Origin: a virus
IMG/VR virus record: IMGVR_UViG_3300037852_000143
Span: 1 to 49,879 of that record
Direction: 5' to 3' (one strand)
Length of the DNA stretch: 49,879 bases
The position numbers and the translations under genes were made by a program. Under the pieces are notes generated by a model, which worked only from the letters and a program-made list of their open reading frames with translations, ran no database searches and was not told the DNA's origin. Positions 1-49,879 of the stretch are shown here, piece by piece. Position 1 is the first letter of the stretch. Each line of letters starts with the position of its first letter.

Positions 1-127
1 TTGCCGTATGGCGGGTAGTAGCGCGAGAAGGCCGTCCAGTGTCCCGCGAGCCAGGAGGCGTCGCCGGCGGTCATCAGCGGGTCGGCCCAGGTTGCCGCGT
101 CGCCCTGGTAGGCGGGCCGTCCGGCGC
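1..127. repeat. Left copy of 127-bp terminal direct repeat
   Basis: Identical to 49753-49879. A repeat of exactly 127 bases at both contig ends is the usual overlap left when a de Bruijn assembler (k=127) closes a circular molecule, so I read it as assembly circularity rather than a biological end. The unique genome would be 49,752 bp. Confidence 0.95.
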
Positions 128-461
128 TCTGCGGCGCTTCCCTGGTCTGTTCGGTGCAGCTGGTCGCCTGCCCGTCCCATGCGCACGCCTTGAACGTGTA
201 GCTGACCCCCGGCACGACCCCGATCCGGGCTTCATATGGGGGCAGGAGGGGAACGGCGGCGACGGCCGTGTTGACCGCGAGCCACGTCGTGTCCTCGGCG
301 CCCTGGATCTGCCATGTCGCGTGCGCTTCGCCCGCTGCGGGGAAGGTGACGGTGAGGTTCGCTGGCGTCGCGGCTGCTCGCGCGGCGAGGAGCGCCAGCC
401 CGGCGAGCGCGAACGTGACTAGCGCGATCAGTAGCAGCCCCGGCAGCGGCCGGGGTTTCAC
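1..461 (-). CDS. Exported glycoside hydrolase-like protein, N-terminal part (continues at right end of window)
   Basis: Reading starts at GTG 461 and runs off position 1; joined across the 127-bp repeat it continues to the stop at 48861, giving about 450 residues. The first ~33 residues are a signal peptide (MKPRPLPG, then a leucine/alanine-rich core ending near AARAAA). Residues ~35-105 form a fibronectin-III or Ig-like beta domain with two cysteines. The remainder, encoded at 48861-49879, is the hydrolase-like domain. The GTG overlaps the lysozyme stop by 4 bases (GTGA), so translation is probably coupled. Position after holin and lysozyme suggests a lysis or cell-surface-degrading enzyme acting outside the membrane. 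The N-terminal translation was read by hand across the join. Confidence 0.8.
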   Translation of the reverse strand, partial: MKPRPLPGLLLIALVTFALAGLALLAARAAATPANLTVTFPAAGEAHATWQIQGAEDTTWLAVNTAVAAVPLLPPYEARIGVVPGVSYTFKACAWDGQATSCTEQTREAPQSAGRPAYQGDAATWADPLMTAGDASWLAGHWTAFSRYYPPYG

Positions 462-1267
462 GCGAGGCGCAGCTGGCCGTGGACCTGGTCGCCTTCGCGG
501 AACCAGCGCGCGCAGCGCGGGCCGACGTGCTGATGGCGGTGACGGCGCTCACCGCACCCGTACCGGCGCAGGACCCGTATGAGCGTGCGCTGGCGCGCTT
601 CGAGAGCGGCATGGTTGACGGCTGGTTCGGGGGTGAGCAGCAGCCGCACCTCCGCTTCACGCCGGGTTCGCAGGCCTTCGAGGACCTGGCCGCCGGCGTG
701 GTCGTACAGCAGCATGATCCGGCCCGCCGCGTAGAACTGGCGCGCATGGAGGTCGGCGCGGAGCGTGCCGGTGAAGATCCCGGCGCCGAGGTTCCACACG
801 AAGCTGTCGAGCGCGTCCCACTCGTTCTGGTTGAGCTGAACGCCAAGGCCTCGCAGCGACCACTCGTAGAACCGTTCGAGGCGTGACCGCAGGTTGGCCT
901 CACCGTAGGCTCGCGAGATGCACGCGGAGTGCTGGCCGATACCTTCCGTTTCGCCGTAGCCCCTGGTCCAGATCCGGCCGTAGGGGTCCCAGTAGGGGCA
1001 GCTTTCGTACCCCTCGAACCCCTCGATGAGATGGAGCCCGCGGACGCTGACGTGTTTCCCGCCGACGCTCTCTGAGAGCGAGCGTGGCGGCGAGGCTGGC
1101 CGGGCGCCTTCCGGTGTGATCGAGCTCTGCGGCGGCAGGTAGGTGACCGAGGGCGCCGGCGCCACCGGCGTGACGATCGTCGTCGTGGCGCTCGCTCCGC
1201 AGCCGGCGCCCGCGCCGATCAGCACTACCGCGGCGAACGCTGCGAAAGCTGCCCGGGTCCGCGTCAC
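458..1267 (-). CDS. Endolysin: GH24 (T4/P22-type) lysozyme with export signal
   Basis: 269 residues. After an N-terminal hydrophobic signal (residues ~5-22) comes Cys23 in a weak lipobox-like context (GAGC), then a proline/serine-rich linker to ~70. The lysozyme domain begins near residue 75 and shows the GH24 catalytic layout: Glu85, eight residues, Asp94, then Thr101 followed by RGYGETEG. It would cleave the glycan strands of peptidoglycan. Starts at GTG 1267, overlapping the holin stop by 4 bases. The signal or lipoprotein-like N-terminus is unusual for a holin-dependent endolysin and suggests Sec-dependent export. The last ~25 residues are basic and low-complexity. Lysozyme assignment is firm; lipidation is uncertain. 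Confidence 0.88.
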   Translation of the reverse strand: MTRTRAAFAAFAAVVLIGAGAGCGASATTTIVTPVAPAPSVTYLPPQSSITPEGARPASPPRSLSESVGGKHVSVRGLHLIEGFEGYESCPYWDPYGRIWTRGYGETEGIGQHSACISRAYGEANLRSRLERFYEWSLRGLGVQLNQNEWDALDSFVWNLGAGIFTGTLRADLHARQFYAAGRIMLLYDHAGGQVLEGLRTRREAEVRLLLTPEPAVNHAALEARQRTLIRVLRRYGCGERRHRHQHVGPRCARWFREGDQVHGQLRLA

Positions 1268-1503
1268 GCCGCGGGAGCGTGCGGCGCGAGCCAGTGCGCA
1301 ACCAGCCCGGCGACCAGCACGATCACGGCGTTCAGTTCCGTCGAGAGCCCCAGGGGGAGCAGCGCGACAGCGGTCCCAGTCAGAAGGATCGACACGACGT
1401 GCGCGACGAACTTCTGAGTGAGGGGCTGCCCGAACGTCGAGAGGACCCGGTTCAGGATCCCCGTGAGGCCTCCGAGGACGCCTTTGGAGGGTGTGGGTGC
1501 CAT
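1264..1503 (-). CDS. Holin-like small membrane protein
   Basis: 79 residues, start ATG 1503. Two hydrophobic stretches (about residues 34-50 and 58-74) separated by a short turn, then a short tail ending HAPAA. Size, topology and position immediately before the lysozyme gene fit a holin that permeabilises the membrane at lysis. Its start carries the late start element (GATAGTCGCCGACG, two bases different from the common form at most). A longer in-frame reading back to 1524 would only translate the element itself (SDSRRR), so I reject that start. No sequence-level holin family is recognised. Confidence 0.72.
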   Translation of the reverse strand: MAPTPSKGVLGGLTGILNRVLSTFGQPLTQKFVAHVVSILLTGTAVALLPLGLSTELNAVIVLVAGLVAHWLAPHAPAA

Positions 1504-1518
1504 GCGTCGGCGACTATC
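1501..1518 (-). promoter_or_regulatory. Late start element, variant, at holin gene
   Basis: Minus strand GATAGTCGCCGACGC then ATG 1503. One base differs from the common core (CGACG for CGGCG), and one extra base precedes the ATG. Confidence 0.8.
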
Positions 1519-1530
1519 CGACACCCGCCG

Positions 1531-3144
1531 CTACCCGCCCGTGGTCGCCCCGCTCCCCACCACGCCGGCCGAGAGCGCGAGCCGGGCTTGGAGCGTCTCC
1601 AGCAGGTTCGTGCCCTGGTCCAGCTCGACACGGGTCGACGGCACGCCGTCCGAGCCGACGGTCGTTTCGACGCGGTTGACGTGAAACACGTCGCGGCGGC
1701 TCGTGCCCTGTTCCAGCAGCGGGCCGCCGGCGGACAAGTCGCCTATCCGTAGCCGGTCGTTCCCCGGCCGCAAGAGGCAGGCGGGCTTGCTGCCGCCGCC
1801 CGGGAGCCGCACGTACCGCGGGAGCGTCGCCTGCCCGGCTGCGCGCGAGGACAGCTGTGAGAGGCTGAGCGCGAACAGGCCGAGGGTTTCCGCGGCGGCC
1901 TTCGAGCTGAGGCCTCCCGGGAGCACGAGCGTGCGGCCCACGATCCCCGCTTCGGCGAGCTGCGGGTTCGCGAGCGTGACCGTCACCTGCCCCAGGCTGC
2001 CGGCCGCGTCGGTGAAGGTCACCAGGCACGTGTCGTAGAGGTCGCCGAGGCGGCTCGTGATGTCCAGCTGGTCGCATTCGGCCTTCGCGATCACCGCGGT
2101 CGCTTCGGTCGGCGGGGGACGAAAGTCGAGTCGTGGTTCCGAGGCGAGCACAGTCGGGGGCTCCCACACGCCCCAGTTCCAGCCGAGCAGCTTCGCCATG
2201 TCGTTTATCACCACGTCCTGTGTCGTGGGCGTCCGGTAGACGCTATGCGGCGCGATGTACCCCGTGCTGTCGACGATCACCCCGGAGCTGATGCCCTTCG
2301 CTTTCCCCAGCGCGTGCCGGACGATGTCGGACGGGTAGAAGCCGCCGGGTTCTTCGCCGCGGCGCGTGAGGCCGTGGTTGCCGTACACGGCGAGCTTGGT
2401 CCACTGCGCGAGGGAGGGCGTGTCGGTGGACACCGGCCCGGCGGCCGCGGCGTTTTGCAAGAGCAGATACCGGACGGGGCCGCCGAGCGTGTCATTGAAG
2501 GTGTTGGGGGTCGTGGTGAACGTGGACTGCGCGATCTGCCCGTTCGCCTGGTCGTCGGTGCAGGAGTAGACGATCATCGCCCACCCGGCCGGCTGGGCGG
2601 TCGCGGTCTGCACGCCGTAGACCGCGCCGATCAGGTTCCCGGGGCCGGCGTCGTAGAACGCCTCGACGATCGGTTTGATCGTTTCGCCGAACGAGCTCGG
2701 CAGCGCGACCGCGAGCCCGGGCGCGCCGCCCTGCGTGTCGGGCGCGGTCGCGAGCGTGCCCTGCAGGTATTTGGCGCCGACGAGCGCGATCTGCCGCGTG
2801 ATCGACGGGCCTTTCCACTGCACGAGTTCCCGGTCGACGTAGACCATCTGGTAGGGGTTGTCCTTCAGCAGCGCCTGCCACCCCTCGCAGCCGACGGTCT
2901 TCGTGCCGCGGCCGTGCTGGGCGTGTTCGGTGGGCTCCACGACGCGTCCCCCCCACGCCACCTCGAGGCCCTGCCGGATCACGACCGGGGCGCCCTTCGC
3001 GGGCCGGTCCGCCGCCGGCAAGCCGAACGTCGCGATCTCGAAGCCGCCGTTCGCGACCGCGCTGAACACCAAACTGTCCGCGCGATCGGTGAGGTCGCGG
3101 CCGCCGACGTTCACCTGCATGCGTTGTCGGTCTATTACGGTCAT
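1531..3144 (-). CDS. Minor tail protein (tail tip / baseplate region, Tal-like position)
   Basis: 537 residues with no signal peptide or membrane segment. It lies between the distal tail protein (3588-5573) and the holin, where siphophages encode tail-tip or tail-associated proteins. The N-terminus (residues ~5-80) has a beta-rich pattern with repeated glycines typical of baseplate proteins, including a DLTDRADSLVFS stretch. A glycine/alanine-rich C-terminus ends in VGSGATTGG. Starts at ATG 3144 directly on a copy of the late start element. No enzymatic motif is visible. Specific subfamily not recognised; function inferred from order. Confidence 0.65.
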   Translation of the reverse strand: MTVIDRQRMQVNVGGRDLTDRADSLVFSAVANGGFEIATFGLPAADRPAKGAPVVIRQGLEVAWGGRVVEPTEHAQHGRGTKTVGCEGWQALLKDNPYQMVYVDRELVQWKGPSITRQIALVGAKYLQGTLATAPDTQGGAPGLAVALPSSFGETIKPIVEAFYDAGPGNLIGAVYGVQTATAQPAGWAMIVYSCTDDQANGQIAQSTFTTTPNTFNDTLGGPVRYLLLQNAAAAGPVSTDTPSLAQWTKLAVYGNHGLTRRGEEPGGFYPSDIVRHALGKAKGISSGVIVDSTGYIAPHSVYRTPTTQDVVINDMAKLLGWNWGVWEPPTVLASEPRLDFRPPPTEATAVIAKAECDQLDITSRLGDLYDTCLVTFTDAAGSLGQVTVTLANPQLAEAGIVGRTLVLPGGLSSKAAAETLGLFALSLSQLSSRAAGQATLPRYVRLPGGGSKPACLLRPGNDRLRIGDLSAGGPLLEQGTSRRDVFHVNRVETTVGSDGVPSTRVELDQGTNLLETLQARLALSAGVVGSGATTGG

Positions 3145-3158
3145 CGCCGGCGACTATC
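3142..3158 (-). promoter_or_regulatory. Late start element at minor tail gene
   Basis: Exact GATAGTCGCCGGCG abutting ATG 3144. Lies in the ~110-bp divergent region shared with the plus-strand gene at 3253. Confidence 0.88.
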
Positions 3159-3181
3159 CGAACGGCCACCGCCCTTTACAA

Positions 3182-3199
3182 CCGTCAACCGATAGAGTA
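3182..3199 (+). promoter_or_regulatory. Shared plus-strand promoter-like element, copy 1
   Basis: CCGTCAACCGATAGAGTA, upstream of the plus-strand gene starting at 3253. The same element (CCGTCAACCGATANNGTA) recurs at 25403-25420 upstream of the only long plus-strand operon. TAGAGT fits the actinobacterial -10 pattern TANNNT. Promoter role is inferred from recurrence and position. Confidence 0.6.
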
Positions 3200-3252
3200 C
3201 GGTGGCGTCAGCACCTGCCTCGATGGGCGGGGCTCAACCGAGAGGAAGCGCC

Positions 3253-3600
3253 ATGAGCGACTCGACCGGCCTCGTCCCCACCGGCGCGGCCGCCCCGTCG
3301 GCGCTCCCGAGCGAGCAGGTCGTGCTCGCAGCCCCGATGAGCTTCACCGGCAGCCTCGCCCGCATCCTCCAGCTGCACCTACCAGCCCGGACGAACAACC
3401 CCTACGGCCACATCGCCCTAATCGTGCTGGTCGTCGTGATGGTCACGCTCGCCTGGGTTTTGATTCTCGGCTGGTACACGATCTTCGGGCTGTTCGTCGT
3501 GCCCTACCGGCTGATCCGTCGTAGCCAGCGCAGAGATCTGCGCGACGCGCTGCAGCACCGCGAGCAGCTCGCTGCGCTCGAGCGCAATCAGCGCGCGTAG
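3253..3600 (+). CDS. Small single-pass or two-pass membrane protein, plus-strand gene inside tail operon
   Basis: 115 residues. Start ATG 3253 is preceded by a GAGAGGAAG Shine-Dalgarno site, unlike the flanking late genes. Residues ~1-50 are polar, followed by a long hydrophobic stretch (~54-85, rich in I, L, V, W and F) and a basic C-terminal tail with RRSQRRDLRDAL and a short helix. Its 3' end overlaps the convergent distal tail gene by 13 bases. Opposite orientation, its own promoter-like element and its membrane nature make it a candidate moron, for example a prophage-expressed superinfection or surface function. No family recognised. Confidence 0.72.
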   Translation: MSDSTGLVPTGAAAPSALPSEQVVLAAPMSFTGSLARILQLHLPARTNNPYGHIALIVLVVVMVTLAWVLILGWYTIFGLFVVPYRLIRRSQRRDLRDALQHREQLAALERNQRA

Positions 3601-5573
3601 AAGAACCGCTCGCGCACGCTGACGGCGGCGCTGATCAGGTCGTTCGCGGCGCCCTGGTCGAACGGGGCACACACGATCGCGACGCTCGAGGTTGACGGGG
3701 CAGCCTTCGGGAACGCGCCCCTCTGCACATTCATCAGCTTCGCGCCCGAGAACACGCCCGAGCTCGCCGTGCGGTAGACGTCGGCGTCGGGCCCATCGAA
3801 CCTGTAGGCGTCGTAAGCCTGCAGGTTCGCGGCGCCGAGCCCGTTCACCAGCCACGAGCTGAGCTGCACCATGTCGTAGACGCCTGACCCGAGCGCGACC
3901 GCGACCGCGGGCGCGCCGGCACCGGCGACAGCCGCGTTCGACGCGACCCCGACCGACGCCTGTGTCATCGCGCCGGGCGCGAACACGTTGCCGCCGTCGA
4001 CCCGGGATAGGTTCGCGATCGCCTTCCACCCCGACAGTTCGAGCGCGAGCCGGTACTGAAAGCCGATGCTGAACGTCGGCACCGCTACGGACGCGATCAG
4101 GTTCCCGAGGAGGCTGCCCGTCGCGGTCTCGATCGACATGAACGAGCTCGCGTAGGACAGGCGGGCGGTCACACACTGGCTGGCACGCACGTCCTTGAAG
4201 ATCCGCACCTCGAGCGGCTTGCCTTCCGCGTACGGTTCACCCCAGTTGACGTTGACCGACATCTTCATGCTGTCGGTGAGCACGCCCCCGACCCTGTCGC
4301 CGTCGTAGAGCCCGGCGGCGACCGAGCCGTGCTGGGGGGGGTAGGCGTAGCCGCCGTTCTCTTCGAGCTGGCCACCCGAGGCGCCGCCGTTGTTCAGTGG
4401 TGCCTGCCACGGGTTGCCGCGCTGGTCGTTGCTGCCCAACACCTTTGACATGCCCGGGAATCCGTCCTGGCTGAGCGGCAGCGCGGGCGCGGCGTTCTCG
4501 AGCACCAGCGTCAGGTTCTTATCCGGCAGGCAGATCACCTCGTTCACGGCCAGCCCGGCCGGCGAGGCGCTGATCGCGGGGCCGCTCGCGCCGGATGCCC
4601 ACACCGCGCCGGCGATGATGGACAGTTCCGGCAGCGTCGGGTAGCCGACGGTCGGCAGCCGGCATACGCCGAGGTCGACGAGACCCCAGCCGGCGCTCAT
4701 CGACGCGACCGCGGTCGGGCCGATCACGTTCCCGTACGGGTCCTGCGCGGTGATGCCGATGCCGCCCGTGATCCCGGACTTCACGACGGCGAGGATCCGG
4801 TTGTCGCCGCCGGCGATCGTGGGGTTCTGCATCGGCACCTTGCACGCGACGCCGGACGCGCCGCCCGTCGGTGACACCGGCAGCGCGAGGTATTGAGAGC
4901 CCTGCGCGCCGCTCGCGCCGACGAGTGTCGCGCCGGACTGCGGCGACAGCAGCGAGGCGGCGGGGACCAGCGGCAGATACGACGGGTTGTTGATCGGCGC
5001 GACCGCGACGATCCGCCCGAGCGTCGGCAGGTTCACGCCGGCGACGATCGTAGTGTCCATCAGCGCGGGTGCGTCCCCCGCGATCGACCCGATGGGCACG
5101 CTGAGGAAGACGCCGGTGCCGGCGGCGGTCGCGGCGATCCGCAGGGTGCCGGTGTTGCCGTACCCGGCGACCCATACGTGCAGGACACCGGCGGCGTAGC
5201 CGTGGATCGAGCGACGGAAGTTGAATTCCGGCTCGAACCGGACGAATGACACTTCCCAGAACGTGGGCTTGCTGGCACCGTCGTCCTTCCATTCGATGCT
5301 CAACGGCCGCTGCTGCGCGGCGATGTTGATCGAGCGGATCAGAGTGTGCAGCTGGTCCTTCAGGTGTGACGGGTCTGAGAGGAACAGCGGGAACATCTGC
5401 TCGCGCGGGCCGACCGTCGTCGAGAGCAGCGGTTGGCTGTCAGCGAACGGGGTCTCCGCGAACGCAGGGATCAGGAACGGCGCGCCGACCGGGTCGAACT
5501 TGTCGTCGGGGTTCATCCGGCAGTAGCTCGACAGGTCGAGCGTGCCGAGCTTCAGCGTGAACGTGGGCGTCAT
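3588..5573 (-). CDS. Distal tail / minor tail protein
   Basis: 661 residues, ATG 5573 on a copy of the late start element. The gene directly follows the tape measure, the classic place of the distal tail (Dit) protein. The N-terminal ~150 residues (LKLGTLDLSSYCR, then a beta-rich segment with aromatic residues) would be the Dit-like part. The middle and C-terminal regions are rich in Gly, Ala, Ser and Thr beta-strand patterns, suggesting added galectin- or lectin-like domains that contact the host surface. No enzyme motif seen. Much longer than a minimal Dit (~250-300 residues), so an evolved multidomain form is inferred. Confidence 0.62.
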   Translation of the reverse strand: MTPTFTLKLGTLDLSSYCRMNPDDKFDPVGAPFLIPAFAETPFADSQPLLSTTVGPREQMFPLFLSDPSHLKDQLHTLIRSINIAAQQRPLSIEWKDDGASKPTFWEVSFVRFEPEFNFRRSIHGYAAGVLHVWVAGYGNTGTLRIAATAAGTGVFLSVPIGSIAGDAPALMDTTIVAGVNLPTLGRIVAVAPINNPSYLPLVPAASLLSPQSGATLVGASGAQGSQYLALPVSPTGGASGVACKVPMQNPTIAGGDNRILAVVKSGITGGIGITAQDPYGNVIGPTAVASMSAGWGLVDLGVCRLPTVGYPTLPELSIIAGAVWASGASGPAISASPAGLAVNEVICLPDKNLTLVLENAAPALPLSQDGFPGMSKVLGSNDQRGNPWQAPLNNGGASGGQLEENGGYAYPPQHGSVAAGLYDGDRVGGVLTDSMKMSVNVNWGEPYAEGKPLEVRIFKDVRASQCVTARLSYASSFMSIETATGSLLGNLIASVAVPTFSIGFQYRLALELSGWKAIANLSRVDGGNVFAPGAMTQASVGVASNAAVAGAGAPAVAVALGSGVYDMVQLSSWLVNGLGAANLQAYDAYRFDGPDADVYRTASSGVFSGAKLMNVQRGAFPKAAPSTSSVAIVCAPFDQGAANDLISAAVSVRERFFYAR

Positions 5574-5587
5574 CGCCGGCGACTATC
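5571..5587 (-). promoter_or_regulatory. Late start element at distal tail gene
   Basis: Exact core abutting ATG 5573. The tape-measure stop TGA overlaps it (TGATAG), so the element also supplies tandem stops. Confidence 0.88.
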
Positions 5588-8500
5588 ACCGCGTGACGCC
5601 GGCCATCAGCCGGGACCGCTGCCCCGCGTGGTCGGTGACGACCCGCAGGCTCTTGCCGCGGATCTCTGCGTTGATGATCTTCATCAGCGGCTCCTCGTTG
5701 TTGGCCATCACGATCACGACTTCGACAGGCTGCCCGCCGCGGGCCTGCGCGACCGCCGCGTTCCCGAACGGCCCGGACGGGTCGGGGAGGATCACCTCGC
5801 CGGCGTGCACCATCGCGGGGCCCGTGCGCGCCACGCGGTCGACGCCCTGCGCGAACGTGCCGACGAGCCGTCCGGCCATCAGCGGCTCGAAGCCCGCGAA
5901 CACGCTGAATTGCGCCTGCGATGTGGCGAGCGCTCGCTGGGTCGTTTCGAGCTGCTGCTTCACTAAGGCGAGCAGCTGCGCGTTCGTTTCCGCCCCACCG
6001 GGCTGCAACGCCGCGGGCTTCGCGCGGACCTGGACGGGGCTGGCCGCGTTCAACGCTGACTGCTCGCGTGCGAGCGCGCCGAGCTCCTGTTGCAGTTCAT
6101 ACCGCAGTCCGGGGATCGTGCCGAGGTGTTCGTTGTGGGTCGTCTGGTCGGCGCGTAGGGCGACGACCTGTTTGCCGAGCTTGCCGATCAGGCCGCCTTC
6201 CCCGACTGTTTCGCCGGTGCCGCCGAGGACCACGTTCTCGCCGGTCAGGTCCCGGAGCTGTTTGCCGAGGCTGTTCTTCAGGATCGCTTCGCGGGCGTGC
6301 GCGATGGCTTTGCTCGAGCCGCTCCTCGAGGACAGTTCGCCCTCCGCCGCGAGCGCCGCGCTGACCCCGGTGATCTGTGCCTTCACGCTCGCCGCGTACC
6401 CGGGTTCCTTTTCGAGCGGGGACAGCCCGGCCTGGTGCAGGCTCTCCGCGGACAGCTCGCTGTGCAGTGCGCGTAGATGGGTGGAGAGTTCGCCTTTGCG
6501 CGAGGCGATCGCGGAGTGTGAGAGGGCGGCGGCGAGGTTCGCTTTCAGGTTGCCGGTCGTGAGAGCTTCGACCTGTTCCTTCACCTTCGCGGCGCGCGCG
6601 ACGTTCGTGGTGAGGAACTTCCGCAGCCGCGCCTCGCGGGTCTTGCGTTGCACGATCGCCTTCTGCTCCTTCGGCACGAGACGCCCCTCGGTGGCTTCCT
6701 CCCTACCCTCCGCGGCGTCCTGGCGACCGAGGAGGCTTTCGAGGGCGCTGATCTGGCCGGTGCGGGTGTCGATCCCGGCGATGAACTTGCCGCCGGCGAT
6801 GCCGCCCGGGCCGAAGAACCGGCCGGTGGTCATGCCGTGCGCGTTGACGAGCTCGTCCCCCGCCTCGTACCCGAGGGGGCCCGGGATGAAGTTGCCGGCC
6901 GCGTCGACGTGGCCGCCCGGGTCCAGGAAGGCGACGTCGGCGTCGGTGAGCGTCGCGAGGGCTTCGGTCGGGACGAGCGCCTGCGCGTCCAGCAGATGCT
7001 TGTATGCGACGCCGAGGTTCGCGACCCCCACTTCGTCGCTGTGGATCCCCACGTTCGCGGCGACGATGTCCGAGGGGAGCAGCCCCCCGACTTTCAACGG
7101 GCGCGCTTTGGGAGCCTTCGGCTGCTTGTGTGCCGGCGGGCGTTTTGTGCCGGGGTGCTGGCCCTGCAGCGCCTTGCGGGGCGGTTTGCCTTTCGTGGCC
7201 GCCGCGGGGCGTTTGGGGAGCCGCCCGGCGGCGGCGCGGGCCCAACTGACGTCCTCCAGCCCGGGGGCGCCGAGCGCCTGGTTCGCCGCGTAGGACAGGT
7301 CGATCGCCCTGATGTGCCCACCGATGCCGGGCCCGCCGGCGCCGACGTCGACCTTGGGAACGGTGATCGTGCGGCCGCCGTAGCCGACCTTGATCTTGCT
7401 GCCCATCGGCAGGCCACCCAACGCTGAGAAGTTCAGCGACCCGGGGGGTTCGGAGAGCTCCGCGAACCCCCACAGCGAATCGTTGGCGATCGCGCCCGAC
7501 GCGGTGGGGTGCCCGAACGCGGACGGGTCGTTGTGGCCCCCGAACTCCGAGGCGGTGACGAGCTCGTTCGGCTGGCCGGGCCCGCCGAAAGCGCCGCCGC
7601 CTCCGCCGGGGACGCCGCCCATGCGGGACAGGATCGCGTTCGCGGCGCTCGTCGCCCGGTCGATCGCGCCCTGCGCGACACTCCCGATCGCGCCCGTCAT
7701 TCCCGACTTGAACGGACCGATGTGCCCTGCGCCGCCCGACGCGGCCCCGATGCCGCCGGTGTTGCCCTTCGGGTCGACGTGCCGGACCGCGAACCCCGAC
7801 CGTGGCGCGCCGCTGAACCAGCCGGCGCCGCCGCCCGGGTTGCTCGCCGACGTGCCGAAGAAATGGCCGTCCAGCGACATGTAGACGTGCGTCGGGTTCG
7901 CGTACAAGGTGACGGCGCCGGGCCCGGGCAGCCCGTAGCTCTCAAATTCCCCGGACACCTCGGGAGCGCTGAGGAACCCGCCCGCGTGCAGCACGGCCGA
8001 CACGGCGCCCGAGCAGTCGTACGGGCCCGCGAACCCCGAGTGGCCCCCACCCCACGCGTATGGAAAGTGGCGGCTCGTGATCTGGTTCGCTTCGTTGACC
8101 ATCGCGCCCATCGCGCCCGTCCCGCCGCCCGCGAACCCCCCGGCGGCCATGTTGTAGTGCAGGCCGCTCGTCTTGGAGAACACTTCGCCGAGGCCTCCCT
8201 TCCAGCCGGTCCGCGCGAGCGACTGGTTCACGATCGCCTGGTGGCCGCCGTGCAGGACCGCCTCGCCACGGCCCACGAGGAGCGGCACGTCGTCGTGGCC
8301 GCGCTCGCCCTGGCGGCCGACGAACCCACCGCCGGCCTTGTTGAGGGCGACCAGGCCGGGCGCGAGCGGCGGGCCGCCCTGCGACAGCGGCACGACCTTG
8401 CCGCCGTTCAGGCTCTTGAGCTCGGCGAGCATCGCCGCGTTCACTTCACCGATCCCCTTCTTGGTCGCGCCGAGCGCGGTCCCCCACGATTCGACGATCT

Positions 8501-10298
8501 TCTTGCTCGCGGCCTGGTGCGCGCTCGCGATTTCACCCGCCTTGCTCTGCGAGTCTGCGACCGCCGGCGTCAGGCCTTTACGGAAAGCGTCGACGGACTG
8601 CTGTGCCCCTTCGACGGACTTCGCGGCGTCGCGGAACTTGTTGCCGAACACGCCGAGGAAGTCGGCTTTGTCAGCGACGCGCAGGACATCGGCGAGCGCG
8701 CCCAGCAGGGTCGAGATGCCGCCGAGGAGAACATTGAGGGCGGCGTTAAACGCGACCTGCACCGCGCCCCATACGGCTTTCCAGACTTCGCTGAGGCCCT
8801 GCGCGGCGAGCTTGACCCCTCCGAGCGCGAGCTTCACGCCCTTGAGGCCGAGTTCGAGTGGTGCGAGCACCACCCCGCCGAGCCAGTAGAGGACGTCGCC
8901 GAGGGCTTTGACGGTGGCGTGGAAGCCTTTGCCGATGTTGTCCGTCACGATCAGTTCGCGGAACACGACGGCGAGCGCCGCGGAGATCGGGGCGAGGATC
9001 ACCATCAGCTTCAGCAGCGACGGCACCAGCGGTGCGATCGCGTTGACCCACGCCACGAACGCCTTGATCAGTTCGTTGACGTCCTTCGCGAATTCCGGGG
9101 TGGCCGTGAACTTCGCCATGCCGTCGAGCACATGGGTGAACGCTTCGGCGAGTTTCAGCATCGCCGGGCCCGCCGCGACCCCGAGATGCATGAACGCGAG
9201 CAGGAGATCGCCGAGGCCTTTGAGCATGATCGGCATCAGCGCCGCGAACTGCTGCGCGAGCTGCACCAGCAGCGCCTTGAACTGGGCGCTTTCCATCATC
9301 TTCAGCAGCGGCGCGAGGCCCCGCGCGATCCCGGAGAGGTCGATCTGCGCCATCCGCACGAGCGTCGGCAGCATCGCGGTGAACGTGTTCAGCAGGGGCG
9401 TGAGAACCTTGGCGAGCTGCGGCACGATCTTCAGCCCGGCGTCGTTCAGCGCCGAGTCGACGGCGCTCATGGACTTAGCGAGCTTGAGAGCTTCGGGGGA
9501 GCTCTCCTGCATTAGCTTGTTCAGGCGGGCCTGCGCGGCGACGATCTGCGGCGCCGTATTCGCGCGCGCGTGTTCGGCGAGGACGAGCCGGCCGTGCGCG
9601 GCGAGCGCCGCGGCGCTCGCGGGCCCGAACGCGGCGACCGCCGCGTTGTAGGCGTTCTGCGCCTTTTCGATCGCAGGCTGGTTTTTGCCGTACTGCTCCT
9701 GCGCGCTCCTCAGTTCCGTGTAGGCGGCCGACAGCTTGGCGATGTCGCCGAGCGCCGGGCGCACGAGCGTCATCAGCGGCAGCAGCCCGCCGAGCGCGAC
9801 CGTCGCGAGGCCTCCGCCGGCGAGCGCGCCCGCCCCGAGGATCGGTGGTCCGGCGACGCCGGCGACGGCCAGTGCGCCTGCGCCCGCGCCTGCGGCGGGC
9901 CCGGCACCGCCGATGGTGTTCAGGAGCCCCCCCACTCCGCCTCCGCCGCTGCCGCCGGCGCCGACGTCGCGCGCTGCGGCCCTAGCGTCCCTCGCGGCCC
10001 GCTCGATTCGGTTCAGCTCGGCGACCGATTTGTTGACCCCGTCGATGTCGCCGACGGCCCAGCCACGCTTGACGTTGTCCTTCAGCAGCTTCACGCGCGC
10101 GTCGAAGTTGTCGAGCGTGAGCTTCGCGGCGCCCGTGTCGATGTCGACGCGGACGCTGATCTCCTTGGGGACGTCCCTGAGCGCGTCTTTCAGGCCGCCG
10201 GGCCCGACGAGCTTCTTGATCGCCGTGTCGAGCTCTGAGCGGAACTGCGCAGCGGCCGCGACGATCTCGACGCGAATGGTCTCGGCGGTGTCGGTCAT
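5586..10298 (-). CDS. Tail tape measure protein with NlpC/P60-like and RlpA/DPBB-like domains
   Basis: 1570 residues, the longest gene. The N-terminal ~650 residues are helical and coiled-coil-rich with hydrophobic segments (e.g. ~100-185 and ~385-450) typical of tape measures, which set tail length. Residues ~730-835 look like an NlpC/P60 peptidase: YAWGGGHSG, then DCSGAV with the presumed catalytic Cys near 760, and THVYM with the presumed His near 802. Residues ~940-1010 resemble an RlpA-type double-psi barrel (GGRTITVPK, then RAIDLSYAANQALG). The C-terminal third is helical again. The two wall-active domains would open peptidoglycan as the tail enters. Starts at ATG 10298 on a late start element, downstream of the frameshifting chaperone. 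Confidence 0.92.
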   Translation of the reverse strand: MTDTAETIRVEIVAAAAQFRSELDTAIKKLVGPGGLKDALRDVPKEISVRVDIDTGAAKLTLDNFDARVKLLKDNVKRGWAVGDIDGVNKSVAELNRIERAARDARAAARDVGAGGSGGGGVGGLLNTIGGAGPAAGAGAGALAVAGVAGPPILGAGALAGGGLATVALGGLLPLMTLVRPALGDIAKLSAAYTELRSAQEQYGKNQPAIEKAQNAYNAAVAAFGPASAAALAAHGRLVLAEHARANTAPQIVAAQARLNKLMQESSPEALKLAKSMSAVDSALNDAGLKIVPQLAKVLTPLLNTFTAMLPTLVRMAQIDLSGIARGLAPLLKMMESAQFKALLVQLAQQFAALMPIMLKGLGDLLLAFMHLGVAAGPAMLKLAEAFTHVLDGMAKFTATPEFAKDVNELIKAFVAWVNAIAPLVPSLLKLMVILAPISAALAVVFRELIVTDNIGKGFHATVKALGDVLYWLGGVVLAPLELGLKGVKLALGGVKLAAQGLSEVWKAVWGAVQVAFNAALNVLLGGISTLLGALADVLRVADKADFLGVFGNKFRDAAKSVEGAQQSVDAFRKGLTPAVADSQSKAGEIASAHQAASKKIVESWGTALGATKKGIGEVNAAMLAELKSLNGGKVVPLSQGGPPLAPGLVALNKAGGGFVGRQGERGHDDVPLLVGRGEAVLHGGHQAIVNQSLARTGWKGGLGEVFSKTSGLHYNMAAGGFAGGGTGAMGAMVNEANQITSRHFPYAWGGGHSGFAGPYDCSGAVSAVLHAGGFLSAPEVSGEFESYGLPGPGAVTLYANPTHVYMSLDGHFFGTSASNPGGGAGWFSGAPRSGFAVRHVDPKGNTGGIGAASGGAGHIGPFKSGMTGAIGSVAQGAIDRATSAANAILSRMGGVPGGGGGAFGGPGQPNELVTASEFGGHNDPSAFGHPTASGAIANDSLWGFAELSEPPGSLNFSALGGLPMGSKIKVGYGGRTITVPKVDVGAGGPGIGGHIRAIDLSYAANQALGAPGLEDVSWARAAAGRLPKRPAAATKGKPPRKALQGQHPGTKRPPAHKQPKAPKARPLKVGGLLPSDIVAANVGIHSDEVGVANLGVAYKHLLDAQALVPTEALATLTDADVAFLDPGGHVDAAGNFIPGPLGYEAGDELVNAHGMTTGRFFGPGGIAGGKFIAGIDTRTGQISALESLLGRQDAAEGREEATEGRLVPKEQKAIVQRKTREARLRKFLTTNVARAAKVKEQVEALTTGNLKANLAAALSHSAIASRKGELSTHLRALHSELSAESLHQAGLSPLEKEPGYAASVKAQITGVSAALAAEGELSSRSGSSKAIAHAREAILKNSLGKQLRDLTGENVVLGGTGETVGEGGLIGKLGKQVVALRADQTTHNEHLGTIPGLRYELQQELGALAREQSALNAASPVQVRAKPAALQPGGAETNAQLLALVKQQLETTQRALATSQAQFSVFAGFEPLMAGRLVGTFAQGVDRVARTGPAMVHAGEVILPDPSGPFGNAAVAQARGGQPVEVVIVMANNEEPLMKIINAEIRGKSLRVVTDHAGQRSRLMAGVTR

Positions 10299-10312
10299 CG
10301 CCGGCGACTATC
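10296..10312 (-). promoter_or_regulatory. Late start element at tape measure gene
   Basis: Exact core abutting ATG 10298, about 20 bases after the stop of the chaperone frameshift product. Confidence 0.88.
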
Positions 10313-10332
10313 CAGTCGCCCGGCTGGCCCCC

Positions 10333-10910
10333 TTATCCGGTGGGGCTGCGGTGCATCTCGGCGAACACCTCGTGCTCCGTGCTGTCCCAGCTCTCGGGGT
10401 TGCGCTGCCCCCGTTCGGCGGTGATCGTCACGATGTGGTGGAACTCGCCGATCCCCATGGTCCGCCAGAAATGCGGCGGCCAGCTGTAGTGCTTACACAG
10501 CGAGAGGATCAGCGCGAGGTAGCCCGTGGCCTGCTCGGGCGGGGCTTGGAGGTCGTCCTCGCCTTCCGTTGCCGGCGAGCCGCCCTGTTCGGCGGCGGGG
10601 CTTCCCCCGGCGGCACCTGTCCGCCGTAGACGCTGCCGATGACCTGCACCAGCTGCTTCAAGCCGAGCGGCGGAAGCTTCTTCAGCGTCGGCTGGTGCAC
10701 CTGAAACAGCGCGACGATCTCCGCCGTGATCTCCTTGACGATCTCGTATTCATCCTCGCCAGCCTCGACACGCTGCTCGTACCCCTGAAAGCGGAAGAAC
10801 AGCTCCATCGGCAGGTCCCCGGGGAGCTTCCATACCTTGCCGTTGAGACGCACGCGCTTCGGTGCGGGCGCGAGAGCGTCAAGGTCGACGTCGACGGTGC
10901 TGTCGGTCAT
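10333..10910 (-). CDS. Tail assembly chaperone, long form by -1 frameshift (gpGT-like)
   Basis: Same start as the short form. A -1 shift at GGGGGAA (10602-10608) opens a frame that runs to TAA at 10333, giving about 192 residues. The new C-terminal part contains TGYLALILSLCKHYSWPP, then WRTMGIGEFHHIVTI, a convincing folded segment unlike the frame-0 tail. This layout (two overlapping products before the tape measure) is the conserved siphophage arrangement. Frame, stop and hand translation agree; slippage itself is inferred. Confidence 0.78.
10509..10910 (-). CDS. Tail assembly chaperone, short form (gpG-like)
   Basis: 133 residues read in frame 0 from ATG 10910. The N-terminal ~100 residues are helical (VRLNGKVWKLPGD, then LFFRFQGYEQRVEAGEDEYE) as in tail assembly chaperones placed between tail tube and tape measure genes. 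After the slippery site the frame-0 reading becomes a basic low-complexity tail ending RPRATSR, which I take as a by-product of the non-shifted reading. The chaperone coats the tape measure during tail assembly and is not expected in the virion. Confidence 0.8.
   Translation of the reverse strand: MTDSTVDVDLDALAPAPKRVRLNGKVWKLPGDLPMELFFRFQGYEQRVEAGEDEYEIVKEITAEIVALFQVHQPTLKKLPPLGLKQLVQVIGSVYGGQVPPGEAPPPNRAARRQRKARTTSKPRPSRPRATSR
10602..10608 (-). other. Programmed -1 ribosomal frameshift site
   Basis: GGGGGAA read as G-GGG-GAA in frame 0. The -1 frame stays open across this point and continues for ~90 codons past it, while frame 0 ends 31 codons later. Confidence 0.65.
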
Positions 10911-10924
10911 CGCCGGCGACTATC
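10908..10924 (-). promoter_or_regulatory. Late start element at tail chaperone gene
   Basis: Exact core abutting ATG 10910. Confidence 0.88.
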
Positions 10925-10929
10925 GGACA

Positions 10930-11004
10930 CGGTTTCAGAAACCGCGAACGCCGCCGGCCGGAGGGCGGTTGGCGGCGCTCAAGCAGCCCGGTTACCACAC
11001 CGGG
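10930..11004 (-). terminator. Two hairpins between tail tube and chaperone genes
   Basis: The ~90-bp gap holds CGGTTTCAGAAACCG (10930-10944, perfect 7+7 inverted repeat) and CCCGGT-N6-ACCGGG (10987-11004). They follow the tail tube stop. No T-run follows either, so termination or mRNA 3'-end protection is only inferred. The first lies just 5' of the late start element and could instead be an operator. Confidence 0.4.
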
Positions 11005-11014
11005 AAGGCGGGGA

Positions 11015-12070
11015 TCAGGGGAAGTTCTGGCCGGCTTCGGCGTACGCGCTCGAGGGGACCATGAGGTCGATCACGAGGCTGTCGGTCGCGCCGGCTGGCT
11101 TGATCGACGTGCACGCCAGGTCGACGTAGACGGTCTTCCCGTCGGGTTCGAGCTTGTTCACTTTCGCGCTCTTGCCGAGCAGGTTGTTCATGTTGACCGT
11201 GATCCCGCGGTACGCGGTCGCGCCGGTCGGCTGCCCGTTGTAGGAGTAGAGCATCACCGACAGGGTGGGGATCGGGATCGGCGGGACGCTGCCGCCACCG
11301 AAGTTGATGGCCTGGTAGAGCAGGCGGTCCTCGTACTTCAGGGTGAAGTCGGCCGTGTAGTCGGCCTGCAGCTCGATCAGGTCGTCGCGCCACAGTTCGG
11401 TGGTCTGCACCGCCTCGTCGAGGTGGCGCATCGCGGTGACCTTGTACTTCGTGATCTTGGCGCCGGAGGCGGCCGCGCTGGCGGCGGCGGTGGGGCCGGT
11501 GATGACGTAGCTGCCGCGAGGGTAGTAGATCGGGTCGCCGCCCTGGTAGAGGGGCGTGATCGCGGAGCCGATGTCGCGCTGGAATACGGTGCCGGCGCCG
11601 GCGAACCCGGCGGTGATCTTCAGCGGCACGCCGGCGCCGCCCTCGATCGTGAGCTGGTTCACCTTCGCGTTCGTGACGCGCTCCACCTGGTCTGAGTAGC
11701 GCTGCTCGATCGTCATGTATGGCAGGGTCGGGGCGGACACCATGCGGACGACCTGGACGCCGGTCGGGCAGGTGACGGCGGACCCGAAGATCGTGGCGGT
11801 CTTGCCGAGCACGCCGTCGAGGAGGGCGTAGACGGCGCCGACACCGCGGACATTCGCGACCGCGTTGCCGTCGGCCTTGATCAGCTTCTTGTACGCCAGG
11901 GCGACCTCTTGGCCTCCGCCGCCCTCTCGCTCTTCACCGATGTCGGGGACCTGCTCGAAGCCGGTGCCGTTCAGGTGCTTCGGGAATTGGAAGGTGGTCG
12001 CTTCGACGTTGACCGCGGACTGCAGGCCGACGGCGAAGTAGTCGGTCGGCCGGTTTGTGGACCAGCCCAT
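11015..12070 (-). CDS. Major tail tube protein
   Basis: 351 residues, ATG 12070. Placed immediately before the chaperone pair and tape measure, the standard position for the tail tube subunit. Beta-rich with Gly/Ala/Thr content, no signal or membrane segment; contains ITKYKVTAMRHLDEAVQTTE, then LIELQADYTADFTLKYEDR, compatible with a tube fold plus an Ig-like addition. The start is one base after the stop of the upstream gene, indicating coupled translation rather than a late start element of its own. Specific family not recognised. Confidence 0.72.
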   Translation of the reverse strand: MGWSTNRPTDYFAVGLQSAVNVEATTFQFPKHLNGTGFEQVPDIGEEREGGGGQEVALAYKKLIKADGNAVANVRGVGAVYALLDGVLGKTATIFGSAVTCPTGVQVVRMVSAPTLPYMTIEQRYSDQVERVTNAKVNQLTIEGGAGVPLKITAGFAGAGTVFQRDIGSAITPLYQGGDPIYYPRGSYVITGPTAAASAAASGAKITKYKVTAMRHLDEAVQTTELWRDDLIELQADYTADFTLKYEDRLLYQAINFGGGSVPPIPIPTLSVMLYSYNGQPTGATAYRGITVNMNNLLGKSAKVNKLEPDGKTVYVDLACTSIKPAGATDSLVIDLMVPSSAYAEAGQNFP

Positions 12071-12071
12071 G

Positions 12072-12419
12072 TCAGCTCACCGCCCCGGGGTCGTCCGCCG
12101 GTGGCGGGTCGACAGGCGGTGGCTCGTCGGGCGGCGCCGCGGCCGGCTCGGCGGGAGCCGTCTTGGCGGCTTTGGGTTTGCGGGCCCGTTTCGGTTTCCC
12201 CGCGACCGTCAGCGTGCGCTTGCCGTTCTCGTCGCACGGCTCCCAGTAGGCGGAGGCGTCGGCCTCCCCGCGGCTGACCGAGACGACGCTCTGATGTGGG
12301 ATGAGCTCGCCGCCCGGTCCCAGGACATCGCCCGGAAGGCCGACGAAGCCCTCGCCGAGGACGTTGCCGGCCGGCCCCACATACAGGGCGAACTCGGGTG
12401 CTGGTGCGGCTGGTGCCAT
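12072..12419 (-). CDS. Hypothetical small virion-region protein
   Basis: 115 residues, ATG 12419 on a late start element. Residues ~1-65 are compact (FALYVGPAGNVLGEGFVGLP, then VVSVSRGEADASAYW); the rest is a basic then proline-rich disordered tail (PKRARKPKAAKTAP, PPPVDPPPADD). Sits between the presumed tail terminator and tail tube genes, and its stop precedes the tube ATG by one base. Not recognised; a head-tail or tail-tube accessory role is only contextual. Confidence 0.65.
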   Translation of the reverse strand: MAPAAPAPEFALYVGPAGNVLGEGFVGLPGDVLGPGGELIPHQSVVSVSRGEADASAYWEPCDENGKRTLTVAGKPKRARKPKAAKTAPAEPAAAPPDEPPPVDPPPADDPGAVS

Positions 12420-12433
12420 CGCCGGCGACTATC
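12417..12433 (-). promoter_or_regulatory. Late start element at 115-residue gene
   Basis: Exact core abutting ATG 12419, 9 bases after the upstream stop TAG. Confidence 0.88.
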
Positions 12434-12442
12434 CGACGACGC

Positions 12443-12961
12443 CTATAGCTCCTCCCGCCTACACCAGATCTGCAGCATCGCCCAGCTCATCCACGTTTGC
12501 GGGGTCGCGGTCGACGCGAGGGTGGGGCCCCAGCTGACCCCGACCATGCCCGTCCCCCACGCCGCGAGAGGGCTTTCGACACCGAGCGTGCGGCCGGCCA
12601 GCACGACGCGCGTGATGGCCTGCATGTACCGGCGGAGCTGCCACGCGAGAATGTGCTGGTCGGGGTCCGAGCAGAAGCAGACGACGCCCATCGTGTGCTT
12701 GCCCGTCGCGGCCGACCCGGTGTCGTCCTCGAGCAGGCTAGCGGCATCCTCGATCCCGACCGTCGGGAACGCCGTCAGGAACGTGGGCGGCGGCACGAAG
12801 TCGAACACCTGTGCCGCTTCGATCGCGATCAACGACGCTTTCTCGTCCGCACGGGTGACGCCTGCGGCGATCGCCGCGATCTCAGCGTTGAGCTGCGCCG
12901 GATCCTGCAGCCGCGCCATTAGCGCGTACACGATCGGCTCGGTCAGCTGATAGTTGCCCAT
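12443..12961 (-). CDS. Probable tail terminator / neck protein
   Basis: 172 residues, ATG 12961 on a late start element. The N-terminus YQLTEPIVYALMARLQDPA resembles the helical start of neck and tail-terminator proteins. The middle holds a beta-rich segment with MGVVCFCSDPDQHI. Position between connector and tail completion genes and the tail tube supports the role. Its start lies 80 bases inside the 3' end of the methyltransferase reading frame. Assignment rests on order and size. Confidence 0.55.
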   Translation of the reverse strand: MGNYQLTEPIVYALMARLQDPAQLNAEIAAIAAGVTRADEKASLIAIEAAQVFDFVPPPTFLTAFPTVGIEDAASLLEDDTGSAATGKHTMGVVCFCSDPDQHILAWQLRRYMQAITRVVLAGRTLGVESPLAAWGTGMVGVSWGPTLASTATPQTWMSWAMLQIWCRREEL

Positions 12962-13823
12962 CGCCGGCGACTATCGGGGCCGTGACGCGGGCGACCATCA
13001 CCCCGTCCTGGCCGAGCACGATCCCATCCAGCTTCCCCCGCCCGGCCAGCAGCTCATGGAACCCCGCGGGCGTGAACGCGCGGACATGGCCCTTCGGCTC
13101 GACAACCCACCAGGCAGGAAGGTCGCCACCCTCGACCGCGCCCGCGGGGGTGCTGAAGTACGCGGCGCCGCCGGGCTTCAGCACGCTGAAGACCGCGGCG
13201 ACCGTCTCCGCCGGGTCGGGCACATGCTCGAGCACCTCGAAGCAGACGACATGGTCGTACCCGTCTTTCGGTCGTAGGTCGCGGGTGAGGCGCTCGCAGT
13301 CGTTGATGTTCCCCACGAGGAACCGTGATCCGGGGACGTCGCGCGCGATCGCGCGGTCGACGCAGTCGGGGTTCAGATCGATCCCGTGGTAGGTCACGGT
13401 ACGCAGTAGGTTCCTCGCCAACCAGCCGTCGTTGCATGAGCAATCGAGGAGGACGGGGAGCTGCCCGTCCGCGGCGATCACGTGCTTCTCTTTCAGCGCG
13501 TTGTGGAGCAGTTCGACCCTGGGCAGGTACTCGTGGGCCTTCGCGGCCTGGATCCCGTACTGGTCCTCGAAAGGCCGCTCATGCGCGTTCGTGGCGTAGT
13601 AGTGCGCGTACGCGCTGGGGCCGTGGGTGATGTGGGACACCATCGCCTCCTGGTCCTCCCGGGCCCGGTCGACCGCCGGGTGGCCCTCCTCGAGGAAGAA
13701 CGGCACGCACTCCTGCATGAGCGTGTTGGCCTTCAGGTTCTCGTCATGGCGGACGAGGATCTCGCGGAGCTCGAGCAGCAGCTGCTCGGCGCGCATCTCG
13801 ACGAACCACAGGGCACCCGGCAT
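12882..13823 (-). CDS. SAM-dependent methyltransferase, class I, with N-terminal linker module
   Basis: 313 residues. The Rossmann methyltransferase core begins near residue 125: LLDCSCNDGWLA (motif I), then HGIDLNPDCV with the acidic SAM-binding position, then VVCFEVLEHVPDP (EVLEHV is typical of Methyltransf_11 types). Residues ~25-115 form a helical module (QECVPFFLEEGHP, then YAHYYAT) that recurs at the C-terminus of the GT2 protein at 20227-21663. The last ~30 residues (from PIVAGDG onward) are encoded by the late start element of the next gene and look like read-through tail. Substrate unknown; probably modifies phage glycans or a host surface component. Start ATG 13823 has no clear Shine-Dalgarno site; ATG 13796 is an alternative. 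Confidence 0.8.
   Translation of the reverse strand: MPGALWFVEMRAEQLLLELREILVRHDENLKANTLMQECVPFFLEEGHPAVDRAREDQEAMVSHITHGPSAYAHYYATNAHERPFEDQYGIQAAKAHEYLPRVELLHNALKEKHVIAADGQLPVLLDCSCNDGWLARNLLRTVTYHGIDLNPDCVDRAIARDVPGSRFLVGNINDCERLTRDLRPKDGYDHVVCFEVLEHVPDPAETVAAVFSVLKPGGAAYFSTPAGAVEGGDLPAWWVVEPKGHVRAFTPAGFHELLAGRGKLDGIVLGQDGVMVARVTAPIVAGDGQLSADRADRVRANGAAAGSGAAQR
12959..12975 (-). promoter_or_regulatory. Late start element at presumed tail terminator gene
   Basis: Exact core abutting ATG 12961, embedded in the 3' coding end of the methyltransferase gene. Confidence 0.87.
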
Positions 13824-13848
13824 GAGATCAGCCTACGCCCCGGGGGAG

Positions 13849-14589
13849 TCAGCGCTCGGTGATGACGTCGGCTTCGCCTTCCTCCTGCAGGAGCCGGTCG
13901 AGCGTCGCGGCCGGCATCTTGACGCGCTCGGGGTAGCCGCCGGGCCCCCACGAGTTCAGGAGGTCGGGGTCGCCATTGGTGACGCCGAGCGTCGCGAGCA
14001 CGTCCTGTGCGGTCGTCGCCCACCGGTAGGCCTTCACGACCGGGTAGCGCCCGGGCGCCTTTGCCTGCCAGGCGCTGCGGAGGGCGTGCGTGCCGTCCTG
14101 GTAGTGGATGCCCCATTTCACGAGCGCCTGCAGCACGCCCCGGTTGGTCGCCCCTTCGCCCTCGGGGAAGCTCCCTTCGGCGCGCCTGGCGTCGTCATAG
14201 AGCCAGAATGCGTCGAACGTGCGGCCATACACGAGGGAGAGCACGCGGGCGTGCCCGAACCCCTCACAGGCGCCCTCCTGCCCCTGGTCGTAGAACGCGT
14301 AGAACGCGCGGATGTCGAGCTCGTGGTTCGGGAGCGCCGGGTCGGGGGCGGGCTCGAGGCAGAAGCAGTGCCCGCCGCGGATGTTGCCGAGCTGCTCGCC
14401 TTTCGCGACGTCCGGCAGCCGGACCGTGCCGTCGGCTTCCTGGATTGGCGTGTCGAAGCTGTCGTACCAGTTGACGCCGATCGCGACGGGCACGTGCTTC
14501 GGACGCGCCTCGACCGGTAGGGCGGTCAGCGGGTACTTGGCGACATGATCGAAGTCGGGTGGAACGTTGCGGCCGAGAGCGCCTGGCAT
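13849..14589 (-). CDS. Papain-like cysteine peptidase family protein of phages
   Basis: 246 residues, ATG 14589 on a late start element. Contains DQGQEGACEGFG (~residues 99-110), matching the C1-peptidase segment around the catalytic Cys, and LLNSWGPGGYP (~210-220), matching the Asn-Ser-Trp-Gly motif. No His lies where papain would have it before the Asn motif. A His occurs instead upstream of the Cys (RGGHCFCLEP), which I recall as typical of this actinophage family. It could process virion proteins or act on host wall proteins. Peptidase activity is plausible, not certain. Lies between tail completion and methyltransferase genes. Confidence 0.68.
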   Translation of the reverse strand: MPGALGRNVPPDFDHVAKYPLTALPVEARPKHVPVAIGVNWYDSFDTPIQEADGTVRLPDVAKGEQLGNIRGGHCFCLEPAPDPALPNHELDIRAFYAFYDQGQEGACEGFGHARVLSLVYGRTFDAFWLYDDARRAEGSFPEGEGATNRGVLQALVKWGIHYQDGTHALRSAWQAKAPGRYPVVKAYRWATTAQDVLATLGVTNGDPDLLNSWGPGGYPERVKMPAATLDRLLQEEGEADVITER

Positions 14590-14603
14590 CGCCGGCGACT
14601 ATC
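14587..14603 (-). promoter_or_regulatory. Late start element at peptidase-like gene
   Basis: Exact core abutting ATG 14589; the stop TGA of the upstream gene overlaps its first bases. Confidence 0.88.
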
Positions 14604-15159
14604 AGCCGATCGGCGCGATCCTCCCCCCGGCGGCGCGGCCCTCCCGGAGCTTGCGTTGCACCCACCGGGAGAACGTGCGGTCGACCGCCTCGTGCTTGAA
14701 CGCGTCCGTGAAGTCCACCATCCGCCGCGCGGGCAGATGGTGCAGCTGCTGTTGCGCGTGGCCCCAGCTGGGCCCGACCCACGTGGCGCCCTTCTGGTGG
14801 AATCCCGCGATGTCGGACTTGGGTTCGTAGACGGCGCGGTCGGCGCCGACGGTCACGGCGACAGTCTTGTTGAGCATGGCGCCCTTCATGCCGCCTTCAC
14901 GCACGAGGATGGCCCGGCCGGGCCAGTGCCGCTCCTTCCATTTCCCGTACGCGTCCGACAAACGCTGCCAGACCCCGTGGGCACCCTGCGCGCCCTCCGT
15001 GTCGAACTGCGCCCGGACGTCATCGACGATCAGGTCCATCATGTCTTGCAGCGGCTCGTGCATGTCCTCTGCCCAGCTGCGGGCCAGCTCGAGCTGACGG
15101 CTGATCTGCACATCACCGTCGACGGCGAACTGAATCTGCACCCACGCCGGCTCTGGCAC
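14602..15159 (-). CDS. Phage virion morphogenesis / tail completion protein (Mu gpG-like)
   Basis: 185 residues. Shows FDTEGAQGAHGVWQRLSD, then YGKWKERHWPGRAILVREG, characteristic of the Mu G / HK97 gp10-like family in which a conserved Trp-rich stretch precedes a beta-domain. Acts in joining head and tail. Starts at ATG 15159, two bases after the adaptor stop, so translation is coupled. The Mu-like character agrees with the portal, MuF and protease genes. Confidence 0.75.
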   Translation of the reverse strand: MPEPAWVQIQFAVDGDVQISRQLELARSWAEDMHEPLQDMMDLIVDDVRAQFDTEGAQGAHGVWQRLSDAYGKWKERHWPGRAILVREGGMKGAMLNKTVAVTVGADRAVYEPKSDIAGFHQKGATWVGPSWGHAQQQLHHLPARRMVDFTDAFKHEAVDRTFSRWVQRKLREGRAAGGRIAPIG

Positions 15160-15160
15160 G

Positions 15161-15574
15161 TCAGAGTTCCATGTTGCGGGTGAAGAAAGGTGTGGCGTAT
15201 GGGGCGACGCGCGCGAAGTTCTCGCCGCCGAGCCTGGGCGCGTCGACGAGCTGCACGGTGCCCTTGATGAGCTCGGTGCGGGCCTGTTCCCACGCCGCGA
15301 CGGCTTCCTTCGCGTCCGCGGATACCTGCGCGGATTTCTCGACCTGCGCCCACGCCCCGATCGTCACGATCCGCTCCAAGAGCTTCAGGCTGATCGTGGC
15401 ACTGGTGGGGACGGGGACCTGGTAGCCGTCGCCGCCGAGGATCCCGTCGACCTCGGCCTGGGCGTGTTCGAGGAACATCTGAACCTGCGACGCGTTCGGG
15501 ATGCTGGTGGCGGTGAAGACGCGCTTCGCGGCGATCGCCGCCACATGCGAGAGGGTGGCGTAGACGGGGCTCAT
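15161..15574 (-). CDS. Head-tail connector (adaptor, gp6-like)
   Basis: 137 residues. The helical N-terminus YATLSHVAAIAAKRVFTATS, then VQMFLEHAQAEVDGILGG, resembles the adaptor family that forms the ring below the portal. Its start ATG 15574 overlaps the stop of the Ig-like gene by one base (TAATG). Followed directly by the tail completion gene. Family call from sequence feel and gene order. Confidence 0.62.
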   Translation of the reverse strand: MSPVYATLSHVAAIAAKRVFTATSIPNASQVQMFLEHAQAEVDGILGGDGYQVPVPTSATISLKLLERIVTIGAWAQVEKSAQVSADAKEAVAAWEQARTELIKGTVQLVDAPRLGGENFARVAPYATPFFTRNMEL

Positions 15575-15867
15575 TAGAACTGGCTCTGCGCGACGGTGAA
15601 GAACGTCTCGCCGGCGGCGACTACGGCCCCGGCGCCTTCCGCGCGGTAGTACCAGGTGCACGCGGTGCCGCCGGCGGCCTCGGTGATCGTGATGTCTTGG
15701 TGGAACACGCCTGTCGCGTCTTTCGTCGGCGCTTCGTAGTTGGTGACGGCGCCTTCGCCGTTCTTCACCTTGAACTTGACGGTCGTCGGTTCCGCGGGTT
15801 CGCCGGCGGCGTTGGTGAACGTCGCCTTGAGCCGTACCTGCTGACCGGACACGTATTGGGAGGCCAT
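15574..15867 (-). CDS. Ig-like small virion protein
   Basis: 97 residues, ATG 15867 on a late start element with one extra base. Pattern QVRLKATFTNAAGEPAEPTT, then TGVFHQDITI, then TWYYRAEG ending FFTV is a single beta-sandwich (Ig-like) unit of a kind common in actinophage virion operons upstream of the adaptor. Probably decorates the particle or neck. Precise role unknown. Confidence 0.68.
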   Translation of the reverse strand: MASQYVSGQQVRLKATFTNAAGEPAEPTTVKFKVKNGEGAVTNYEAPTKDATGVFHQDITITEAAGGTACTWYYRAEGAGAVVAAGETFFTVAQSQF

Positions 15868-15882
15868 GCGCCGGCGACTATC
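15865..15882 (-). promoter_or_regulatory. Late start element at Ig-like gene
   Basis: Exact core plus one C before ATG 15867; the upstream stop TGA overlaps GATAG. Confidence 0.87.
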
Positions 15883-16657
15883 ACGTCGGGTTCACAGGGC
15901 TGTCTGCGAGCTTTGCCTGCCAGCGGGCGCTGTCGCTCACCGCGCTCGTCGTCGCGGGCTGGTCGCTCATGGCGGCGCCGGCGAGCTGGCTGTCCGTCAG
16001 CGCCGCGGTAGTCGCCGGCGCGTCGCGGAGCTTCGTCGCGCCGTCGGTGAGAGTGATGCTGCCGGCTTCGATGTTGCGGAACACGGGGCCGTTGCCGTCC
16101 GCGAAGAACGCGACCCCACCCGACGTGTAGGTGCCGTCGGGCGCTTCAGCGACGATCGCCATCGCTTCGAGCGGGCCGGCCCACACCTGTACGACGCCGG
16201 CGAACACGGTAACCCCGACGTACCCTTCCGCTTCCAAGGTCAAGTTTTCGACGGTCGCGAGCAGCGTCAGCGCGCCGGCGACGACCTTGTGGATCGTGAC
16301 CGTGTAGTTCCCGGCTTTCGTCGCCTCGGTGAACGTGACGCGATACCCGGTCTGCGCGGTGCCCTGCAGGCACGCCCACAACCCGAGCAGCCGCGCGGCG
16401 ATGAACCCCCCGAGCCCGAACACCTGCCAGCGCACAGCCGGGTTGACATACGTCGCGGGGTTCCACCTCGCGCCGTATTCGTTGCCGAGCACGTACGCGG
16501 CCGCCTTCCACCCCGACGAGCTGCACCCCCCGCCCGCTTTGTACCACGACGGCAGCCGCCATTCTTCGACCGCGCCTGCTTCGCCGCCCTTGCTGATCGG
16601 TTCTTCGCTACCGGCTCGTGTGAGCGGGTCCAGCATGCTGACGATCGGGAACCCCAT
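15881..16657 (-). CDS. Lectin-like (LamG/ConA-type) virion surface protein
   Basis: 258 residues, ATG 16657. The N-terminus SMLDPLTRAGSEEPISKGG follows the F-x-R-x-x-x-x-L-x-x-G-W-like opening of concanavalin/laminin-G-like tail fibre domains. The beta-rich middle continues to GGVAFFADGNGPVFRNIEAG (~residue 200). The C-terminal 50 residues are Ala/Ser/Asp-rich. Likely a receptor-binding or decoration protein. It follows a similarly built gene (16662-17231) by 4 bases. Confidence 0.58.
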   Translation of the reverse strand: MGFPIVSMLDPLTRAGSEEPISKGGEAGAVEEWRLPSWYKAGGGCSSSGWKAAAYVLGNEYGARWNPATYVNPAVRWQVFGLGGFIAARLLGLWACLQGTAQTGYRVTFTEATKAGNYTVTIHKVVAGALTLLATVENLTLEAEGYVGVTVFAGVVQVWAGPLEAMAIVAEAPDGTYTSGGVAFFADGNGPVFRNIEAGSITLTDGATKLRDAPATTAALTDSQLAGAAMSDQPATTSAVSDSARWQAKLADSPVNPT

Positions 16658-16661
16658 CAGC

Positions 16662-17231
16662 TCACACCGGGTTCGCCGGCCCGTCCGCCAGCGCGCACGC
16701 GTACAGCGGGCTGTCGCGCAGCAGCGTCGCACCGTCGACGACTTCGGCTTCCGCCGTTTCCGTTTCCAGGTCGATGTACCAGGCGTCGAGCACGTCGAAC
16801 GTCGTCGCCGTGACGGACGCTTCGGCGACCGCCGCGAGTTCTTCGATCTGGCCCTGCGTCAGCGCGCCCGCGTGCGTGATCGTGCGCCACGCCGCCGCGG
16901 ACGCGGCGAAGTTCGAGCTGAACGTGCCGAGGCTGCCCGCTTCGAGTTTCAGCGTGACTTTGCCGCCCGTCCCCACACCGAGGTAGGCGTGCAGCGTGAT
17001 CCCGAGCACGATCTCGCCGCCGAGCAGCACGTAGTTGTCGACCCGGACCTTCTCGTTGTTGCCGCTCGGCTTGTTTTCCACGCCCGACGCGGTCAAAGCC
17101 GCGGGCGTTTCCGGGTCGAGGATCCCCAGCTTCTTCTCGTGTTCCCAGTGCGGTTTGCCGTCCGCCGGGAACGCGGTCCACCCCGACTTCACCGACGAGC
17201 GCGGGTACAGGATCCGGTGGTTGACGCCCAT
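16662..17231 (-). CDS. Virion-associated beta-rich protein, possible lectin-like partner
   Basis: 189 residues, ATG 17231 overlapping the GNAT stop by one base. Its last ~60 residues (AWYIDLETETAEAEVVDGAT, then LLRDSPLYACALADGPANPV) share the style of the neighbour's end (DGATKLRDAP, then LADSPVNPT), so the two are probably paralogous or share a C-terminal module. Central segment contains GEIVLGITLHAYLGVGTGGK. Role unknown; fibre or decoration protein by context. Confidence 0.55.
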   Translation of the reverse strand: MGVNHRILYPRSSVKSGWTAFPADGKPHWEHEKKLGILDPETPAALTASGVENKPSGNNEKVRVDNYVLLGGEIVLGITLHAYLGVGTGGKVTLKLEAGSLGTFSSNFAASAAAWRTITHAGALTQGQIEELAAVAEASVTATTFDVLDAWYIDLETETAEAEVVDGATLLRDSPLYACALADGPANPV

Positions 17232-17755
17232 CAGAAAACATCTTCAGGGCGCGGCAGCGCCGCCCGCCACGCCGGTTCGCTCGCCGGCGGCGACCCGGCC
17301 GCGACCCACGCCAGGTATTCGTGCGGCCGGTCGGATGGGATCGGGCAGCCCCACTCGCCGTTGGGGAGCTCGTGGAAGCCGGACAGCCGCAGCGTGTTCT
17401 CGGCGACGGACCCCGGCTGTGCGCTCATCGTGTGGCGGCGGATCCCGAGCGTTGGCCACCACGGCTCCAGCCCGACCATCAGGTGCAGCAGCAGCCCTTT
17501 CCCCCTGAACGCCGGTTCGACGCCGAGATACGCGCAGTGGACCTGCAGCGGGAAATATTCGAGGCGGTACACCCCGATCGGCAGCCCTTTCCCCGTCGTC
17601 CACGTCACCTCCACGTAGACGCTGCCGCGCTCGGTGACCACTTCGGTGACCACCGTTTTCGACAGCGGGAACGGGCCCGCGAGCGACACCAGCAGGGCGA
17701 ACGCCGCGGCGGTGCCCGGGCCGTAGAGGATGTCGAGCGGCGGGGTCTGGGCCAT
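17231..17755 (-). CDS. GNAT-family acetyltransferase-like protein
   Basis: 174 residues, ATG 17755 on a late start element. The central LGVEPAFRGKGLLLHLMVG (~residues 77-95) matches the acetyl-CoA-binding R-x-x-G-x-G motif of GNAT enzymes, preceded by beta strands (SVYVEVTWTTGK, then VYRLEYFPLQVH). The C-terminus has a short Pro-rich tail. Substrate unknown; next to glycosyl- and methyltransferases it may modify sugars or proteins on the particle or host surface. Confidence 0.68.
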   Translation of the reverse strand: MAQTPPLDILYGPGTAAAFALLVSLAGPFPLSKTVVTEVVTERGSVYVEVTWTTGKGLPIGVYRLEYFPLQVHCAYLGVEPAFRGKGLLLHLMVGLEPWWPTLGIRRHTMSAQPGSVAENTLRLSGFHELPNGEWGCPIPSDRPHEYLAWVAAGSPPASEPAWRAALPRPEDVF

Positions 17756-17769
17756 CGCCGGCGACTATC
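17753..17769 (-). promoter_or_regulatory. Late start element at GNAT gene
   Basis: Exact core abutting ATG 17755. The TAG inside GATAG is the stop codon of the upstream methyltransferase-glycosyltransferase gene. Confidence 0.88.
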
Positions 17770-19402
17770 TGGCCGTCACGAGCTCCTCCCGGGCGGCTAC
17801 GTCAGCGAGTTCAGTGACGTGGCTGGCGACGGGCCCCCAGCCGAGGTGCGCCGTGACCTGCGGCCCGACCAGCTGCGCATGATGCTGCGCCTGGGGGCTC
17901 GTGAGGCCTTCGACGATCGCGTCCACCAGCCGCGCGCGCCATTCGTCCGTGTTGGGCTCCTCGTCGATGAGGTCCCCGAGGATGACGGTCTCTGTGAGCG
18001 CGCCCCATGCAGAGGCGACGACGTGCAGCCCGGCGGCCTGGGCTTCCATCGCGCCGATGCAGCTGGTCTCGTAGAAGGGTGCGCCGATGTTGCCGTTGTA
18101 GGACGGGGCGCACCAGACGAGGCTCTCGAGCATCCGCTGGGCGAGCGCGGGCTGGGACAGGCTGCCGAGCGCGACGACGCCTTTCTGCTCGCTCAGCTTC
18201 TGCACGCGCTCGTGGAACGCGGCGAGCGCGGGGTCCTGCGCGGCGATGCGCTGATAGACGGGCGCGTAGGTGTGCTCGAACGTCGCGCCAGGCGCCCGCT
18301 TGCGGATCCGCGGCCACAGCTCGAGGAGGACGTCGAGGCCTCGGTCTGGGCTGCTGGTGTAGAGCAGCCGCTTCGCCCGCCTGTGTTTCCGGGTTTCCGA
18401 AACTTGGAAACGGTCTAGGCTGATGCCGTTGCGGATGATCTCGACGCGATCGCCGAGGAACGGGTAGTGCGTGATGAGGTTCATCTGGTGCCAGCCGGAC
18501 AGGGCGAGCACGTGGTCGACTTGGCGCGCGCGCTCTGGGGTGAGACGATCGCCACAGTCCGTGTCGTGCAACCACAGCATCCGCCGGTGAGCGTTCACGG
18601 GCCGGTCGAAGAGCTCCGGGTAGCGCGACGCGATGAACACGTCCCTGCGCTCGAGCGGATCGAACGTCTCGTGGTGGCGGTAGACGACGTTGCGGTGCAC
18701 GCCCTGGTCGACGTCGCCGTACACGGTCACGGTCCAGCCTTCGTCTGAGAGCGCGTCGGCGAGCTTCACCGCGGCGGTCTCTGACCCGCCGAGGCCCTTC
18801 TGGTCGATGTCGAGCGGCGACCACCGCTCCCAGCCCGGGCCCGTATGGATCACCAGCTCGCCGAGTGGCCGGTCTCGAGGGCAGTCGCCACGATGTGAGT
18901 ACTCGCAGCGGCAGCTGGGGAAGCAGCAGCGGCCATGGGGCTTGTAGGCGCCGACACAGATCGTGTCCTCCCCCACTCCCATGTTCTGCAGCACGCCTCG
19001 GCGGCGGAGGAGCTCGGCGAGGTCGATCGACCGCAGGGCCCGCAGGTGGTGGGGGTTGCCTCCGTTGCCGAACGTGCCGTCCGGGGTGGACACGTAGATC
19101 ACGCCGTCGTCGGTGAGCAGCCGCTCGAGCACCGCGAGCGTCGCGTTCATGTCCGGCACATGCTCGAGCAGCTCGTAAGCGACAACGGCGTCGTATGTGC
19201 CGGGCATGAACAGCTGGTCGGCTTCCTCGGCCGCGCCCTGCTTGACGATCCTGTAGCCCCGCCGGCGCGCCTCCGCGACACCACGCGGATGGAGCTCGAG
19301 CCCGTCGACGTCGAGCTGCTCGCCCTGCTTGACGCGGTCCCACTCGTGCAGCAGGAACATGCCGACGAACCCGTCATGGCAGCCGACGTCTAAGACGCGC
19401 AT
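17765..19402 (-). CDS. Fused methyltransferase - GT4-type glycosyltransferase
   Basis: 545 residues. The protein begins directly at methyltransferase motif I (VLDVGCHDGFVG, residues 3-14), continues DVDGLELHPRGV and VAYELLEHVPDM, and ends this domain near 160. A Cys-rich linker (RCCFPSCRCEY, ~155-168) leads into a glycosyltransferase (GT-B-like) domain: GLGGSETAAVKLADAL (donor-side glycine motif), then IRNGISLDRF, LLYTSSPDRGLDVLLELWP, and YETSCIGAMEAQAAG with the conserved Glu region. Lacks the N-terminal helices that precede motif I in the methyltransferase at 12882-13823. Those helices occur at the end of the GT2 gene at 20227-21663. Likely glycosylates and methylates a phage or host component. 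Confidence 0.82.
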   Translation of the reverse strand: MRVLDVGCHDGFVGMFLLHEWDRVKQGEQLDVDGLELHPRGVAEARRRGYRIVKQGAAEEADQLFMPGTYDAVVAYELLEHVPDMNATLAVLERLLTDDGVIYVSTPDGTFGNGGNPHHLRALRSIDLAELLRRRGVLQNMGVGEDTICVGAYKPHGRCCFPSCRCEYSHRGDCPRDRPLGELVIHTGPGWERWSPLDIDQKGLGGSETAAVKLADALSDEGWTVTVYGDVDQGVHRNVVYRHHETFDPLERRDVFIASRYPELFDRPVNAHRRMLWLHDTDCGDRLTPERARQVDHVLALSGWHQMNLITHYPFLGDRVEIIRNGISLDRFQVSETRKHRRAKRLLYTSSPDRGLDVLLELWPRIRKRAPGATFEHTYAPVYQRIAAQDPALAAFHERVQKLSEQKGVVALGSLSQPALAQRMLESLVWCAPSYNGNIGAPFYETSCIGAMEAQAAGLHVVASAWGALTETVILGDLIDEEPNTDEWRARLVDAIVEGLTSPQAQHHAQLVGPQVTAHLGWGPVASHVTELADVAAREELVTAR

Positions 19403-19671
19403 CAGTCGGTGCCCTCCACGCGGGGATGCCCGTTGCCGTTGGTCGCCGCGCTTGCAGCTGCGGCTGCTGCGGCCTCATGCTCGAGCGCCTCCTGTAGGAG
19501 GTCCTGTGCAAGCCAGTGGCAGCACTCGCTGGCGCGCGTGGAGGCGTTGATCGCCTCGACCGTGTATCGCTCGCGCGCGCGGCGGCTAAGGATCACGCTC
19601 AGCCTGTCGGCGGCGAGCCAGTCCGGGTCTGACTGGACGACGGCGAGCTGGTCGGGGGTGAAGACGATCAC
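19402..19671 (-). CDS. Small hypothetical protein between glycosyltransferase genes
   Basis: 89 residues, GTG 19671 overlapping the previous stop (GTGA). Contains LSVILSRRARERYTVEAINAST, then ASECCHWLAQDLLQEALEHE, helical, with an Ala-rich C-terminus. Its stop overlaps the methyltransferase-GT4 ATG by one base. No family recognised. Confidence 0.6.
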   Translation of the reverse strand: MIVFTPDQLAVVQSDPDWLAADRLSVILSRRARERYTVEAINASTRASECCHWLAQDLLQEALEHEAAAAAAASAATNGNGHPRVEGTD

Positions 19672-20000
19672 TGCTTGCCGATCTTGTTGGCGACGGTGCG
19701 TCGCACGGTCCAGCGATCGTACGCGGCGCCCTGGCCGACGAACGGCTCCATCGCCTTCGTCAGCCTGTGCTTCTCCAGATAGCTCTTCAGGCTGAACGAC
19801 CGGCTGCCCGCGCAGCTCGTCACCTTGATCTCGATCCCGCCGACGGTCATCAGCTCACCCGCGAGGATCATGGGACGGCAGCGCGCGCGCTCCTTGGCGC
19901 GCTTGCGCTCCGCCTCGTCGAGGGCTTTCTTGGCGATCGCCCACTCCGTCTCAGCCGCGAGGAGCTTCCGTGCCTGCAGCGCCTTGAGGGTGGCGGCCAT
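19668..20000 (-). CDS. Small helical hypothetical protein
   Basis: 110 residues, ATG 20000. N-terminal ~45 residues are a charged helix (LLAAETEWAIAKKALDEAER, then KRAKERARC), followed by a compact beta part (ELMTVGGIEIKVTSCAG) and a basic C-terminus. Overlaps both neighbours by 1-4 bases. Unrecognised. Confidence 0.62.
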   Translation of the reverse strand: MAATLKALQARKLLAAETEWAIAKKALDEAERKRAKERARCRPMILAGELMTVGGIEIKVTSCAGSRSFSLKSYLEKHRLTKAMEPFVGQGAAYDRWTVRRTVANKIGKQ

Positions 20001-20230
20001 CAGTAGTCCCGGAGGTCGTCGCCGGCGACCCAGTCGAAGAAATACCCGGGCGTGCCGTAACCGCCGTCGCGGACGAACCGCAGGAAGTACCGCTCCCGCC
20101 TATTGTCACCGCCTGGCGATGGGCGGTCGACGACGGTCGCGAGGCGGTCCTGGACGTCTGAGCCTGTCCGCTCGCCGTAGGCGCCGCCGGCGACACGCAC
20201 GCGATCGCCTACACGTCGCATGGTGATCAC
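20000..20230 (-). CDS. Small hypothetical protein
   Basis: 76 residues, GTG 20230 overlapping the GT2 stop by 4 bases (ATG 20221 is an alternative). Sequence begins RRVGDRVRVAGGAYGERTG, an SH3/KOW-like start often seen in short phage proteins that sense or wrap beta-barrel surfaces, then RYFLRFVRDGGY. Together with the next two genes it separates the GT2 and methyltransferase-GT4 genes. Confidence 0.58.
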   Translation of the reverse strand: MITMRRVGDRVRVAGGAYGERTGSDVQDRLATVVDRPSPGGDNRRERYFLRFVRDGGYGTPGYFFDWVAGDDLRDY

Positions 20231-21663
20231 GCGGCCTCCTGCAGCTGCTCGGTGAGTCCGGCGAGCAGGAAGTGACAGCGCGGCAGCTGGGCGGCGATCT
20301 GCAGCGACCGCTCGTCGTCGTTGAAATCCTCCGGCTGCGATCCCCCGGTCTCATAGTGCTCGCTGTACAGCTCGGGACTGGTTACGAAACGTAAGCGCTC
20401 CCGAAGCTGCGAGCGGATGGCGACTACGCTGGGGTGATCCTGAGCGAAGTACGGCACGCACTGCTCGAGCAGGATCAGCGCCTTGGCTTGCTCGTCATGC
20501 GCAACGAGGACCTGCGCGTCGCTGACGGCGCGCTGCGCGGCCTGCTCGCGCTTCACCTGGCTACGCCAGCCGTTAACCGCGCGGGCCACCTCCGCGTGGT
20601 CGGGGACCATCGCGAGCACCTCATCCCCTATGGCGATCGCCTTCTCGAGCTCGCCCAAGGCACCCATCGCGCCGGCGAGAATCACGCGCGGCGACAGCAC
20701 GTAGTCGAGCGGGTTGATGATCAGCAGCGTGTCCGGCACCCCCAGCTCGAGCACCCGGGCCGCCCAGTCCCCCGCGTTCCGCCACTCCTGCCGGTGGTAG
20801 GAGATCTCCGCGAGGGTCATGTAGCTGTCGGGCCACCGTGGCATAACGCGCAGCGCCTCATACGCGGACCGCTCGGCCGCGTCGAGGTCCCCGGCGACGA
20901 TCAGGGCCTGGGAGAGCTTGCGGTGAACCTGGGCGCGCTCCTCATCCCACCCGGGGTTCTCCTTCAGGTAGCGGCGGAAGTAGCCGATCGCCTGCTTGAT
21001 CATCGTCCGCGCGAGCGTCTCGGTGCCCATGTACGCGAGCACGCGAGGGTTGCGTGGCTCTTCTTTCAGCCAGCGGCGGAGGATCTTCAGGTTGCGGTCG
21101 GGATCCCGACCCTCGCTCGAGGGGCGGTGCACCCACTCGCAAACGTCGGGCCCGAGGAACGCCGCGGGGCCCTGCAGCAGCTGCGCCTCGTGGATCCGGC
21201 CCTCCCACGTGCTCGCGCCGGCGCGGACTAGACGCTCGCGCTTGAGACGGCAGACGACGTTGCCGTGCTGGTCGTGCGCGTACGCGTAGTCGAAGACGTA
21301 CGCGGCGAGCTCGGGCGGGGCGTTGGCGGCGAGCTGGCGTAGGTGCTCGGCGCCGCGGAGCTCGTCGTCCGCGTCGGCCCAGGAATGCCAGTTGGTGTCG
21401 AGGAGCGTCTCGGCGAACGTTCGGGCGGCCGCGAAGTCGTGGCACCAGTCGAACGTGCGGCACGCGCAGCGGAACTGGGGGTTGATCTCGTCGCGCTCCC
21501 GTTCGACCCACTCAGTGAAGATCTCGACGGTGCGGTCGGTCGACCCGGTGTCGACGAGGACGACCTGGTCGAATGCGCCGCTGATGCTCGCGAGGAGCTT
21601 GGGGAGCCGTGGCTCCTCGTTGCGGGCGATGACCGCCAGGCCGATCGTCGGTGCGTCAGCCAT
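20227..21663 (-). CDS. GT2-family glycosyltransferase with TPR-like region and C-terminal linker module
   Basis: 478 residues, ATG 21663. GT2 domain ~1-230: TIGLAVIARNEEPRLPKLLA, then VLVDTGSTDRTVEI, then the metal/nucleotide-sugar motif in WADADDELRG. Residues ~230-400 are TPR-like helical repeats (RNPRVLAYMGTETLARTM, then ALIVAGDLDAAERSAYEAL). The last ~100 residues (LLEQCVPYFAQDHPSV, then YSEHYETGG) match the N-terminal module of the methyltransferase at 12882-13823, where a methyltransferase domain follows immediately. Here translation stops and the methyltransferase domain resumes three genes later at 19402. Transfers sugar to an unknown acceptor. Confidence 0.85.
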   Translation of the reverse strand: MADAPTIGLAVIARNEEPRLPKLLASISGAFDQVVLVDTGSTDRTVEIFTEWVERERDEINPQFRCACRTFDWCHDFAAARTFAETLLDTNWHSWADADDELRGAEHLRQLAANAPPELAAYVFDYAYAHDQHGNVVCRLKRERLVRAGASTWEGRIHEAQLLQGPAAFLGPDVCEWVHRPSSEGRDPDRNLKILRRWLKEEPRNPRVLAYMGTETLARTMIKQAIGYFRRYLKENPGWDEERAQVHRKLSQALIVAGDLDAAERSAYEALRVMPRWPDSYMTLAEISYHRQEWRNAGDWAARVLELGVPDTLLIINPLDYVLSPRVILAGAMGALGELEKAIAIGDEVLAMVPDHAEVARAVNGWRSQVKREQAAQRAVSDAQVLVAHDEQAKALILLEQCVPYFAQDHPSVVAIRSQLRERLRFVTSPELYSEHYETGGSQPEDFNDDERSLQIAAQLPRCHFLLAGLTEQLQEAA

Positions 21664-21817
21664 TGATGTAGATGTCGCGGAGCCAGACCACGCTGCTGCC
21701 ATACATCAGGCTGCCGGCGAGCAGCGCGCGGCGCCATGAGCGGTGTGCGGCGAGGCCCACCATGAGCAGCTGGCCGGTGATGTTCGCTGCCTGCAACAGA
21801 CGCGCCTGGTGGGGCAT
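21656..21817 (-). CDS. Small membrane-associated hypothetical protein
   Basis: 53 residues, ATG 21817 overlapping the HTH gene stop (TGATG). Two moderately hydrophobic stretches (NITGQLLMVGLAAH, then RALLAGSLMYGSSVVWL) suggest membrane association. Overlaps the GT2 start by 8 bases. Unrecognised. Confidence 0.55.
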   Translation of the reverse strand: MPHQARLLQAANITGQLLMVGLAAHRSWRRALLAGSLMYGSSVVWLRDIYING

Positions 21818-22020
21818 CAGTGTGCCCCGGGCGGCCAGAAGGACCCCATGGATGCCCCGACCGCGTGCGCGACCGCGGTGCATAGCTGGATGGTGGGTTT
21901 CCATCCGGACTCGATCATGCTGACGGCGCTGACCGAGCAGCCGGCTCGCTTGGCGACGTCCTTCAGGAGCAGGCCTTGCTCGAGACGGGTCTCCTTCAGC
22001 GACGCGAGAGGGGGTGCCAT
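21817..22020 (-). CDS. XRE-family helix-turn-helix protein
   Basis: 67 residues, ATG 22020 on a late start element. Canonical HTH_3 layout: LKETRLEQGLLLKDVAKRAG, then CSVSAVSMIESGWKPTI, then LCTAVAHAVGASM. A bare DNA-binding domain with no partner domain. As a late-expressed regulator at the head/tail boundary it might modulate late transcription or host genes. Site unknown; the adjacent ~350-bp non-coding stretch with inverted repeats is a candidate target. Confidence 0.8.
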   Translation of the reverse strand: MAPPLASLKETRLEQGLLLKDVAKRAGCSVSAVSMIESGWKPTIQLCTAVAHAVGASMGSFWPPGAH

Positions 22021-22034
22021 CGCCGGCGACTATC
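22018..22034 (-). promoter_or_regulatory. Late start element at XRE gene
   Basis: Exact core abutting ATG 22020. This copy is not attached to an upstream stop codon: ~335 bp of non-coding DNA precede it. Confidence 0.9.
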
Positions 22035-22369
22035 GGACCGCGAACGGCGTTTCAGTAACGCGCTCTCACACGCCGCGTGTGCCTGTGAGGGTGGCTGTCG
22101 GGTAGCCACACGCCAGTGGAGGGCGTCCTGGGCAGGCTGTGTGCCCTCTCGCGCGCGATTCGCCCCTACCGGAGGATGCGCGGAACCGCCCACGGCGTCC
22201 GTTTGTCATCATCTACCGTGGGAATCGGGTCCCGCCGTGCGACCCCTGGATCGCCGGCGGGACCTTTGCCTGCGCAAGACATTGCGCGCAGTCAACGTTC
22301 ACAGTACACCCCTCGTGCGGCGTCGTCGCGACACCTGTCAACGGATTGGACTAGTCCCGAGACGTGGGG
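22035..22369. other. Non-coding head/tail boundary region rich in inverted repeats
   Basis: No convincing reading frame on either strand. Holds GTGGCT-N7-AGCCAC (~22091-22109), CACACG-CCG-CGTGTG (~22067-22081), GCGCAA-N4-TTGCGC (~22273-22288), and the larger stem 22228-22264. Likely the transcriptional punctuation between head and tail operons, and possibly an operator region for the XRE protein encoded next to it. Confidence 0.55.
22228..22264 (-). terminator. Strong hairpin downstream of head genes
   Basis: GGTCCCGCCG and CGGCGGGACC form a perfect 10-bp stem with a 17-base loop, about 105 bases past the stop of the last head gene. No T-run follows on the minus strand (TTTGCC follows on the plus strand). 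Confidence 0.5.
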
Positions 22370-22642
22370 CTACTTGGCGGCGGCCTTGCGGCGTTTCCGC
22401 GTAGGCTTCGATGGGGCATCCGTGGGGAGCGTCTCCCCTGCTGGTGCCCCATTGGGGGCAGCCGCGTGCTTCGCGTTCGCGGCGACGTTCTCCACCACCC
22501 CGAGCGCCAGCAGACGCTCGAAGTCGACGGGGTGCTCCTCGCCGAGGGTGCCGGTGTACGTGGCGGGCACCAGGTCGCCCGCCTCGAGGGTGACGAGCCC
22601 GCACAGGATCGTGTCGGTCGCGCGGTAAGACGGGGCGCTCAT
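22370..22642 (-). CDS. Small hypothetical protein after major capsid gene
   Basis: 90 residues, ATG 22642. Residues 1-52 compact (TDTILCGLVTLEAGDLVPAT, then VDFERLLALGVVENV), followed by an Ala/Pro-rich and finally basic tail (KPTRKRRKAAAK). A 69-bp gap separates it from the capsid stop. Possibly a head-tail connector or head accessory protein; not recognised. Confidence 0.6.
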   Translation of the reverse strand: MSAPSYRATDTILCGLVTLEAGDLVPATYTGTLGEEHPVDFERLLALGVVENVAANAKHAAAPNGAPAGETLPTDAPSKPTRKRRKAAAK

Positions 22643-22711
22643 CGTTCGAGCACCGGGTAAGTGCTGATCAGGTAGCCGTCGGTGGTGCGCAGGTCGAGCG
22701 GACCCACGGCA

Positions 22712-23719
22712 TCAGCAGCCGGTCATCTCGTAGCCGAGTTCGGGAGCGCAGATCCGCTCGTCGATGCACTCGACTGCACGGATGACGTCCTTGACGGGGT
22801 TCGGCCAGCGGTAACGGTCGATCAGGGGCCCTGAGCCGGCGGTGCCCTGCCCGGTGACGACGGGGGCCTGGAACTGGTAGACGCAGCTGGGGATGCCCCA
22901 CGCGGCCTGCGGGTCGACGTAGAGGAACCGGACGCTGGAGCCCCAGACGTCTTCGGAGGCGAACGCGGCGCCCTCCTTTTCCTTGTTGAAGAGGGTGCCC
23001 TTCGGGACGACGAGCTTGGTGCCCTGGAACCAGCGGGGGAGGAATATGTCCTCGCCGTTCTGGTCGGCGCCGAGCTGCATGTAGTCCTGGCTGTTGACGA
23101 AGTACTTCCACAGTTCGCGCAGGGTGGGGTTGGTCGCCATGTCGTAGGCCTTTTCGTAGGGCACGATCGCGACGTTCGGCGTGAGACCGGTTTCGTTGAA
23201 GATCTTGAGCTTGGCTTTCTTCCAGTCCGTCTCGATCGCTTTGCTCGCGACGAACGTTTCGGTGGCGGCGGCACCGAACGACAGTTTCCCGGTGCCTTTC
23301 TTGAGCTTTTCGGCGAGGCGCCGCTCGCGGCGGGTCGCCATGCGGGTCATCAGGTACTGGGTCTTTGACTGCTCGAGGCGGAGCGCGGCGTTGGCCTGTT
23401 GGCGCTCGCGGGGCGTGATCGAAACGCTGAGGCCGTAGTCGAGGCAGAGGTAGGGCTCCGTGCTCCAGCTGAACTCGATCTCGGGGACTTCCTCACGGTC
23501 GGTGATCCGGTTGTCGACGTCGTCACCGAAGAAGTACGCCTTGTCGAACACCGGGTACTGGCCGGAGAGCGTCTGCGTGTTGATCGTCGGGCAGACCTCG
23601 TTGTAGACGAACCCCTGCGGGCGGAATTGACGCGCGATCTGCGTCAGCACCGGATCGATGATCTGAAGATCGCGTGCGTCCCTTCCCGGGAACGGTCCGA
23701 TTGGCGGCCCGCCGGGCAT
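22712..23719 (-). CDS. Major capsid protein
   Basis: 335 residues, ATG 23719 overlapping the decoration gene stop by one base. Follows protease-scaffold and decoration genes, the order of Mu-like and other phages with a maturation protease. Contains QIARQFRPQGFVYNEVCPTI, then YFFGDDVDNRITDREEVPEI, then ITPRERQQANAALRLEQSKT, and a long helix RMATRRERRLAEKLKKGTG, consistent with an HK97-fold capsid protein with an N-arm and spine helix. No late start element of its own, so its high expression must come by coupling from upstream. Family assignment by context and general pattern. Confidence 0.75.
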   Translation of the reverse strand: MPGGPPIGPFPGRDARDLQIIDPVLTQIARQFRPQGFVYNEVCPTINTQTLSGQYPVFDKAYFFGDDVDNRITDREEVPEIEFSWSTEPYLCLDYGLSVSITPRERQQANAALRLEQSKTQYLMTRMATRRERRLAEKLKKGTGKLSFGAAATETFVASKAIETDWKKAKLKIFNETGLTPNVAIVPYEKAYDMATNPTLRELWKYFVNSQDYMQLGADQNGEDIFLPRWFQGTKLVVPKGTLFNKEKEGAAFASEDVWGSSVRFLYVDPQAAWGIPSCVYQFQAPVVTGQGTAGSGPLIDRYRWPNPVKDVIRAVECIDERICAPELGYEMTGC

Positions 23720-24129
23720 CAGCGCACCGTCCCTGACAGCTTGCGGGGTTTGATGTACAGCCCGAAGACTTCGCCGGCGCCGGCGGACCCGATGGACTTG
23801 CCTACGGCCCACACGTCGATGCCGGATGCGGCGGCGACGGGCGCGAGGCCGCCGTTGGTGGAGGCGACGCCGATGTCGGCGCCGACGCCGAGGCTGGCGA
23901 TCGCGGTGACCTTGATGGTGTTTCCGTTGTCGACGCAAGGCACGGCCTGGGTGAGTGACGTGCCGCCGGCGGATGCGAGGGCGATCCCGAACGGCTCGAC
24001 GTTGGCGGTGGCGATCGGTTCGACCTGACGCTCGACACCGGACGCGGTCGCCCAGCCGACGGCGGCGCCGGCGTTGATCGCCGAGGCGGCGATGCCGGGA
24101 AACGACCAGCGGTAGAGCTCGAACGCCAT
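23719..24129 (-). CDS. Capsid decoration / stabilisation protein (DUF2190-like)
   Basis: 136 residues, ATG 24129, one base after the protease-scaffold stop. Gly/Ala-rich beta pattern with AGAAVGWATASGVERQVEPI, then NVEPFGIALASAGGTSL, then VKVTAIASLGVGADIG-like spacing, typical of DUF2190 recombination/capsid cement proteins found just before the capsid gene. Would bind the outside of the expanded head. Confidence 0.72.
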   Translation of the reverse strand: MAFELYRWSFPGIAASAINAGAAVGWATASGVERQVEPIATANVEPFGIALASAGGTSLTQAVPCVDNGNTIKVTAIASLGVGADIGVASTNGGLAPVAAASGIDVWAVGKSIGSAGAGEVFGLYIKPRKLSGTVR

Positions 24130-24130
24130 C

Positions 24131-24754
24131 TCAGAAGCCCCTGGCGGCCTGCTCGGCGTGCTGCTCGTCGAGCTCGATGGCGGCTAGCGCATACGCCTCG
24201 TCGGGGGAGATGTCCTGCTCTTTGGCGAGTGTCTTCGCGCGCTCGATGGCTTCGCGGTGCAGCTGGAAACGGTCCTGGTCGACGCCGGCGGGGGCGGCTA
24301 GCGCCTCGGTCCCGCCGTCGCCGGAGCCTCTGGGTGTCATCGGGATGATGCGGTGCAGGCTCTTGAGGGTCTTGACGGCGAGGTCGGGGTTCTCGCGGAA
24401 GAGGGCGCGGAGGGTGTCCTCCTGGTCGGGGCCGACGCGGCCCTCGGAGAGGGTCTTGGCGAACTCGGTATCGAAGGTCTGTTCGGCGAGCTGCACCGAC
24501 GCGGCCTGTCCGGCGTTTGCGTCGGAGAGGAGCTTGGCGGTCTCCTTCGCGGAGAGGCCCATCAGCTTGCGGCCCTTCTTCTTCGTCTTCTTCGCGAGCT
24601 TCTTTGCGGCCTTCGCGTCCTTGGCGGCCTTGTCGGCGGCGGTCGTGTCGGTGTCGGTGGTGGGCACCTCGATCGCGGCCACCGCGGCGAGCACGGTCGC
24701 GTGGTCGGCGTCCTCGTCGAGGCCCATCTGCTTTGCGAGTTCCTTCAGGTCCAT
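24131..24754 (-). CDS. Scaffold protein from internal in-frame start
   Basis: 207 residues from ATG 24754, preceded exactly by the late start element plus one base. It corresponds to the scaffold half of the protease-scaffold gene: MDLKELAKQMGLDEDADHA, an Ala/Lys-rich coiled segment, then KTLSEGRVGPDQEDTLRALF and a charged helical C-terminus ending EQHAEQAARGF. Would guide capsid assembly and be degraded by the protease. Independent synthesis is inferred from the element being at this precise junction. Confidence 0.7.
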   Translation of the reverse strand: MDLKELAKQMGLDEDADHATVLAAVAAIEVPTTDTDTTAADKAAKDAKAAKKLAKKTKKKGRKLMGLSAKETAKLLSDANAGQAASVQLAEQTFDTEFAKTLSEGRVGPDQEDTLRALFRENPDLAVKTLKSLHRIIPMTPRGSGDGGTEALAAPAGVDQDRFQLHREAIERAKTLAKEQDISPDEAYALAAIELDEQHAEQAARGF

Positions 24755-25363
24755 GCGCCGGCGACTATCCGACGCGGCATCCCGCGCTAGCTCCATCACC
24801 CGGGCACTCGCGTGCGCGCGAGCGCGCGAGGCCTGCTTGCGCTGCTTCCGGTTCTTCTTGCCCTCCACGGTCGCGACGCCATCGAACGGGTCGCGCGAGA
24901 GCGACAGGGTCGGCATGTCCTGCCTGAGCACCGGCCGGTTCGTAAGCGCCGCGCCCAGGAGGGCCTTGCCGTGGCCGACCTTGTGCTCGTCGACGTAGTT
25001 CTCGACGAACGTCGGGCTGATGTAGAGGTACTCGCGGTCGCGGACCTGCTTGGCGCCCGCGGGGGTGAACTCGACAGCAGCCTGCACCTTCTTGCCCTGC
25101 TGCGAGAGTCCCGTGATCCACGCGGAGGCCTTCGTGCCCTTGCCGCGGTCTGAGGAGTGGTCGGCATCGATCGAGACACGGCCGCCGAACACCTCGCTGA
25201 GGTTGCGTTTCCAACCGTCGACGTCGGCCTGGGTGATCCCGAACTTCCCGTAGCGAGGGTCGTGGAGGTTGTTGTCGAGCCTGGCGACGGTGATCGTCGT
25301 GCGGGGCGATGGGTCGTCCCCGGCCAGCTCGGGGAGGTCGGCGAGAGTGATCAGGTCGGGCAT
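24131..25363 (-). CDS. Head maturation protease - scaffold fusion (Mu gpI-like)
   Basis: 410 residues, ATG 25363 on a late start element. Residues ~1-165 resemble Mu-type protease: GWKRNLSEVFGGRVSIDADH with the likely catalytic His, then AVEFTPAGAKQVRDREYLYI, SPTF and LTNRPVLRQDMP. A basic hinge (KNRKQRKQASRARAHASARV) follows. Residues 204-410 are a charged helical scaffold (LAKQMGLDEDADHA, then a KKLAKKTKKKGRKL core). An internal copy of the late start element lies in frame at residues ~198-204 (SDSRRR-M) and would make the scaffold alone from ATG 24754. Same logic as lambda C/Nu3, where a nested in-frame start makes scaffold. Confidence 0.85.
   Translation of the reverse strand: MPDLITLADLPELAGDDPSPRTTITVARLDNNLHDPRYGKFGITQADVDGWKRNLSEVFGGRVSIDADHSSDRGKGTKASAWITGLSQQGKKVQAAVEFTPAGAKQVRDREYLYISPTFVENYVDEHKVGHGKALLGAALTNRPVLRQDMPTLSLSRDPFDGVATVEGKKNRKQRKQASRARAHASARVMELARDAASDSRRRMDLKELAKQMGLDEDADHATVLAAVAAIEVPTTDTDTTAADKAAKDAKAAKKLAKKTKKKGRKLMGLSAKETAKLLSDANAGQAASVQLAEQTFDTEFAKTLSEGRVGPDQEDTLRALFRENPDLAVKTLKSLHRIIPMTPRGSGDGGTEALAAPAGVDQDRFQLHREAIERAKTLAKEQDISPDEAYALAAIELDEQHAEQAARGF
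24752..24769 (-). promoter_or_regulatory. Internal late start element within protease-scaffold gene
   Basis: Exact core plus one C before ATG 24754, inside an open reading frame, at the protease/scaffold domain border. Confidence 0.85.
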
Positions 25364-25379
25364 GTCGCCGGCGACTATC
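25361..25379 (-). promoter_or_regulatory. Late start element at protease-scaffold gene
   Basis: Core followed by AC and ATG 25363, extending the palindrome to GTCGCCGGCGAC. Divergent from the plus-strand promoter at 25403. Confidence 0.88.
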
Positions 25380-25402
25380 CGACAGGCTCTAGCTATTGCG
25401 TT

Positions 25403-25420
25403 CCGTCAACCGATACGGTA
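25403..25420 (+). promoter_or_regulatory. Shared plus-strand promoter-like element, copy 2
   Basis: CCGTCAACCGATACGGTA, matching 3182-3199 at 16 of 18 bases. TACGGT fits TANNNT as a -10. Start of the plus-strand operon is 67 bases downstream. Confidence 0.62.
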
Positions 25421-25430
25421 TGCGGGTGGA

Positions 25431-25458
25431 ACCCTGCGGCGACCCACCGTCGCAGGGT
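25431..25458 (+). promoter_or_regulatory. Leader hairpin of plus-strand operon
   Basis: ACCCTGCGGC and GTCGCAGGGT pair over 10 positions (one G-T) around an 8-base loop, between the promoter-like element and the GAGGAAGGGGG ribosome-binding site. May be an attenuator, a 5'-stabilising hairpin or an operator. Confidence 0.5.
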
Positions 25459-25486
25459 CAACCACTACCCCGAGGAAGGGGGAAGC

Positions 25487-25678
25487 ATGGCCGCACAGCC
25501 AAGACCGCAGCAGCCGGAGTGCGCCCAGCCGGCGGCGCTCACACGGGCGCTCGACCTGATGCGCGAGGGCCAGGAGGACGGGGAGCAGCTCGACGAGCTG
25601 CAGCTCGAGCTCGACCACTACCGTCAGGTCTTGGCGGACGCGCAGTACGACACCGCGGGTGGTGAGGGCCGATGGTGA
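25487..25678 (+). CDS. Small coiled-coil hypothetical protein, first gene of plus-strand operon
   Basis: 63 residues, ATG 25487 with a very strong Shine-Dalgarno site (GAGGAAGGGGGAAGC). C-terminal half is an acidic amphipathic helix (DGEQLDELQLELDHYRQVLA). Overlaps the next gene by 7 bases. Unrecognised. Confidence 0.7.
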   Translation: MAAQPRPQQPECAQPAALTRALDLMREGQEDGEQLDELQLELDHYRQVLADAQYDTAGGEGRW

Positions 25679-25890
25679 TCCTCGGCCCGCTGCTCATGTT
25701 CGGTGGCCTGCTCCTGGTGGTCGCGATCACCGACCGTCTGCCTGTCCGTTCGCGCGCGGAGGAGCACGAGCTCGCCGAGCTGTGGGCCCTCGAGGACCAG
25801 GCGCGCGAGGAATGGGACCGCGAGGATCGCGAGCGCGAGGAGGGCTCTGACAGCTGGGCGTTTGACGTGCGCGCGATGGGGCTGGACTAG
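25672..25890 (+). CDS. Small membrane-anchored acidic protein
   Basis: 72 residues, ATG 25672. One N-terminal transmembrane helix (LGPLLMFGGLLLVVAIT) followed by a strongly charged helix (EEHELAELWALEDQARE, then WDREDREREEG). Possibly tethers partners to the membrane. Unrecognised. Confidence 0.68.
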   Translation: MVILGPLLMFGGLLLVVAITDRLPVRSRAEEHELAELWALEDQAREEWDREDREREEGSDSWAFDVRAMGLD

Positions 25891-25893
25891 CCG

Positions 25894-26181
25894 ATGCGCT
25901 CGTTATCGTTGACGGCTGTCATGCCCCGACAGCGCCTGCCGACAGCCGACCCGCAGCCGACCGCGCCCGGGAGCCTGCTGGGCGTGTCGGAGGTCGCGGA
26001 GCTCGCTGGCATCAGCCGTCAGCGCGCGCACGTGCTGACCCGCCGCGCGGGGTTTCCTGCGCCGGTGGTGGCGTTGAAGATGGGGCTGGTGTGGCGGGCG
26101 GTGCCGGTGGAACGCTGGCTCGCGGAGTACGAGAAACGCAAGGGCACGAGTCCAGGGGCTGGCGGTGCCAGTCCGCCCTGA
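25894..26181 (+). CDS. Helix-turn-helix (MerR/excisionase-like) protein
   Basis: 95 residues from ATG 25894 (ATG 25921 is possible). SLLGVSEVAELAGISRQRAH, then VLTRRAGFPAPVVAL, then WRAVPVERWLAEYEKRKG, the winged-helix pattern of excisionase-like DNA-binding proteins. Could be an excisionase for the integrase at 40979-41734, although far from it, or a regulator of this operon. Confidence 0.72.
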   Translation: MRSLSLTAVMPRQRLPTADPQPTAPGSLLGVSEVAELAGISRQRAHVLTRRAGFPAPVVALKMGLVWRAVPVERWLAEYEKRKGTSPGAGGASPP

Positions 26182-26437
26182 GCACACCGCGCGCGCCCGG
26201 GCGAGGCGCCGGTGGTATCCCCTCGGCCAGTGTGAGTGGCCCGGCTGCCCTTGCGCTGCCACGGAACGCCACCACGTCGACGGGGACGTGTGGAACAACA
26301 CGCGGGCGAACATCAGCTTCCTCTGCCGGACGCATCACCGCGCTGAGCAGGTTCGTACGCGGGCGCTGATGCTCGAGCGGGCCGGGCAGCTGGCGTTGCC
26401 GGTCGATCATGGCCAGCAGCTCGGGCTAACAGCGTGA
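26165..26437 (+). CDS. Zinc-binding HNH-like small protein
   Basis: 90 residues, GTG 26165, overlapping the previous gene by 17 bases. CEWPGCPCAATERHHVDGDV, then NNTRANISFLCRTHHRAEQ: paired Cys ligands, His-His, Asn and Cys/His-His as in degenerate HNH nucleases frequently found in actinophages. Nicking or cleavage activity uncertain. Confidence 0.7.
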   Translation: MPVRPEHTARARARRRWYPLGQCEWPGCPCAATERHHVDGDVWNNTRANISFLCRTHHRAEQVRTRALMLERAGQLALPVDHGQQLGLTA

Positions 26438-26459
26438 CACGCTATGCGGTGAGACGAGC

Positions 26460-26687
26460 GTGAGCGACCTCATCAACGCCGAGACGCTCCACCACGCCGC
26501 CGACGTCGTAGGTGCTGCCGCCGGCGCCGAGGAGCTCGGGATCGACGATGTCGCGCTGGAGCAGTTCGTCGCGGATGCACGCTGGCATGAGCATGCGCCC
26601 GGCGACCCCGACGTCGAAGTCGACTCGCTGTCGCTTGTGTTGGGCGTCTGTATCGGCGTGACCGCGACCAAGCACCGTGTGCAATGA
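26460..26687 (+). CDS. Small acidic hypothetical protein
   Basis: 75 residues, GTG 26460 preceded by GAGACGA. Acidic and Ala-rich (ETLHHAADVVGAAAGAEELG, then DPDVEVDSLSLVLG). Ends in ATGA overlap with the next gene. Unrecognised; low isoelectric point could suit a protein inhibitor or DNA-mimic, but this is speculation. Confidence 0.6.
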   Translation: MSDLINAETLHHAADVVGAAAGAEELGIDDVALEQFVADARWHEHAPGDPDVEVDSLSLVLGVCIGVTATKHRVQ

Positions 26688-27076
26688 CCGAGCGCACACT
26701 GACGGTCGACGAGGCCGCGCAGGCGTTAGGGGTCACGGAGAAGGCTGTGCGCCGGCGTATCGAGCGTGGCGTGCTCCCGTCCCTGCTCGGGCCCGACCGT
26801 AAACGTAGGATCCCCGCGAGCGCGCTAGGCCTCGATGAGACTTCCGCGAACGGCGACGGGGTGCCCGCGGGGCATGTGCCCCGGCATGCCCCGAACGGCC
26901 ACGCGCCGCCCTCGGCCGAGCTGCTGGACCGGCTCGAACGGTTGGCGCGCGAGAACGGGCAGCTGCGGCAGATCGAGCGGGTGAGCGAGCAGAGCGAGCG
27001 GCTGCTGATCGAGGCGAACGCCCGGATCCGCGAGCTCGAGGACCGCCTCGTCAAGCGCCGGTGGTGGCGACGCTGA
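26684..27076 (+). CDS. Helix-turn-helix protein with C-terminal coiled coil
   Basis: 130 residues, ATG 26684 (4-base overlap). The N-terminus TLTVDEAAQALGVTEKAVRR, then RIERGVLPSLLGPDRKRRIP, is an excisionase/MerR-type winged HTH. A Pro/His-rich linker leads to a coiled coil (LLDRLERLARENGQLRQIER, then LLIEANARIRELEDRL) ending KRRWWRR. Probably a dimeric DNA-binding protein, e.g. partition or regulatory. Confidence 0.75.
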   Translation: MTERTLTVDEAAQALGVTEKAVRRRIERGVLPSLLGPDRKRRIPASALGLDETSANGDGVPAGHVPRHAPNGHAPPSAELLDRLERLARENGQLRQIERVSEQSERLLIEANARIRELEDRLVKRRWWRR

Positions 27077-27453
27077 GCGTGATCGACAAGGCCCTCTACT
27101 GTCCACGCTGTCGCGTGCTGTTCCCGACGTTTGAGGTCGCCTGCCCGCAGTGCGGACGCGTCGCCGCACGCCAGCACTCAGTGAGGCTTCCGTTCGTCCG
27201 CTACGACCCCGAACTCACGAGGCCCCGCAGCGGGTCCAAAAGCACGCTCGCGCGGCGGCTGAAAGTCGCGGCGCGCGATGGCTGGCTGTGTCACCTATGT
27301 GGTGAGCCCGTCGATCCCGCCGGCCAGGGAGAGGATGCCCCATCGATTGATCACGTGGTGCCGCGCAGCCGTGGCGGGTCTAGCCGTCAGGAGAATCTCA
27401 GGCTTGCGCACAAGAGATGCAACAACGCGCGCGGATCGGCGCCGCTCGGCTAG
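27061..27453 (+). CDS. HNH endonuclease with N-terminal zinc ribbon
   Basis: 130 residues (GTG 27061; GTG 27079 possible). Zinc ribbon CPRCRVLFPTFEVACPQCG at ~15-35, then the HNH core CHLCGEPVD, IDHVVPRSRGGSS, ENLRLAHKRCNNARG with DH, N and H positions intact. Likely an active nicking or double-strand endonuclease, possibly assisting packaging or acting as a free-standing homing-like enzyme. The final CTAG also serves as the stop of the convergent gene. Confidence 0.85.
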   Translation: MVATLSVIDKALYCPRCRVLFPTFEVACPQCGRVAARQHSVRLPFVRYDPELTRPRSGSKSTLARRLKVAARDGWLCHLCGEPVDPAGQGEDAPSIDHVVPRSRGGSSRQENLRLAHKRCNNARGSAPLG

Positions 27454-27941
27454 CCGGGTAGGCCGATACCGCTGGAGATCTCGGCGAGCTTCAGGTCCTG
27501 AGCGTCGAGACGGTTGATCACGGTCTTCAGGCCGCCCTCGGTTTCGGTGCTCATCAGGTCAAGGATCTGCTCGGTGTCCTGAAACTGCTTCGCGGCCTGC
27601 ACTTCGAGCTGCTTCCCGGCGACGCGCTGCCCGACGAGGATGATCGACAGGAGCACGAGCTGCAGGAACGTTTGGGCGACCCATTCGATGATGCCCTTCT
27701 TGCCTTCCTTCACCTTGTCTGGCAGGCTCACGAGGGCGAGTAGCGCGAACGCATAGGCGCACGCCATGGTGCCGACGCCGCTGGTGATGATGACGGCGAG
27801 CTTCGCGTTGAAGCCCTCGACGGCCTTCACGTCGCGGCGGATCGCGGCGGGGCTGAAGCGGACGATGCCAGCGAGGTGGTGGTGGTGGGCCTTGGGCGGC
27901 ATTCGTAGGAATCGCGTGTCTACGCGCTCGCCGAGCCTCAC
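27450..27941 (-). CDS. Two-pass membrane protein (actinobacterial family of unknown function)
   Basis: 163 residues, GTG 27941 overlapping the previous stop by 4 bases (ATG 27902 is an alternative). Transmembrane segments GVGTMACAYAFALLALVSLP (~67-87) and FLQLVLLSIILVG (~105-120), separated by KVKEGKKGIIEWVAQT, then a cytoplasmic-type helix (QFQDTEQILDLMSTETEGGL). The IEWVAQTFLQLVLL signature is shared with a widespread actinobacterial family I know only as uncharacterised. Possibly a host-derived moron. Confidence 0.72.
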   Translation of the reverse strand: MRLGERVDTRFLRMPPKAHHHHLAGIVRFSPAAIRRDVKAVEGFNAKLAVIITSGVGTMACAYAFALLALVSLPDKVKEGKKGIIEWVAQTFLQLVLLSIILVGQRVAGKQLEVQAAKQFQDTEQILDLMSTETEGGLKTVINRLDAQDLKLAEISSGIGLPG

Positions 27942-28255
27942 GCGCGTGGGTCGGACCACTGGCCGGGCAGCGTGCCCTGTTGTGCGCTCGTCACCCAGAG
28001 GGTGTCGTTGCCGTCGAGGAGCAGCTGCCCGTTGACAGGCGTGCCCTCTGTTGGCGCGCCGGGTGTGCCCCAGACGCGGACGATGATCATCGGGAGGACT
28101 TCGCCCTCCTCGGCGCTGTTGCCGGTGTGGGCGACGACGCCGCTGTTGCCCTTGGCGACCTGGGAGATCTGTGCGTCCTTGCGGCGCTTGTTGACCTGCT
28201 CGGCGCAGTGGGCGGTGAGGCGGAGGTGGACGATGCGGCCGACGCTGGGGATCAC
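27938..28255 (-). CDS. Conserved hypothetical phage protein (IPSVGRIVH family)
   Basis: 105 residues, GTG 28255; the G of the start codon is the last base of the late start element. The N-terminus IPSVGRIVHLRL, then WGTPGAPTEGTPVNGQLLLD, then LPGQWSDPRA, matches a short family common in actinophages and prophages, of unknown function. Confidence 0.7.
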   Translation of the reverse strand: MIPSVGRIVHLRLTAHCAEQVNKRRKDAQISQVAKGNSGVVAHTGNSAEEGEVLPMIIVRVWGTPGAPTEGTPVNGQLLLDGNDTLWVTSAQQGTLPGQWSDPRA

Positions 28256-28268
28256 GCCGGCGACTATC
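28253..28268 (-). promoter_or_regulatory. Late start element at GTG-start gene
   Basis: GATAGTCGCCGGCG followed by TG: the final G of the core forms the GTG start, the shortest spacing seen. Confidence 0.87.
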
Positions 28269-28284
28269 GAACGGCGCCGGCGTA

Positions 28285-28575
28285 CTACTTGAGCGACTCG
28301 GCCTCGACGAGCGCCCCCAGCTCCCCCATCGACACTCCGAGCGCCTCAGCGATCCGGCGGACCGTGCTCCACCCCGGGGCCGCGGTCGCAGCCTCGATGC
28401 GCACATAGCCAGATGTCGTGAGGAACGCGCTGTGCGCGAGCTGCTCCTGTGACAGGTCACGTTCGAGTCGAAGCCGGCGGAGTACCGCGGCGAGCTCTTT
28501 GTCGGGTACGGACCGGGGTGTGATGGCGCGGGAGGGTACTGGCCGCTCTGCCGCAATAGTTGTAGTAGACTCCAT
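28285..28575 (-). CDS. XRE-family helix-turn-helix regulator
   Basis: 96 residues from ATG 28575 (longer reading to 28632 less likely). HTH_3 domain ~28-90: LAAVLRRLRLERDLSQEQLA, then SAFLTTSGYVRIEAATAAPG, then RRIAEALGVSMGELGALVE. Divergent from the plus-strand secreted-protein genes; the ~40-bp space between them carries an inverted repeat, so it probably represses that pair and itself. Confidence 0.8.
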   Translation of the reverse strand: MESTTTIAAERPVPSRAITPRSVPDKELAAVLRRLRLERDLSQEQLAHSAFLTTSGYVRIEAATAAPGWSTVRRIAEALGVSMGELGALVEAESLK

Positions 28576-28600
28576 AGCGTCGCAGGCTAGCAGCCAACTA
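28557..28600. promoter_or_regulatory. Divergent promoter/operator of XRE regulator and secreted-protein genes
   Basis: TAGTTG (28557-28562) and CAACTA (28595-28600) form a spaced inverted repeat. TAGACT within it fits TANNNT. The spot is notably AT-richer than its surroundings. Confidence 0.5.
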
Positions 28601-28615
28601 CTGAGGAGGGGCAGA

Positions 28616-29233
28616 ATGAGGCGACACCTCACCTACGCGAACGTGACGGCGACGCTCGCGCTCGTATTCGCAATGGGCGGCGGCGCGCTCGCCGCGAGCC
28701 ACTACGTCATCACGAGCACGTCGCAGATCAAGCCGAGCGTGCTGCGCCAGCTCAAAGCCGGCGGCAAGGTCGTGGTCCACGAAAAGGAAGGCCCGCCGGG
28801 TGCCGCCGGGCCGAAGGGCCTCGACTCCACGCTACCGGGACGCGATGGCGCCACTGGAGCGGTCGGCATCACCGGCCCAGCAGGACCACCAGGACTTACG
28901 ACGCCGCTCGGCGAGGTCAAAGTGATCGTCGGCAGCGGGGTCGAACTCGAACCAGGTGAAGTCGCCGAAGCGACAGCCACCTGCCCGGCCGGTGAACACG
29001 CGATCACGGGCGGTGAGTTCAACCTGCTCAAGCCTGAACAGGACCTCCAGGAAGAACACGGCCTGCCGATCCTCACCACCGAATCGGCGCTCGCCGTCGA
29101 ACGTGTGGCCACGATCGAACGCTTGCAGGACCACCTGTCGGCGACCTGGCGGATCGTCGTGCAGGACACGTTCGCGGCGAACGTCACGGTGCAGGCGTGG
29201 GCCGGGTGCTTCCACGGCGTACCAGTCGGATGA
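28616..29233 (+). CDS. Secreted collagen-like protein, Thermoleophilia-type
   Basis: 205 residues, ATG 28616 with GAGGAGGGG ribosome-binding site. Signal peptide MRRHLTYANVTATLALVFAM, then GGGALAAS. After a polar segment come Gly-X-Y triplets (GPPGAAGPKG, GRDGATGAVGITGPAGPPG, ~62-97), then a C-terminal globular domain with two Cys (ATCPAGEHAITGGEF, then AWAGCFHG). The N-terminus closely resembles a family I associate with Solirubrobacterales genomes, which suggests the host. Exported, probably made by the lysogen. Confidence 0.82.
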   Translation: MRRHLTYANVTATLALVFAMGGGALAASHYVITSTSQIKPSVLRQLKAGGKVVVHEKEGPPGAAGPKGLDSTLPGRDGATGAVGITGPAGPPGLTTPLGEVKVIVGSGVELEPGEVAEATATCPAGEHAITGGEFNLLKPEQDLQEEHGLPILTTESALAVERVATIERLQDHLSATWRIVVQDTFAANVTVQAWAGCFHGVPVG

Positions 29234-29265
29234 GCGCAATCACGGACGACAACGAGAGGGGAAGC

Positions 29266-29829
29266 ATGAAGCGACTACTGACAACCACGGCCGCGGCGAT
29301 CGCCGCGATCGCGATCCTCGCGGCACCCGCGGTCGCGAGCACCTGCTCGACACCGCAGGCGACGGCGGAAAAGATGGCGGCGGGATTCGCGAGGATCGAC
29401 GTCCCACCGAGCAACAGCGTCGGCAGCCCGGGCTGGACTTACCGCGGTGCACCGTCCTACGAATCGTGGGAAACCGAACTGCTGAACGAGGGCGCCTACT
29501 ACAACGGGAGCTCGGCCGTCGTGCCCGTGCCACCAGCGCCGGCGGCACGCTCTGAACTGATCCACCTCACCGAAGAACAGTGCGGCGCGCAGGCGGTCAA
29601 CTGGACGGAATACCCATCGGTGCCGCATAGCTGGCGGACCCTGGCGACGATGCTCTACGGGTTCACGAACGTGATCTACCCGGGGCTGATCGCGCTTGGC
29701 GACGTGAGCGTCGGGATCGACGTGCCGAGTGACAGCGACCGGTTCGCGGTCACGCCGGCGTTCCCGTACACGGCCTCGCTGCAGAGCGGATGGTGGAAAG
29801 CGCGGGGCGTGACCATAGTCGCGAAATGA
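29266..29829 (+). CDS. Secreted protein of unknown function
   Basis: 187 residues, ATG 29266 preceded by GAGAGGGGAAGC. Cleavable signal MKRLLTTTAAAIAAIAILAA, then PAVASTCS. The mature part contains one Cys pair (Cys27 region and EEQCGAQ), aromatic-rich beta pattern, PGWTYRGAPSYESWETELLN and VNWTEYPSVPHSWRTLA. 32 bases downstream of the collagen-like gene and probably co-transcribed. Candidate lysogenic-conversion surface factor. No family recognised. Confidence 0.72.
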   Translation: MKRLLTTTAAAIAAIAILAAPAVASTCSTPQATAEKMAAGFARIDVPPSNSVGSPGWTYRGAPSYESWETELLNEGAYYNGSSAVVPVPPAPAARSELIHLTEEQCGAQAVNWTEYPSVPHSWRTLATMLYGFTNVIYPGLIALGDVSVGIDVPSDSDRFAVTPAFPYTASLQSGWWKARGVTIVAK

Positions 29830-29833
29830 GAGA

Positions 29834-30733
29834 TCAGGTCTGAGTCTCCGAGCGCAGCTGGTACACCCAGATGCACCGGCACCGGTCGCCGCCCGCGCAG
29901 TCGGGGTTCGGCGCCGGCTTCAGCAGCGGGTCGTCGAGCGCACGGAGTACTCCATCGTCGGCGCTGGCGCATTCCGAGCACGTGTTCTTGTCGAGGATGG
30001 CGGTGTAGCGGGCGCCGAGGATCTCGTCGCCGGCGGCCTGGGCGGCGGCGTCGCGGCCGGCGTTGATCGCGCCGCCCGTGTGGCTGCTGGCCGCGGTGCG
30101 TAGGGCGCCTTGGCCGGCTGCCTCGCCGAGCTGCCGCAAGCGTTTGCTCGAGCTGATGCCTTGCAGCCGGCCGCGGTGGATGGCTTGCCAGATGGCGTTG
30201 GTGACGGCTTCGGCGATGAGCCGCCCGCGGTGTTTGAGGTCGCCCGGGTCGCCGGCGCGTTCGCTCGCGGCGAGCTGCTTCGGCTTGGTCTCCGGGGCGT
30301 AGCTGTCGCAGACCTGGTTGGGCTTGACGGGGTAGTTGCCGTACCCCCAGCAGGCGCCGTTGCTGAACATGCGGCAGGTCGCGCATGCGTTGGCCTTTCC
30401 CTTCTTGGCTTTCGCCTTGCGGAGGTTGGGCGGTGCGGGCGCGGCGGATAGGCCTACGGGGAGCGTCTGGCGTGAGCGCTGGTGGTCGAGCTCGCTGCGG
30501 ACCGTGGCGTGCCCGACGGCGTACAGCTTGCGCAGCTCGCCTGTCATCGCGGCCTGGAGCGCGGGGAGTTCGGGTGGCCCGGGTGCGCCCTTGGCGATCG
30601 CCCTGGCCGCCGCCTTGACCTGTGTCGCACCGGCGGCCTGCAGCCGGAAGCGGGCGGTGTCGTGCGTCCAGTCGAGGACGTGCAGGTGTGCGCCCTTCTC
30701 GAAGTCTCGCAGCGGACGGTTCTGCATCGTCAT
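29834..30733 (-). CDS. Head morphogenesis protein, MuF / SPP1 gp7-like
   Basis: 299 residues. C-terminal region: GGAINAGRDAAAQAAGDEIL, then ARYTAILDKNTCSECASADD, then NPDCAGGDRCRCIWVY, the cysteine-bearing hallmark of MuF domains. A second Cys cluster ACATCRMFSNGACWG lies near 115-130. The N-terminal half is helical. MuF proteins ride with the portal into the head. Start overlaps the 42-residue gene by 4 bases (ATGA). Confidence 0.82.
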   Translation of the reverse strand: MTMQNRPLRDFEKGAHLHVLDWTHDTARFRLQAAGATQVKAAARAIAKGAPGPPELPALQAAMTGELRKLYAVGHATVRSELDHQRSRQTLPVGLSAAPAPPNLRKAKAKKGKANACATCRMFSNGACWGYGNYPVKPNQVCDSYAPETKPKQLAASERAGDPGDLKHRGRLIAEAVTNAIWQAIHRGRLQGISSSKRLRQLGEAAGQGALRTAASSHTGGAINAGRDAAAQAAGDEILGARYTAILDKNTCSECASADDGVLRALDDPLLKPAPNPDCAGGDRCRCIWVYQLRSETQT

Positions 30734-30858
30734 CGCGGGCCTCGCCGTCGACGTCGTCCGGTGCGCTTGCGCTGGTCGTCAGCGTCCTGTATCTGCCACT
30801 CGTCGCCGCTGAGAGCTACCGCCCAGTCGGCCGCGTCGGCTGCCGTGATCGGCGCCAT
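30730..30858 (-). CDS. 42-residue protein between portal and MuF
   Basis: ATG 30858 lies two bases after the portal stop TAA and the stop overlaps the MuF start, so it is tightly coupled. Sequence: PITAADAADWAVALSGDEW, then DADDQRKRTGRRRRRGPR; an acidic helix and a basic tail. Possibly a packaging or portal accessory peptide. Confidence 0.62.
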   Translation of the reverse strand: MAPITAADAADWAVALSGDEWQIQDADDQRKRTGRRRRRGPR

Positions 30859-30860
30859 GG

Positions 30861-32684
30861 TTACAGTGTGCGTCCGCCGGGCGGGTCCACAGCGTCCGGC
30901 GCGTTCGCCTGTGTGCCGTCCCCGGCGTTGCGGCGCCGGCGCTTGGGGTTCTCGTCGATGTTGCGGCTCCAGTCCACGAGCCCAGCCGACCCTGGAATGT
31001 ACGTGCAGTTGACGGGGCTCGAGCAGCTGCACTCGCTCTTGCCGCATGGGCAGACCCAGCTGTCGGTGGGGATGAAGTCGCGCATGAGGTCTGGGGTGGG
31101 GACGCCGTCGACGCCGGCGAGGCCTGAGCGGGTGGGCCATTCGCCGTCGCCGGTCGCGTGGTCGACGCGGTTGGGCGTGTCGAGCAGGTAGAGCGCCGCG
31201 AGCAGCTCCTCGCGGTCGAGTTCGCCTTGCCCTTCCCCGCCGGCGCCGCCCGTTGGTTTCACGGATTCGCTGCCGGTGCGCGGCTTGAGCTTGGCGATCG
31301 CCTTCGCCTTCTCGATTTCCTGCGGGTCGCTGGCTGTCGCCTGGCTGCCGGCGATCGCCGCTTGCCGCTCGGCTTGCTGCTGCGCCTCGATTTCCTTGCG
31401 TGCCCCGGGCTCTTGTGGTGGCAGGTCGGCGCGGTCGCGGAGGAAGTCCTCGAGCTGCCCGTCGGGGTGGATCGCGCCGTTGGCGATGAGTTCGCTGACG
31501 TATTCGCGGAGGTCCATGAGGGGCTCCTCCGCCATGCTCATCGACAGCGTGGGGAGTGGCGTGTCGGGCCCGTAGTTCAGGGCGACCCAGCGGGGGATGA
31601 GCATCTCGTTGCACTCGGCCTCCGGGATCGACCCCAAGGCCTCGCACGCCATGTTGAAGGGGCCCTCCTGCACGTCTGCGGTCGCGCGGGCGCCTACGCC
31701 GGACTGGCCGAGGCGGATGAACTCCTCGATGAACGCGGCGGCGATCGCGTCACGGTGATGTTCGAGGCTGGGCTTGGGGTCGCGGCCGCCCTTCGTGCCC
31801 GCGCGGCCCTCGATGCGGAACGTCCATCCGCCCTGGTCCTTGACGGTCGTCGCCTCGGGCCCGGGCATGATGAGGTAGGCGAGCTCGCCGGCGCGCAAGG
31901 CCGCGAGCTTCGTCTCGAGATCCGCCAACACGGCTGGCGAGGTGACGCCAGCGCGGGGCGGGAACACGACTGGGAGACCGAGACTCTCGAGCTCCTGCGC
32001 GATCGCGTCGAGCCGTTCGATCTTGTCCTTCAGCAGCCAGGGCTTGTAGCAGGGGCGGAGCATGCTGACGCCCTCGTAGTTGTCGCCCTCCGCGTCGACG
32101 CGGTAGTAGAGAAGGTCCTCGCGCGGGATGACGACGTAGCCGCGGAGGGGGAGGAACTGCTCGAGCGCCTGGAGCTCGTGGTCCTCGTCGAGGAGCCATC
32201 GGTAGATGGTGCGCGGCAAGCGCATCCCGATTCGTGAGGGGGTGACGAGTGTCTTGCCGTTGTGGATGGCGGTGGTCCAGGTGATCTCGAACGGGCAGTA
32301 GCCCCAGCGGACGAACGCGGGGAGGGCTTCGCCGAGGTGCGCCTTCCACCGCGGGCGGAGTGGGCTGGTGGCGCCTTGCGCGCCGAGGCCGAGGGCCCAC
32401 TCGAGGTTGTCGGCGACCTCCTGGTCCTTGGGGGTGGCTTCGTCGCCTCCGAAGGCCTCCACGCTCCACGCGGCGCTGACGACGGGGTTGATCGCCATGC
32501 GGACGGCGCGGCGTACGTCGGGGTCGCCGCGGTACATGGCGTCGTAGATGCGGAGGCCTTCTTGGCCGGTGAGGAGCGCGTTGAGCTCCTCGAGCTGCAG
32601 GAACCCGCTGACGTGCGCACGGCCGGAGTCACTGATCGGCTGGTCGTCGGTCGGCGGTCGCTTCAGGAAATCGAATAGGCCCAT
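30861..32684 (-). CDS. Portal protein (DUF935, Mu gp29-like)
   Basis: 607 residues, ATG 32684 on a late start element. Begins MGLFDFLKRPP; contains DAMYRGDPDVRRAVRMAINP, then AAWSVEAFGG, RWGYCPFEITW, LRPCYKPWLLKDKIERLDAI, and FIEEFIRLGQSGVGARATAD, the recognisable DUF935 framework. The last ~100 residues add Cys clusters (VCPCGKSECSCSSPVNC, ~560) and a Pro/Asn-rich tail beyond the core portal. Forms the dodecameric DNA channel. Mu-type portal in a phage with an integrase and long tail indicates mosaic ancestry. Confidence 0.9.
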   Translation of the reverse strand: MGLFDFLKRPPTDDQPISDSGRAHVSGFLQLEELNALLTGQEGLRIYDAMYRGDPDVRRAVRMAINPVVSAAWSVEAFGGDEATPKDQEVADNLEWALGLGAQGATSPLRPRWKAHLGEALPAFVRWGYCPFEITWTTAIHNGKTLVTPSRIGMRLPRTIYRWLLDEDHELQALEQFLPLRGYVVIPREDLLYYRVDAEGDNYEGVSMLRPCYKPWLLKDKIERLDAIAQELESLGLPVVFPPRAGVTSPAVLADLETKLAALRAGELAYLIMPGPEATTVKDQGGWTFRIEGRAGTKGGRDPKPSLEHHRDAIAAAFIEEFIRLGQSGVGARATADVQEGPFNMACEALGSIPEAECNEMLIPRWVALNYGPDTPLPTLSMSMAEEPLMDLREYVSELIANGAIHPDGQLEDFLRDRADLPPQEPGARKEIEAQQQAERQAAIAGSQATASDPQEIEKAKAIAKLKPRTGSESVKPTGGAGGEGQGELDREELLAALYLLDTPNRVDHATGDGEWPTRSGLAGVDGVPTPDLMRDFIPTDSWVCPCGKSECSCSSPVNCTYIPGSAGLVDWSRNIDENPKRRRRNAGDGTQANAPDAVDPPGGRTL

Positions 32685-32699
32685 GCGCCGGCGACTATC
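32682..32699 (-). promoter_or_regulatory. Late start element at portal gene
   Basis: Exact core plus one C before ATG 32684. Confidence 0.88.
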
Positions 32700-32724
32700 C
32701 GGGGCCTTGCTTGCGGGCGGGACG

Positions 32725-32910
32725 CTAGGTAGGCTGAGCGTCGCCTACGGAAGCACCGGCGGGCCCGGGCGCCACGCGAGCCGTCTGAGTAGGGGCGTCC
32801 GGGCCGGGCCGCGGGTCGCAGATGTAGCCGTAGAAGCACGCTGAGCAGAGCGTGCCCTGCTCGTGCGGCAGCAGCGGCCGGTCGCACTCGGTGCACAGCC
32901 GGCCGCGCAT
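32725..32910 (-). CDS. Small zinc-ribbon protein
   Basis: 61 residues, ATG 32910. CTECDRPLLPHEQGTLCSACF gives two C-x-x-C pairs spaced as in a zinc ribbon; the remainder is Pro/Ala-rich. Four bases after the SixA-like gene stop. Unknown role. Confidence 0.65.
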   Translation of the reverse strand: MRGRLCTECDRPLLPHEQGTLCSACFYGYICDPRPGPDAPTQTARVAPGPAGASVGDAQPT

Positions 32911-32914
32911 CCGG

Positions 32915-33391
32915 CTAGACCATGCTGGCGATCTGCTTCGGGGTCAGGAGCGTGGCGAGTTCGCCCTGGTTGTTGACGACGTGGATCTCCGCGACCGTGC
33001 CACGCGAGAGGTCGACGACGCGGCCGGTGAGGTGCGCCACGATGTTGTTGAACTCAGGCCCGTGACCGACGAGCAGGACCGCCTGGCTGTCCTTGATCAG
33101 GCCGACGGCCTCGCTGTTCGAGATTTCGAGGAGCTCCTTCTTGGTCTTGGGCTTGACGCCCTTCAGCTCCTGGCACGCGAGGACCGCGGTTTGGACGCAG
33201 CGGACGCGGGCGCTCGTGTAGCACGCGTGGAAGTCGGGCGCGATCGTGCGGAGCAGCTTCCCGGCGTTGATCGACTGGCGCACGCCCTTGGTGGTGAGGG
33301 GCCTGACGAAGTCCTCCTCGTACGAGTTGCTCGGTGACTTGTCGGCGGCGGTGCCGTGCCGTAGGAGCCAGAGCTGGGCGTTGTCGATCAT
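32915..33391 (-). CDS. SixA-like histidine phosphatase (phosphoglycerate-mutase superfamily)
   Basis: 158 residues, ATG 33391 on a late start element. Catalytic LLRHGTAAD with His12 after Arg11, TSARVRCVQTA (Ser/Arg pocket), and LVGHGPEFNNIVAHL with His110: all key residues of the family are present. Short SixA-type members remove phosphate from phosphohistidine. Rare in phages and expressed here with packaging genes, so it may rewire a host phosphorelay or act on a phosphorylated metabolite late in infection. Activity likely, substrate unknown. Confidence 0.85.
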   Translation of the reverse strand: MIDNAQLWLLRHGTAADKSPSNSYEEDFVRPLTTKGVRQSINAGKLLRTIAPDFHACYTSARVRCVQTAVLACQELKGVKPKTKKELLEISNSEAVGLIKDSQAVLLVGHGPEFNNIVAHLTGRVVDLSRGTVAEIHVVNNQGELATLLTPKQIASMV

Positions 33392-33408
33392 GGTCGCCGG
33401 CGACTATC
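33389..33408 (-). promoter_or_regulatory. Late start element at SixA-like gene
   Basis: Core followed by ACC and ATG 33391, among the longest core-to-start spacings of the set. Confidence 0.87.
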
Positions 33409-33497
33409 TCCGCGTCCGTTGCGAGAGCTACTTTGGAGGTCTGCATTGACCCAGCGCCTCCCTGACGGCGCCTTACCAGCGGCGCCGGTTCCCGTTC

Positions 33498-34166
33498 CTA
33501 GTGCAGGTGGCCGGTGAGCAGCGCGATCACGACTAGCAGCACGGACGCGATCGCAAAGGCGTTCTGCCGGAACCCTTCGACCGTGTTGTGCGCGCCGTGG
33601 CGTTCGCCGGTGCTGTCCGCGGCGGCGGTCTGTTGCAGGGTTAGCTGGTGGCGCAGAGCGGCGAACTGCGCGTCGGCGACCTCCCGCGGAATGAACGTGG
33701 CGTTCAGCTTCGCGCGGTCTTCCGCCTGGGAGCGCTCGCGGTCGGCGGACTGGGCGCGCCACTCGTTGACGCCCTCGAACCGCCGCTCGGTCGCCTGCTC
33801 CTGCTTGAGCACGGCCTCCTTCTGCGCGGCGGTCGCGAGCTCGAGAACGCCGCGCAGGGCGGCGAGGCGCTCTGACATCTCGCCGCGGAGCGCCTCCTGG
33901 TCGGCCTGGGCGCGCAGCGCGATGCGGTCGGTCGCGATCTCGGCCTTCGTGACGGCCTCCTTCTGCGCGGTCAGCGCGGCGTCGAGGGCCTTCTGCTTCT
34001 CCTCGAACTGCGCGAGCACGAACGCGAGCACGCCCTCGATCTGCGCGACCGTGAACGTACGAAGGTCCTCGATCTGGACGTCGCGGGTCGTGAGCTTCGC
34101 CTCGATCGCGTCGGGGCCAGGCGGCTCGAACCGCACGAGCTGAACGTCGTGCTCAGGCTGGGACAC
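33498..34166 (-). CDS. Coiled-coil protein with C-terminal membrane anchor
   Basis: 222 residues, GTG 34166 overlapping the PLD gene by 14 bases. Residues ~40-180 are a long charged coiled coil with repeated QKEAV units (ALTAQKEAVTKAEIATDR, then ATAAQKEAVLKQEQATERR). One transmembrane helix at the extreme C-terminus (AIASVLLVVIALLTGHLH). Tail-anchored topology. Similar proteins occur in many actinophages without known function. Could tether the PLD-like protein or shape the membrane. Confidence 0.72.
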   Translation of the reverse strand: MSQPEHDVQLVRFEPPGPDAIEAKLTTRDVQIEDLRTFTVAQIEGVLAFVLAQFEEKQKALDAALTAQKEAVTKAEIATDRIALRAQADQEALRGEMSERLAALRGVLELATAAQKEAVLKQEQATERRFEGVNEWRAQSADRERSQAEDRAKLNATFIPREVADAQFAALRHQLTLQQTAAADSTGERHGAHNTVEGFRQNAFAIASVLLVVIALLTGHLH

Positions 34167-34770
34167 TCGGCGCCTGCTGTGCGAGCGCGGTGGCGTGCTC
34201 TTCGTCGAGCTCCTGCGAGAACTTGGCGACCTCGACGGGGTTGATGTACACGGTGAGGGTGTTGTTCTGCGCCTTACGGCCAGTGTTGCTGCCGTCGGCG
34301 GCGACGATCGTGCCCTCCCCGCTCGCTGACCAGTTGGTGGATCCCTCGAACGCGACGAGGCCGTCGATGACGCCGCCCTTCGTGTGCGTGATCTGATGCG
34401 TCGCGGACTGGCCGACCGCGAACGACGCGCGCATCTCGGGGTCCCACGCGGCGAGGATCTTCTTCTCGTGCACGCCGCCGGCCTGGCTCTTGTCGAGCGT
34501 CCCTTGGACGAAGATGTGCTCGTCGGTGATCGCCTCTATGAGGGCGTTGAGAGCGTCGTCGTCGTACCCGAACATGTTGAGCTTCAGGTTGCGGCTGCAC
34601 CGGCCGAGGAGGTGGGCGAGGATGGCGTGGACGTCGTCGCGGCCGACGTAGAACACGCGCATGTCCTGGCTGTCGTTGGGCCCGAACTGCTTCTCGCGGG
34701 TGTAGGGCGCGAGCTCGTCGAGCGTGAAGGCCTGGAGCGTCTGTGTGGGGTCGGTGGTGGCGTCCGGCAT
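34153..34770 (-). CDS. Phospholipase D superfamily protein (single HKD, Nuc-like)
   Basis: 205 residues, ATG 34770 on a late start element. HTKGGVIDGLVAFEGSTNWS (129-148) contains His129-x-Lys131-x4-Asp136 followed by GSTNWS, the complete HKD motif. Single-motif proteins of this size act as dimers and are often nucleases (Nuc/BfiI type). Earlier RVFYVGRDDVHAILAHLLG provides the usual N-terminal strand-helix. Placed between terminase and portal genes; might degrade host or competing DNA, or cleave lipids. Confidence 0.82.
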   Translation of the reverse strand: MPDATTDPTQTLQAFTLDELAPYTREKQFGPNDSQDMRVFYVGRDDVHAILAHLLGRCSRNLKLNMFGYDDDALNALIEAITDEHIFVQGTLDKSQAGGVHEKKILAAWDPEMRASFAVGQSATHQITHTKGGVIDGLVAFEGSTNWSASGEGTIVAADGSNTGRKAQNNTLTVYINPVEVAKFSQELDEEHATALAQQAPSVPA

Positions 34771-34786
34771 CGCGCCGGCGACTATC
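34768..34786 (-). promoter_or_regulatory. Late start element at PLD gene
   Basis: Core followed by CG and ATG 34770; upstream stop TGA overlaps GATAG. Confidence 0.88.
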
Positions 34787-34994
34787 AGTCTTCGCCCCAA
34801 ACCACCAGCGCAACGAGCCAGTGCACGACGATCGCGAGGCCCCAGACGATGATGCCGACCTCCCAGAGCGATTCGGGGTAGACCGCGCATAGCGCGATGA
34901 ACACGCTCAGCACGGCGGCCTCTACGAAGCCCGTGACGTACCCGAAGAGCATGGGTGAGATCTTCATCGCCGAGTCCAGGTCCAGCGGGCGCAT
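34785..34994 (-). CDS. Small two-pass membrane protein
   Basis: 69 residues from ATG 34994 (GTG 35018 gives 77). Two hydrophobic helices: FGYVTGFVEAAVLSVFIALC and VGIIVWGLAIVVHWLVALVV, joined by a short loop with Pro-Glu. Holin-like shape but far from the lysis genes. Its stop lies in the PLD start element. Unknown function. Confidence 0.6.
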   Translation of the reverse strand: MRPLDLDSAMKISPMLFGYVTGFVEAAVLSVFIALCAVYPESLWEVGIIVWGLAIVVHWLVALVVWGED

Positions 34995-35325
34995 GGTTCG
35001 CACGTCGAGTAGTACCACCAGGCGCCCACGAAGGCGGTTCGCATGCTCCAGCGCCTGGACGTCGGCATGGTCACCTCACAGTCTGCGGCGGGGGCCCGGG
35101 CCAGACACGATGGCCGGAGAGTGCCTGGCCGGGCCGCCACGACGAGGGGAGGAGGGGTAGCCCCGCCGCTGCCGTTCTTTCGCACGAACCTGCTCGAGCA
35201 GCGGAAGCAGGGCCGCTCGAGTCACGTTCGTGCTGCGCGCTCCCGAGGGTAGGAGCGCACGCTCAAGCCCCGCTGGTGGCGGGGTTCCTCTTCGCATGCT
35301 GTGTTTGGCCTCGCGCCCCTGTCGG
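34995..35325. other. Non-coding gap with hairpins
   Basis: No convincing coding frame. Contains a 10-bp palindrome GGCCCGGGCC (~35093), a CTCGAG-flanked imperfect repeat (~35189-35220) and the hairpin 35266-35286. Probably carries termination for the genes above and a promoter for the membrane protein gene below. Confidence 0.5.
35266..35286 (+). terminator. Hairpin, possibly bidirectional terminator
   Basis: AGCCCCGC-N5-GCGGGGTT forms an 8-bp stem; TTCCTCTT follows on the plus strand. On the minus strand it lies 40 bases past the stop of the 100-residue gene. Confidence 0.5.
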
Positions 35326-35628
35326 TCAGACGGGTGCGAACTCGGGGTCGCGCCACGGACGCGTCACCTGCGCCCCGCGAGGGCCGGTGGGGTCGCGTTG
35401 CACGGCCTCGTTGAATGCCGGGGTGACGCGGTCCTCCCAGAGCGACAGGAGCTCGCTGAGCCCGCGGTAGCGCTGGTCGGTGTCATCGATCCCGGCCTCT
35501 TGGGCGATGTCCTTCGCCCGGGACAGGTGGTAGTTGGCTAGGGCGCTCATGTTGGCGCACACCTCGACAGCCGCGCCTGCGGCTGCCAGCTGGACGTCGA
35601 ACATGGCGTCGCCTCTCGACGCGTCCAT
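35326..35628 (-). CDS. Hypothetical helical protein downstream of TerL
   Basis: 100 residues, ATG 35628 preceded by GGGAGAG (a real Shine-Dalgarno site, unlike its late neighbours). Mostly helical: MSALANYHLSRAKDIAQEAG, then YRGLSELLSLWEDRVTPAFN. Lone gene with a following hairpin. Unrecognised. Confidence 0.65.
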   Translation of the reverse strand: MDASRGDAMFDVQLAAAGAAVEVCANMSALANYHLSRAKDIAQEAGIDDTDQRYRGLSELLSLWEDRVTPAFNEAVQRDPTGPRGAQVTRPWRDPEFAPV

Positions 35629-35720
35629 TGTTGCTCTCCCTTGCTTGGTGGTCCAGCGGTGGCGCCCTGGAAGTCGTCCCTACTGGCTGGCGCGCACGGT
35701 ACGCCCCACAGGGTGCCCCG

Positions 35721-35912
35721 TCAAGGGCGCAGCGGGCGCAGCGACTCGAACCAGCGCAGATCGTCGACGGTGACCTCGCAGCTGAACTCGAGCGCCGCCG
35801 CTGGCGTCACGCCGTGCTCGCATAGGAGCGGCGCGGTTAGCGAGATCAGCCCACACGCCGAACAGCCCGGGAACCAGCCATAGGCGGTCTCGACGAAGCC
35901 AGGCCTGTCCAT
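35721..35912 (-). CDS. Small Cys-containing hypothetical protein
   Basis: 63 residues from ATG 35912 (GGAG three bases upstream); ATG 35924 possible. FPGCSACGLISL and LCEHGV supply potential zinc ligands; the C-terminus is VDDLRWFESLRPLRP. The start codon follows the TerL stop by 41 bases. Unrecognised. Confidence 0.55.
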   Translation of the reverse strand: MDRPGFVETAYGWFPGCSACGLISLTAPLLCEHGVTPAAALEFSCEVTVDDLRWFESLRPLRP

Positions 35913-35952
35913 ATCTCCGTCCATTTGGTCACAATTATGGACACATTTCTGG

Positions 35953-37476
35953 TCAGAGTTCCTGGGTGGCAAGGCCCCCGGTCACGGTCTGCCCGATCGA
36001 CTGCTGCCGCGTTGCGACCAGTTGCAGTTCCGGCAACGCAAGCGCCGCGTACGCGTAGCAGTCGGCCTGGTCGTCATGCACGCCGCTGGGGAACGCGAGG
36101 AGCTCCCGCTCGTATGCTTCGAGCCAGTCCGCGCCGGCGCGGTGAAACACCGTGTGCGCCTCATAGCGTGGGACGGCGCCCTGCGCCCGGATGACCTTGT
36201 CTTTGTCGGCCTCGAGCGCCACGATCGGCAGGCCCTGCCGGATCAGTTCGCCGATCACGCGGGAGCCGTACGCGTTGCTCTCGATCCGCACGTCGACGGG
36301 GAGATGCAGGTCGTAATACCGTCGGATCGCGGCGGCGAGATTCTCGACGTCGAACCTGACCCGCTCGACGTCGAGCAGCAGGAGGTCCATCCAGGGGGTG
36401 ACGCCCCAGAGGCACATCGCGGTGTAGTCCGCGGTCTCCTTCTCTGAGAACGCCGGGTCGATCGTCACGAACCGGTAGAGGTAGCCGCGGCCGACGGTCC
36501 GGTCGTCCTCGCCCTCGGCGCCGAGCATCCAGTACAGGTCGTTCTCGGGGTCCTCCCGGAAGTACCGGAACCAGTGCCGCTGGTAGATCGCGCCCCCCGC
36601 CGGCACGGGGCGCTGCTGGTACATCGCCTGCCAGTAGTAGCCGCCGACGCCGCGCTTGGTCTCCTCGAGGTTCGCGAGCGGGAACCGCTCGGGCCAGAGT
36701 GGAGCGCCTGGCTCGCGGCCGAGCTGGTCGTCCTCCTCGGCGATCGCCGGCAGGCTGAGGACCTCCCACTGGTCGCCGCCTTCGCGCATGTCTTCGAGGA
36801 GCCAGCCGGCGAGGTCGCCCTCGTGCCAGCGGGTTTGCATCAGCACGACGGCGGCGCCGGCGTTCAGCCGGGTGCGGGCGGTGCTCTTCCACCACTCGAT
36901 CTGCTTCGCCCGGATCACTTCGCTCGAGGCCTCCTCGGCGTCCTTGAGGGGGTCGTCGATGATCAACAGCTCGGCGCCGAACCCGGTGATGGGGCCGCCG
37001 ACACCGGCGGTGTTCATGCCGCCGTCGTGCTTGTCGAGGTTCCAGTGGTCGACCGCCTTGCTGGCGGGGTTGACCTCGACGTCGAACCACTCCTGACCGT
37101 GGTCCTCGAGGACGTCGCGGCTCTTGCGGCCCCAGTTGTATGCCAAGGCGGCGCCGTAGCTGCAGAGGATCACGCGCTTGTTGGGGTTCAGGCCGAGGAA
37201 CCACGGCGGCATGAAGTTGCTGATGAGCATGCTCTTGCCGCTGCGTGGTGGCTGGAACACCATGAGCCGCTTGATCTCGCCGCGCTCGACGGCGCAGAGC
37301 TTCTCGTCGATCGCCAGCAGGTGGCGGGCGGGCGTCCAGCGGCCTTGGCTGCTGATGAACGCGAGGCCGGCGGGGCTGACGCGCGCGAGCGCACGCTTGA
37401 CTTCAGGGTCTAGGGACGAGCTGGCGGAGTAGCTCGCGAGCAGCATCGCTAGCTGCTTTGCGGGCGGCCGGGTCAT
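35953..37476 (-). CDS. terL: Terminase large subunit
   Basis: 507 residues, ATG 37476 on a late start element inside the 3' end of terS. ATPase: PPRSGKS (76-82, Walker A), LIIDDP (171-176, Walker B), coupling segment LMQTRWHEGD (~212-221). Nuclease: TIDPAFS with Asp340, RIESNAYG (Glu399), GVHDDQADC (Asp468/469), the RNase-H-like acidic set. Drives DNA translocation and cutting. Standard length. Start overlaps terS by 74 bases. Confidence 0.95.
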   Translation of the reverse strand: MTRPPAKQLAMLLASYSASSSLDPEVKRALARVSPAGLAFISSQGRWTPARHLLAIDEKLCAVERGEIKRLMVFQPPRSGKSMLISNFMPPWFLGLNPNKRVILCSYGAALAYNWGRKSRDVLEDHGQEWFDVEVNPASKAVDHWNLDKHDGGMNTAGVGGPITGFGAELLIIDDPLKDAEEASSEVIRAKQIEWWKSTARTRLNAGAAVVLMQTRWHEGDLAGWLLEDMREGGDQWEVLSLPAIAEEDDQLGREPGAPLWPERFPLANLEETKRGVGGYYWQAMYQQRPVPAGGAIYQRHWFRYFREDPENDLYWMLGAEGEDDRTVGRGYLYRFVTIDPAFSEKETADYTAMCLWGVTPWMDLLLLDVERVRFDVENLAAAIRRYYDLHLPVDVRIESNAYGSRVIGELIRQGLPIVALEADKDKVIRAQGAVPRYEAHTVFHRAGADWLEAYERELLAFPSGVHDDQADCYAYAALALPELQLVATRQQSIGQTVTGGLATQEL

Positions 37477-37891
37477 CGCCGGCGACTATCACCGCGAGCG
37501 GGTCGCCCGTTTCAGAACCCTTCACCTCGACGTGTTGGCCGGGCTTGCCGTACACGCGGTCGAGCAGCCGCTCGTACACGGCGATGCGGGCGGCGTGATC
37601 GGGGACGTCGGACACGTTGACCTCGCCCTCGTACTTCGCGACGAGCACGCTCGAGCGTGCCGCCTCGAAGTACGCGTCGACGAGCTCGACCAGGCGCTCC
37701 TCGACGAGCTCACGCATTCGGGTGTGGGGCGGCGGGAGCCGCGGCCGCCCCGACCCGGGTTGGGGGCCGCCGAAACCTCTCCTATCCTCACCTTTCCTCA
37801 CGTGCGCCAGGCACGTGTCGGCGTCCTTCAGCGGCGGTGACTTGCACCGCTTGCCCGCCTTGGTCTTGCTCTTGCATCGCCGCCGTGCCAT
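37403..37891 (-). CDS. Terminase small subunit-like protein with N-terminal zinc motif
   Basis: 162 residues, ATG 37891 on a late start element. The N-terminus CKSKTKAGKRCKSPPLKDAD, then TCLAH, is a compact Cys/His zinc motif, followed by FGGPQPGSGRPR, a typical terminase small subunit signature. Helical middle: RMRELVEERLVELVDAYFEA, then AVYERLLDRVYGKP. The C-terminus (from VIVAGDD) is partly encoded by the terL start element. Recognises the packaging site and activates TerL. Confidence 0.8.
   Translation of the reverse strand: MARRRCKSKTKAGKRCKSPPLKDADTCLAHVRKGEDRRGFGGPQPGSGRPRLPPPHTRMRELVEERLVELVDAYFEAARSSVLVAKYEGEVNVSDVPDHAARIAVYERLLDRVYGKPGQHVEVKGSETGDPLAVIVAGDDPAARKAASDAARELLRQLVPRP
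37474..37490 (-). promoter_or_regulatory. Late start element at terL, inside terS
   Basis: Exact core abutting ATG 37476. Read in the terS frame it encodes VIVAGDD. Confidence 0.88.
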
Positions 37892-38015
37892 CGCCGGCGA
37901 CTATCGGAGGCAGGTTGATCCGCCCGTGGTCGCGGTCGAGCTTGAGGAACGCGTGGCCGCACTCCGGGCAGGTGACGGGGTGCGCCTTGAATGCCGGCTC
38001 GGGCGGCTCATGCAC
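37788..38015 (-). CDS. Small zinc-finger-like protein overlapping terS
   Basis: 75 residues, ATG 38015. Residues 1-37 (PAFKAHPVTCPECGHAFLKL, then DRDHGRINL) look genuine, with one C-x-x-C pair. From residue ~37 the frame is the terS start element (PIVAGDG) and then terS out of frame, giving a low-complexity tail. The functional part may be only the first half. Overlaps terS by 104 bases. Confidence 0.5.
   Translation of the reverse strand: MHEPPEPAFKAHPVTCPECGHAFLKLDRDHGRINLPPIVAGDGTAAMQEQDQGGQAVQVTAAEGRRHVPGAREER
37889..37905 (-). promoter_or_regulatory. Late start element at terS
   Basis: Exact core abutting ATG 37891; read in the upstream frame it encodes PIVAGDG. Confidence 0.88.
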
Positions 38016-38244
38016 AGCGCTCCAGCGCCTGGGCCTCGCGATAGAGCCGGTTACGCGCGGCCGCCTCGCTTTTCACGCGCGGCAGTTCACGGACCATGTC
38101 CAGCCGCGCCGCTGCGGCGTCGGTCGGTGTGCGCGCGAACAGGAACCGATCGAACGCGGCGAGGTACGCGCGGGCGCCGTCGGTGAGCTCGGGGACATCG
38201 TGGTCGCCCGGCCCTCGCATGGCGCGCGGCAAGTAGCCGGTCAC
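38008..38244 (-). CDS. Small hypothetical protein in sigma-like gene cluster
   Basis: 78 residues, GTG 38244 overlapping the HTH gene stop (GTGA) and its own end overlapping the next ATG by 8 bases. Helical: ELTDGARAYLAAFDRFLFAR, then VKSEAAARNRLYREAQALER. Not recognised. Coupling to the two upstream genes suggests a shared role. Confidence 0.6.
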   Translation of the reverse strand: MTGYLPRAMRGPGDHDVPELTDGARAYLAAFDRFLFARTPTDAAAARLDMVRELPRVKSEAAARNRLYREAQALERCA

Positions 38245-38471
38245 GATCGTCCCTGACGGTCGCCCTGGTCCAGGAGCTCGGCAGCCCTCTTCACGCGCGC
38301 CTCGGCAATCCTCAGCGCCGGCGCGCTCGCGGTGGCGAGCTGTCGCGCGATTTCGCTGCGGCGGTAGCCGGCGGCCTGCAGCACGGCGACCTGCTGAGCG
38401 AGCTTAATCTCGGGCTCCAGGTCCTGGATTAGCGCGCGGCGCAGACGGGAGAGGAACTCGCTGGCCATCAC
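38241..38471 (-). CDS. Small HTH protein, possible sigma region-4 partner
   Basis: 76 residues (GTG 38471 or ATG 38468). Helix-turn-helix: KLAQQVAVLQAAGYRRSEIA, then RQLATASAPALRIAEARVKR, AAELL. The spacing and the final RVKRAAELL helix recall sigma region 4.2 (e.g. EIAxxLgxsxxTvxxrxxRArxxL), but no diagnostic residue proves it. Translation is coupled to the sigma-2-like gene by GTGA overlap. A separate region-4 protein would parallel split sigma systems such as SigO-RsoA. Alternative: ordinary HTH, e.g. a DNA-binding packaging protein. Confidence 0.55.
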   Translation of the reverse strand: MMASEFLSRLRRALIQDLEPEIKLAQQVAVLQAAGYRRSEIARQLATASAPALRIAEARVKRAAELLDQGDRQGRS

Positions 38472-38872
38472 GCCGCCGTCCGTTCGGCGGGGACGAACTC
38501 GCGGAGCACGCGCGCCCTGGCGAGCTCGCCCTCGCGCTCCTCACTGATCTCGGTGTGGCCATTGGATGGTGTGGCGAGCTCGTCGAGCGACAGGGTCGCG
38601 GCGTCGTACTGCCAGCACCGCCGGCCGGTGCTCGAGTCGGTAACGTACCGGTGCTCGGGGTGCCACCGGTGCCACGCGTCCCCGAGGCGCCGCGGGAGGA
38701 ACATGCTGGCGTAGCCTGAGAAGCGGCCGGCCTGGGTGTCGATGCCGGGCCGGGCTGGGAGGGGCTTGTAGCGGGCGGCGAGCTCGAGGAGGATGACGAG
38801 GCCCTCGGCGAGGAGCTCCTCCCGCTCGTCGTGGTCGTAGCGGATCCTGGCGGCGTCGACTGTGCGCTGCAC
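38468..38872 (-). CDS. Sigma-70 region-2-like protein
   Basis: 134 residues from GTG 38872 with GAGG six bases upstream; the frame is open further 5' (LTPTRILDIANAEAF) but lacks a common start codon. HDEREELLAEGLVILLELAA, then RYKP, then GRFSGYASMFLPRRLGDAWH, RWHPEHRYV match the sigma region 2.2-2.4 pattern (D-L-x-Q-E-G-x-x-A-L, then F-S-x-Y-A-x-x-x-I-R). Region 2.4 binds the -10 element. No region 4 in this polypeptide. It sits at the junction between early and late regions, the right place for a late-gene activator. Family call is by eye. Confidence 0.65.
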   Translation of the reverse strand: MQRTVDAARIRYDHDEREELLAEGLVILLELAARYKPLPARPGIDTQAGRFSGYASMFLPRRLGDAWHRWHPEHRYVTDSSTGRRCWQYDAATLSLDELATPSNGHTEISEEREGELARARVLREFVPAERTAA

Positions 38873-38945
38873 GAACGCCTCGGCGTTGGCGATGTCGAGG
38901 ATCCGCGTGGGGGTGAGGAGAAGGCCCAGGGGTGCCGTTCGCTTG

Positions 38946-38982
38946 CGACCGCCCCCCTTGCTTGTCCGTGGGGGGGCGGTCG
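38946..38982 (-). terminator. GC-rich hairpin at early/late boundary
   Basis: CGACCGCCCCCC pairs perfectly with GGGGGGCGGTCG (12 bp, 13-base loop). Lies between the degenerate start element and the sigma-like gene, 115 bases after the last early gene. No U-run follows. Terminator of the early operon or attenuator in the sigma-gene leader. Confidence 0.5.
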
Positions 38983-38994
38983 TCGGTGACTATC
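38981..38994 (-). promoter_or_regulatory. Degenerate late start element upstream of sigma-like gene
   Basis: GATAGTCACCGACG: keeps GATAGT and 12 of 14 core bases but no start codon follows. If a promoter, the transcript would have a ~110-base leader with the hairpin 38946-38982. Confidence 0.6.
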
Positions 38995-39096
38995 GGACGG
39001 CGCGGTGAGCGGGCACCCGGCGTGCGGCGCGCCCTGGATCGGCTGGCACCGGAAGGAGGTCCATCGTGGGAGCTCCGTCAGCTACAAGGGTGAAGG

Positions 39097-39300
39097 CTAC
39101 GCCGATGCTTGCTTGTTGGCGAGCGTGGGGTGCGGCACGGTCGCCGGGTCCACACGCAAGTAGATACCGCTGGTCGTGTCGTGCCCGCACCAGCAGCAGG
39201 TCTCGTGCTCGCGGTAGGGGAGCTTCACGCGGCTCGGGATGCGGATGCCCTCGCGTTCGCGCCAGCAGATGTCGCAGATCGGCTGCGGCCCGTCGCTCAC
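39097..39300 (-). CDS. Small zinc-binding protein (CCWCG family)
   Basis: 67 residues, GTG 39300 overlapping the DUF6745-like stop by 4 bases. CDICWRE and CCWCGHDTTSGIYLRVDP give two Cys pairs and the T-x-S-G-I-Y-x-R motif of a short family common in actinophages. Function unknown; last gene of the early block. Confidence 0.7.
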   Translation of the reverse strand: MSDGPQPICDICWREREGIRIPSRVKLPYREHETCCWCGHDTTSGIYLRVDPATVPHPTLANKQASA

Positions 39301-40622
39301 GTCTGCACGGCCAGCTGGTATTCGTCGCCGCGCTGCCCGAATGTCGACGCCACCGCGTTCCTCGCCGTGAAGGCCTGGGGTTCACCGCGAGACCCGTCCG
39401 CACGCAGCGGTCGCAAGTGCGGGTCGACCCGCAGCATGTAGTTGTGAAACGAGCCGTCTGGCTCCGGGCTCGAGTTCACCACCTCGACAGCGAGCAGCGG
39501 CTCGTCGCCAGGCAGGTCCGTGCACCAGAGCTTCCCCCACTCGTCCTCGTGCAGGAGCTTGGCGCCGCTCTCGCGGATATAGCGGTCCTGGCCGAACCGC
39601 TCGAGCATGATGCGCCTGACCTCGAGGTTCTCCTCGTCACGGATCTCCGGGACGGTCAGCGTCTCGGGATGCTCGACGATCTGCTCGGTGAGCCGGCGTC
39701 CGTGGATCGCCCAGACACCCCAGCCGTCGCGGTAGGCGACCGCCGGCCCAGTGTCGTTGTGGAGCTGGCCCTCGTCGTCGCGGTGGAGCGCCGTTGGGCG
39801 CTCGCTCAAGACGACGGCGCCTTTCAGCGCCCAGAACCAGCCGCCGCCGGCGCGGAGCAGCTTGCACCATAAGCCGAGCTGGCGTTTGGAGATCGCGTCG
39901 TAGCGGACGCCCCACCGTTGGGCGAAGTCGTAAAACGCAACCCACCCCCAGCGCCACCCCCAACGCCAACCTCGTGTGACCTTAAACAGCTGCGAGCCCA
40001 GCTGCGAGCCCAGCTGCGAGTCCAGCTGCGAGTCCAGCTGCGAGTCCAGCTGCGAGCCCAGCTGCGAGTACAGCTGCGAGTCCAGCTGCGAGCCCAGCTG
40101 CGAGCCCAGCTGCGAGTCCAGCTGCGAGTCCAGCTGCGAGTCCAGCTGCGAGTACAGCTGCGAGTACAGCTGCGAGTACAGCTGCGAGCCCAGCTGCGAG
40201 TACAGCTGCGAGTCCAGCTGCGAGTCCAGCTGCGAGCCCAGCTGCGAGTCCAGCTGCGAGCCCAGCTGCGAGTACAGCTGCGAGCCCAGCTGCGAGTCCA
40301 GCTGCGAGTCCAGCTGCGAGTCCAGCTGCGAGTACAGCTGCGAGCCCAGCTGCGAGTCCAGCTGCGAGCCGGAGGTCACAATCCGGCGCAGCGCCAGGTG
40401 CAGCGCGGCGGTCCCGAGCGCGGCCCTCCATGGCGAGTCGAGCCAGAACACGAGCGGCGGCGGCTCGCCGATCTCCGTGTACATGTCACGGATCGCCGAC
40501 GTCGCCGCGTCGCGGTCGGCTGGGCTCGTGGAGAGCCCAGCCGTCATCCAGTCCTCGCGCGCGGGCGCGAGGAGTGCTTGCTTCGCGCGCGACACCTTCG
40601 TGATCTTCTTGATGGGCGGCAT
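39297..40622 (-). CDS. DUF6745-like protein with 32 internal XSQL repeats
   Basis: 441 residues from ATG 40622. N-terminal helical part (PAREDWMTAGLSTSPADRDA, then WLDSPWRAALGTA), then residues ~85-212 are 32 tandem tetrapeptides X-Ser-Gln-Leu with X = Asp (14), Gly (11) or Tyr (7). The C-terminal half has the family signature: NDTGPAVAYRDGWGVWAIHG, VRRIMLERFGQDRYI, WCTDLPGDEPLLAVEVVNSS, TARNAVASTFGQ. Overlaps its partner's stop by one base. Function unknown in the family. Confidence 0.75.
   Translation of the reverse strand: MPPIKKITKVSRAKQALLAPAREDWMTAGLSTSPADRDAATSAIRDMYTEIGEPPPLVFWLDSPWRAALGTAALHLALRRIVTSGSQLDSQLGSQLYSQLDSQLDSQLDSQLGSQLYSQLGSQLDSQLGSQLDSQLDSQLYSQLGSQLYSQLYSQLYSQLDSQLDSQLDSQLGSQLGSQLDSQLYSQLGSQLDSQLDSQLDSQLGSQLGSQLFKVTRGWRWGWRWGWVAFYDFAQRWGVRYDAISKRQLGLWCKLLRAGGGWFWALKGAVVLSERPTALHRDDEGQLHNDTGPAVAYRDGWGVWAIHGRRLTEQIVEHPETLTVPEIRDEENLEVRRIMLERFGQDRYIRESGAKLLHEDEWGKLWCTDLPGDEPLLAVEVVNSSPEPDGSFHNYMLRVDPHLRPLRADGSRGEPQAFTARNAVASTFGQRGDEYQLAVQT
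39987..40370 (-). repeat. 12-bp coding tandem repeat, 32 units
   Basis: Minus-strand unit NNC-TCG-CAG-CTG where the first codon is GAC, GGC or TAC; the other nine bases are invariant through all 32 copies. Encodes (D/G/Y)SQL. The extreme uniformity points to recent expansion or gene conversion. Confidence 0.95.
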
Positions 40623-40945
40623 CAGTCGGCGACCGTGCGGATCTCCTCCGGGCTGTACTCGCGTTGGCGCTCGATCGAGTAGTCCCCGGGCGGCAGGGTG
40701 ATGGTGTTGTGCTCGTCGTGGACGACGTTGGCCTCGTGTTCGACGCGGAGGAACCGCTGCTCGAGGTCCTCGAGGTCGGCGGCGAGCAGCTGGACGTCGC
40801 CCTCGGCGACGTGGCAGTGGCCGGTGGCCTCTCCGTAGGCGAGGATCACGCGGCCGTGGTCCTTGGGTACTGGCTTGAGGCGTTTCGGGATCTCGTTGAC
40901 GCGACGGATGAGAATGTCGCCTTGGCGTGCGGTGAACGTACTCAT
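40622..40945 (-). CDS. Conserved partner of DUF6745-like protein
   Basis: 107 residues, ATG 40945 with GAGGACCTCC upstream. RQGDILIRRVNEIPKRLKPV, then ATGHCHVAEGDVQLL, then DEHNTITLPPGDYSI, RQREYSPEEIRTVAD. I recognise this beta-barrel-like family as a frequent neighbour of DUF6745 proteins in bacteria; its role is not known. Stop overlaps the next start (TGATG). Confidence 0.72.
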   Translation of the reverse strand: MSTFTARQGDILIRRVNEIPKRLKPVPKDHGRVILAYGEATGHCHVAEGDVQLLAADLEDLEQRFLRVEHEANVVHDEHNTITLPPGDYSIERQREYSPEEIRTVAD

Positions 40946-40978
40946 GGAGGTCCTCTTTCCTGTGGGGGTGGGTTGACG

Positions 40979-41734
40979 CTACTCCTCGTCGGTGTTGTCC
41001 CAGTCGGGACGTGAGCGCATCGCAGCGACGAGGTCCTTGGGGGCGATGTGCTGCAGGTAGATGGCGGTGGTGGCGATGCTCTCGTGCCCGAGCTGGGCGG
41101 AGATTGTTGCGATGGGGATGCCTTCCATCATCCATTCGTAGGCGAGTGTGTGGCGAAGACTGTGGGGGTGCACGCGCCGGTCGACGCCGGCGGCGCGCGC
41201 CAGGCGCGGGAGGAGCCGGCGCATGTAACTGTCGTCGAGGCGTTGGCCGGCCGCGTGACTTCCCCAGAGGGTGCAGAAGAGCGGGCGGTGCCCGGAGATG
41301 CCGAGGTCGCGGCGGACGTCGAGCCACCGGTCGATGCGGGCGATCGCGTTCCCGTCGATCGAGACTGTGCGCTGCTTGTCACCCTTGCCGTGCAGGACCT
41401 GGAGGTGGCCGCCGGAGCGGTTGATGTCCTTCGGCCGCAGCTCGAGGAGCTCCTCGCAGCGGATCCCGGTGCGCCACAGGGTGGACACGATCGCGGCGTT
41501 GCGGATGCCTGTCGGGGACTGGTGGGAGCATTGCTTGAGCAACGCCGCCACCTCCTCCCTGGTCAGGGGCTCTGCCGGGTAGCGCTTGCCCTTGTTGGGT
41601 GAGGGCGCCAGGGACGAGCCGTCTGGGTTGCGCGGTCCGTGCTCGGGACACGAGCTCTTGATCAGCGGCGTGAGGCACGTGCTGCACCGCGTGCGGCGTC
41701 GACGTCGCGTGCGCGCTGGCGCGGCCGTGCTCAC
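40979..41734 (-). CDS. int: Tyrosine recombinase (integrase), short form with N-terminal zinc finger
   Basis: 251 residues, GTG 41734 overlapping the previous stop (GTGA). The catalytic domain has Arg92 (TGIRCEELLEL), Lys117/120 (HGKGDKQR), His191-Ser-Leu-Arg194 (HPHSLRHT), His217 (LGHES) and Tyr226 (TTAIYLQ): a complete R-K-H-R-H-Y set. The N-terminal ~55 residues hold CSTCLTPLIKSSCPEH, a zinc-finger-like motif, instead of the usual arm- and core-binding domains; regular integrases are 350-400 residues. Shows the phage is temperate. Confidence 0.9.
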   Translation of the reverse strand: MSTAAPARTRRRRRTRCSTCLTPLIKSSCPEHGPRNPDGSSLAPSPNKGKRYPAEPLTREEVAALLKQCSHQSPTGIRNAAIVSTLWRTGIRCEELLELRPKDINRSGGHLQVLHGKGDKQRTVSIDGNAIARIDRWLDVRRDLGISGHRPLFCTLWGSHAAGQRLDDSYMRRLLPRLARAAGVDRRVHPHSLRHTLAYEWMMEGIPIATISAQLGHESIATTAIYLQHIAPKDLVAAMRSRPDWDNTDEE

Positions 41735-41892
41735 GCGGGCACCTTCTCCCGTTCACGCTCGGGCTGCGCCGGCGCCGGCGTGCGCTCGGGCTCAGGCTCC
41801 GCCGGCGGCGCCGGCGTGGTGGCGGGCTGTTCGACGGGCTCGACGATGATCGTCCGCGACGGGCCGTCTAGCCCTGCTCGTATTTGCGACAT
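41731..41892 (-). CDS. Short Pro/Glu-rich protein (SRTIIVEP family)
   Basis: 53 residues, ATG 41892. Begins MSQIRAGLDGPSRTIIVEPV, then a Pro/Ala/Glu-rich disordered tail. Such short proteins with an SRTIIVEP start are frequent in actinobacterial mobile elements. Overlaps the upstream gene by 25 bases and integrase by 4. Role unknown. Confidence 0.6.
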   Translation of the reverse strand: MSQIRAGLDGPSRTIIVEPVEQPATTPAPPAEPEPERTPAPAQPEREREKVPA

Positions 41893-42911
41893 AGCCACCT
41901 CCTCTGTAGCAGTAGGAAGAGCACGCCGCCCAGGTTGATGCAGAACGCGAGCGCGTTCCACCAGTGCCCACGCTCGACCAGCAGCAGCACGTTGAGCACG
42001 GCGCACAGCAGGTTCAGCGCGATCGCGAACTTGGTCAGCCACATCATCGGCGGCGGCGGGCCCGGCAGCACACCTGGCGGCAGCATCACATGGGTGACGC
42101 TCGGCGACGTCATCACGTGCGGGGGCGTGCGCATCGCCGCCGCGAGCTGCGCGGCACTTATCCCGGAGGAGTACTTCATCATCCCAAGCTGCGCCGAGGT
42201 CAGGCCGGCGGCGGTCGGGACCGGGCCCGCCGGCGGGCGGCCCGACATCATCGACGTGGCGCCAATCGCGGCGGAGCCACCAGCGAAACGCGGTGCCGCG
42301 ACGCCGAGCCTTGGCACGTGCGGCGGCCACGGTTGCTCGCGCAGCCACTTCTCATTCGGCAGCAGCGACTCGGGGATGCTCTCCCCCAGCCGCTTCATCC
42401 GCTCGTGGTCCTTGACCTCCTCTAGAGACAGGATCGGCACCTTGTAGAACCCGGTGAGCTCGACGAGCTGGCCCTCGGCGGCGCCCACGAGTGCGACGAC
42501 TTCCGCGTACTCGCCGCGGAAGCCTTCGGGATGAACCTCCATCCGGCCCCACGCGAGGATCACCGCAGCAGCAGGGCCGTCGCCTAGCGCGCGCCCCGTC
42601 GAGAGCCAGCCGGGCGCCTCCCATTCGGGGAGAGTCCGGTGGAGACCATAGAGGCCGCACGCGCAGGCGGAAGACGGCGCCTCATGTGGAGTGAGCTCGT
42701 ACGGCGCCATGTTCGCGGCCGCCAGGCACCGGGCCCGGTTCACGCCGCGGTTCCACATGTAGCCCTGCGCTACGGAGCCAAGGACTGGCTGCGGCTCAGT
42801 CGCCCCGAGCGCCACGTAGCGCGCGACGACGAACGAGCGGTAGCCCAGCACCTTGCGGGTGAGATCAGGCGCGCCACCGGGGTCCTCGGGCGCCGGTCCG
42901 ACGAAGGCCAT
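41868..42911 (-). CDS. Hypothetical protein with Cys motif and C-terminal membrane segments
   Basis: 347 residues, ATG 42911. N-terminal domain ~60-180: YELTPHEAPSSACACGLYGL, then AVILAWGRMEVHPEGFRGEY, AEVVAL, a pattern seen in small actinobacterial proteins of unknown function (C-x-CG-I/LY, then W-G-x-V, then G-Y-R-A-E). Central Met/Pro/Gly-rich linker, then two helices at the end (FAIALNLLCAVLNVLLLVER and NALAFCINLGGVLFLLLQRR). Possibly a membrane-tethered sensor. Confidence 0.65.
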   Translation of the reverse strand: MAFVGPAPEDPGGAPDLTRKVLGYRSFVVARYVALGATEPQPVLGSVAQGYMWNRGVNRARCLAAANMAPYELTPHEAPSSACACGLYGLHRTLPEWEAPGWLSTGRALGDGPAAAVILAWGRMEVHPEGFRGEYAEVVALVGAAEGQLVELTGFYKVPILSLEEVKDHERMKRLGESIPESLLPNEKWLREQPWPPHVPRLGVAAPRFAGGSAAIGATSMMSGRPPAGPVPTAAGLTSAQLGMMKYSSGISAAQLAAAMRTPPHVMTSPSVTHVMLPPGVLPGPPPPMMWLTKFAIALNLLCAVLNVLLLVERGHWWNALAFCINLGGVLFLLLQRRWLCRKYEQG

Positions 42912-42912
42912 C

Positions 42913-43040
42913 AGCAGTCACGCTTTCCTACGGCGTCACGCTCTCCCGAAAAGCCGGGCGTTTGCGGGGCTCGGATCACGCTTTGGACCGGTAGCGTGAT
43001 CCCACAGCGCGCTACGGCACCCCCATATGTGGAAGCGTGA
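42913..43040. promoter_or_regulatory. Cluster of TCACGCT repeats in direct and inverted orientation
   Basis: Five copies of TCACGCT: three plus (42918, 42936, 42976) and two inverted (AGCGTGA at 42993, 43034). The inner pair is a perfect inverted repeat GGATCACGCT-N10-AGCGTGATCC (42973-43002). The outer pair, CAGTCACGCTTTCC and GGAAGCGTGACTG, differs by one base. The gap 42912-43076 has no gene. Candidates: operator/promoter, iteron-like origin, or integrase arm sites of attP. Confidence 0.7.
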
Positions 43041-43076
43041 CTGTAGCCAGCGTTACTGAACCGCTCGAAACAGGCC

Positions 43077-43439
43077 CTAGACGGCATCAGTCTGGGCCTC
43101 CTCGAGCGCGAGCTCCCAGGCAGCGGGCTTGGCCGCGCGCACGCGTTTACGGTGCTCGAGCTGCCGCGCGTGTTCGGGGTGCCAGGTCTCTTTCATGGCC
43201 CTCCGATTGTGCCCATGGATCAGAGAGGCCTCGATGGTCGCCTCGATGCGATCGCGAACAGGAGCGTCGATCGTGCGGAGCGCGTGGCGCAGGCCCTCGA
43301 GCGCGCTCTTCATACTCGCGTACCCCCAGCCGCGCCACCGCCGGCGGGCGATCGACCGCAGCGAGAATCCCATCGCGTGCTCGTCCCGCGCCTGGAACAA
43401 GTCGGCGAGCGGGATCTTGTAGTCGACACCCCTCGGCAT
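43077..43439 (-). CDS. Hypothetical protein with HTH-like segment
   Basis: 120 residues, ATG 43439 (4-base overlap). GFSLRSIARRRWRGWGYASM, then KSALEGLRHALR resembles a helix-turn-helix with Trp-rich recognition region; the C-terminus is basic and helical. Last gene before the repeat cluster 42913-43040, which it might bind. Unrecognised. Confidence 0.62.
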   Translation of the reverse strand: MPRGVDYKIPLADLFQARDEHAMGFSLRSIARRRWRGWGYASMKSALEGLRHALRTIDAPVRDRIEATIEASLIHGHNRRAMKETWHPEHARQLEHRKRVRAAKPAAWELALEEAQTDAV

Positions 43440-43633
43440 CAGCGTCCCTCCGCGGCCGCGATGCACGCCTCGCGCGCACCCTGATACCACTCACCCAGGA
43501 TCCCCTCATCGCTGCGATACGCGCGCCACAGCTCGTCGCGCAACAGCTTCGGCACCGAGAACCAGTGCGCCCGACACATCAGCATCCCGGCCGCGTGCGC
43601 GTTCGTGCAGTCGGCCACCGGGCAGTAGGCCAT
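43439..43633 (-). CDS. Small zinc-binding protein (MLMC-HW family)
   Basis: 64 residues, ATG 43633. CPVADCTNAHAAGMLMCRAH, then WFSVPKLLRDELWRAYRSDE: Cys-Cys-His-Cys-His ligands followed by a Trp-rich helix, a common short phage/plasmid family of unknown function. Confidence 0.72.
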   Translation of the reverse strand: MAYCPVADCTNAHAAGMLMCRAHWFSVPKLLRDELWRAYRSDEGILGEWYQGAREACIAAAEGR

Positions 43634-43890
43634 CAGTTCCACCTGGCCTTCTCGCGACGCTCGCGCAGCTCGTCGGTCACCCGCATACGGACGGCGCGGC
43701 GGGTCTGCTCGATGCGCTGTTGCGCGTCCTTGACGCCCTCGCCCCACCCGGCACAGTAGCCGAGCCAGAACACGAGCGGGATCGGCCACGCGCCCGGGAG
43801 CGGCACAAGCGCGATCCAGAGGAGGCTGATGGGGACCCAGGCCGCGAGGCCTTTCGTGAACCGGTCACGCCGACGCCACCAGCTGGTCAT
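43633..43890 (-). CDS. Small membrane protein
   Basis: 85 residues, ATG 43890 (ATGA overlap). Central hydrophobic span LAAWVPISLLWIALVPLPGA, then WPIPLVFWLGYCAGW, probably two helices, then a charged C-terminal helix (DAQQRIEQTRRAVRMRVTDE). Unrecognised. Confidence 0.6.
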   Translation of the reverse strand: MTSWWRRRDRFTKGLAAWVPISLLWIALVPLPGAWPIPLVFWLGYCAGWGEGVKDAQQRIEQTRRAVRMRVTDELRERREKARWN

Positions 43891-44123
43891 CGTCCCAGCA
43901 CCTTGCGGCGGCGGAATTGGCTCACGAGCTCGCGGTTCTCACGCTGACGCTGCCGCCACCTCTGTGCCTCGAAGGTCCGCACACCGAGCTCACGCTCGTG
44001 CTCCTCCTCCTCGGCCAGGCGCTTACACACGAAGCAGGGGTCGCCCTCGCACACCGAGAGCAGAACCTCGCAGACCGTGCACCGATGCTTCCCCGCGCCG
44101 ACGAAGATGTCCCTACGCAACAT
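43887..44123 (-). CDS. Small Cys-rich zinc-binding protein
   Basis: 78 residues, ATG 44123, overlapping the upstream gene by 11 bases. CTVCEVLLSVCEGDPCFVCK gives four to five Cys ligands, then a long charged helix (RLAEEEEHERELGVRTFEAQ). Possible DNA- or RNA-binding protein. Confidence 0.62.
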   Translation of the reverse strand: MLRRDIFVGAGKHRCTVCEVLLSVCEGDPCFVCKRLAEEEEHERELGVRTFEAQRWRQRQRENRELVSQFRRRKVLGR

Positions 44124-44475
44124 AAGCCAGCCTCCCCCGCACGGCGATGATCGCCTCCCGGCGCACGGCGGCGCAACGGAGGCGACATTCCTCGGTGGTG
44201 ATTCGCTCGTTGATCCAGTCGTTGCGGATCGCGATGATCGCGTTGCACTCAGCGGTGTAGTCGCGGCCATCGCCGTAGTCCATCGCCGAAGTGGGGTGCA
44301 GCGGGCCGACCTTCTTGCCGTCGTCAGTCCGCAGCCAGACGTACTGACCGTCGCAGTAGGTGAGCCGCCCCGACATCGGTTCCGGCCAGCCGCGATAGGT
44401 CACGCGGACGCCACGACGCGCCGGTATGCCGTAGGCGCGTCGCACCGATGCCCACGGGCCATGCGAATCCGTCAT
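44113..44475 (-). CDS. Conserved hypothetical (GIPARRGVRVTYRG family)
   Basis: 120 residues, ATG 44475. SH3-like N-terminal part: AYGIPARRGVRVTYRG, then GRLTYCDGQYVWLRTDDGKK, GPLHPTSAMDYGD, a pattern shared with short actinobacterial and phage proteins. The added C-terminus ECRLRCAAVRREAIIAVRGR is helical. Function unknown. Confidence 0.65.
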   Translation of the reverse strand: MTDSHGPWASVRRAYGIPARRGVRVTYRGWPEPMSGRLTYCDGQYVWLRTDDGKKVGPLHPTSAMDYGDGRDYTAECNAIIAIRNDWINERITTEECRLRCAAVRREAIIAVRGRLAYVA

Positions 44476-44867
44476 CGGACGGCCTCCCTCTCCCAGGCGC
44501 GTTGCTCCTCGTTAATCGGCGACCAGTCGAATGGCAGCTTGATCGGCTGGTCGTAGCTTTCCCGGCAAAGGAGCGCCCCGAATGGCGCCATCTCCCGCGC
44601 GTACTCTTCGACGGCCAGGCGCTGCTCCTCGATCGAGATCCCCTTCTCATGCGCCGCGATGCAGATGTCGCACGCGTACCGCCCGGGCGCCTCCCAGCTC
44701 AGGCCCTGGCCGCAGGTGGGGCACTCAGGCCCCGGCGACCACGGGCTAGTCGCCGGGGATGCCGCACTCGCAGTGGGACCGCTTACCTCATCGACGCATT
44801 TCGCAGCCCGTGCGCCACTCCCGGCCGGTGCACCGGCGGGCCCCGTGGGAAGCTCTGAATCCGTCAT
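44472..44867 (-). CDS. Zinc-finger hypothetical protein
   Basis: 131 residues, ATG 44867 (ATGA overlaps on both ends). Disordered N-terminus, then CPTCGQGLSWEAPGRYACDI, C, a paired C-x-x-C zinc site (~60-80), then a helix KGISIEEQRLAVEEYAREMA. Unknown function. Confidence 0.62.
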   Translation of the reverse strand: MTDSELPTGPAGAPAGSGARAAKCVDEVSGPTASAASPATSPWSPGPECPTCGQGLSWEAPGRYACDICIAAHEKGISIEEQRLAVEEYAREMAPFGALLCRESYDQPIKLPFDWSPINEEQRAWEREAVR

Positions 44868-45058
44868 CGTTCGCGCACCTCCTGCACAGAGAGCGGATAC
44901 GCCTCCTCGATCGCCCGGGCGACGCAGCGCGAGCAGATGTCGACGCCGACTTCGTTGGGCGCCCACGAGCAGCCACCCGGGCACGCTTCATGGTCGGTAC
45001 AGCCGCAGCCGATGCATGCCACGTCGTCGATGACGTCGCTCTGATGGGCCGGCATCAT
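44864..45058 (-). CDS. Small zinc-binding protein (CxGC-CPGGC family)
   Basis: 64 residues, ATG 45058. CIGCGCTDHEACPGGCSWAP, then DICSRCV: seven Cys plus His in the arrangement of a short protein found in many phages and prophages. Role unknown. Confidence 0.72.
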   Translation of the reverse strand: MMPAHQSDVIDDVACIGCGCTDHEACPGGCSWAPNEVGVDICSRCVARAIEEAYPLSVQEVRER

Positions 45059-45366
45059 GCCACCGCCGGGAGGCCGAGCGCGAGCGCTTCATCGCGCGAC
45101 GGCCCACGCGACAACTCCGAGAGCGACACGTCGTCGTCGACGTGCTCGACGTCGCCGAGCACGATCGCGACCGTCAGCCAGCCATGCATCAGCTCCACCG
45201 CCTGGTCGTTGAGATCCGCAACCCAGCCCGTGATCGTGGTCTCGTCCTCGAACCTTTGCCACGGCCCGTTGTGCGTCCACACGCCACGGCGCGCCGTGAC
45301 GCGCACGCCGTGGATGGGCGCCTGGGCCGCGGCGACCTGCAGCAGCTCGAGGTCGCGGGGCATCAT
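45055..45366 (-). CDS. Hypothetical protein with SH3-like segment
   Basis: 103 residues, ATG 45366. HGVRVTARRGVWTHNGPWQR, then TTITGWVADLNDQAVELMHG is reminiscent of the neighbour at 44113 (PARRGVRVTYRG), so both may be diverged copies of a small beta-barrel. Acidic C-terminus. Unrecognised. Confidence 0.58.
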   Translation of the reverse strand: MMPRDLELLQVAAAQAPIHGVRVTARRGVWTHNGPWQRFEDETTITGWVADLNDQAVELMHGWLTVAIVLGDVEHVDDDVSLSELSRGPSRDEALALGLPAVA

Positions 45367-45731
45367 GCCGCCATCCGCAGCGCGGTCGCTAGCCGCTGGC
45401 GCTGGTCGCGGGTCAGCGAGTCGAGACGGCGCAGCTCCGGGACGTGCGCGATCCTGAGCATCTTCCGCGTCGCCGTCATGCCGATCTGCCGGCACGACAT
45501 CAGCAGCTGCATGACCATCATGTTCGCTAGCACGTCCGGCGGGTCCGTGACGAGCTCGGCGCACATCTCGCAACTCGCGCGCCGGTCGGGTTGCGCGGCG
45601 AGCCGGCGCTTGAACACGGCGCGCGCTAGGCGCACCTGGTTGGCTTGCTCGAGCGCGCGCATGTATTGCGGCGCATCAACCGGCAGAGTGCTGCCGGCGG
45701 CGAACTGCGGCGGGGCGATCGTGCTTCCCAT
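45363..45731 (-). CDS. mIHF-like DNA-binding protein
   Basis: 122 residues, ATG 45731 with GAGGAGA ribosome-binding site. ALEQANQVRLARAVFKRRLA, then MMVMQLLMSCRQIGMTATRK, then LRRLDSLTRDQRQRLATALR follows the actinobacterial integration host factor (mIHF) layout: N-terminal helix, central helix-two-turn-helix, and C-terminal LT-x-x-QR-x-x-L-x-x-A-L-R. Host mIHF assists integrase; a phage-encoded version may do so here or act in replication. Two extra Cys (CEMC) are unusual. By-eye family call. Confidence 0.62.
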   Translation of the reverse strand: MGSTIAPPQFAAGSTLPVDAPQYMRALEQANQVRLARAVFKRRLAAQPDRRASCEMCAELVTDPPDVLANMMVMQLLMSCRQIGMTATRKMLRIAHVPELRRLDSLTRDQRQRLATALRMAA

Positions 45732-45773
45732 GGTTGGTCTCCTCTGGATCGGTGGGTCGATCGACGGGGGGGG

Positions 45774-46547
45774 TTAGGCTGCGCGGCGGCGTTGCCGCCG
45801 GCGGCCGGTGCGGGCGAGGTCCTGGGCTGCGACCTGCGACGGGGGTGGACGGTTGAACTGCAGGACGAGGCCACGCTCGGCGGCGGCTTCCTCGAGCAAC
45901 GGCCGGAACGTGGCCTGGGCCACGTTGCCGGCGGATGGTCCGGCGAGCGTGAGGGTGTCGCCGTCGAGGACGGCGGTGAGCGGCCGTAGGTAGGCGCCGG
46001 CGAGCTCGCCGATCGCGGGCCGCACCTGGTCAAGGATCTCGGACAGCCGCTGCGCCGCGAGCTCGTCGTTGTCCGACCTCCCCGATCCTTGATCGTGTGG
46101 CGCCCCCCCCTTCACCGAAGGGGGGGCAGGGGGGGTTGTATCTGGCTTTTCAACTACTGGTGGTTCGGCGGACACAGCTATGTCCGCCCGAGCGGCGCCA
46201 GATGTCCCCCCGGACATTCCCGACAGGGAGGACATAATGTCCTCCCTGTCCTCCCGGTCGGGCTGGTAGGGCTCCTTCCTCCTGCCGGCCTCCAGGCACA
46301 GCTGGTACTCGACGGCACGACGGCTGCGCGCCGCCGCCACCTCCACGATGAGCCCCGCCTCGCGTAGCGCCGCGACGATCCGGCGGACCTGGCGCTTGCT
46401 GTAGCCCACCTTCCAGGCGACCAGCCCGAGCGACGGGCGCACGCTCGCGCCCTCGTGGTCGGCGTGGTCCGCGAGGGCCAGCAGGACCGACTGCTGCGCG
46501 TTGGGCAGATCGAGATCCCACACTTTGCCCGCCTGCTTGAAGCTCAT
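45774..46547 (-). CDS. Replication initiator-like HTH protein
   Basis: 257 residues, ATG 46547. Residues ~5-80: VWDLDLPNAQQSVLLALADH, then GYSKRQVRRIVAALREAGLI, the HTH_36 winged-helix of phage replication initiators. The middle is disordered with a Ser/Gly/Pro-rich segment. Residues ~165-235 (LDQVRPAIGELAGAYLRPLT, then FRPLLEEAAAERGLVL) resemble the helicase-recruiting DnaA N-terminal fold. Contains a very stable C/G-tract hairpin at 46104-46126. Probably loads host helicase at the phage origin. Confidence 0.75.
   Translation of the reverse strand: MSFKQAGKVWDLDLPNAQQSVLLALADHADHEGASVRPSLGLVAWKVGYSKRQVRRIVAALREAGLIVEVAAARSRRAVEYQLCLEAGRRKEPYQPDREDREDIMSSLSGMSGGTSGAARADIAVSAEPPVVEKPDTTPPAPPSVKGGAPHDQGSGRSDNDELAAQRLSEILDQVRPAIGELAGAYLRPLTAVLDGDTLTLAGPSAGNVAQATFRPLLEEAAAERGLVLQFNRPPPSQVAAQDLARTGRRRQRRRAA
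46104..46126 (-). repeat. Coding hairpin with C7 and G7 tracts
   Basis: CCCCCCCTTC-GGT-GAAGGGGGGG, a perfect 10-bp stem with 3-base loop inside the replication initiator gene. Homopolymer arms are prone to slippage and to sequencing error. Confidence 0.8.
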
Positions 46548-46648
46548 CGCGGCACCGCCCGTTTCGGCGACAGACTCTCGTGAGAGCTCATACGCGCTCT
46601 CTTTCTCCTGGAATCGCTGGCAAGGACACCTGGACGACCTGCTGCTCT

Positions 46649-47554
46649 CTACACGGCGACCTCCTCGGGTTCGAGCGTTCGTGCCAGGTCGATGTAGGCG
46701 TCCGCGATCGCCAATGGCATGTAGCCGCAGCGCTCCTTGACGCCCTTCCACACGCCCTCGGCCATCGGACCGCACAGCACCTGCAGAGCGGCCGAGGCCT
46801 GCGCGGCGCGCGCGCCGCGCGGCAGCTTCGGGCCCCAGGGCAGCTCGGGTGAGAGCACCTGGGGGTTCACGGTGGCCATCTCCTCCGCCGGCGTTGCGCT
46901 GTACCCCGCGATGCTCACGAGCCAGCCGACGGCGCGGCGGTAGGCGCGGCTCTCTGCGCGCGTCTCGGCCATTGAGCGCAGCGCGAACTCGTCGCGTTGC
47001 CCCCAGGGCTCCTCGGTGCGACTGCACATCGCCTCGGCGCGGCCGACGACGACGCCGGCGAGCGTGCGGATCTCAACGCACGCCTCCCAGCTGAACCCGT
47101 CGACGTCGTACTCGACGGTCTCGCGGAGGCCGCCGCCCTTCTCGCGAGAGTGGTAGCGCTTGACGACCGCGTGGTAGCTCGTGCGCTCGGGGGCGCCGTG
47201 CTCGTCGCCGACCCTGCGCGACCAGACGGTCTCAGCGTGCAGGGGTGTGCCGCCGAGGGCGCCCACCAGGGCGCCGAGGGCTTGCCACCCGCCGACTTCG
47301 ACGTGCTTGCCGCGCCCGACGTTAACCGCGAGGTTCTGCTTCTCGATCAGGTCCGCAAGGGCGGTGGCGATCGCCCCGGCCTTCTCGAGGATCTCCGTCG
47401 GCTCCTCGCCGGCGATGATCGCGGGCGGCGTCGCGGAGATATGCGCGATCGCCGTCGACGGCGGCGCGGCGCCTTGGGGCAGGAGCTCGCCGTCGAGGAC
47501 GGGCTCGAGGTCTTGCGTTCCGGCGGGTGCTTCTGGTTGACTATGGGCACTCAT
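46649..47554 (-). CDS. Conserved phage DNA-metabolism protein (ALRSMAETRA family)
   Basis: 301 residues, ATG 47554 with AAGGAGAG site. NLAVNVGRGKHVEVGGWQAL, then EACVEIRTLAGVVVGRAEAM, CSRTEEPW, then RDEFALRSMAETRAESRAYR, LVSIAGYSATPAEEM. I recognise this as a widespread phage protein often near replication or recombination genes, with no firm biochemical assignment; a ssDNA annealing or recombination-mediator role is a guess. First gene of the early operon. Confidence 0.7.
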   Translation of the reverse strand: MSAHSQPEAPAGTQDLEPVLDGELLPQGAAPPSTAIAHISATPPAIIAGEEPTEILEKAGAIATALADLIEKQNLAVNVGRGKHVEVGGWQALGALVGALGGTPLHAETVWSRRVGDEHGAPERTSYHAVVKRYHSREKGGGLRETVEYDVDGFSWEACVEIRTLAGVVVGRAEAMCSRTEEPWGQRDEFALRSMAETRAESRAYRRAVGWLVSIAGYSATPAEEMATVNPQVLSPELPWGPKLPRGARAAQASAALQVLCGPMAEGVWKGVKERCGYMPLAIADAYIDLARTLEPEEVAV

Positions 47555-47629
47555 GGAGCGCACTCTCCTTGGGTCTAGCGGTCGAGGGTGACGCCCCTGC
47601 GGCCGCTTCTTTATGGAAACAACGTTGCC

Positions 47630-47649
47630 GTGAGCGTGACTTCGCTCAC
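47630..47649. promoter_or_regulatory. Inverted repeat upstream of early operon
   Basis: GTGAGCG-TGACTT-CGCTCAC, perfect 7+7 with 6-base spacer, 76 bases before ATG 47554. Candidate operator. Confidence 0.6.
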
Positions 47650-47786
47650 AGCGGGTGAAAGACGAGTGTCCGCGCCTTGACGCTGGCCGCGGGTTTAGTA
47701 AGACTGGTGCCACTCTCGCGAACTTCCTCTTCGCAGGGTCGCGCCGTCCGGGCGGTGGAGTCGTCGCGGGCGGCATTCTTCGCGAA

Positions 47787-47825
47787 CGGGCACCCCAGCG
47801 TACGGAGGCTTGGCTGGGGTGCCCG
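47787..47825 (-). terminator. Terminator-like hairpin after repressor gene
   Basis: CGGGCACCCCAGC pairs with GCTGGGGTGCCCG: 13 bp without mismatch, 13-base loop, starting 28 bases after the repressor stop. No U-run. Confidence 0.65.
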
Positions 47826-47852
47826 CCGGCGCCCAGATGGGGGCCTGGACGA

Positions 47853-48341
47853 TCATGCGGCGCGAGGGACGGCGGTGGGAGCAGGGTCGCGCGCGGACTT
47901 CCTACGCGACTTTCCATGCATTATCGAGCGCTGCTTGCGCGTCGACGAGACCGCCCGGAGGGGCTCTTGCGCTTCGCTGGCTCGGAGCGCGGCGGCGGCA
48001 CTGGAGTTGGGTTTGCGAGGCCCGCGGCGTCTCGCCGCGCTGAGCAACTCGAGCTCGGGCTGCGGGCGGACGCGCGGCTCGCGCGGTATCGGCGGGAATA
48101 GCTCCAGGCGAGGCTGTTCGAGGAGCTCGGCGATCAGCTCCTGCCGCGCAACGCTCGGACGTCTGGCGCCCCAGACCCAGTCGTTGACATTGACGGTCCG
48201 TACCTGGTGGGGTTTGTTCTCGGCGATCGCGATCGCCTCGCCCATCGCTTTAGGGCTGAGGCCGCGCTTGCGGAGCGCCGCTCCGAATGGCGTGATTGGT
48301 CCACGTGGCACAATCACTGGCCGGCCGATCTGCTTGCCCAC
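47853..48341 (-). CDS. XRE-like repressor (candidate immunity repressor)
   Basis: 162 residues from GTG 48341 preceded by GAGAGGAGCGAGCA. TPFGAALRKRGLSPKAMGEA, then VNDWVWGARRPSVARQELIA, ELL matches an XRE/Cro-like HTH with Trp-Gly in the recognition region. The C-terminal half is basic and low-complexity (LELLSAARRRGPRKPNSSAA). A longer reading (GTG 48401) would translate the operator, so I choose 48341. Palindromic operator 25 bases upstream implies autoregulation. Followed by a strong hairpin. Confidence 0.75.
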   Translation of the reverse strand: MGKQIGRPVIVPRGPITPFGAALRKRGLSPKAMGEAIAIAENKPHQVRTVNVNDWVWGARRPSVARQELIAELLEQPRLELFPPIPREPRVRPQPELELLSAARRRGPRKPNSSAAAALRASEAQEPLRAVSSTRKQRSIMHGKSRRKSARDPAPTAVPRAA

Positions 48342-48365
48342 TGCTCGCTCCTCTCTCGTGGGGCG

Positions 48366-48387
48366 AGTTAACACGACGCGGTTAACT
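48366..48387. promoter_or_regulatory. Palindromic operator of repressor gene
   Basis: AGTTAAC-N8-GTTAACT, perfect 7+7 bp, AT-rich in a GC-rich genome, in the 61-bp gap between the 92-residue gene and the repressor start. Geometry (22 bp, twofold) is typical of XRE dimers. Confidence 0.75.
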
Positions 48388-48402
48388 CTGACGGCGGGCA
48401 CT

Positions 48403-48681
48403 CTAGTCGGCCTTCCGGACGGAAGTCAAGGGCTGGCCGTCATCGAACGTACCGAGAATGCGGGGAACTCCGTTCGCCCGCCCGTTCTCTGGCTGCTCAG
48501 GCTCGAGGATCGCGAGGGCGTCGCGCAGCTCCCGCGCGGTTCTACGGATCCGGTCGACGGCCTGCACCCCGCCGATCCCGACCGTAAAGCGCTCCTCCCC
48601 CACGAGCACGGTCACGTCCGGCCAGCAGGTCGTGCTGATGTCGAACCCGTCCCGCTCGAGCGCCCGGGCGATGAACTCCAT
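48403..48681 (-). CDS. Small hypothetical protein upstream of repressor
   Basis: 92 residues from ATG 48681 with GTGGAG at -14 to -9. EFIARALERDGFDISTTCWP, then VTVLVGEERFTVGIGGVQAV, then RRTARELRDALAILEPEQPE: alpha/beta fold with a C-terminal helix. Reading to ATG 48759 is open but adds a Pro/Arg-rich low-quality segment. Unrecognised. Confidence 0.62.
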   Translation of the reverse strand: MEFIARALERDGFDISTTCWPDVTVLVGEERFTVGIGGVQAVDRIRRTARELRDALAILEPEQPENGRANGVPRILGTFDDGQPLTSVRKAD

Positions 48682-48849
48682 CAGCGCTCCACGTGGCTGT
48701 CCGGATTCGGCCACCACGAGTGGCGGCGGTCGAGGATCCGCGTGGCGCCCTGGAGCCATCGAACATCACCTTCACCCGCAGCCATCGGATCGGCGGGATG
48801 GTCTGCTTGAGCGCGCGCTCGATAACGCGGCGCATGTTCGAGGCCGCTA

Positions 48850-48865
48850 GATAACGGTCGTTATC
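48850..48865. promoter_or_regulatory. GATAACG palindrome at end of hydrolase gene
   Basis: GATAACG-GT-CGTTATC, perfect 7+7, covering the hydrolase stop codon. AT-rich locally. Operator or terminator stem; it marks the border between lysis genes and the lysogeny control region. Confidence 0.55.
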
Positions 48866-49879
48866 GCGTAAGAACGGCGCCCTGGTTGGCTTTCAGCGTG
48901 ACCGACGTGACGTGGCCGCCGGCGGCGTTTTCCATCGGTTCGGGCAGAGTTATGTGCGCTTCCTGGCCACCGTTCTCGACCGTGTAGGCGACGCCGTGGG
49001 TGAACTGCCGGGACCAGAGGCCGAAGCTGGAGCGAGCGCGTGCGCCGAGCGGGTCGCCGAGGCTCATTTCGTAGCGGTGTGGCCACGCGGTCGGGTACTG
49101 GTGGCCGCCGTCGATCGAGTCGCTCCCGTTGCTGACCAAGAGCAGCGTCGCCAGGTCCCATTCCCGCGCTTCGGCGCTCGTGTCGTGGTAGTCCCAGCCG
49201 ACGGTGATCCCGACGCCGTAGACGACGTGCAGCCATTCGACATATTCGAGCCATTCGCGGTAGCTCGAGCTCGACCCGAACCGCAGCCCCGACGTCTTGC
49301 CGGCGCCCCACTCCTCGAACACCGCATTTATCGACTTCAGGTTCCGGTCGTAGACCGGGTCGTTTGCGCCTTCATGTTTCAAGATCATCGACGCGAGCAT
49401 GCGGCTGCCCTTGATCTCGCCCGGGAGGACCTCGAACCAGTGCGTGTTGACCGTGATGTGCGCGGCCGGGTGAGCCGCCCGGATTGCTTCCGCGAGCGCG
49501 GTCTCCCCGGCGTTCCACGCCGTCCCTTCCGCGCCGCTCGGGTGGTGCCCGCCGGCGTACTGCCAGTCGTCGAGCCACTCCCCGATGCCGCCGCGCGCGA
49601 AGTCTTCGGTGACGCCCACCATGAATGCCGTGCGGCCCGCGAGGGTCTCGAGGTGAAAGCGGTTGGTGCCAGCTTCGCCGCCTTCGCTGTTGTGGGTCCA
49701 TGCGTCCCGGTACGGGGTCCATTTCACCCCGGGCACGATCACCGGGTAGCCGTTGCCGTATGGCGGGTAGTAGCGCGAGAAGGCCGTCCAGTGTCCCGCG
49801 AGCCAGGAGGCGTCGCCGGCGGTCATCAGCGGGTCGGCCCAGGTTGCCGCGTCGCCCTGGTAGGCGGGCCGTCCGGCGC
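48861..49879 (-). CDS. Exported glycoside hydrolase-like protein, C-terminal part (start lies at 461 at left end)
   Basis: Open to the window edge; continues into 1-461 after circularisation (total ~450 residues). This part contains GIGEWLDDWQYAGGHHPSGA, then HITVNTHWFEVLPGEIKGSR, a TIM-barrel-like series NAVFEEWGAG, YGVGITVGWDYHDTSAEARE, and WDLATLLLVSNGSDSIDGGH, reminiscent of putative glycoside hydrolase families such as GHL15. Acidic residues in EWLDDW and VFEEWG are plausible catalytic positions. The C-terminal ~60 residues are a beta domain ending KANQGAVLTR. With its signal peptide it should act on wall or surface polysaccharide outside the membrane. Confidence 0.72.
   Translation of the reverse strand, partial: AGRPAYQGDAATWADPLMTAGDASWLAGHWTAFSRYYPPYGNGYPVIVPGVKWTPYRDAWTHNSEGGEAGTNRFHLETLAGRTAFMVGVTEDFARGGIGEWLDDWQYAGGHHPSGAEGTAWNAGETALAEAIRAAHPAAHITVNTHWFEVLPGEIKGSRMLASMILKHEGANDPVYDRNLKSINAVFEEWGAGKTSGLRFGSSSSYREWLEYVEWLHVVYGVGITVGWDYHDTSAEAREWDLATLLLVSNGSDSIDGGHQYPTAWPHRYEMSLGDPLGARARSSFGLWSRQFTHGVAYTVENGGQEAHITLPEPMENAAGGHVTSVTLKANQGAVLTR
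49753..49879. repeat. Right copy of 127-bp terminal direct repeat
   Basis: Identical to 1-127; lies within the hydrolase gene in both copies, so joining keeps the frame. Confidence 0.95.

Follow-up and report, generated by a model that had tools for sequence, protein, structure and literature searches.

How the late genes of this phage are switched on is the question raised by two small overlapping genes lying between its early genes and its terminase genes. The DNA analyzed (the window) is an IMG/VR virus record of 49,879 bases with 69% GC, the left 38 kb of which carries the terminase, portal, head protease and tape-measure genes on the minus strand; the best matches of its large terminase subunit (TerL) share ∼34–40% identity and come from mixed hosts. 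A sequence-only reading of this DNA had proposed that the pair encodes a split sigma factor, which would direct polymerase to GATAGT promoters of the late genes. Both ORFs were located on the minus strand as that reading had placed them, at 38468–38872 for the sigma-region-2-like protein (S2) and at 38241–38471 for the small HTH protein (HTH), with the 4-base GTGA overlap at 38471–38468. Its placement of the pair exactly between the early genes and terS needs correcting, as two small ORFs (38008–38244 and 37788–38015) intervene before terS. Elsewhere in the window, positions 39982–40431 form a long array of short near-identical repeats, one minus-strand frame of which reads SQLDSQLGSQLY.

Five further IMG/VR phages were found to encode S2 and HTH (L002, L086, L201, L203 and L226, six with the window), the nearest relative being L002 at 70% identity by protein search. 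L086 and L041 were fetched by a scan of viral contigs for the DNA motif only, with no protein used; L086 was then found to encode S2 and HTH, as was the contig of L041, which is that of L203. L201 came from a profile search and L226 from a degenerate DNA pattern for LPRRLGDAW, and L226 also has the GATAGTC motif. L222 (GC 50%) was discarded as a relative, its LPRRLGDAW being a chance match. Collection-wide protein and pattern scans yielded no further pair-bearing contigs, tblastn of phage records gave no significant match to the pair, scans of GTDB genomes gave 217 pattern matches and 0 relatives, and the pair was present in 0 of the 80 viral loci obtained by TerL alignment.

The GTG at 38872, from which S2 had been read, is a doubtful start. 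The aligned codon in L002 is GTC, homology with L002 begins ∼19 codons before this GTG and runs upstream to ∼38929, and the two genomes share a CTG at the matching position (38929 in the window, 7941 in L002). The frame is open upstream as far as a TAG at 38992. On the basis of the GTC codon, the earlier homology and the shared CTG, comparison of the sequences makes CTG 38929 the likely start, giving an S2 gene at 38468–38929 (minus strand) with homology in the five other phages.

The sigma-2-like pattern that had been noticed in S2 is real, in that EELLAEG-x-ILLELAARYKP ... GRFSGYA-x-FLPRRLGDAW is strongly conserved across the relatives, the conserved stretch reading E-x-EEL-x-x-x-G-x-x-IL-x-x-LA ... 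G-RFSG-x-A-x-x-FLPRRLGDAWH. A six-row S2 profile was compared using hhalign with region 2 of FliA (two), WhiG, RpoD, RpoS and RpoH. The match scored 28.0 (probability 43%), with regions 2.2 and 2.3 in the correct register. None of 150 column shuffles reached this value (shuffle maximum 21.7), shuffled S2 columns against sigma2 reached at most 20.5, terminase-piece decoys at most 14.3, and S2 against sigma4 and HTH against sigma2 both remained at background. The S2 profile is slightly nearer to region 2 of RpoD/RpoS/RpoH than to that of the flagellar type. T4 gp55, a proven sigma, scored only 13.1 against sigma2 in the same test, below the 28.0 of S2, so the distance of S2 is compatible with its being a sigma. 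Profile probabilities for the sigma matches of S2 and HTH were about 43–55%. Scans of S2 against Pfam, NCBIfam and PHROGs gave no match above cut-off, the PF04542 model had no match in the window or in L002, L086, L201 and L203, and an HMM search of PDB sequences with the S2 and HTH profiles returned no sigma match.

Structure prediction, which had been suggested as a check, gave a divided result: the core helices of S2 are confident and sigma factors are among its compact matches, yet all Foldseek E-values exceed 0.01. The AF2 model of S2 (mean pLDDT 67.5) has a helical core of good confidence, then a β-hairpin and then a low-confidence tail, with pLDDT 81–89 for residues 11–50 and 84–85 for residues 71–90. 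The few compact matches from the PDB included SigE (TMt 0.64 to its N-terminal domain), WhiG (3.5 Å) and sigma28, and rank 1 of that search was a non-sigma protein. Against the viral library, sigma-B/F/G of Bacillus phage Deep Blue (3.4 Å over 76 columns, 28% identity, probability 0.85) had the highest probability among the matches listed, in which rank 1 is unnamed, and four more named sigma factors fell within the first 23 rows. A P/L-S-L/F-D stretch after the domain is, we assume, reminiscent of region 3.2; the S2 residue aligned with Q406 of sigma70, which we take to be a β′ contact, is mostly Ala. The likeness of S2 to sigma-2 is well supported, and the sequence-based case that the two are related is good but not decisive.

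The second ORF was confirmed as a good HTH; the claim that it resembles region 4 in particular did not separate from a LuxR-type assignment. Its AF2 model consists of a long helix plus an HTH (mean pLDDT 92.6), and Foldseek returned LuxR-type and TrpR folds. By hhalign, HTH scored 24.0 against sigma4 (0 of 150 shuffles, shuffle maximum 16.6; probability 44% with all profiles and 55% with ECF only) and 24.4 against the LuxR HTH (probability 39%); one control calls for caution, since HTH scored 21.3 against the sigma2 profile in reverse. No Pfam, PHROGs or NCBIfam model matched HTH above cut-off. The fold is therefore clear and the family is not, because the sigma4 and LuxR profiles both match. 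The case for region-4 identity is mainly the position of HTH directly after S2 in six phages, and HTH is a plausible region-4 partner of S2.

The candidate targets of the pair were then mapped. The window contains 21 copies of GATAGT, all but one of them on the minus strand, as compared with 5.0 ± 2.2 (maximum 11) in shuffled sequence. Of the 20 minus-strand copies, 19 immediately precede an ATG or GTG, and the remaining one is the S2 copy. The minus-strand element GATAGTCGCCGGCG precedes the terS-like gene (37892–37905, ATG 37891), the terminase large subunit gene (37477–37490, ATG 37476), an ORF starting at 33391 (33395–33408), the portal gene (32686–32699, ATG 32684), the head maturation protease gene (25366–25379, ATG 25363) and the tape-measure gene (10299–10312, ATG 10298). 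It also precedes ORFs 17231–17755 (17756–17769), 15574–15867 (15869–15882), 13849–14589, which is peptidase-like (14590–14603), 12443–12961 (12962–12975), 12072–12419 (12420–12433), 10509–10910 (10911–10924), 3588–5573 (5574–5587) and 1531–3144 (3145–3158). Further start-associated copies on this strand lie at 34773–34786, 24756–24769 and 22021–22034, a copy at 28255–28268 overlaps a GTG start, and the variant GATAGTCGCCGACG is start-associated at 1505–1518.

The motif stands before genes, mostly late genes, in 6/6 phages, which together hold 80 GATAGTC sites, 77 of them on the late strand. An ATG follows 5–10 nt downstream in 67/80 sites versus ∼5% of random positions, with a modal spacing of 7 nt (exactly 7 in 37/67), and a Shine-Dalgarno (SD)-like 4-mer is present in only 9/67 of the motif genes. 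The conserved element is G-Y-C-N-GATAGTC (C at −2 in 60/67, G at −4 in 46/67); the window copies end in CGCCGGCG, a tail that the other phages do not strictly conserve. Between −40 and −12, every column stayed at or below 0.14 bit, and hence there is no fixed −35 element; the sites have the near-fixed distance to gene starts and the missing −35 of a −10-only late promoter. TTCTGAAA was considered as a −35 and rejected, as its distance varies; it fits the palindromic operator described below. The link between array and pair was also examined in 50 contigs chosen solely by one exact motif copy, in which the pair was checked in the fetched pieces of the other contigs. Only two had arrays, of 12 and 13 one-strand start-linked copies, and both were known pair encoders; the remaining contigs had at most 2 copies per strand, two records >180 kb being set aside. 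Because GATAGTC arrays were found only in pair-bearing phages, the pair probably turns on the late genes.

The degenerate element reported upstream of S2 is present: GATAGTCACCGACG at 38981–38994 (minus strand) has an exact GATAGTC core, 2 mismatches to the window consensus GATAGTCGCCGGCG and equivalents in four relatives. These read GATAGTC in L002, GATACTC in L086 and L203, and GATAATC in L201, and no copy was found upstream of S2 in L226. The proposal that this copy gives weak or self-feeding expression of S2 thus holds in outline, inasmuch as a copy or near copy stands in front of S2 in 5/6 phages. In L086, L201 and L203, the motif precedes a leader ORF of 18–19 codons; these leader ORFs (MPRCKSFPGQLHLTGQGLA, MPCNPFPGQLRLIGRERA and MDLCNLPAAQLVRRGAEFQ, respectively, with GATA[CA]TC) end right before the TTG start of S2. 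In the window, the motif is followed directly by a 12-bp GC-rich hairpin (38944–38983, minus strand; folding energy of the 70-nt RNA, −29.8 kcal/mol, z −1.7), which could serve attenuation or termination; its L002 counterpart is weaker (z +0.9), so that conservation of the hairpin is unsupported. Also upstream of S2, a tyrosine-recombinase-like gene of L086 (10324–10899, minus strand) starts directly after a GATAGTC, as do those of L201 and L203, and in these phages the array therefore reaches beyond strictly late genes.

A second element, the palindrome GTTTCWGAAAC, adjoins a subset of the motif copies, on both sides and at repeated spacings, with centers at approximately −12, −19, −24 and +22 to +25 from GATA. 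On the minus strand of the window, the palindrome GTTTCTGAAAC at 10932–10942 lies 18 bp upstream of the GATAGTC at 10924, and the palindrome-like GTTACTGAAAC (22049–22059) and GGTTCTGAAAC (37509–37519) lie 25 bp upstream of a GATAGTC and 29 bp upstream of the terL GATAGTC, respectively; palindrome-like sites also occur in L002, L086, L201, L203 and L226. Sixteen palindromes were counted near motif sites for a genome-wide density of 0.12 per kb, an enrichment that is descriptive because the palindrome was defined from the same data. GTTTCWGAAAC resembles an operator site, to which a second regulator would bind.

The split-sigma proposal draws support from the sigma-2 likeness of S2 and from the joint occurrence of pair and array in 6/6 phages, and is weakened by the ambiguous family of HTH. 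On balance, we consider it probable that S2 and HTH form a very divergent phage two-subunit sigma that takes host polymerase to near-leaderless late promoters lacking a −35. In this model, the β′ coiled coil of RNA polymerase would be the docking site of S2, which would melt the −10-like element G-Y-C-N-GATAGTC, and HTH would replace sigma region 4 on the β flap. The resulting holoenzyme would initiate late transcription at ∼20 sites, with GATAGT ∼8 nt before the ATG, producing late mRNAs that are near-leaderless and without a −35 element, and the switch would feed itself through the element copy that precedes S2. Polymerase binding, S2–HTH binding, promoter recognition, leaderless transcription and autoregulation are the inferred parts of this model. 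A transcriptional role for the motif is favored because it co-occurs with a sigma-like pair, because bases upstream of its core are conserved, because palindromes cluster around its copies as operators do at promoters, and because its GATA resembles the flagellar-type −10 GCCGATAA (PMC8325347). If transcription starts at the A of the ATG, a −10 element would be expected slightly closer to it than the 8 nt that separate GATAGT from the ATG.

Whether S2 and HTH are made as two proteins or one bears directly on this model. As in a two-subunit sigma, they are separate neighboring genes that are conserved together in 6/6 phages. The HTH gene of the window begins at a GTG-ATG of its own, which overlaps the S2 stop, and lies in the other frame. 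In L002, a LAGLIDADG homing endonuclease gene (8402–8962, minus strand) sits exactly between S2 and HTH on the opposite strand, making a single chain unlikely there. A location of the endonuclease gene within a group I intron was rejected, as its ORF occupies nearly the entire gap, and an Rfam search of the gap found no intron and chance matches only. In L086, L201, L203 and L226, the HTH frame is +1 relative to S2, whose tail it overlaps, and the SLD-to-HTH distance is 103–109 nt; codon statistics show S2 coding handing over directly to HTH coding in the window and the other contiguous-pair phages. No ATG, GTG or TTG was found within 48 codons upstream in the HTH frame of L201, L203 and L226, whereas L086 has a GTG 21 codons upstream. 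Since the usual start codons are absent, these three relatives need +1 frameshifting (candidate sites at L201 ∼7957–7985, L203 ∼3737–3765 and L226 ∼1300–1345) or an unusual start, and the term "split" may fail for some members. One explanation is that S2 and HTH are a single +1-frameshifted chain, an ordinary compact sigma2–sigma4 protein of ECF-like layout; the split seen in the window would then be derived or result from the annotation. The +1 frame in four relatives, three of them without a usual start codon, and the near-constant spacing in all four speak for it; the window HTH with its own start in a different frame, the interrupted pair of L002 and the L086 GTG speak against it, as does the fact that no conserved slippery site was identified and that an internal CTG start is possible. 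We regard a single chain, which is partly compatible with the two-subunit reading, as doubtful. Equally tentative is a sigma that lies between one chain and two, made from separate cistrons in the window and L002 but as a +1 frameshift product in L201, L203 and L226, and reading in every case −35-less GATAGTC promoters that put the transcription start on the ATG; if so, a single GATAGTC element would fix both the transcription and the translation starts of the late regulon.

The remaining explanations move the reading of the motif away from a phage sigma. GATAGTC might instead be a translation-start element of the mRNA, read by the ribosome or by an RNA-binding protein that S2/HTH either is or is unrelated to. 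The start-associated sequences (SAS) of cluster K mycobacteriophages, which share GATAG and the location, provide a parallel (PMC3203893). The motif occupies the SD position, 5–10 nt before the ATG in genes with an SD-like 4-mer in just 9/67, so a translational role has to be weighed seriously, and some copies lie inside the upstream gene. Unlike the SAS, which contain AGGAG, GATAGTC is not complementary to the 3′ end that 16S rRNA usually has; positions −4 to −2 are conserved as well, DNA-type palindromes cluster at the sites, and the co-occurring protein is sigma-2-like rather than RNA-binding. Together, these points make a translation element unlikely. As an operator or stoperator, the motif would be bound by a phage repressor or activator (HTH, with or without S2) while host sigmas carry out transcription. 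The stoperators of L5 and other cluster A phages do act in transcription regulation (mentioned in PMC3203893). HTH fits LuxR-type DNA-binding domains, and the palindrome, being a separate element, points to one or more further regulators that bind DNA. Stoperator positions are not tied to start codons, unlike the 67/80 sites lying 5–10 nt from an ATG, the motif lacks symmetry and its A-T-A-x-T core is −10-like, and an operator leaves S2 unexplained; we judge this distinctly unlikely. Finally, S2 and HTH could bind host polymerase or sigma as an anti-sigma, appropriator or antiterminator, and an appropriated host sigma would then read the motif. Phages commonly have such factors, and S2 could resemble sigma through mimicry. 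The conserved residues of S2 nevertheless include the region 2.3-like FSGYA, the predicted −10 contact, and the motif mismatches the TANNNT −10 of actinobacterial housekeeping promoters, a consensus that may not be that of the host. This appears highly unlikely.

If the two-subunit sigma is borne out, it would add another phage lineage with a two-part late sigma, one in which no sequence relation to T4 gp55 can be detected, and would offer a compact orthogonal sigma–promoter pair for GC-rich bacteria as well as a promoter element that doubles as a start-codon marker. The pair brings with it 10–20 candidate target promoters per genome and a six-member family for comparison. It would also be a testable precedent for a transcriptional reading of the cluster K SAS, which were described in 2011 and whose role was still unclear in 2024 (PMC3203893, PMC11373665).

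Among known systems, the SAS resemble the sites described here in being oriented copies of a short GATAG-containing motif just before an ATG; they comprise 11–19 copies of the 13-bp GGGATAGGAGCCC, mostly in one orientation and typically 3–7 bp before the ATG (PMC3203893). They differ in that SAS lie in the non-structural half of the genome and contain AGGAG (PMC3203893), whereas the GATAGTC sites stand before late structural genes, mostly without an SD, in company with a sigma-like gene pair. With the motif GYCNGATAGTC, an SD-like 4-mer in 9/67 and late structural genes downstream, these sites fall outside the SAS. The flagellar/WhiG sigmas FliA and WhiG recognize a −35 TAAA and a −10 GCCGATAA (PMC8325347); S2 aligns with their region 2 (E-LL-A-G ... 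F-YA ... R), and GATA is common to their −10 element and GATAGTC, but they are one chain and use a −35 element, unlike S2/HTH. SigO–RsoA of Bacillus subtilis, the analogue from bacteria, is a two-subunit sigma in which SigO carries sigma4 and RsoA sigma2 (PMC8103513). The proposed S2/HTH would likewise place sigma-2 and sigma-4 on separate cooperating proteins; SigO–RsoA is, in contrast, a cellular system, and the likeness is one of layout.

T4 gp55–gp33, a late sigma with its co-activator, has been termed a split sigma and uses promoters that need no −35 recognition (PMC2988020). In contrast to what is proposed for HTH, T4 gp33 does not recognize specific DNA, and no similarity of its sequence to sigma is discernible (PMC2988020). 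T4 also differs in using the sliding clamp as activator, and a comparison of S2 with T4 gp55 gave no clear profile match. The T4 gp55 and gp33 genes are not adjacent. Both systems are phage-encoded and consist of two small proteins, with a sigma-2-like part and, as proposed for S2/HTH, a separate stand-in for domain 4; both would serve late genes from promoters without a recognized −35. T4 gp55–gp33 is the closest phage analogue of S2/HTH.
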